In this document: positions 1 through 22,569 of the stretch, piece after piece
Numbering within the stretch: position 1 is the stretch's first letter
Layout: each line of letters begins with the position of its first letter
IMG/VR virus record: IMGVR_UViG_3300018428_000214
Span: 1-22,569 of that record
From: a virus
Reading direction: 5' to 3' (one strand)
Length of the DNA stretch: 22,569 nucleotides
Notes under the pieces: generated by a model
Told to the model about the DNA's origin: nothing
Databases searched by the model: none
The model's input: the letters and a program-made list of their open reading frames with translations, nothing else
Made by a program: the position numbers and the translations under genes

Positions 1-915
1 AAAATCTAAAGCATCTATGTCTCCAAAAGTTCCAATGTCCTCTGCTTTCATAACGATAGCACCACCACCAAAACCACCACCAATTGTTATGGCTGCAAAT
101 TTATCAAAACCATTTGGTTTATTTAACTGTTTAGCTTTACTAGCTGCTTTAGTTAAATTAACATTGTCAACTGTTTTACCATATCGATTAGTTTTAACTG
201 CGTTAACTAATATAGGTGCAAGTTGCCTTGCTTTCATACTTGCGTATTCAATAGTTTTCCCTGTTGCTTTCATGGCTATTTTGTAGCCACCCATTAATTG
301 TATAAAAGCTTCTGTTAAATGCCCCGCAGCTGTAGCTCTAGCTTGGTCTTCAGCTTGATTTTCTATAAGACCAAAAATAGTTTTTTCAAATTCTCTGTTA
401 AATCTTTCTGTTAAACCTTTATCAACATCAATACCATCTCCTTTTGCTGCATCGTATATCAATGTTCCAAAATTAACTATACCTTTTGGTATTTTAATAG
501 CACCACTAACAACAGCTCCAGTTAACGATTCACCTAGTCCTACTTCGTAATCGTCTTTGTCACCTAATCCAACTTTTTCTACTTCTTTGTATTTTATAGG
601 TTCATCTATATCTATAGATTCTTTTTTAGCTTCGGCTTGAGCAGCTTTTGCTTCTCCAAATAAAGATACGTCTTTTGGAAGTAATGATGAAAGTTTAGTG
701 TATTTGTTTTCTTCTTTTATTCTTTTTGATACCTCAGCTTCAGGTACACCCTCGTTTAAAAGTTCTTCTTCTCTTAATCTTATAAGTAAACCATCAACAC
801 CCTCTTCACCTATAATACGGTTATAAAGTTTACCTTCTTCTAAATTTTCTTCGATTGCTTTTCTGGTGTCATCAGAAGGAATTAGAAAATCGTACCAGTT
901 GGACTTGTCCGCCAT
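1..915 (-). CDS. N-terminal part of a large virion protein (partial, 305 aa seen)
   Basis: The ATG at 915-913 follows AGGAG at good spacing, and the frame stays open to the left edge, so the protein is longer than 305 residues. It opens MADKSNWYDFLIPSDDTRKA, continues with strongly charged helices (LIRLREEELLNEGVPEAEVS, RIKEENKYTKL), then a Gly/Ala-rich segment (GLGESLTGAVVSGAIKIPKG) and helices (RFNREFEKTIFGLIENQAED, MGGYKIAMKATG). The visible end has AAITIGGGFGGGAIVM, a possible membrane-active or flexible piece. Large helical proteins at this place in podoviruses are often internal ejection proteins, sometimes with a lytic domain; none is visible in the part seen. Confidence 0.7.
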   Translation of the reverse strand, partial: MADKSNWYDFLIPSDDTRKAIEENLEEGKLYNRIIGEEGVDGLLIRLREEELLNEGVPEAEVSKRIKEENKYTKLSSLLPKDVSLFGEAKAAQAEAKKESIDIDEPIKYKEVEKVGLGDKDDYEVGLGESLTGAVVSGAIKIPKGIVNFGTLIYDAAKGDGIDVDKGLTERFNREFEKTIFGLIENQAEDQARATAAGHLTEAFIQLMGGYKIAMKATGKTIEYASMKARQLAPILVNAVKTNRYGKTVDNVNLTKAASKAKQLNKPNGFDKFAAITIGGGFGGGAIVMKAEDIGTFGDIDALDF

Positions 916-917
916 TT

Positions 918-1769
918 CTACTCCTCTTTGATAATTGACTGTACTTCAATAACTTTATTGCCTTGTTTTTTAAGAAATCTAGCTGTGTTTACATCGTATA
1001 CAATATAACCGTCTGGTAAATCAGCTAATGTAGAATCTTTTATAATATCTCCTTCCGGAGTATATTCACCCTCTTGTCCAAATATATATTTGCTTTTAGA
1101 TCTTGCCCCAACAAATTGAGAATAGGCTTTCGGGTTAGATTTTTCTAAATTTTTTAAATTACTCACAATAATTTCAGCTTGTAAACGATCAATCTGAGGA
1201 TTACCTCTAGTATCTTGTGTAGCTTTAATAATACTGTCAACATTTGATGAATAATCTAATGCAGCTTGATCAGAAGGATCTCGTTTTTTTCTAAACTCAG
1301 GTAAGGCTCTGTTTAATGCTTCTTCTTTATCTAAATTAAAAGTTTCCATTAAATATTCTACTTTTTCTTGTAAAGCTATTTTATCTGAATCAGATAAATC
1401 TTTGTATAGGTCTAGTGCTATTGCTTGTCTTGTTTTCTTTTGTGATCTTAGATCTTTAATTAAATCAGCTGTAGGTCCTTTTGCTGCAGCTACTAAGTTT
1501 CCAATAGTGCTACCACCACCTGTTTGACTTGCAACAGCTGGTCCATACGATAGTAAAAATTGTGTTAGAGGATCTCCTAATCCGCTTTGGTTTCCACCAG
1601 CAGCCATGATTGTATCAAGACTATCAGAAAGTTTTACACCCACATCTTTCACACCAAGATCTTCTGCATTACTTGTTGCGTATTGTCCTCTTTCAACAAT
1701 ATTATTCATGATGCCGCCACCGACGTCACCACCTTTCCTAAACATAGGTCTTTTAAATGTATTACTCAT
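918..1769 (-). CDS. Virion-associated protein with FRKGGDVGGGI start (283 aa)
   Basis: Complete gene starting one base after the upstream stop and lacking its own ribosome site. The N-terminus MSNTFKRPMFRKGGDVGGGI is a start I associate with proteins of marine phage virion blocks, and its Lys-Gly-Gly element resembles the AYGGR and ADGGR elements in the 338-aa protein upstream. The body is helical and charged (DLRSQKKTRQAIALDLYKDL, KEEALNRALPEFRKKRDPSD) and ends in beta-like DGYIVYDVNTARFLKKQGNK. No catalytic motif. The stop is two bases before the next ATG, and AGGAG in its last codons serves that gene. Confidence 0.7.
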   Translation of the reverse strand: MSNTFKRPMFRKGGDVGGGIMNNIVERGQYATSNAEDLGVKDVGVKLSDSLDTIMAAGGNQSGLGDPLTQFLLSYGPAVASQTGGGSTIGNLVAAAKGPTADLIKDLRSQKKTRQAIALDLYKDLSDSDKIALQEKVEYLMETFNLDKEEALNRALPEFRKKRDPSDQAALDYSSNVDSIIKATQDTRGNPQIDRLQAEIIVSNLKNLEKSNPKAYSQFVGARSKSKYIFGQEGEYTPEGDIIKDSTLADLPDGYIVYDVNTARFLKKQGNKVIEVQSIIKEE

Positions 1770-1770
1770 A

Positions 1771-2574
1771 TTAACTAAACGCTCTGTATACTCCCGCTAA
1801 TGTAGCTCCAGCTCCTAGTGCTGTTTGTAATGGTGAAGGCGTAGGTGATGTTTGAGTTTGGTATTGTGCTGGGTATCCAGCTATTAAACTTGTAACACCA
1901 GAACCATATTGTTGAGCTAAATTTAATGGTTGATTCATTTGTTGTTGTAATAACTGTTGTTGAGCAGATAACTGAGCTTGTTGTTGCGCTTGATCTTGTG
2001 TACCTAATGCACCTAACGCTGAAATCTGTTGACCAAATAATGCAGGTGCAGCTTGAGCTAGTCCCATTTGGTTCATGAAGTTTTGTTGTGCAGCTTGTTG
2101 AGCTTGACCAAAACCTTGTTGCAACAATTGAGCCTGCAATGCTGCTCGGTTCCTGTCGCTTGTTGTTTGATATTCTGATCTTACAACACCTTCTCTACCA
2201 CCACCAAGAACACCTCTCGATACAGCGTTCGCTGCAATGCTAGGAATTCCTTTTGCTGCTTGCACGTCAAATTCTTTTAGTGTCTCAGATATAACATCTT
2301 GTTGATACGGAGACATAAATTGTTGATAGGCTTGTGGCCCTGTGCTAGCTGCTGCTGTTTGTAGGAATGGTGCAAACGATCCTAAACCACCTCTTAACGC
2401 TTGAGCTTCCTGTGTAATACCGGATGTAGGAGCTACAAATTGTGGACCAAAAACTGTAGATAGATCAGCACCTTTTAATCCACCTATTGCTGTTTGTAAT
2501 TGTTCTAAATAAGTTTTACCTGCCGCTTCAATAAACGGTGCTGGTAACTGTTGTACTGTTTGAACTTCTGCCAT
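1771..2574 (-). CDS. Gln-rich virion protein (267 aa)
   Basis: Complete gene whose ATG shares a base with the upstream stop (TAATG). It begins MAEVQTVQQLPAPFIEAAGK, with long amphipathic helices and a Gln/Ala-rich middle (QAQLLQQGFGQAQQAAQQNF, QDQAQQQAQLSAQQQLLQQQ) suited to coiled-coil or amyloid-like packing. The C-terminal segment is hydrophobic and Gly/Ala-rich (PLQTALGAGATLAGVYRAF). The overall build recalls internal ejection proteins of podoviruses such as T7 gp14, but I cannot establish homology. The following ATG is only one base past its stop, so the next gene is probably translated by re-initiation. Confidence 0.7.
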   Translation of the reverse strand: MAEVQTVQQLPAPFIEAAGKTYLEQLQTAIGGLKGADLSTVFGPQFVAPTSGITQEAQALRGGLGSFAPFLQTAAASTGPQAYQQFMSPYQQDVISETLKEFDVQAAKGIPSIAANAVSRGVLGGGREGVVRSEYQTTSDRNRAALQAQLLQQGFGQAQQAAQQNFMNQMGLAQAAPALFGQQISALGALGTQDQAQQQAQLSAQQQLLQQQMNQPLNLAQQYGSGVTSLIAGYPAQYQTQTSPTPSPLQTALGAGATLAGVYRAFS

Positions 2575-3590
2575 TATACTACCTTGCTCTCTAGGTTCTT
2601 CATGAGATCATACATTCTCTGAGCACCTTTGTTAACACTACCACCACCTGCAGCTCTGACTGCATCAGCAGTGAATACGAATTCGTTGTTTGATAACATC
2701 GCTGGGATATCATCTGCTTTTTCTTTTACACCAACTGGCGGTATAAATCCACCTGTTTCTCTTAGATCTAACTCTTTAACTCCCTTTGAATTTACGTTTA
2801 CTGGTAGGCCCTCGATGCCTGATGCCTGTTCCACTAACTTATCAGATCCAAAAGCTCTCATACCCCTACCACCATCAGCCATGTTCCCTACGTCAACTGT
2901 TTGGTCATCCGCTCCTTCTACTAAAGCATTTATTCTTATATCGTAATCTTCAGGAGATTCGTTGTCATTCTTTGGATATAATCTTGAAAACTGTACCTTT
3001 AATTGATCATTTACTTGTGCTCTTCTTTGAGCATAATCCATATCTGATTCACCTTCTTGTTGTTCTCTTTCAGCAAGTAGACCTGTAATCACTGCACCAG
3101 CTCCACCTACTTTTAATGCGTCCATAAATGCACCTTTACCTTTTTCAGCTCCAGATAAATTTAAAAGACTCAAAGGATTTCCAAACATGGATTTGCTTGC
3201 TGGTCCAAACAACATTTTTCCTCCAGGTATAAGCATAGGTGCAAAGTTCAAAGCTAATAGACCTGCAGGTGATTTAAGAATTTTACCTGCTCCTTTGACT
3301 ACCCCTTTTACAGCTTTACCTACAGACTTAACAAGACTACCTAAACCGTATTGTGCTCTACCGCCATAGGCCATAGCTTTTTTATCGAATTCTTCTCTAG
3401 CTGCATCAATTGCTTCTTGTTGACTAAAACCTTGTTCCATGAACTCTTCTACAAGTCTCATAAACTCTCTTTCATTCTCTTCCATAGAAGCCATTTGCAT
3501 GTCTTGTCTAGGTCTTAAATCACCCTTTAATTTAATGTCGGGTGCTCCTGCCATGAATTCTTTTGCTTTGTTAGTGTCTGTTAATGCCAT
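2574..3590 (-). CDS. Marine-phage virion protein with LSNNEFVFTADA tail (338 aa)
   Basis: Complete gene. A helical, acidic N-terminus (EENEREFMRLVEEFMEQGFS) precedes AMAYGGRAQYGLG at about residue 75, followed by a Lys/Gly-rich hydrophobic segment (VKSVGKAVKGVVKGAGKILK, then SPAGLLALNFAPMLIPGGKM) that could interact with membrane. The middle is charged (YAQRRAQVNDQLKVQFSRLY). The C-terminus has MADGGRGMRAFG and the stretch DDIPAMLSNNEFVFTADAVR with AAGGGSVNKGAQRMYDLM, which I recognise as recurrent in uncultured marine phage genomes. No enzyme motif is evident. Its place after the tail genes fits an internal or ejected virion protein. No clear Shine-Dalgarno precedes the ATG. Confidence 0.7.
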   Translation of the reverse strand: MALTDTNKAKEFMAGAPDIKLKGDLRPRQDMQMASMEENEREFMRLVEEFMEQGFSQQEAIDAAREEFDKKAMAYGGRAQYGLGSLVKSVGKAVKGVVKGAGKILKSPAGLLALNFAPMLIPGGKMLFGPASKSMFGNPLSLLNLSGAEKGKGAFMDALKVGGAGAVITGLLAEREQQEGESDMDYAQRRAQVNDQLKVQFSRLYPKNDNESPEDYDIRINALVEGADDQTVDVGNMADGGRGMRAFGSDKLVEQASGIEGLPVNVNSKGVKELDLRETGGFIPPVGVKEKADDIPAMLSNNEFVFTADAVRAAGGGSVNKGAQRMYDLMKNLESKVV

Positions 3591-3646
3591 AATTTTGTCT
3601 AAATTTAGTTTGTGAGGCAGGCATACTAATCCTGAAATATCACACT

Positions 3647-3874
3647 TTATTTGATTTTTTTACTATCGTCAACACCTTTGAGAGGCTGACTTCCTTGGTA
3701 TAAGTCGTCCCAAAATCTACCACAATAAGAGTACTCACCAATATGTGTAATATAATCTTTTAAATATACATGTATTTTACCACCCATATCGGACCATCTT
3801 TGACAGAATCCAAAGTCTTCACCAAAATAACGCTTGGTGCTTGGATCATGTATCGTGTCAAATAAGTTAAACAT
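3647..3874 (-). CDS. GT-A-type glycosyltransferase, 3' part of a frameshifted gene
   Basis: The coordinates begin at the first ATG, but the frame is open from about 3913 and joins the upstream glycosyltransferase piece at 3907. It contains FGEDFGFCQRWSDMGGKIHV, the Glu-Asp-x-x-Phe-Cys-x-x-Trp motif in which GT-A enzymes of this type place their catalytic base, then DYITHIGEYSYCGRFWDDLY with a likely metal-ligand His. These are the elements missing from the upstream piece. There is no independent ribosome site before the ATG, so it is unlikely to be a separate gene. It ends in TAA 56 nt before the next start. Confidence 0.62.
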   Translation of the reverse strand: MFNLFDTIHDPSTKRYFGEDFGFCQRWSDMGGKIHVYLKDYITHIGEYSYCGRFWDDLYQGSQPLKGVDDSKKIK

Positions 3875-3903
3875 ATTGTCTTTTTTCTCGTTTCTACCAT
3901 TAA

Positions 3904-4611
3904 TTATGGTTGGTTATATATTTCTAGTTCAGGGTATTGTTTAATCATCTTCTCTATTACTTCTCTTTTAATTAACATACAGCCAGTCGGAGCATGTGTT
4001 ACTTCAGCAACTCCATCCTCTACCTGTACTTTTTGTGGATCTTCTAGTTTTAAAGGAAAGGTATACCCTGCTTTAGATAAGTCATCTTGGTTGGTAATTG
4101 CTCTATGTTTCTCTGTCATTCGTCTCCATGCTTTATCCCAATCAAAAGTTTTCATAGGATATGGACAGCTTATTACATCTTTATCTTTTTCTAACATTGT
4201 AAAAATAGTCTTTGATTGAAAGTCAATGTCTGAGTCTATAAATAATAAATGTGTGTAGCCATCTGCATGGTTTAACATTTCAGCTACACACAAGTTTCTA
4301 CCTTGTGTAACTAAAGAGGATTTCATCAAAGTAAAACTAACAAGTATTTTTCGTTGTATACAATCTTGCTGAAACTTTAATACAGCTTGACAATAATGCA
4401 TAGATACGTCGCTATGGACAGGTGTGCATACCATAATTTTATATGGAGAAAATGTACCAATATTTATTTCGGTAACCCCTTCTCCATTTACTTTATTGTT
4501 TTTAATTGTTTGATAAGTGTCTGGATTTTGCACTACCGTTTTAGTTGGATCTGTTTGAGTAAACCAGATGGGTTCATTGTTTGCGCCTTGCGCTTTATTA
4601 CTTTTTTGCAT
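3904..4611 (-). CDS. GT-A-type glycosyltransferase, 5' part of a frameshifted gene (235 aa)
   Basis: Starts 14 nt inside the end of the GT4 gene. The N-terminal domain of a GT-A fold is plain: YKIMVCTPVHSDVSMHYCQA, SLVTQGRNLCVAEML, then HLLFIDSDIDFQSK with the metal-binding Asp126-Ser-Asp128, and CPYPMKTFDW. Near the end THAPTGCMLIKREVIEKM is the acceptor-side segment of such enzymes. The frame stops at TAA (3906-3904) after LEIYNQP, yet the protein clearly continues one frame over (IINGRNEKKDN, then MFNLFDTIHDPSTKRYFGED). Reading the shared A twice would give a 321-residue enzyme. Alone this piece lacks the C-terminal catalytic part and may be inactive. A sequencing error is an alternative. 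Confidence 0.75.
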   Translation of the reverse strand: MQKSNKAQGANNEPIWFTQTDPTKTVVQNPDTYQTIKNNKVNGEGVTEINIGTFSPYKIMVCTPVHSDVSMHYCQAVLKFQQDCIQRKILVSFTLMKSSLVTQGRNLCVAEMLNHADGYTHLLFIDSDIDFQSKTIFTMLEKDKDVISCPYPMKTFDWDKAWRRMTEKHRAITNQDDLSKAGYTFPLKLEDPQKVQVEDGVAEVTHAPTGCMLIKREVIEKMIKQYPELEIYNQP

Positions 4612-5539
4612 TTACCGCTCCTTCCAAAAATCTTTTCCAAGACGTACCTATTTTATTCCAACCATAATATGCTTGAGCATATGCAGATTGACATTCTAAA
4701 TGATTATGTATTTGTTCTTCGTGTAAAGTATTAGCAGCTGCATCAATACCCATTGCAAACTTTTGAGCTAAATTTCTATAGTTTGATTCGTAAGGAACAT
4801 ACATAGGAAACTCTGCACCTGTCTCAAATAGTGCACCATAATTAGTTGTAATACAGTACAACCCTGCAGCCATACATTCCAATAAGGATATGCAAAACGT
4901 TTCTTCAAATATACTTGGATAAACATACATATGATATTTATGTAAGTTGTCTTTTATATAACTGTTCGGTTTGTACCCTATGTAATTTACGTTTGGTAAT
5001 TTGTGTGCTTGTTCATATAATTTTATATAATGATGATTATTTTCTCGATAAAAATCTTTACCGTATATTTCGCAAGATGAATAAACATCTAGTGTAATCA
5101 AAGGATTTTTAACTAACTGCATAGCTCCCAACAATACAGATAATCCTCTCCAAGGTGTGTTTTGGTGTATGATTTTTATAGGCTCACCTTTTTCGTAAGG
5201 CTTAGATTTTTGTATTCTATCTATACCATTTTTAATAACTACTGATTTATGTGTAGGTATATCAAAGTGATATCTAAATTTTTCATATGTCCAGTGACTG
5301 TTAAAGACATACCAGTCGTATTTGTTATGATTAGATTTATCTTTAAACCAGTGATATAAATTACCTTGATCGTAAGAATTTTTTTGCCACAAAATATTTA
5401 GTTTTGTAGGATGTAATGGAATCTTTTCAGGTACCGATGTACAGATTTGTACTTCGTCTAATAGTTTTGAATCAACATATTTTTCTAAATAGTCGAATTG
5501 TAATTCTGTTCCGCCTCTAGGATTTTGGTTTATTGTCAT
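4598..5539 (-). CDS. Glycosyltransferase, GT4-like (313 aa)
   Basis: GT-B-fold glycosyltransferase that would move a sugar from a nucleotide-activated donor to a glycan or protein. The N-terminal domain is short and starts near the acceptor loop NPRGGTELQFDYLEKYV, then VFNSHWTYEKF and VIKNGIDRI, characteristic of group 1 enzymes. The C-terminal donor domain carries PWRGLSVLLGAMQLV, VNYIGYKPNSYIKDNLHKYH and YPSIFEETFCISLLECMAAG, which has the E-x7-E pair Glu213/Glu221. No membrane segment or signal. The usual extreme N-terminal strand of GT4 proteins is absent, so either the family is compact or the true start differs. It overlaps both neighbours (23 and 14 nt). It forms a pair with the following glycosyltransferase. 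Confidence 0.85.
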   Translation of the reverse strand: MTINQNPRGGTELQFDYLEKYVDSKLLDEVQICTSVPEKIPLHPTKLNILWQKNSYDQGNLYHWFKDKSNHNKYDWYVFNSHWTYEKFRYHFDIPTHKSVVIKNGIDRIQKSKPYEKGEPIKIIHQNTPWRGLSVLLGAMQLVKNPLITLDVYSSCEIYGKDFYRENNHHYIKLYEQAHKLPNVNYIGYKPNSYIKDNLHKYHMYVYPSIFEETFCISLLECMAAGLYCITTNYGALFETGAEFPMYVPYESNYRNLAQKFAMGIDAAANTLHEEQIHNHLECQSAYAQAYYGWNKIGTSWKRFLEGAVNAKK

Positions 5540-5711
5540 CTTTACTCATTACTTTCTGCATTATGTCTAAACCTTTCGGAGAAACCTGTACAGTTACGTC
5601 TTGTACTATATCAGGTCCTTCTTTCTTTTCTTTAAACGTTTCACCAGTTTTAGTATTACGCCACGTAGTTATCGTAGTGCAATCTATTTTATATACATTA
5701 TCCGTTTTCAT
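5517..5711 (-). CDS. Small hypothetical protein (64 aa)
   Basis: Complete 64-codon gene, overlapping its upstream neighbour by 14 nt and the glycosyltransferase by 23 nt. The sequence (VYKIDCTTITTWRNTKTGET, then VTVQVSPKGLDIMQKVMSKD) suggests a small beta-hairpin protein with a charged helical tail. There is no recognised domain. It is kept because both boundaries interlock with the genes on either side, and because no competing frame explains this stretch. Function unknown. Confidence 0.6.
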   Translation of the reverse strand: MKTDNVYKIDCTTITTWRNTKTGETFKEKKEGPDIVQDVTVQVSPKGLDIMQKVMSKDDNKPKS

Positions 5712-6033
5712 TTTCTCTATTTATTAGTGCGTAACTTATCACACCAGTTATTTCATTAGCTGTACCAGCTTGTACTTTCATAACATCTCCTGCTTCTAAA
5801 TTCAAGGAATCTTTTATTAAATTTTCTGTACTTTTATTAAGCTGTGCATGACCTACTTCAACATCAGAACCACCTGATTTTTTAACAAATAAATCAACAT
5901 CTACGTTGGAAGCTGTAGCATGACTAGCTTGAACTAATTTAACAATGGCTACAGAAGATGTATTAATTGTTAACACCGTAGTTAAATTAGTGGTTATTAA
6001 ATCATATGTTTCGCTTTTATAAAATATACTCAT
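5698..6033 (-). CDS. Small beta-rich virion-associated protein (111 aa)
   Basis: Complete gene coupled by ATGA to the 54-aa gene upstream and overlapping the next by 14 nt. The sequence alternates short hydrophobic strands and polar turns (YDLITTNLTTVLTINTSSVA, IVKLVQASHATASNVDVDLF, EAGDVMKVQAGTAN) and has no Cys, signal or catalytic motif, so a compact beta-sandwich is likely. Similar small proteins occur near tail genes of marine phages, where they may decorate virion or fibre surfaces. That assignment rests on position and fold impression only. Confidence 0.65.
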   Translation of the reverse strand: MSIFYKSETYDLITTNLTTVLTINTSSVAIVKLVQASHATASNVDVDLFVKKSGGSDVEVGHAQLNKSTENLIKDSLNLEAGDVMKVQAGTANEITGVISYALINRENENG

Positions 6034-6194
6034 GATAAGAAATAATTAAACGCATCCTGTTCGTTTTTTAAATCTTGTTGAAAAGAAAAATTTAATTGAT
6101 TTTGTAATGTAGTTAAAGACTCAAGTATCTGTCTTTGATTTTCTACGTCGTATTCTTGTTTTGGTTCAGGTATGTAGTTTGTTACTTTAGCCAT
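6030..6194 (-). CDS. Small hypothetical phage protein (54 aa)
   Basis: A short gene that simple length cut-offs would miss. The ATG at 6194-6192 shares one base with the upstream stop (TAATG), and its TGA at 6032-6030 overlaps the next ATG as ATGA, so both junctions are translationally coupled. The product starts MAKVTNYIPEPKQEYDVENQ and continues as one long amphipathic helix (RQILESLTTLQNQLNFSFQQ) rich in Gln, Asn and Leu, suggestive of a short coiled coil. There is no known family or motif. Gap-free fit between two virion genes is the main evidence that it is real. A small virion or assembly factor is possible. Confidence 0.7.
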   Translation of the reverse strand: MAKVTNYIPEPKQEYDVENQRQILESLTTLQNQLNFSFQQDLKNEQDAFNYFLS

Positions 6195-6919
6195 TATCTG
6201 TCCCTTGCAAAAGCTCTATTGGCAGCTGAATACGTTGAAGATGATCTTTTAGGTGCGCTAGTTGTCCGACTAGGTATTTGTCCTCTTGCTCTATCTTGAT
6301 TAGAAGGTGTTCCATAATCACCTCTATCAATTTTCTTTTGAATACCTCTTGCTTGAGCCATAGTTGCAGCTCTTGCATCTTCTCTTTCGTCATATCCACC
6401 ATAACTTTTAATGTCTAAGTAATCCATTAAATTTTTAGATCTACCAAAATCAGATTGTTGTATTCTTTGATTTAAACTTCTGATACCACTACTGTCACTT
6501 AGTTTTTTTAAAAGACCAACACCTGGTATAAAATTAGCAAGAAATTTAAATAACTCTGCAATACCGCCTTTACGTTCTTCTACCTCATCAATTTCATCAG
6601 CTTCATTAGCTGATGGAAGAAACTCAAAGTTTGTCCCTTGATCGCTTGGTGTATTTCGAGTAAAGCCTTGTTGTATATCTATAGGACTTCCAAAAGGAAC
6701 AGCTGCAGACGATGCGGTAATACCTGATGGGACCATTCCTAATTGTTGTTTTTGTATGTAAGTTGGACTTACATAAGGTTCAGTAGGTGTAAATAAATTT
6801 TGTTGGTTTGTGGAAGAAGAAAAAGGCACAGCGATTGGCACGGTAGTGCCTGGATAAAATTGTTCATTTGTAGGTCGTTGTTCTACCCTCCCTGTATTTA
6901 CATTAAAAAAATATTCCAT
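6194..6919 (-). CDS. Hypothetical virion-associated protein (241 aa)
   Basis: Complete gene overlapping the nozzle-like gene by one base (TAATG). It begins MEYFFNVNTGRVEQRPTNEQ, followed by a Pro/Ser/Gln-rich low-complexity half. Residues about 115-145 (KGGIAELFKFLANFIPGVGL) are hydrophobic and amphipathic and could insert into or lie on a membrane. The C-terminal third is basic and rich in Arg, Ser and Gln (RIQQSDFGRS, ARAATMAQARGIQKKIDRG), which may bind DNA or be disordered. I do not recognise a family. A structural or internal virion role is suggested only by its position between virion genes. Confidence 0.65.
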   Translation of the reverse strand: MEYFFNVNTGRVEQRPTNEQFYPGTTVPIAVPFSSSTNQQNLFTPTEPYVSPTYIQKQQLGMVPSGITASSAAVPFGSPIDIQQGFTRNTPSDQGTNFEFLPSANEADEIDEVEERKGGIAELFKFLANFIPGVGLLKKLSDSSGIRSLNQRIQQSDFGRSKNLMDYLDIKSYGGYDEREDARAATMAQARGIQKKIDRGDYGTPSNQDRARGQIPSRTTSAPKRSSSTYSAANRAFARDR

Positions 6920-8877
6920 TATCTTCTACCGTCCGGTTGTGCGTCTAACCTAAAGGTTCCATATCTCCAAGATTCACCTGTAGATGTATTAGCTATTTGA
7001 ATAGCTACTAATCGACCTCTAGCTCTCGTATCTATTTTATCAGTAGTTGCTGTAATTGTAAAGGGACCTAACGGTGAACTAACAGCTGTATTATCAGGGT
7101 AATCGTTTAAAAATAATGTAACTGTAGAATTACCACGTAAGTATTTAAAATCAGGTATAAATCTTTTTACAGACATAAAAAACTCTCCATCACCTCTATA
7201 ATCAACAACTCCTGTTGCCTGACCCAAGGCGCTACGCCTTGATGTTATGTCCCAGTCCCCTGATTTAATAAATGCATCAATTGATGTAGTGCCTGAACTG
7301 TTAACTTGGTCGTCACCTAATTCATGAGCATAATAAATAGAAGCGCCATATAAATTAGTTATACCCGATATGTTATCAAAAACAGGTGTTGCTGTTGAAT
7401 CATAATCAGTTGCGTAAGGTAGATCATATACCCCTTGGTCTTGATAACTAGATCTATCTAAAGAAGACGTAGTAAACACATTCTCTGAGTAATTATAGGT
7501 TACACATCTATCAATCTGCGTTGAACCTGATTTAGGATAAAACCAATTAATTTCTGTAAATAAAGCATTGGGTGCACAATAAATTAATTCACTTGCATTA
7601 TAGTTAACACCTAAATTATCTCCATCGGTACTAAATACAAAATCTTCAACCAGACATGGTAATGATTTTACCGTACCATCAAAACTAAAAAATCCTCCTT
7701 CAGCTGACATCCACCATACAGAACCGTTTGCATAAGCTACAGCTTTAGGTCCTATACATCCACAGTTTGTACCAACCTGCCTTACAGAAAAAGTAAAAGG
7801 TGGACCTACGAATTGAACCACATAAGCTGCTTGATCAGTTAATACAAAGACATAATCTTTACCTTGTATGGCAGCTACAATCTTGTTTCCTGTATCTAGT
7901 CTAAATGTACCTGCAGTGTTAGTAGCTGTAGGTGCATAAGTATTTAGATCTTCTTGATTAGAAAATCTAACAAACATCGGATCTTGTGTTAATGGAGCAC
8001 CAATTGTTGTTTCAGTTCCAAAATGAAATAAGTGTCTATCTCTATCAGATACCAAAGTTAATCTTGATTTGGTTGGATTGTTTGTTGTGTTAAAATTTGT
8101 TGTAGTTTGAGAAGCTCTAACGGCTCTAGGTGTTGCAGCTCCAGCATCCCATGTAAAAGTTTTACCATTAAATATTGTTGCAACTAATACTTCTCCGAAG
8201 TTATCAAGGCTCCAGTTGCCTGGATCTAGAATCACGTTGCTTACAGTTCTAGCTGTTCCCCATGTTCCTGTGTTCCATTGATACGTACCCCATCCATAAC
8301 CAGCTGTTTGAAATGTTGGTCCTACTTCTTCATAGGGATTGATAGTGGCTGATCCAGAAGCAGATGCCGCTCCACTAGCATTAACTCTCATTTGAATTGT
8401 AAACGTATCACTGTTAGGCACAGTTAATATTTCAAAAGCCCCTGTAGTAAAATCTGATGCTACATATCCTGTAGGCGGAGTTACAGATGAAAAGGTTACA
8501 TACCTTCCTTTTTCTAAACCATGCCCTACTTTGTTAACAGTTACATTGTTCTGACTAGAAAAGGTATCAAACGTTGCTCCAGTAATACCTGTTGCTAAAG
8601 GGCTGATGTCATAAAAAGCTCCTTCGTAATATAAAAATAAACCCTGAGATGTTCCAATGGCTACATATTTTTCACCATTAAAACTGGTAAAAGCGTGTTG
8701 AGCACGAGCTGCTCCAGGTAGAGTTTCTTGAGCTTCTGTTAGTTGAGTCCAACCACCTATTTTTTCAGGTAATCCATATCTAAATCTTACAAAATCTCCA
8801 TCTACCCATTGACCTTCAGCCCCTGAGTCTGTTGCTTGTTTATTAAATCCAGGTTTGAAATTAAGCTTCTGTAACAT
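6919..8877 (-). CDS. Tail nozzle / phage-stabilisation-like protein (652 aa)
   Basis: Large virion protein. The N-terminus LQKLNFKPGFNKQATDSGAE, then GQWVDGDFVRFRYGLPEKIGGW (residues 5-43), is a common start in podovirus proteins that describe a scaffold of short repeated strands. Many Trp/Tyr-Gly turns follow (FNGEKYVAIGTSQGLFLYYEG, YGWGTYQWNTGTWG, VWWMSAEGGFFSFDG), a pattern of beta-propeller blades. This suggests the tail tube or nozzle class that includes T7 gp12 and the P22 gp10 stabilisation protein. The C-terminal part (SVKRFIPDFKYLRGN, GESWRYGTFRLD) fits the same group. Its size is normal for the class. It shares one base of its TAA with the next ATG. Structural role is fairly safe; the exact homologue is not. 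Confidence 0.7.
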   Translation of the reverse strand: MLQKLNFKPGFNKQATDSGAEGQWVDGDFVRFRYGLPEKIGGWTQLTEAQETLPGAARAQHAFTSFNGEKYVAIGTSQGLFLYYEGAFYDISPLATGITGATFDTFSSQNNVTVNKVGHGLEKGRYVTFSSVTPPTGYVASDFTTGAFEILTVPNSDTFTIQMRVNASGAASASGSATINPYEEVGPTFQTAGYGWGTYQWNTGTWGTARTVSNVILDPGNWSLDNFGEVLVATIFNGKTFTWDAGAATPRAVRASQTTTNFNTTNNPTKSRLTLVSDRDRHLFHFGTETTIGAPLTQDPMFVRFSNQEDLNTYAPTATNTAGTFRLDTGNKIVAAIQGKDYVFVLTDQAAYVVQFVGPPFTFSVRQVGTNCGCIGPKAVAYANGSVWWMSAEGGFFSFDGTVKSLPCLVEDFVFSTDGDNLGVNYNASELIYCAPNALFTEINWFYPKSGSTQIDRCVTYNYSENVFTTSSLDRSSYQDQGVYDLPYATDYDSTATPVFDNISGITNLYGASIYYAHELGDDQVNSSGTTSIDAFIKSGDWDITSRRSALGQATGVVDYRGDGEFFMSVKRFIPDFKYLRGNSTVTLFLNDYPDNTAVSSPLGPFTITATTDKIDTRARGRLVAIQIANTSTGESWRYGTFRLDAQPDGRR

Positions 8878-8886
8878 AAGGCTTAT

Positions 8887-8892
8887 ATTATA
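8887..8892 (-). promoter_or_regulatory. Weak candidate -10 box before the nozzle-like gene
   Basis: A TATAAT on the minus strand lies nine bases before the ATG at 8877 in the 45-nt gap that ends the cassette. No good -35 element is found 15-18 bp upstream, and no Shine-Dalgarno precedes the ATG. In DNA this AT-rich a chance match is quite possible. It is listed because a similar box stands at the other edge of the cassette. Confidence 0.22.
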
Positions 8893-8922
8893 TTGTTATT
8901 TTGGTTAAAATCTACTGTTTTC

Positions 8923-9477
8923 TTATCTAAATTGTTTGCCTGTAATCCAAGCAACTAATGAATATCTCTCACCTTTAGTAACAGGTGTTACTTCATGTAC
9001 CATAAAACTTGGAAAGGCTATTAGTTTACCTTGTTCTTTTGGTACAAAGCCACTGTCACCTATAACAAGGTCACCACCTTTATATGTAGATGGATCTGAA
9101 AGCTGTACAGTAATAGATAATTTTCTTATAGGACCATTAGTCCATCTATCTACATGTTTTCCATAAGCTCCTCTTGGAGCTTTGTAGTGAGTGAATTGAA
9201 ACCCTTCATCAAATCCATGAAGATCAAATTTAAAAAAATCATTGTTTAAAGATTTTACAACATGTGTAACCCTTTGAAACATCCATTGATGCTCTAAGGT
9301 TGGGTATATCCAAGATACTTTACTTTTTCTTCTGTTAAACTTTTTACCGTTAACGGTTCCTTTTTCCAAACCTAATTTTTTTCCTTCTTTTATAATTTTT
9401 TTACATTCTTCTTTGGTAAATACATTGTCCCAATAAGCCCAATCTTGAATAGTATCTTGTTCTAAAGACCAGGTCAT
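8923..9477 (-). CDS. PKHD/P4H-type 2OG-Fe(II) hydroxylase (184 aa)
   Basis: Last gene of the cassette. It has the P4H-like layout: an N-terminal WAYWDNVFTKEECKKIIKEG segment that opens many PKHD-type hydroxylases, HYKAPRGAYGKHVDRW with His108 and Asp110, a strand LSITVQLSDPSTYKGGDLVI, then LIAFPSFMVHEVTPVTKGER with His161 and RYSLVAWITG with Arg171. All expected catalytic residues are present, so activity is likely. Relatives include PiuC-like bacterial enzymes and hydroxylases encoded near T4-like cyanophage tail genes, for which fibre or protein hydroxylation has been proposed. It ends in TAG 45 nt before the nozzle-like gene, where the cassette stops and virion genes resume. Confidence 0.87.
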   Translation of the reverse strand: MTWSLEQDTIQDWAYWDNVFTKEECKKIIKEGKKLGLEKGTVNGKKFNRRKSKVSWIYPTLEHQWMFQRVTHVVKSLNNDFFKFDLHGFDEGFQFTHYKAPRGAYGKHVDRWTNGPIRKLSITVQLSDPSTYKGGDLVIGDSGFVPKEQGKLIAFPSFMVHEVTPVTKGERYSLVAWITGKQFR

Positions 9478-10013
9478 AGCTTATCTCCTACCCATTTTAT
9501 ACTCATTCTTGGAACATGAGGTACATTAAATGGATTAGCTCTATGTAAATCGTCAGCTTGAAACTGTATGACTCTTCCATATTTATATTTTACCTTTTTG
9601 TTTCTTGTTACATTTATAAATTCTCCTCCTTTATTGTCATCTGTAGATCTATCTAATAACAATAAAAACACATGTTGATTTGAATTACCGTCTGTATGAT
9701 TAGTTCCGTTCATACCTTTGAATTGTAAATTAGTTGCAATCTCACTTAATCTTAAATTGGCCTTGAAGTTGTTACATAAAAACCTAAAACAATTTATTAA
9801 TGTTTCAACTAATTCTCTATCATCAAAATATTCTATAAAGTCATTATCAAATCTTTTAAAAATTAATTGACCTAATAATAAATGAGAACCGTATTCTCCT
9901 TTGGGAAAGCTTTTTCTATTAGCTGCGTTATTTGCATACCAGGCACTGTTAATTAATTTATAACTTAGATCATCTAAAAATTTTTTATCGAATAGATTAT
10001 CGTGGTAATTCAT
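9474..10013 (-). CDS. 2OG-Fe(II) oxygenase (179 aa)
   Basis: Complete gene starting 17 nt inside the halogenase end and overlapping the next oxygenase by 4 nt (ATGA). The iron motif is NHTDGNSNQHVFLLLL with His106 and Asp108; GGEFINV follows, then QFQADDLHRANPFNVP with His157 and PRMSIKWV with Arg169. These form a complete HxD...H...R set in the expected order. The N-terminal 90 residues are helical and poorly conserved in appearance. This type is found in cyanophages and marine bacteria. Its place beside the halogenase suggests that the two act on the same product, for example hydroxylation and halogenation of one scaffold; that is inference. Confidence 0.8.
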   Translation of the reverse strand: MNYHDNLFDKKFLDDLSYKLINSAWYANNAANRKSFPKGEYGSHLLLGQLIFKRFDNDFIEYFDDRELVETLINCFRFLCNNFKANLRLSEIATNLQFKGMNGTNHTDGNSNQHVFLLLLDRSTDDNKGGEFINVTRNKKVKYKYGRVIQFQADDLHRANPFNVPHVPRMSIKWVGDKL

Positions 10014-11421
10014 GCTCTCTTAAAAAGTCTTTATGTAAAACAGACTCTTTTTCCCATTCTTTCATTTCGTGTTTATATGTTTCGTAAGGTGTTATAACAT
10101 TATAGAATCTCATATCTTTTGTTTTTTTAATTAGACCTAAACCTTTGCTTACTACGAGCCAACTATCTAGACCAAAAAAAGCATTACACTTATCCGTAAC
10201 ATCTAAGTTATTTAATGTTCCATCCTCTATCTTCGATAAAATTTTTTGTAGTTCACTAGGAATGTCTGTTCTTTTTAGATATGTTTTCCAGAACATACTA
10301 TCTTTTCTTTTGGTTATGTAGTGTAAATATAAGAAAGCTAATACCTTTTCATTATTTAATTCAACTATACTGTTATATGTATCTCTCACACTTTGAGTAG
10401 TGTTTACAAAATCACCTAAAAAATTTTCTAATAGTTTTAATTGAGATATACTAAGCCATATAGAAGTGGCCTCTAAAGGTTCAGTAAAACCAGAAGATAA
10501 ACCAACAGATATACAATTACCAATCCACACTTTTTCAAAACGACCTGCTTTAAACTTTAGTTCTTTTATAGGTTCAATTTTAGTTTTAAATGTTTTTTCT
10601 GCTTCTTCTATTACTTTATCTGTACTAGTGTAATTACTATCGTAAATATAACCAGAGCCAAATCTATGTTGTAATGGTATTTTCCAAACCCATCCATTTT
10701 TCATAGCGATTGCTTGTGTGTAGGGTTTAGGATCTTTATCTTGTTTTATTTTCCAAGGCACCGCTGTGTTAAGTGTTAGGTACTTTGTATAATCAATCCA
10801 CTTACTATTATAATGTTTTCCTATAAGAAGTCTTGAGAAACCTGAACAGTCAAAAACAAAATCACATTTGTAGGATGTTTTATCTTTTAAATATATTTTT
10901 GTTATAATATCTTTTGTAGAATCTATTTTTAGATATTCACCTTTTTTAAGTTTCACTCCTCTTACCAATGCAATGCTTTTTAAATACTCTGCTACTTTGT
11001 TTGCATCGAAATGAATGGCTGATTTAACATGGTGTAAGTCAATTTTATTTTTATAAGATAAATAACTAGAATAAATATTTTTATCTAAATCAATTTTTTT
11101 GTTTAATAAATCTAGTATGGTATAAACGTTTATGTCATTAAATCCGTGAAAGTATTTTTTATTATCACCATTCCAATTTTCAAAACATATTCCATTTTTT
11201 ATAGTTCCACCTGTCTGTTTAATTAAATCAAAAATATCAATATCTAAAAAACGTAAACAATCTATAATATGTGGTGTAGTTCCTTCACCAGCACCAAGTA
11301 CACCAATTTTATCACTCTCAATAAGAGTGATATTAGAACCTTTAAAATATTTATCTAAGTAAAGAGCTGTCAACCAACCCGCTGTACCACCGCCTAAAAT
11401 AACTACATTAAAATTTTTCAT
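9997..11421 (-). CDS. Flavin-dependent tryptophan-halogenase-family protein (474 aa)
   Basis: Full-length member of the tryptophan 7-halogenase family, FAD enzymes that chlorinate or brominate electron-rich aromatic rings through hypohalous acid. The FAD fold is VVILGGGTAGWLTALYL (residues 6-22), with a second motif GVLGAGEGTTP (40-50). The lysine that forms the active halogen carrier fits Lys75 in TGGTIKNGICFENW. The family signature WxWxIP is WVWKIP (244-249), which discriminates halogenases from monooxygenases. The halide-site segment is GFTEPLEATSIW, with Glu317 where PrnA has Glu346; PrnA's Ser-Thr-Gly there is Ala-Thr-Ser. No flavin reductase is in the window, so reduced FAD must come from elsewhere. 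It overlaps neighbours by 14 and 17 nt. Substrate could be tryptophan, a peptide or another aromatic. Confidence 0.88.
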   Translation of the reverse strand: MKNFNVVILGGGTAGWLTALYLDKYFKGSNITLIESDKIGVLGAGEGTTPHIIDCLRFLDIDIFDLIKQTGGTIKNGICFENWNGDNKKYFHGFNDINVYTILDLLNKKIDLDKNIYSSYLSYKNKIDLHHVKSAIHFDANKVAEYLKSIALVRGVKLKKGEYLKIDSTKDIITKIYLKDKTSYKCDFVFDCSGFSRLLIGKHYNSKWIDYTKYLTLNTAVPWKIKQDKDPKPYTQAIAMKNGWVWKIPLQHRFGSGYIYDSNYTSTDKVIEEAEKTFKTKIEPIKELKFKAGRFEKVWIGNCISVGLSSGFTEPLEATSIWLSISQLKLLENFLGDFVNTTQSVRDTYNSIVELNNEKVLAFLYLHYITKRKDSMFWKTYLKRTDIPSELQKILSKIEDGTLNNLDVTDKCNAFFGLDSWLVVSKGLGLIKKTKDMRFYNVITPYETYKHEMKEWEKESVLHKDFLREHELPR

Positions 11422-12142
11422 ATCTTTTTATTATTGATTCAGGTAAAATTTCTTTAACTAAATATTTCTGTTTTCTTATACCATTAGTTCTTACTTTATG
11501 TAAACTAAAAGGATAGATAGAGTCATCATATCTAAGCCCATTTAATTCAAATTGTTTAATTTTATTAGGTAAAAGTATTTTGGTGCCTATAAATTTAGAC
11601 AAGGATTTTAACACATTTGTTGGATTACTTACAAGATCTGAATAGTTAATAAATATATGTTTTTCTTTTGTTTTAACAATATGGTTTATACTACTATAAT
11701 ACTTGTAAATTATATTACCTTCACTTGTAGAATCCATTAGTTGAACACATCTTCTTTCTATATCAAAAGGTTTTTCTAATCTAATAAATGATGCAAGACA
11801 TTCTAAAACAGGGCGATATAAAATAATAAACTTTGGTTCTTTTACAATATTTTTTAAAAGCTTTAAGTTTTCTTTGGTGCCCCATGGTCCTCTGTCTATA
11901 ATATATTTAGAATTCCAATGACTGTAATAATTGTTAAAGATATTATTTACAATATTATTAAGTGATTTTTCATCAGGGAAGTTATTATAAATTTCAGAAG
12001 AAACTTTGAGATTATTTAAATAATAAATTATATCAGGTAAAATAGAGTTAGCTGAAACTTTGATATTTTTATTGCTATTCAATATTACAGAAAACAAAGT
12101 ATTCCCTGCGCGAGGCATTCCTGTTAAGAAAAACATTTTCAT
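11408..12142 (-). CDS. Sulfotransferase-family protein, copy 2 (244 aa)
   Basis: Paralogue of the sulfotransferase about 1.8 kb upstream. It begins directly with the phosphosulfate loop FFLTGMPRAGNTLFSVIL (residues 4-21), closer to the canonical PRSGT form than copy 1. The 3'-phosphate site is KFIILYRPVLECLASFIRL with Arg110 and Ser118. Shared blocks with copy 1 are SANSILPDIIYYL and YIIDRGPWGTKENLKLLK. No secretion signal, so it should act in the cytoplasm with host PAPS; no PAPS-forming gene is in the window. The gene is extremely AT-rich: I count 24 G or C in the 120 bases 11941-12060. It overlaps the halogenase gene by 14 nt. Acceptor unknown. Confidence 0.8.
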   Translation of the reverse strand: MKMFFLTGMPRAGNTLFSVILNSNKNIKVSANSILPDIIYYLNNLKVSSEIYNNFPDEKSLNNIVNNIFNNYYSHWNSKYIIDRGPWGTKENLKLLKNIVKEPKFIILYRPVLECLASFIRLEKPFDIERRCVQLMDSTSEGNIIYKYYSSINHIVKTKEKHIFINYSDLVSNPTNVLKSLSKFIGTKILLPNKIKQFELNGLRYDDSIYPFSLHKVRTNGIRKQKYLVKEILPESIIKRYEKF

Positions 12143-12729
12143 ATAAATGTAAATACAACCACCACTCTTCTGTCACCTGGTTCAGGGAAAGACCCAGCAT
12201 GAAAATGTTTTCCATCAACACACATCACTTTACCTAATTCAGGTGATACTCGTTTCAACTCTTTCATAGGTCTTTTTGAGGTTTCATCTATAGGCAAAAT
12301 AGTAAGTCCACCAGGGTAGAATTTTTTGTCATATATGATGGTGTCTCCAGAAGTGTTATTTAAATACATCATTAATATTTTATGATTAAAATCATGGTCT
12401 ATATGTGGATCTGTGTTTTGATATTTTCCGTGATAGGTAATAGAATTTATAATAGCCCTAGTAATTTGTTTATGTTTTATTTTATGTTTCTTACAAAATC
12501 TTTTGAATATCTCATAGAAGAAAGGATATATATCTGAATTAATAACAGGCTTTTCAGTTTTTACATCATACCTTCTTATTAAGACGTGTCCGTAAAATGG
12601 GAATTTTTCACTCGTCGCTTGAGCAAACCTATACCAAGGAAAATCTGCAGTGTGAACTACGTTGTTATATATAAACTCTTTTTCTTTTTTCGTAAAAAAG
12701 TTTTTACTTTCTTTATAAAATAGCTTCAT
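12139..12729 (-). CDS. 2OG-Fe(II) oxygenase with HxD motif (196 aa)
   Basis: Complete gene overlapping both neighbours (17 nt upstream; ATGA downstream). The iron-binding triad is visible as DPHIDHDFNHK (His109, Asp111) with GKHFHAGS (His175 or His177), followed by the basic pair Arg187/Arg188 in GDRRVVVVFTF, which would hold 2-oxoglutarate. The stretch between, MMYLNNTSGDTIIY and PGGLTILP, matches the beta-helix strands of 2OG dioxygenases that act on free substrates or protein side chains. The N-terminal half (FYKESKNFFTKKEKEFIYNN) is a helical cap. It belongs to a third sequence type within the cassette. The immediately following gene is the second sulfotransferase, so hydroxylation followed by sulfation is an attractive but unproven order. 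Confidence 0.8.
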   Translation of the reverse strand: MKLFYKESKNFFTKKEKEFIYNNVVHTADFPWYRFAQATSEKFPFYGHVLIRRYDVKTEKPVINSDIYPFFYEIFKRFCKKHKIKHKQITRAIINSITYHGKYQNTDPHIDHDFNHKILMMYLNNTSGDTIIYDKKFYPGGLTILPIDETSKRPMKELKRVSPELGKVMCVDGKHFHAGSFPEPGDRRVVVVFTFI

Positions 12730-13408
12730 TAAATTTTAAATTTATTACAATAGTTATTCTTGGTTTTTTATATTTTGTTTTTGCTAACGGAATCTCATGA
12801 TGCAGATAACCAGGAAACAACATAATATCGTCTTCCTTTGTAGGTACTTGAAACATTTGATGATACCCTGAATTAGTTATTTTTGTGTGATCTAAATCAT
12901 TGTAAAAACTATTTCTTAAATCTTTAAAGTGTAAAAGTAAATATTCTCCTGGATTGTAAAACAAAGTGTGTGAATGATTGGGTTCAAAATAAACATAATG
13001 AATACATGAGAAGTCGCTCGTTATATGATTATGCTTTCTCATAAAATGTTCTTTATCACACACAGTATAGTTTACTATTTTAAATTCAAAATCTTTCTTT
13101 TTACCTTTTTGAAAAACAATATCTTTAAAGCACGTTTGAAAAAAAGAATTATATAAAGGCAGTAATGTTGAGAAATCTACCCTTGTAAATTTTTTATTGT
13201 TAAAATCATCCAAAGGATGATGCAAATAAGAAGATGATGGATTTGTATTATCCCAATTGTTTCTTACTTTGTTTTTCTTAAAATTAGATAATATTGTTTT
13301 AACAATACCTTTCTTATTATACAACGTTGGGTTTATCTTAGAATTATATATAGGTGTTGTAAATAAAGGTAATTTTTTTATCTCGTATCTGTCATCCAAT
13401 TTAACCAC
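12713..13408 (-). CDS. Putative 2-oxoglutarate/Fe(II) oxygenase, divergent (231 aa)
   Basis: Open frame of 231 codons whose likely start is a GTG at 13408, as there is no ATG near the beginning; a few residues either way are possible. KKLPLFTTPIYNSKI at the start resembles the family's N-terminal strand. The core has HFMRKHNHITSDFSCIHYVY with His126 and His128, and near the end DDIMLFPGYLHHEIPL (His203 or His204) and KPRITIVINL (Arg217). This fits the 2OG-FeII_Oxy_5 pattern, though the SGVYY element is replaced by SCIHYVY. It overlaps the upstream gene by about 31 nt and the downstream one by 17 nt. Substrate unknown; catalysis is probable but less sure than for its neighbours. Confidence 0.68.
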   Translation of the reverse strand: MVKLDDRYEIKKLPLFTTPIYNSKINPTLYNKKGIVKTILSNFKKNKVRNNWDNTNPSSSYLHHPLDDFNNKKFTRVDFSTLLPLYNSFFQTCFKDIVFQKGKKKDFEFKIVNYTVCDKEHFMRKHNHITSDFSCIHYVYFEPNHSHTLFYNPGEYLLLHFKDLRNSFYNDLDHTKITNSGYHQMFQVPTKEDDIMLFPGYLHHEIPLAKTKYKKPRITIVINLKFNEAIL

Positions 13409-13938
13409 CCTGTTATAATTATTTTATCTTTATTGTAATCAACAACACCGTTATGGGTGTAAGTAAAATCTGCTGGCCAGACTAAAGTTAGACCCTTAAC
13501 TGCAGGGCAATAAAAATCTTGGTATTTAAAAAATGTTCCGCCATTAGGATTGTCTGTAAGATATGTCATAAAAGTTAAAAGCCTATGAAATGAATGAAAA
13601 TGCCTTTCATAATGAGGTCTATAAAACCCTGCACCAGGTTTATAAAGTTGAACGTTCACAGCTTCTCTTATGTGATAATCATCATTATGAACTTCTGGAA
13701 ATCTTAATTTATAAGAATGCACTACGTTTCCCAAAGATTTCATGTAGTTAGGGATTAAAGAATCTAAATCAGGTGGATTTATACAGAGATCTAAAGACTT
13801 TTTAGTTGACTCATCTATCATCCCTTTACCAACTTTACCAGACGTAAGTTTTTTTTTATTTTTCTTTAATACCTTTAAAACTTCTTTGACTGATTTATCG
13901 TCTATTTTTTCTGCGAGTATTCCTAAAGGTGTTTGCAT
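13378..13938 (-). CDS. Prolyl-4-hydroxylase-like 2OG-Fe(II) oxygenase (186 aa)
   Basis: A different oxygenase lineage from the 2OG-FeII_Oxy_5-like genes. The double-stranded beta-helix core reads VNVQLYKPGAGFYRPHYE, with His109 and Glu111 forming an HxE variant of the HxD iron motif, then LLTFMTYLTDNPNGGTFF, a strand pattern of P4H-like enzymes. LTLVWPADFTYTHNG gives His162 and KIIITGWLNW gives Lys172, the likely 2-oxoglutarate contact in place of Arg. The N-terminal 70 residues are a Lys-rich helical extension. Related phage and cyanobacterial proteins also use His-x-Glu, so I expect it to be active. It starts within the end of the sulfotransferase and overlaps the next gene by about 31 nt. 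Protein or small-molecule substrate unknown. Confidence 0.8.
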   Translation of the reverse strand: MQTPLGILAEKIDDKSVKEVLKVLKKNKKKLTSGKVGKGMIDESTKKSLDLCINPPDLDSLIPNYMKSLGNVVHSYKLRFPEVHNDDYHIREAVNVQLYKPGAGFYRPHYERHFHSFHRLLTFMTYLTDNPNGGTFFKYQDFYCPAVKGLTLVWPADFTYTHNGVVDYNKDKIIITGWLNWMTDTR

Positions 13939-14650
13939 ATTTTTTTTCCGTGTATTCAGTTATGTAATCTGTGTATCTGTAGGGAATTAATTTTACTGAA
14001 TCAGTTCTTATTTTTGTTTGTGTTCCTTTTGAAAAGTCTACTTGTTTTAAATTTGTAAAAGAGTGATCTTTGTAATAAGGAATTTCTAAAAAACTGTAAA
14101 TACCTTTGATTACTTTTTTTGGATTTTTACATAAGTCTTTATATTGAATAACTAATAAATCTTTCTTATGGTTTTTCTTTAGATTTTCATAAGACAGAAT
14201 AGTCTTGCCTATAGGTCCATTTTCATCCATTAAGAAATCACAAAAACCCTCTACCTTGTCTCTTGGACATTTTGATGCTTTAACAAAAGAACCTAACATT
14301 TCTTCAATTGGTCGTATTAAACAAATAAATTTAGAAGGTAATAAATTTGCCATTTTTAAAACCTGCATATTAGCGGGTGTTCCCCATGCACTTCTGTCTA
14401 TAATATATTTGGCATTCCAATCTTTATAGTAGTCATACATTATTTGTTTAAGAACATTATCAAATGACTGATGATCTTTTTGTTCAGCAAATAAAGTTCC
14501 TTCTTTTAGAACAGCAATGTTATACATCATTTCAGGTAATATACTGTTAGGGCTCATCTTTAAATCTGGATTTTGATTTAAGATAGATGTTAAAACTGTG
14601 TTACCACATCGCATGAAACTAGCCGAGAAAAAAATTTTTTTGTCTTTCAT
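13895..14650 (-). CDS. Sulfotransferase-family protein, copy 1 (251 aa)
   Basis: Resembles PAPS-dependent sulfotransferases, which move a sulfonate from 3'-phosphoadenosine-5'-phosphosulfate to a hydroxyl or amine. The 5'-phosphosulfate loop appears at residues 9-24 as SASFMRCGNTVLTSIL; it deviates from the common PRSGT pattern but keeps Arg, Gly and Thr. The 3'-phosphate site is KFICLIRPIEEMLGSFVKAS with Arg113 and Ser121. Blocks SPNSILPEMMY and YIIDRSAWGTPANMQVLK are shared with the second sulfotransferase of the cassette, so the two are paralogues. No signal peptide or membrane anchor, so cytoplasmic action is expected. Its end overlaps the next gene by 44 nt, the longest overlap here. Activity and acceptor are unproven. 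Confidence 0.78.
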   Translation of the reverse strand: MKDKKIFFSASFMRCGNTVLTSILNQNPDLKMSPNSILPEMMYNIAVLKEGTLFAEQKDHQSFDNVLKQIMYDYYKDWNAKYIIDRSAWGTPANMQVLKMANLLPSKFICLIRPIEEMLGSFVKASKCPRDKVEGFCDFLMDENGPIGKTILSYENLKKNHKKDLLVIQYKDLCKNPKKVIKGIYSFLEIPYYKDHSFTNLKQVDFSKGTQTKIRTDSVKLIPYRYTDYITEYTEKKYANTFRNTRRKNRR

Positions 14651-15162
14651 TTGTTATATTTAAAATCCCAAGAAATTATTGTTCTTTTTTTAACACTTTT
14701 ATTCGGGTTTGTAAAGTGCAGTATGTTAGCTGGAAATACAATTAAGTCTCCCTCTTGCACATTAGGTGATTTTAATACAGTTTTATCTGTGATTTCATCA
14801 TTCCAAGGTTGTATAAAAGTAGTTGATTCATGAACTTTTGGATCAAATTCTAAAAATAATATAGCAGAAAAACCACTACCACCATGTGTATGTGGAGGAT
14901 GAAAATCTTTTTTCTTATAGCTTACAGACCACATATCTGTTATGTAAAGTTTTCTTTCAACACATTTTTGAAACTCATTAATATCATTCTTTAAAATATC
15001 TTCGACTGCATCTTTATAAATAGCTTTAGTCCTATCAGAATTAAACAACTTAGATTTAGTTTTTTTAACTAAACACTTTAATAATTTTTTCTTTTTAATT
15101 TTCCAATCAGTAACGTTTGTTTTAAAAAACGGTATACTGAATAAAGGATTTATTTCTGTCAT
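14647..15162 (-). CDS. Putative 2-oxoglutarate/Fe(II) oxygenase, 2OG-FeII_Oxy_5-like (171 aa)
   Basis: Short oxygenase following the carbamoyltransferase with a 4-nt overlap. It starts INPLFSIPFFKTNV, as in this family, followed by a Lys-rich helical region. The core DFHPPHTHGGSGFSAILFLEF offers His88, His91 and His93 as ligand candidates, with the Ser-Gly-strand that follows them in relatives. The end has EGDLIVFPANILHFTNPN (His149) and KKRTIISWDF (Arg160). It is a little shorter than the sister proteins in the cassette but carries the complete motif set. It overlaps the next gene, a sulfotransferase, by 4 nt (ATGA). Its substrate cannot be read from sequence; hydroxylation is expected. Confidence 0.75.
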   Translation of the reverse strand: MTEINPLFSIPFFKTNVTDWKIKKKKLLKCLVKKTKSKLFNSDRTKAIYKDAVEDILKNDINEFQKCVERKLYITDMWSVSYKKKDFHPPHTHGGSGFSAILFLEFDPKVHESTTFIQPWNDEITDKTVLKSPNVQEGDLIVFPANILHFTNPNKSVKKRTIISWDFKYNK

Positions 15163-16682
15163 TTTTTAATTAGGTGTTGTTTATCAGGGAGATAAATATA
15201 TTTCAAGTCAGTCTGATGAAACATTTCCATTAGTTGTTTAAATGTTGCTACTATTGGTTTACCTGCAATATTTAATGAAGTGTTTAGCATAACAGGCATT
15301 GAATACTGTTTATAATGTTCTTTTAACAATTTATAAAAATGATAATTGTCTTTTTGTTTTACAGTTTGTACTCTGCATGTATTATCAACGTGAGTAATTC
15401 CAGGGACTTTATTATTTAAAACTTTGGTAGCATAAGACATGAAAGGCGTTTCTTTTTTACCGTTTAGATCAAACCACGATTTTACTTTATCTTGTAAGAC
15501 GCTGCCTGCATAAGGTCTATACCATTCTCTTTTCTTAAATTTATTTACAATTTCTTTTGCATGTGAGTTTTCAGCATTGAACAACAAAGATCTATTTCCA
15601 AGAGCTCTTGGGCCACCTTCAGGTCTTCCTTGAAAAATTGCAACTAAGTTGTTTTGTTTTATTAGCTTAGATATCTCGATATAATTAGTATTTGTTTTTA
15701 AGTCTGGGTATGTAGGCTCAATTCCAAGATATAAATTAGAGTAGGGTTTTACTTTAATATTATTGTCTCTAGCTTCTAACAGCGCACATCCCATGGCAGT
15801 TCCTCCATCGTGTGATATTGGATCTACAAATATATTTTTTGTCAGATTTAATACTTCATAGTTAGCTTGGCAATTTTGAAAAAAACCTCCAGATAAACAT
15901 ATATTTGCATCTGGGTCTTTTTCTAAAATTTTATTTATTCTATATTTAACTATTTCAGTAGACTCGTATTGAGTTGACTTGGTGTAATAAAATTTATCTA
16001 TGCTTTGATTTAATGCATGCCACATAAAATTTTGATTGACTTTAAATAAATCTCCTTGTTTATAAAATGCATTTATATGAGATAGTTTATTGGAATAAGC
16101 AGACATTCCCATAACAGCGCCAGGTTCTTTACTACCAATGCAGTTAGCTATAAACTTAAATAATAAGCCAGGGCTAATACTTTGAATAGAATGAATATTA
16201 TCTGAATAAGTTTTATCAATACCATTGCAAACTTTCCATTTAAGTTCTATTTTATTTTTATCGATTTTAAATATAGATTCTATCTCAGAACCTATCATTT
16301 CATCATTAAAGTAATAATGATTACCGCTTCCATCCATAACTAGACAGTAGGCTTTATCAAAAGGTGAGTTATAAAAAGAAGAAGCAGCGTGTTGTAAATG
16401 GTGATTAAAATCACATCGAATATTTTTAAAAGTAATATTATATTGATCACAACTGTGTATAATATATTTTTTTAATTCTTCAGATTCTTCTTGATTTACT
16501 TTTGCTCTTGTAAAAACTATTGAATCAAAATAATTATTTTTTAATTCATTCCATAAATAATTAATTCTATGGTCTTTCTTTACACCAGATAGCATTTGTT
16601 CTTCTTGATAAAAAACAATATCGTTACCATCGATAACACACACCGATGCTTCGTGAGAAAAATTAATTCCTAATATTTTCAT
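15159..16682 (-). CDS. Carbamoyltransferase, NodU/CmcH family (507 aa)
   Basis: Full-length member of the O-carbamoyltransferase family, which makes carbamoyl-adenylate from carbamoyl phosphate and ATP and passes the carbamoyl group to a hydroxyl of a sugar or metabolite. The N-terminal Kae1-like domain begins MKILGINFSHEASVCVID and holds FNHHLQHAASSFYNSPF (metal-site His94, His95, His98), VMDGSG (117-120), LSGGFFQN (263-270) and SHDGGTAMG (290-298). The C-terminal domain has GRPEGGPRALGNRSLL (352-367), KREWYRPYAGSVL and MPVMLNTSLNIAGKPIV. All core motifs look intact; the usual Asp before HH is Asn93, a small deviation. Genes of this family are known in some cyanophages. It overlaps both neighbours by 4 nt. 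Acceptor unknown. Confidence 0.9.
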   Translation of the reverse strand: MKILGINFSHEASVCVIDGNDIVFYQEEQMLSGVKKDHRINYLWNELKNNYFDSIVFTRAKVNQEESEELKKYIIHSCDQYNITFKNIRCDFNHHLQHAASSFYNSPFDKAYCLVMDGSGNHYYFNDEMIGSEIESIFKIDKNKIELKWKVCNGIDKTYSDNIHSIQSISPGLLFKFIANCIGSKEPGAVMGMSAYSNKLSHINAFYKQGDLFKVNQNFMWHALNQSIDKFYYTKSTQYESTEIVKYRINKILEKDPDANICLSGGFFQNCQANYEVLNLTKNIFVDPISHDGGTAMGCALLEARDNNIKVKPYSNLYLGIEPTYPDLKTNTNYIEISKLIKQNNLVAIFQGRPEGGPRALGNRSLLFNAENSHAKEIVNKFKKREWYRPYAGSVLQDKVKSWFDLNGKKETPFMSYATKVLNNKVPGITHVDNTCRVQTVKQKDNYHFYKLLKEHYKQYSMPVMLNTSLNIAGKPIVATFKQLMEMFHQTDLKYIYLPDKQHLIKK

Positions 16683-17299
16683 TTAAATTCAACTTCTATA
16701 TCACTACCCATACAAAATTTTCCTACAGGATTAACAGAAAAAGCAATTGAATATCTTTTTCCTTTTGTGATGTTTTTATCAATACTGTGCATTAACGTGC
16801 TTGGAAAAATTAATAAAGTACCTGCTGAAGGAGAGACTGTCCATGTATTAGAATTAAAAAGATTGTATTCTTTAGGTTCATTAAAAGCATAAAAAGTTTC
16901 TATGCCTTCATTTTTATGAAAAGTTATTTTTACACCATCCGAACAGAGTGGATAATAAACTCCACTTAACAAACTATTTCTGTGAATATGAGCTTGTGAT
17001 GAAACGTTAATTGGAACCATTGTTCCCCACGAATTATATATTTTAAATTTAAAATTATTTTTTAAAACTTCTTCTATATATTTTTTAATACAAATATTAC
17101 TTTCTTTTTTTAATGAACTTAATTCTTTATAGTTATTAAATATTTTATTGTCTGTTGACATATATGAATCTGTATTTTTGTTTACAGTTTTTTCAAATTT
17201 AAGTTTTGTTTTTAAAACATGAAGTATTTTTTCGTTATCAATATCTAATTGAAACGAAGCTAAAGGTTGTGAGAATAACGGTAGAATATCAAACTTCAT
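16679..17299 (-). CDS. Putative 2-oxoglutarate/Fe(II) oxygenase, 2OG-FeII_Oxy_5-like (206 aa)
   Basis: The best 2OG-FeII_Oxy_5 match in the cassette. It starts MKFDILPLFSQPLASF, typical of the family's N-terminal strand. The core has QAHIHRNSLLSGVYY, giving His104 and His106 as candidate iron ligands beside the characteristic LSGVYY strand. Then come LLIFPSTLMHSI with His171 and KRYSIAFSVNPVGKF with Arg182. I chose the ATG at 17299; an in-frame TTG at 17305 would add two residues and has no support. It overlaps the preceding gene by 11 nt and the carbamoyltransferase by 4 nt (ATGA). It probably hydroxylates a substrate shared with the neighbouring transferases; the substrate cannot be inferred. 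Confidence 0.8.
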   Translation of the reverse strand: MKFDILPLFSQPLASFQLDIDNEKILHVLKTKLKFEKTVNKNTDSYMSTDNKIFNNYKELSSLKKESNICIKKYIEEVLKNNFKFKIYNSWGTMVPINVSSQAHIHRNSLLSGVYYPLCSDGVKITFHKNEGIETFYAFNEPKEYNLFNSNTWTVSPSAGTLLIFPSTLMHSIDKNITKGKRYSIAFSVNPVGKFCMGSDIEVEFK

Positions 17300-17885
17300 G
17301 AGCAATATCTAAATTAGAGGCTAAACTAATTCTAATTTTTTTACTTTTATTTGGTTCTACTAAATGTGACATATAACTAGGAAAGACTACTAAATCAGCA
17401 ACTTTAGGGAAAAGAATAAAAGAATCAGAATTTAAAAAAGGATAACTTTTATGTTTAATCATATTAGTTTTATGATGTAGCACCGGTGAATCAAAAACTA
17501 AGTTACCACTTTTTTCTGGAACTTGAATATAGAATACAAAAGAAAAATGATTTTCACCATGACAGTGCGCAACATTGTAACTTCCAGGACCACTAACATT
17601 AATCCATGGTCTATGCACTTTAAGAGAAAAAGGAACTTTGACACCTACATTACTTATATAATCACATATATGATTTCTAATGCTGCCAATGAAATCTTCA
17701 CACAATTTGTTTTTTGATATAAAATTAGTTTGATAACCCTCTCTATTACTTTTTACAACACCCTTCTCTTTTTTGTATTTAGACATTGCTAATTTTTTTA
17801 GAGGTAAGATAAATTCTTTGTGAGATTCTAAAAGGTTTATCTGTAAAACAGGATTAGCAAATGTTGAGTAAATTATCCCTTTCAT
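17289..17885 (-). CDS. Putative 2-oxoglutarate/Fe(II) oxygenase, 2OG-FeII_Oxy_5-like (198 aa)
   Basis: First gene of the cassette. The layout fits the small 2OG-FeII_Oxy_5 type (PF13759): an N-terminal PVLQINLLE strand, a helical middle, then PWINVSGPGSYNVAHCHGEN with His107 and His109 as candidate iron ligands. A strand FSFVFYIQVP follows, and near the end DLVVFPSYMSHLVEPN with His174 and RISLASN with Arg185, the expected 2-oxoglutarate anchor. Such enzymes couple 2-oxoglutarate decarboxylation to hydroxylation of an unknown substrate. The ATG sits in a hairpin loop without a ribosome site. Its end overlaps the next gene by 11 nt if that gene uses its ATG. Substrate unknown; family call fairly good. 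Confidence 0.72.
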   Translation of the reverse strand: MKGIIYSTFANPVLQINLLESHKEFILPLKKLAMSKYKKEKGVVKSNREGYQTNFISKNKLCEDFIGSIRNHICDYISNVGVKVPFSLKVHRPWINVSGPGSYNVAHCHGENHFSFVFYIQVPEKSGNLVFDSPVLHHKTNMIKHKSYPFLNSDSFILFPKVADLVVFPSYMSHLVEPNKSKKIRISLASNLDIAHEV

Positions 17886-17895
17886 AGAAAGGGAT
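17875..17895 (-). promoter_or_regulatory. Perfect 9-bp inverted repeat holding the first cassette start codon in its loop
   Basis: On the minus strand the arm ATCCCTTTC (17895-17887) and the arm GAAAGGGAT (17883-17875) pair perfectly around the loop TAT (17886-17884). The A and T of the start codon lie in the loop and its G closes the stem. There is no Shine-Dalgarno upstream. As RNA it would impede initiation on read-through transcripts. As DNA it is a 21-bp palindrome touching the TATAAT box, so an operator is the alternative. No U-run follows, so it is not an intrinsic terminator. Confidence 0.45.
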
Positions 17896-17899
17896 TATA
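17894..17899 (-). promoter_or_regulatory. Candidate -10 box in front of the tailoring cassette
   Basis: A perfect TATAAT on the minus strand lies eight bases upstream of the first cassette ATG, in the 31-nt gap after the last fibre-module gene. The best -35 match is weak (TTTAAA, 16 bp upstream, four of six). If used, transcription would begin only one to three bases before the ATG, giving a leaderless message. The region is very AT-rich, so the call is tentative. Confidence 0.3.
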
Positions 17900-17916
17900 C
17901 ATTTTATTATTTTAAT

Positions 17917-18531
17917 TTAAAGAGGTATATTCCAAGAAGTACCATCCCAAGTTCTAATAGTACCATCATTATGTAAGCCTTTCCAGACTTGATTAGTTTC
18001 GTCCCATTCAGCTCTAATTCTACCGACAGGGATAACTTCATTCATAGTTGTTTCAGGATTAGTTACAGTCATTGTATCTACTAAAGGTATTCTTACAGGA
18101 GTTTCATTGTACGCTACTTTTACAGAAGTAAAAGGTTCACTTCCATAATATCTTTGCTCTTCAGTTGGTTCAGCCACAGGTGGTTGCCACACCCAGTTAC
18201 TGTCCATTGTCCAACTTGGAAAAGGTTGTCTTGATGTTGGTTTAAAAATATCTAAATCAGGATCATATGAATCACCTATTCCAGGTGCTGTATGTCTAAG
18301 AGCTGTTGTGCTTCCATCAGATCCTACTGGGGCATCTTCTTCTCTTTCACCATTACTTGCATTTATTGAATACTGAATCCAATTTGCATTAGGATCATTT
18401 TCACATGTTCTTAAAATTTCAACTCCTTTTGAAGGAACTTCTACTCCGTTTTCATCTAAAATATCTGCGTTAGCAACAACTTTTAAATCTGTTACAATAT
18501 TATTAGAATCTACTTTTGCGTAATGTGCCAT
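17917..18531 (-). CDS. MAHYAKV-family phage structural/fibre-associated protein (204 aa)
   Basis: Complete gene starting four bases after the Gly-rich adhesin stop; I see no clear Shine-Dalgarno, so it probably relies on coupling. The N-terminus MAHYAKVDSNNIVTDLKVV with DENGVEV is a recognisable start in cyanophage and other marine phage proteins encoded among tail-fibre genes. The middle is Pro/Trp-rich (PFPSWTMDSNWVWQPP) and the C-terminus carries RIRAEWDETNQVWKG and TWDGTSWN. No catalytic motif is seen. A role in fibre tip structure or fibre assembly is plausible from context and family company, but its function is not known to me. It is the last virion gene before the tailoring-enzyme cassette. 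Confidence 0.7.
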   Translation of the reverse strand: MAHYAKVDSNNIVTDLKVVANADILDENGVEVPSKGVEILRTCENDPNANWIQYSINASNGEREEDAPVGSDGSTTALRHTAPGIGDSYDPDLDIFKPTSRQPFPSWTMDSNWVWQPPVAEPTEEQRYYGSEPFTSVKVAYNETPVRIPLVDTMTVTNPETTMNEVIPVGRIRAEWDETNQVWKGLHNDGTIRTWDGTSWNIPL

Positions 18532-18535
18532 AGTA

Positions 18536-19315
18536 TTAAGTTGATGGTTGGATTTGGTATCTAATATAGGCTACCCCATCTCCACCTTTTCCTCCACCTG
18601 ACCATGAATACCCAGATCCACCGCCACCGCCTGTGTTAGCGTGTTGAGGCCATCCAGCAGCTGGAGTTCCTCCTCCACCTCCGCCGTTTCCTCGTCCAGC
18701 GTTGTATCCTTTTGATCCGCCACCACCACCTGCGTAGTTGGTAGCACTTCCATTTTGAATAGATGAACTTACTGCATTTCCGCCATCTCTTCCTGATCCG
18801 TTACCTGCAGATCCTGCTCCGCCACCTTGGCCTCCAGCATTGTAAGAAGAGTTGTTACCTCCGTTTGAACTTTGAGCTTGTCCACCATTACCCGCTGCAG
18901 CGTTAGCAGAAAAAGCAGTGCTTGAAGCACCGTTTTGTCCAGAAGATCCTTGATTAGAACCATTTCCAACATTCGGGCCACCTGCTCCTAGTGATAAAGA
19001 ATAATCACCAGCGTTTCCAGCTACACCTTGTGAATTTTGAGTTAGAGCTCCCGCTCCGCCTCCTCCACCTTCTCCGTGGACAACTCCGCCAGCGCCGCCG
19101 CCTCCACCTCCAGTGAAGAAATAATCAAACGTTCCAGCTCCTGGTGAATTACCTTGAGCTGATATTGAAAATTGACCTGAACCATTGAAAGTATGAAGTC
19201 TGTAAATACCATATTCGGTAACAGTACCTCCGTTTGCTAGAATTGCACTGAAGCCTCCAGATGTTAAACCAAAAGCTTTAATTGATCCTGCTCCTCTTGA
19301 TCCTATAAGTGGCAT
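18536..19315 (-). CDS. Glycine-rich tail adhesin-like protein (259 aa)
   Basis: Complete gene preceded by AGGAGGAG. The N-terminus MPLIGSRGAGSIKAFGLTSG is a recurrent marine-phage fibre-associated start. A beta region (YGIYRLHTFNGSGQFSISAQ) leads into a low-complexity domain from about residue 68 to 247 with runs of Gly broken by Asn, Ser and Ala (GGGGGGAGG, GEGGGGGAG, GGQGGGAGSAG, GGGGGSKGYNAGRG, GGGGSGYSWSGGG), closing with GGDGVAYIRYQI. This design is known from glycine-rich phage adhesins, where Gly motifs pack as polyglycine-II helices and loops between them contact receptors. Here that role is inferred from composition and position. The region should be prone to length variation. The stop lies four bases before the next ATG, suggesting coupled translation. 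Confidence 0.75.
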   Translation of the reverse strand: MPLIGSRGAGSIKAFGLTSGGFSAILANGGTVTEYGIYRLHTFNGSGQFSISAQGNSPGAGTFDYFFTGGGGGGAGGVVHGEGGGGGAGALTQNSQGVAGNAGDYSLSLGAGGPNVGNGSNQGSSGQNGASSTAFSANAAAGNGGQAQSSNGGNNSSYNAGGQGGGAGSAGNGSGRDGGNAVSSSIQNGSATNYAGGGGGSKGYNAGRGNGGGGGGTPAAGWPQHANTGGGGGSGYSWSGGGKGGDGVAYIRYQIQPST

Positions 19316-19336
19316 ACTCTTTCTCCTCCTAATTTA

Positions 19337-20407
19337 TTACGCAAACTGTGATTGAGACGCTAATACTGTGAACGTCGCTGAACCAGTTTTAATAATAGTA
19401 TATGCATAAACATCTAATGAACTTGCATTACCTGCTGATGGCGCAGATCCACCTTGCCATTCTGGAGTAACACTTGATCCATCAATTTGAACTGCTGAAT
19501 TGTAATATGGTGTTGAACCTTGTTTAACAATGTGTGCTATAGTAATAGATTCACCTGTGTCCATTATATTATCAAGAGAGTTTGATCCATCTCCTCTGAT
19601 GTTTAATGTCCAGTTAGCTGCTGCATCTGAAGTAAAGTTCCAAACTGCTTGTGTAAGAACATCGTAGTTAATTGTTCCTGTAGCAGCTGTAGCTTCTGTT
19701 GTAACTTTTTCTGCAACGCTTTGAATTTTACCTTGGCCATTGAAAGTTGCTCTTCCATAACCTTTAGGTGTTAAATTTAAATCTATGTTTGTATCGTCAC
19801 CAGTCGCAGATAAATTAGGTGCATTTCCTGTAGCTGCGTTAGTAACCGTAACTTCGTTAACTGCTGATGCAGTTTTTGCCATCTTAATGTATTCGTTGTT
19901 TGAATCATCTTGAATAGAGTTTGAACTATCCATAATGATGTCTTGACCATTACAATCTAAATCTGCAGAAAGTTGTGGTGAGAAGTCAGATGATAAATCT
20001 GTTAAATTTGTATCAACAACATTTGTTCCATCTGAATAAACTACTTTAGTTCCTTTGTCAGCTGCTGCCCAAGTAACACCAGTTCCAGAAGAAGTTTTAA
20101 CAGTTACTGTGTAAGCACCTGTTGTAGCGTTGTCGATGATATAAGTTTTTTCAATTGAATCAGGAACAACTACGTTAACTGCTCCTCCAATTGTTCCAAC
20201 TAATTTTAATACGTTGTTTTTTCCATTTGAAAGTGCACCATTAGAAAATGTTAAAGTTGCACCTGTAGTAATAGCAACTGATTGAAATCCACCAATTGCT
20301 TGTTCTAAAATTAATAAGTTTGTATTTGTAATTTGTCCCCAAGTTCCTGAGTTTTCCCCAGTTGCTTGTACTGTAAGTTTTAAACTAGCCGATGTAGAGT
20401 TTGCCAT
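19337..20407 (-). CDS. Tail fibre protein (356 aa)
   Basis: Complete gene with ATG and GGAG eight bases upstream. The N-terminus (SLKLTVQATGENSGTWGQIT, followed by NTNLLILEQAIGG) matches the anchor region typical of marine phage tail fibres, in which a Gly-Thr-Trp-Gly turn is followed by an amphipathic stretch. Residues about 45-130 form a Thr/Val-rich beta region. Then comes a repeated fibre element (DLDCNGQDIIMDSSNSIQDD, IDLNLTPKGYGRATFNGQGK) common in phage fibre shafts. The C-terminal 100 residues may form the tip. There are no enzymatic motifs. It probably forms part of the trimeric host-recognition fibre together with the Gly-rich protein encoded next. Good AGGAGGAG spacing ahead of that next gene suggests both are strongly translated. 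Confidence 0.82.
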   Translation of the reverse strand: MANSTSASLKLTVQATGENSGTWGQITNTNLLILEQAIGGFQSVAITTGATLTFSNGALSNGKNNVLKLVGTIGGAVNVVVPDSIEKTYIIDNATTGAYTVTVKTSSGTGVTWAAADKGTKVVYSDGTNVVDTNLTDLSSDFSPQLSADLDCNGQDIIMDSSNSIQDDSNNEYIKMAKTASAVNEVTVTNAATGNAPNLSATGDDTNIDLNLTPKGYGRATFNGQGKIQSVAEKVTTEATAATGTINYDVLTQAVWNFTSDAAANWTLNIRGDGSNSLDNIMDTGESITIAHIVKQGSTPYYNSAVQIDGSSVTPEWQGGSAPSAGNASSLDVYAYTIIKTGSATFTVLASQSQFA

Positions 20408-20429
20408 TTTTTATCTCCAATTCTTGTAT

Positions 20430-20456
20430 ATTATAAATTTATTTAAATAGTGTCAA
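20430..20456 (-). promoter_or_regulatory. Candidate sigma70-type promoter upstream of the second fibre gene
   Basis: On the minus strand a perfect TTGACA (20456-20451) and a perfect TATAAT (20435-20430) are separated by 15 bp, all within the 58-nt gap between two fibre genes. A start about seven bases downstream would leave a leader of roughly 15 nt containing GGAG (20418-20415) before the ATG at 20407. The 15-bp spacer is shorter than the usual 16-18 bp, which lowers confidence, and the DNA is AT-rich, so a chance TATAAT is easy. Confidence 0.45.
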
Positions 20457-20465
20457 ACACTTATT

Positions 20466-21923
20466 TTAAGCAGCATTTGTCGGAACTTCCTGCCATCCTG
20501 GAGGTGTCGTTGGCGCTGAACCTGTATCGACTGCATTCCAAATCAATGTATTTGTACCTGTACCTAGACCTATTGTCAAGAGGTTTCCAGTAGGAAATAC
20601 TTTAGTTTCTGTGATAACATCTGCTACTGAATTTAAAACAGCTGTCAGTGCAAATCCTGTGACATCTACAGGAGTATTTAAATCTACTACTTCATTACCT
20701 AATGCAACAGCCATCGTCTGACCATAATCAGGGTCGGCTATAAATTGACCATTATTCCATCTAGAATTACCCCATGTAGCATCACCCCAAGCCATAGTGG
20801 TATCACCAACTCCGGTATTTGCATCTCCTGTTACATCTTGTGGACCAGATAAAGATATAGACATCTGTATACCAGTAAGCATTGCATCTGGTGCAGGGTC
20901 TACACCCTCTAAACCTTCAGCCATAGGTAGTGCTAATAATTCAGTTGAACCATTACCCCAAGCTAATGTGCCCCAAGTAGATTTATATCCCCAATATCCT
21001 GGTAGTGCAGATGTTACAGTTGCTAGAGTAATATTCTCTGCATCTACAGTTCCTAGTGAAGCTGACATCGCAAAACCGGTAGGTTGAGCAAATGCAGGGT
21101 TGAAGTTTAACTCCATGACCATTGGAAGACCAGAAGGTGTTGCAACAAAAGAAGCGAATGCTTCTGCAGTTCCAACTGCCATTGTTGCTGAGTTGCCTGG
21201 AGGTGTTACATTTGAGTCTCCATTAATTGTAGCACCACTAAGTCCTTCTGCCATTGACATTGCAATGCCAGTAACTGCGTGTAGGTTTCCTGATTGACCC
21301 CAAGTTTCTGTGCCCCAAGTATCAGAACCCCATCCAACATTTATTTCATTTGTAATCGTAATGCCGCTATTGTTAAGCGACATATCCATATTTTGACCGC
21401 CACCCCAGAAATGAGCTCCCCATGTATCTAATCCCCATAAAGAATCGTTAGGGTTAGAAACAAAAACAGTTAAATCTTGGTTTTGGTTCCAAGCACCTTG
21501 GTTATAAGGATGCGCTCCCCATGAATTGACAACCATATCCATGATACCACCCATTCCAATACCATGGACGTAACATAAATAATAAAAATCTGTAAAAGAA
21601 GATGGAGTTACTTCTACGTATCGAGTTGTAGCCGCGTTAAATGTAGAAACGTTAGTATAGTCTGCATAACTAACCGCGCCATCTAAATAGTAAGTTACAC
21701 CGGAAGTTAAATATTGATCTCTACTAGTGGTAGTAGAGAATATTAATGGGTGATTATTATTTGTAGCTTCGCTTTGATCAAAGCGCAAAGTAGAGTTAGC
21801 AACCCAATTAACTGTGCCGGGTCCTGTTGAACTTCTAGCTCCGTCTAAATAAAATACATTACCTGTACCACCACCATAGAGATCCCCACTGGCGACGGTG
21901 ACCGTGTAAGTTTTATTTGCCAT
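20466..21923 (-). CDS. Long tail-fibre-like protein with cupredoxin-like head and Trp-Gly triads (485 aa)
   Basis: Complete gene of 485 codons. Residues about 1-133 resemble a cupredoxin/plastocyanin-like beta-barrel: FDQSEATNNNHPLIFSTT around His58, then YYLCYVHGIGMGG with Cys117, His120 and Met124. That spacing recalls a type-1 copper loop, though shorter than plastocyanin's. After it come clusters of Trp spaced five residues apart (163/168/173, 198/203/208, 379/384/389; a looser 311/317/322; and 135/145 with Tyr140 between). The linkers are beta-rich and repetitive (GIAMSMAEGLSG, ALPMAEGLEG, GIQMSISLSG, GFALTAVL). I count 17 Trp in all. The ending is Pro-rich (PTTPPGWQEVP). There is no signal peptide. 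Position before further fibre genes and the repeat build support a virion fibre. Metal binding is unproven. Confidence 0.75.
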   Translation of the reverse strand: MANKTYTVTVASGDLYGGGTGNVFYLDGARSSTGPGTVNWVANSTLRFDQSEATNNNHPLIFSTTTSRDQYLTSGVTYYLDGAVSYADYTNVSTFNAATTRYVEVTPSSFTDFYYLCYVHGIGMGGIMDMVVNSWGAHPYNQGAWNQNQDLTVFVSNPNDSLWGLDTWGAHFWGGGQNMDMSLNNSGITITNEINVGWGSDTWGTETWGQSGNLHAVTGIAMSMAEGLSGATINGDSNVTPPGNSATMAVGTAEAFASFVATPSGLPMVMELNFNPAFAQPTGFAMSASLGTVDAENITLATVTSALPGYWGYKSTWGTLAWGNGSTELLALPMAEGLEGVDPAPDAMLTGIQMSISLSGPQDVTGDANTGVGDTTMAWGDATWGNSRWNNGQFIADPDYGQTMAVALGNEVVDLNTPVDVTGFALTAVLNSVADVITETKVFPTGNLLTIGLGTGTNTLIWNAVDTGSAPTTPPGWQEVPTNAA

Positions 21924-21939
21924 AGGAGGTTACCTCCTA
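21923..21939 (-). promoter_or_regulatory. Shine-Dalgarno/anti-Shine-Dalgarno palindrome at the fibre gene start
   Basis: Read on the minus strand, the 17 nt are TAGGAGGTAACCTCCTA, a perfect odd palindrome. AGGAGG is the ribosome site of the fibre gene, and CCTCCT lies between it and the ATG; the last A is the A of the start codon. As RNA it can fold into a 6-7 bp stem with a UAA loop that hides both the ribosome site and part of the start codon. It fills most of the 19-nt spacer. Sequestration is inferred, not shown. Confidence 0.5.
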
Positions 21940-21942
21940 CGA

Positions 21943-22392
21943 TTAACCAGAGATCCTTAGAATCGCTGCTGTTGATGTTGGCGCTGGAAACTGAATAGTG
22001 AACGTTCCAGAAGTAGCTGTTTTATCTGCTCCAAAATCTAAAACACAAACTGATGCATTAGTTGTATCAGAAGATGTATTGTAAATTAAAGCACCTCTAG
22101 CTGTTAACGTCACTCCAGTGAATGATCTGTCTGCAAAATCACATCTTGCTACACCCGCTGAAATTGATGTTCCGTTATTAACAAGTAGTCCGCCACCTTG
22201 AGTGTACTGACCAGTGTTTCCAACTTGACCACCTGTGCTATCTCCAGGGTAAGCTGTAGTTGCAGAGTTTAGAGTTGCTGTAGAGATATAAAGAGCTAAC
22301 TTGAACTTGTCACCACCAGTTTGTTTGAAATTCATGTCAGCTTCTAAAAGCTGTTTTTTAAATGAATTACAAATTGCTTGTGTTATAGCCAT
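21943..22392 (-). CDS. Small virion-associated protein of marine phage type (149 aa)
   Basis: Complete gene of 149 codons with ATG preceded by a clear AAGGAG Shine-Dalgarno. The first 30 residues look helical (SFKKQLLEADMNF). The rest is rich in Ser, Thr, Gly and Ala with alternating hydrophobic residues, as in beta-sandwich virion proteins, ending with TFTIQFP and AAILRISG. There is no signal peptide, membrane segment or catalytic motif. Proteins of this look occur next to tail-fibre genes of marine podoviruses and siphoviruses, so a structural or decoration role is likely from position and composition. No biochemical function is known to me. It lies 19 nt upstream of the long fibre gene. 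Confidence 0.7.
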   Translation of the reverse strand: MAITQAICNSFKKQLLEADMNFKQTGGDKFKLALYISTATLNSATTAYPGDSTGGQVGNTGQYTQGGGLLVNNGTSISAGVARCDFADRSFTGVTLTARGALIYNTSSDTTNASVCVLDFGADKTATSGTFTIQFPAPTSTAAILRISG

Positions 22393-22409
22393 AGTTTTTT
22401 CTCCTTAAC

Positions 22410-22569
22410 TTATTTTCCGACTCGAGGAACACCTGATTGATATTCGTCTCGTCTTCTTCTTCCCATTTGCTCAATTGCAAATCCTTCAACCACCTGTTTA
22501 TACTTTTGTTCATATAATTGCAAGAGGTCTTGTGGGCCTTTTAGGAAGCCATAAGCTTCTACTAGGCAT
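22410..22569 (-). CDS. C-terminal end of an unidentified phage protein (partial)
   Basis: An open frame enters from the right edge and ends at a TAA at 22412-22410, giving the last 52 residues of a protein. The fragment reads as a helical, charged tail: LVEAYGFLKGP, then QDLLQLYEQKYKQVVEGFAI, then a basic GRRRRDEYQSG block ending VGK. I do not recognise a named family. A Leu/Gln-rich helix followed by an RRRRDEY tail fits the ends of small head-to-tail connector or adaptor proteins of marine phages, but this is only an impression. It is the first gene of the same-strand virion block, and its stop is 17 nt before the next start, where AAGGAG forms a good ribosome site. Confidence 0.7.
   Translation of the reverse strand, partial: CLVEAYGFLKGPQDLLQLYEQKYKQVVEGFAIEQMGRRRRDEYQSGVPRVGK

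Follow-up and report, generated by a model that had tools for sequence, protein, structure and literature searches.

Twelve overlapping modification-enzyme genes exchanged together with fibre-tip genes in an HTVC023P-type pelagiphage: a possible tip-decoration module

The hosts of pelagiphages are the most abundant bacteria of the ocean, and the 2OG oxygenases common in marine phages remain unexplained, usually being classed as host-metabolism genes. In HTVC023P-type pelagiphages, several non-orthologous 2OG genes lie close together, in varying order and with so-called ferrochelatases, and were classed as auxiliary metabolic genes (PMC9599517). Pelagimyophage host recognition clusters are hypervariable islands that include tail-fibre genes and lie in the structural region (PMC7029224), and Fe(II)-dependent oxygenases are among the genes of metaviromic islands (PMC3909814); both features recur at the locus described here. 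Cyanophages such as S-SSM6a carry sugar/amino-acid modification clusters of 8-12 genes, for which capsule decoration or a secondary metabolite was proposed; the passages describing them list carbamoyltransferases, an amino-acid halogenase and several 2OG oxygenases, as in our locus, and also cupins (PMC7824862).

We analysed a 22,569-nt viral sequence (IMG/VR record IMGVR_UViG_3300018428_000214; the window). It is an HTVC023P-type pelagiphage, of the same group as those above, with HTVC027P as its nearest cultured relative; the structural block is syntenic to that of HTVC027P, with NOZ (77%), GT (79%), ph644 (75%) and FIB (67%) collinear. Our favoured, tentative reading is that a twelve-gene cassette in this block serves to decorate the fibre tip and is exchanged horizontally as a module, within a hypervariable host-recognition hotspot of these phages. 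The genes around the cassette are as follows, percentages for COL referring to two relatives, L120 and L184.

GT, 4598..5539, minus strand: glycosyltransferase of the GT1 family, lying outside the hotspot; its syntenic counterpart in HTVC027P is gp80.
NOZ, 6919..8877, minus strand: conserved virion protein (phrog_3287), corresponding to HTVC027P gp75; backbone side, downstream boundary.
COL, 17917..18531, minus strand: tip-associated protein of the MAHYAKVDSNN family (phrog_7759), travelling with the cassette; 94% in L120, 46% in L184.
GLYR, 18536..19315, minus strand: putative fibre-tip adhesin, glycine-rich (32% Gly; PF21722, 9.7e-11), travelling with the cassette.
FIB, 19337..20407, minus strand: tail fibre protein (phrog_12796, tail fiber); backbone side, upstream boundary.

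The cassette occupies 8923-17885 on the minus strand, and all twelve ORFs that an earlier note had placed there are present. Its description of overlapping same-strand genes for eight oxygenases, two sulfotransferases, one carbamoyltransferase and one halogenase was borne out by the ORFs and by Pfam and PHROG matches.

OG1, 17289..17885, minus strand: PF13759-type oxygenase (HxH..H..R), first cassette gene; Pfam 2.6e-19; 96% identity in L120, 34% in L184.
OG2, 16679..17305, minus strand: PF13759-type oxygenase, TTG start; Pfam 6.5e-18; TIGR02466 over cut-off.
CBT, 15159..16682, minus strand: NodU/TobZ-type O-carbamoyltransferase; Carbam_trans_C 8e-51, Carbam_trans_N 4e-15; phrog_1601 1e-122.
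OG4, 14647..15162, minus strand: PF13759-type oxygenase; Pfam 3.9e-11; phrog_81 1e-38.
ST1, 13895..14650, minus strand: PAPS-type sulfotransferase; Pfam (Sulfotransfer_3/_1) 3e-11; AlphaFold pLDDT 85; human TPST1 as top fold match in the PDB (E 4e-9).
OG6, 13378..13938, minus strand: PF13640-type oxygenase, HxE variant; Pfam 5.4e-6; phrog_61 3.6e-26.
OG7, 12713..13408, minus strand: PF13759-type oxygenase, GTG start; Pfam 2e-8; phrog_81 6e-25.
OG8, 12139..12729, minus strand: HID..H..R oxygenase; no Pfam match; phrog_274 4.4e-29; 49% in L184.
ST2, 11408..12142, minus strand: second PAPS-type sulfotransferase; Pfam (Sulfotransfer_3/_1) 2e-9; phrog_27463; invariant R-x-G-x-T and RP..E...S residues in common.
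HAL, 9997..11421, minus strand: PrnA-like flavin halogenase; Trp_halogenase Pfam 1.6e-104; Lys75 and EPLE314-317 conserved; PDB relatives VirX1 and PrnA.
OG11, 9474..10013, minus strand: HTD..H..R oxygenase; Pfam 7.6e-4, below cut-off; phrog_274 3.9e-13; 48% in L184.
OG12, 8923..9477, minus strand: PF13640/PiuC-like oxygenase (HVD), last cassette gene; Pfam 5e-14; phrog_61 2.4e-38.

The eleven junctions overlap by 4, 17, 14, 4, 17, 31, 44, 4, 4, 4 and 17 nt. The values reported earlier stand for 4, 14, 17, 31 and 44 nt; an 11-nt overlap results if an ATG two codons within the TTG-started ORF 16679-17305 is taken as the start. In a sigma-70 scan, promoter-like sites were not in excess of those in shuffled sequence. 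GC content is 25-30% in the cassette and 33-43% in the flanks, and all twelve genes, compared with a 95%-identical copy in L120, show dN/dS of 0.01-0.24, indicating purifying selection and counting in favour of tip decoration. Together, this GC contrast and the selection on all twelve genes place the cassette beyond chance.

Among the oxygenases, seven of eight matched PF13640 or PF13759, one below threshold, and the eighth (12139-12729) was without a Pfam match. OG6 (HxE), OG8, OG11 and OG12 carry HxD/E plus a distal His, while the PF13759/TIGR02466-type members OG1 (17289-17885), OG2 (16679-17305), OG4 (14647-15162) and OG7 (12713-13408) carry HxH...H...R, with histidines nearly invariant over 65 slot homologues. 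The earlier count of eight 2OG oxygenases thus holds as a family call; since four members have HxH...H...R and not the classical HxD, the name gives their family and a predicted activity. These four were counted against tip decoration. By profile comparison, the 2OG oxygenases of the slot come closest to prolyl hydroxylases, which speaks for tip decoration.

The motifs expected to bind the 5'-phosphosulfate and 3'-phosphate of PAPS were found in the sulfotransferases (R-x-G-x-T and RP...S, invariant in seven homologues), along with a fold match. Model and profile are closest to protein-tyrosine sulfotransferases, TPST1/2 giving the family its best match both by sequence profile and by structure, as would suit a protein target at the tip. 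Against this, ST1 and ST2 form a shorter, phage family that does not conserve the acidic GEE residues marking the known base region in TPST, and has SPNS at the aligned positions; tyrosylprotein sulfotransferase identity was accordingly not assigned. A pattern scan found no cellular relatives, and 6 of 12 SAR11 genomes gave weak N-terminal matches, in proteins of ~520 aa. A P-loop kinase resembling APS kinases most closely occurs in four relatives (L184, L189, L121 and L117), of which three have sulfotransferases as well (Fisher p 0.0009); an adenylyltransferase is likewise present in three of these four. PAPS supply stays a lead, the nearest relatives of the latter being NMN adenylyltransferases and 5 of 6 SAR11 genomes already having APS-kinase-family genes.

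CBT has both Carbam_trans domains and the HHLQH and GPRALGNRS motifs of the NodU/TobZ family, and its PDB matches are carbamoyltransferases including TobZ and GdmN. HAL, with GxGxxG, K75 and EPLE conserved in the alignment, is a predicted member of the flavin-dependent tryptophan halogenases, sharing family and catalytic motifs with VirX1 and PrnA, which are known to act on free indoles and aromatics. Small molecules are the substrates of the closest carbamoyltransferases and halogenases of solved structure, which counts against tip decoration, and these enzyme classes are those of natural-product tailoring, with PrnA, TobZ, GdmN and CurM-type relatives. A pathway to a halogenated, sulfated and carbamoylated metabolite (toxin, antibiotic or signal), as also suggested in the cyanophage cluster descriptions (PMC7824862), nevertheless appears improbable. 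Pfam/PHROG scans of the window found no NRPS, PKS, RiPP precursor or terpene synthase, and neither the window nor the slot genes examined showed a gene that would build a scaffold; moreover, such a pathway needs a fixed set, yet the sets vary freely among phages, always at the fibre tip. The macromolecular target proposed earlier, here next to the fibres, is the best-fitting reading.

Evidence that the genes form a unit came from the two relatives. L120 carries all twelve in the same order, together with both tip genes, at ~95% DNA identity, on a backbone diverged from that of the window (virion protein 53% identical). Between window and L120, dS is 0.02-0.32 for the cassette, COL and GLYR (GLYR, 0.23), OG12 excepted (0.71), and NOZ, FIB and ph644 are saturated (dS > 1). 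In L184, COL, OG1, CBT, ST1, OG6, OG8, ST2, HAL and OG11 follow the window order, the eight cassette orthologues having 34-60% amino acid identity. Both results favour tip decoration. An exchange boundary within FIB was considered, as blastn similarity stops mid-gene, and rejected: FIB synonymous sites are close to saturation over the entire gene, so the exchanged block begins at GLYR. An assembly chimera, which would weaken the module claim, is a far-fetched explanation of the L120 block. L120 is known from one contig, but divergence at the edge changes gradually (OG12, more diverged than the other cassette genes, against 0.13 in adjoining OG11), where mis-joining would need near-identity; furthermore, L004 independently backs the NOZ-OG12-HAL junction of the window, L231 backs FIB-GLYR-COL-OG1, and L184 has the same order independently. 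The twelve genes form a real unit under purifying selection that moves with GLYR and COL, and the single coupled unit proposed earlier is upheld by L120 and L184.

The slot lies between the fibre-tip genes and the conserved virion gene; it always contains 2OG-family oxygenases, and its content is exchanged. Such oxygenases were present in 60/60 complete slots (29 + 31) and in cultured HTVC023P and HTVC027P, making up 249 of 421 slot genes as against 2 of 429 genes outside the slot at the same loci; sulfotransferase, carbamoyltransferase and halogenase each occur in a minority of slots. Gene sets differ in nearly every relative, even close ones: L041 has a NOZ 94% identical to that of the window, yet a different cassette. 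Gene content that lacks synteny, flanked by conserved structural genes and accompanied by fibre genes, is the pattern of a hypervariable host-recognition island. A single fixed pathway characteristic of the group, as first envisaged, is therefore not what we found; the slot is a mix-and-match hotspot, in which gene order is not conserved for most relatives and is kept in L120 and L184.

With backbone controlled, phages with similar cassettes show a weak tendency to have similar COL and GLYR (partial rho 0.22-0.26, Mantel p 0.02-0.05), and in cyanophage S-MS29 fibre, CBT, 2OG and COL homologues adjoin each other. These two observations, the oxygenase counts and L041 all argue for tip decoration. 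On the other side, COL homologues occur in fibre regions of other phages, some without adjoining annotated oxygenases, and the Tyr/Trp content of tip proteins has no clear tie to sulfotransferase or halogenase presence; the sole compositional rise is GLYR Trp in sulfotransferase-bearing slots, with an uncorrected p from sequences related to each other. A PDB search with the COL structure model (pLDDT 80) gave no match.

Near-confinement of 2OG genes to this slot, their block exchange with tip genes, and the same tip protein beside such genes in cyanophages all point to virion or surface chemistry and away from host metabolism. Auxiliary genes tuning host 2-oxoglutarate, iron or nitrogen status, as proposed for cyanophages (PMC3037559) and implied for HTVC027P gp73 (PMC12753301), are an even less probable explanation than a metabolite pathway: bulk 2OG consumption fits poorly with eight non-redundant enzymes, sulfotransferases and a halogenase in one fibre-adjacent slot.

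We tentatively propose that late-expressed cassette enzymes chemically decorate the fibre tip, altering host recognition. The cassette would be co-expressed late with virion genes as a single overlapping, translationally coupled operon, its products acting successively on the tip proteins or a glycan carried by them. Oxygenases would hydroxylate side chains, the hydroxyls then being capped by the sulfotransferases and carbamoyltransferase, and the halogenase would modify Trp, Tyr or another aromatic. The virion's receptor-binding surface would thereby become chemically distinct, and swapping the module could alter host range or evade receptor variation.

NodU/TobZ-type carbamoyltransferases have sugars as substrates. 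This suits the main rival, in which a glycan or lipid on the surface of the infected cell is hydroxylated, sulfated and carbamoylated, giving a superinfection block or receptor change, and fibre adjacency reflects a common host-recognition island. Tip adjacency alone fits envelope modification as well, a glycosyltransferase lies 3.4 kb downstream, and both the pelagimyophage clusters mixing fibres with glycosyltransferases (PMC7029224) and, in the descriptions of them, the cyanophage clusters (PMC7824862) have been read in this way. We consider it unlikely, though clearly less so than the other alternatives: the glycosyltransferase keeps its syntenic place in HTVC027P and falls outside the hotspot, the slot genes examined included none for sugar-nucleotide biosynthesis, oxygenases predominate, and the unit travels with tip genes.

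A different enzyme set beside the fibre tip in nearly every relative examined suggests that these phages diversify their grip by chemistry besides protein sequence, and an annotation puzzle of long standing becomes directly testable in cultured HTVC023P and HTVC027P, which have small versions of the slot.

Comparison with known systems sets the locus apart in several respects. The closest cultured halogenase relative (44%) is in HTVC008M, where it has a 2OG gene as neighbour among virion genes; there, the 2OG array and 2OG-halogenase pair lie between terminase genes and not in a fibre slot, and that stretch has no annotated sulfotransferase or carbamoyltransferase. Unlike the window cassette, the published account of HTVC023P-type phages mentions no sulfotransferase, carbamoyltransferase or halogenase (PMC9599517). 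The islands described earlier hold mainly fibres, lectins or glycosyltransferases (PMC7029224, PMC3909814), whereas here oxygenases dominate, with sulfotransferase, carbamoyltransferase and halogenase. The window shares with the cyanophage clusters the combination of carbamoyltransferase, halogenase and 2OG oxygenases, so the novelty first claimed for the full combination narrows to the added sulfotransferases; the HemK methylase and HAD phosphatase of those clusters were not found in the window (PMC7824862). They belong to jumbo cyanophages, not a podovirus-type pelagiphage, and the passages describing them mention neither a sulfotransferase nor any link to fibre tips or transfer as a block (PMC7824862). 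Relative to those passages, what is new here is the addition of sulfotransferases, the link to the fibre tip and transferability as one block. More speculatively than for the module itself, exchangeable hydroxylase, sulfotransferase, carbamoyltransferase and halogenase sets directly behind adhesin genes might give differing chemical patterns on the tip, so that combinatorial post-translational chemistry would diversify host recognition in these very abundant phages, as a chemical counterpart of tail-fibre swapping or diversity-generating retroelements.

Twelve minus-strand ORFs occupied positions 8923-17885 and overlapped at 11/11 junctions, as an earlier note had claimed, and each of the enzyme families it had named was backed by Pfam and PHROGs. 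The order of transcription is OG1, OG2, CBT, OG4, ST1, OG6, OG7, OG8, ST2, HAL, OG11, OG12 (OG, 2OG-family oxygenase; CBT, carbamoyltransferase; ST, sulfotransferase; HAL, flavin halogenase), and the genes would be co-expressed late. HAL retains the catalytic Lys and the EPLE motif, and ST1 and ST2 retain both PAPS-binding motifs. The eight 2OG-family members differ in motif: HxD occurs in OG8, OG11 and OG12, HxE in OG6, and HxH...H...R in four PF13759/TIGR02466 members, whose histidines are practically invariant among 65 homologues from the slot, the hypervariable stretch between the tail fibre gene FIB (19337-20407) and the virion protein gene NOZ (6919-8877). By motif, these four are:

17289-17885, minus strand, OG1, putative PF13759 HxH-type oxygenase
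16679-17305, minus strand, OG2, putative PF13759 HxH-type oxygenase
14647-15162, minus strand, OG4, putative PF13759 HxH-type oxygenase
12713-13408, minus strand, OG7, putative PF13759 HxH-type oxygenase

At the head of the cassette, a 9-bp hairpin (17875-17895) overlaps the OG1 start codon and could possibly exert translational control. OG8 (12139-12729) and OG11 (9474-10013) are 2OG-type proteins belonging to phrog_274, whose label "DNA endonuclease V" is probably wrong.

The cassette is an exchangeable unit under selection. Window positions 8928-19843 share 94.6% DNA identity with the related locus L120 (IMGVR 3300021356_000201), whose backbone proteins are divergent (NOZ 53% and u20466 24% identical). 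Synonymous divergence was 0.02-0.32 for eleven enzymes and the two proteins encoded immediately upstream, GLYR (glycine-rich putative fibre-tip adhesin, 18536-19315) and COL (tip-associated, 17917-18531), 0.71 for OG12, and >1 for FIB, NOZ, the glycosyltransferase GT and ph644. Since FIB synonymous sites were near saturation over the entire gene, the block that was exchanged begins with GLYR and extends as far as about OG11/OG12; its uneven divergence indicates that it is itself mosaic. All 12 enzymes gave dN/dS of 0.01-0.24, the OG2 value resting on four differences only. A more distant locus, L184 (IMGVR 3300025853_000884), keeps the window's gene order at lower protein identity (COL 46%, OG1 34%, CBT 60%, ST1 50%, OG6 49%, OG8 49%, ST2 52%, HAL 55%, OG11 48%); if order were random, eight enzyme orthologues would fall in one order with a chance of 1 in 40,320 (our arithmetic). 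L117 retains OG1, ST1, OG6 and OG8.

The window is a 22.6-kb virus fragment whose flanks show synteny to HTVC027P, a Pelagibacter phage from the HTVC023P-type group (PMC9599517). In the equivalent slot, HTVC027P encodes three oxygenase-family proteins on the other strand, and HTVC023P carries a homologue of COL together with 2OG genes and a "ferrochelatase". Searching with the window's NOZ gave 80 loci, 29 with complete slots (FIB to NOZ), all 29 containing 2OG-family genes (median 4, range 1-9). Adhesin type predicted the direction of the cassette in every case: it was co-oriented in all 12 slots with GLYR and COL (type A) and reversed in all 17 with a collar protein (type B). With L120 NOZ as query, 2OG genes were found in 31/31 complete slots (median 5). 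They made up 249/421 slot genes and 2/429 other genes of the same loci, an approximate ratio because incomplete slots were counted as all genes upstream of NOZ. The only two outside the slot in unbiased loci (L095:6526-7059, L114:5721-6254) both adjoin a glycosyltransferase gene. Cassette GC was below that of NOZ/FIB/GT in 98/98 loci (median 0.276 versus 0.363). In the unbiased search, 76 loci had slot genes; halogenase occurred in 8 of them, carbamoyltransferase in 6 and sulfotransferase in 2. In L041, NOZ is 94% identical to that of the window, yet the cassette set is unrelated.

Phage "ferrochelatase" families phrog_2954/3531 have been reported as partners of slot-type oxygenases (PMC9599517). 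They match slot family C1_204, with members including:

L140:8978-9691, "ferrochelatase" family (phrog_2954/3531)
L144:6302-6922, "ferrochelatase" family (phrog_2954/3531), HTVC023P gp67

HxD...H...R was present in 46/48 slot members of C1_204, and hhalign matched the family to the profile of the slot oxygenases (probability 96%, E 3e-9). This partner is therefore probably another 2OG-type oxygenase, misannotated.

We then considered possible substrates. The slot-2OG profile was closest in the PDB to prolyl 4- and 3-hydroxylases and PHD2. Human TPST1 was the closest match to the sulfotransferase profile (1e-9) and the best Foldseek match to an AlphaFold model (pLDDT 85; 4e-9), small-molecule sulfotransferases following behind in both; the GEE residues of TPST, which form its base region, are replaced in the phage enzymes. 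For CBT and HAL, the relatives with solved structures have small molecules or sugars as their substrates; we consider a small-molecule product unlikely as the purpose of the cassette. Sequence-level evidence thus leans towards protein substrates for two of the four enzyme classes, the other two being neutral or contrary.

APS-kinase-like P-loop kinases (L184:9240-9972, L189:9255-9972, L121:8800-9535, L117:3443-3931, L029:3891-4752) are enriched in slots with sulfotransferases; in 4/5 of these loci the kinase is followed by a small adenylyltransferase with an HxGH motif that most resembles NMN adenylyltransferase, and phrog_10255 covers both. In SAR11, APS-kinase-family genes occurred in 5/6 genomes and PF13759 oxygenases in 11/12, and ATP sulfurylase of the PF01747 type, the type searched, in 0/12 (G001-G012). 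Pelagiphage (PMC9599517) and cyanophage (PMC3037559) 2OG genes have been regarded as metabolic; a role in host 2OG, iron or nitrogen metabolism appears more improbable still than a small-molecule product.

GLYR (32% Gly, PF21722) and COL move together with the cassette. In 18 type A slots, cassette similarity weakly followed that of GLYR and COL once backbone similarity was taken out (partial rho 0.22 for GLYR, with Mantel p 0.03, or 0.04 without L120; 0.26 for COL, with p 0.02, or 0.05 without L120). A C-terminal GYSW motif inside a glycine run is common to the glycine-rich tip proteins of the two loci (window 18536-19315, L184:1-561); it is conceivable as a Tyr/Trp target of modification.

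Among the open-access papers searched, none reported a fibre-linked, transferable combination of these enzymes. A metaviromic-island table places Fe(II) oxygenases under host recognition, with no mechanism in the portion consulted (PMC3909814), and an OM43 phage paper states the function of phage sulfotransferases as unclear (PMC10580990). Cyanophage clusters that combine 2OG enzymes with carbamoyltransferases and an amino-acid halogenase have been interpreted as decorating the capsule or serving secondary metabolism (PMC7824862); envelope decoration ranks second among our readings, albeit a doubtful one. We tentatively favour decoration of the fibre tip as the most likely, the tip being the candidate substrate and host range what it may influence. 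COL homologues of unrelated phages are situated in tail-fibre regions. In cyanomyophage S-MS29 the fibre gene precedes, though not directly, a run of carbamoyltransferase, 2OG, "ferrochelatase" and COL-homologue genes, with four further oxygenase genes some way beyond it; in S-CAM8 the order is fibre ... carbamoyltransferase, 2OG.
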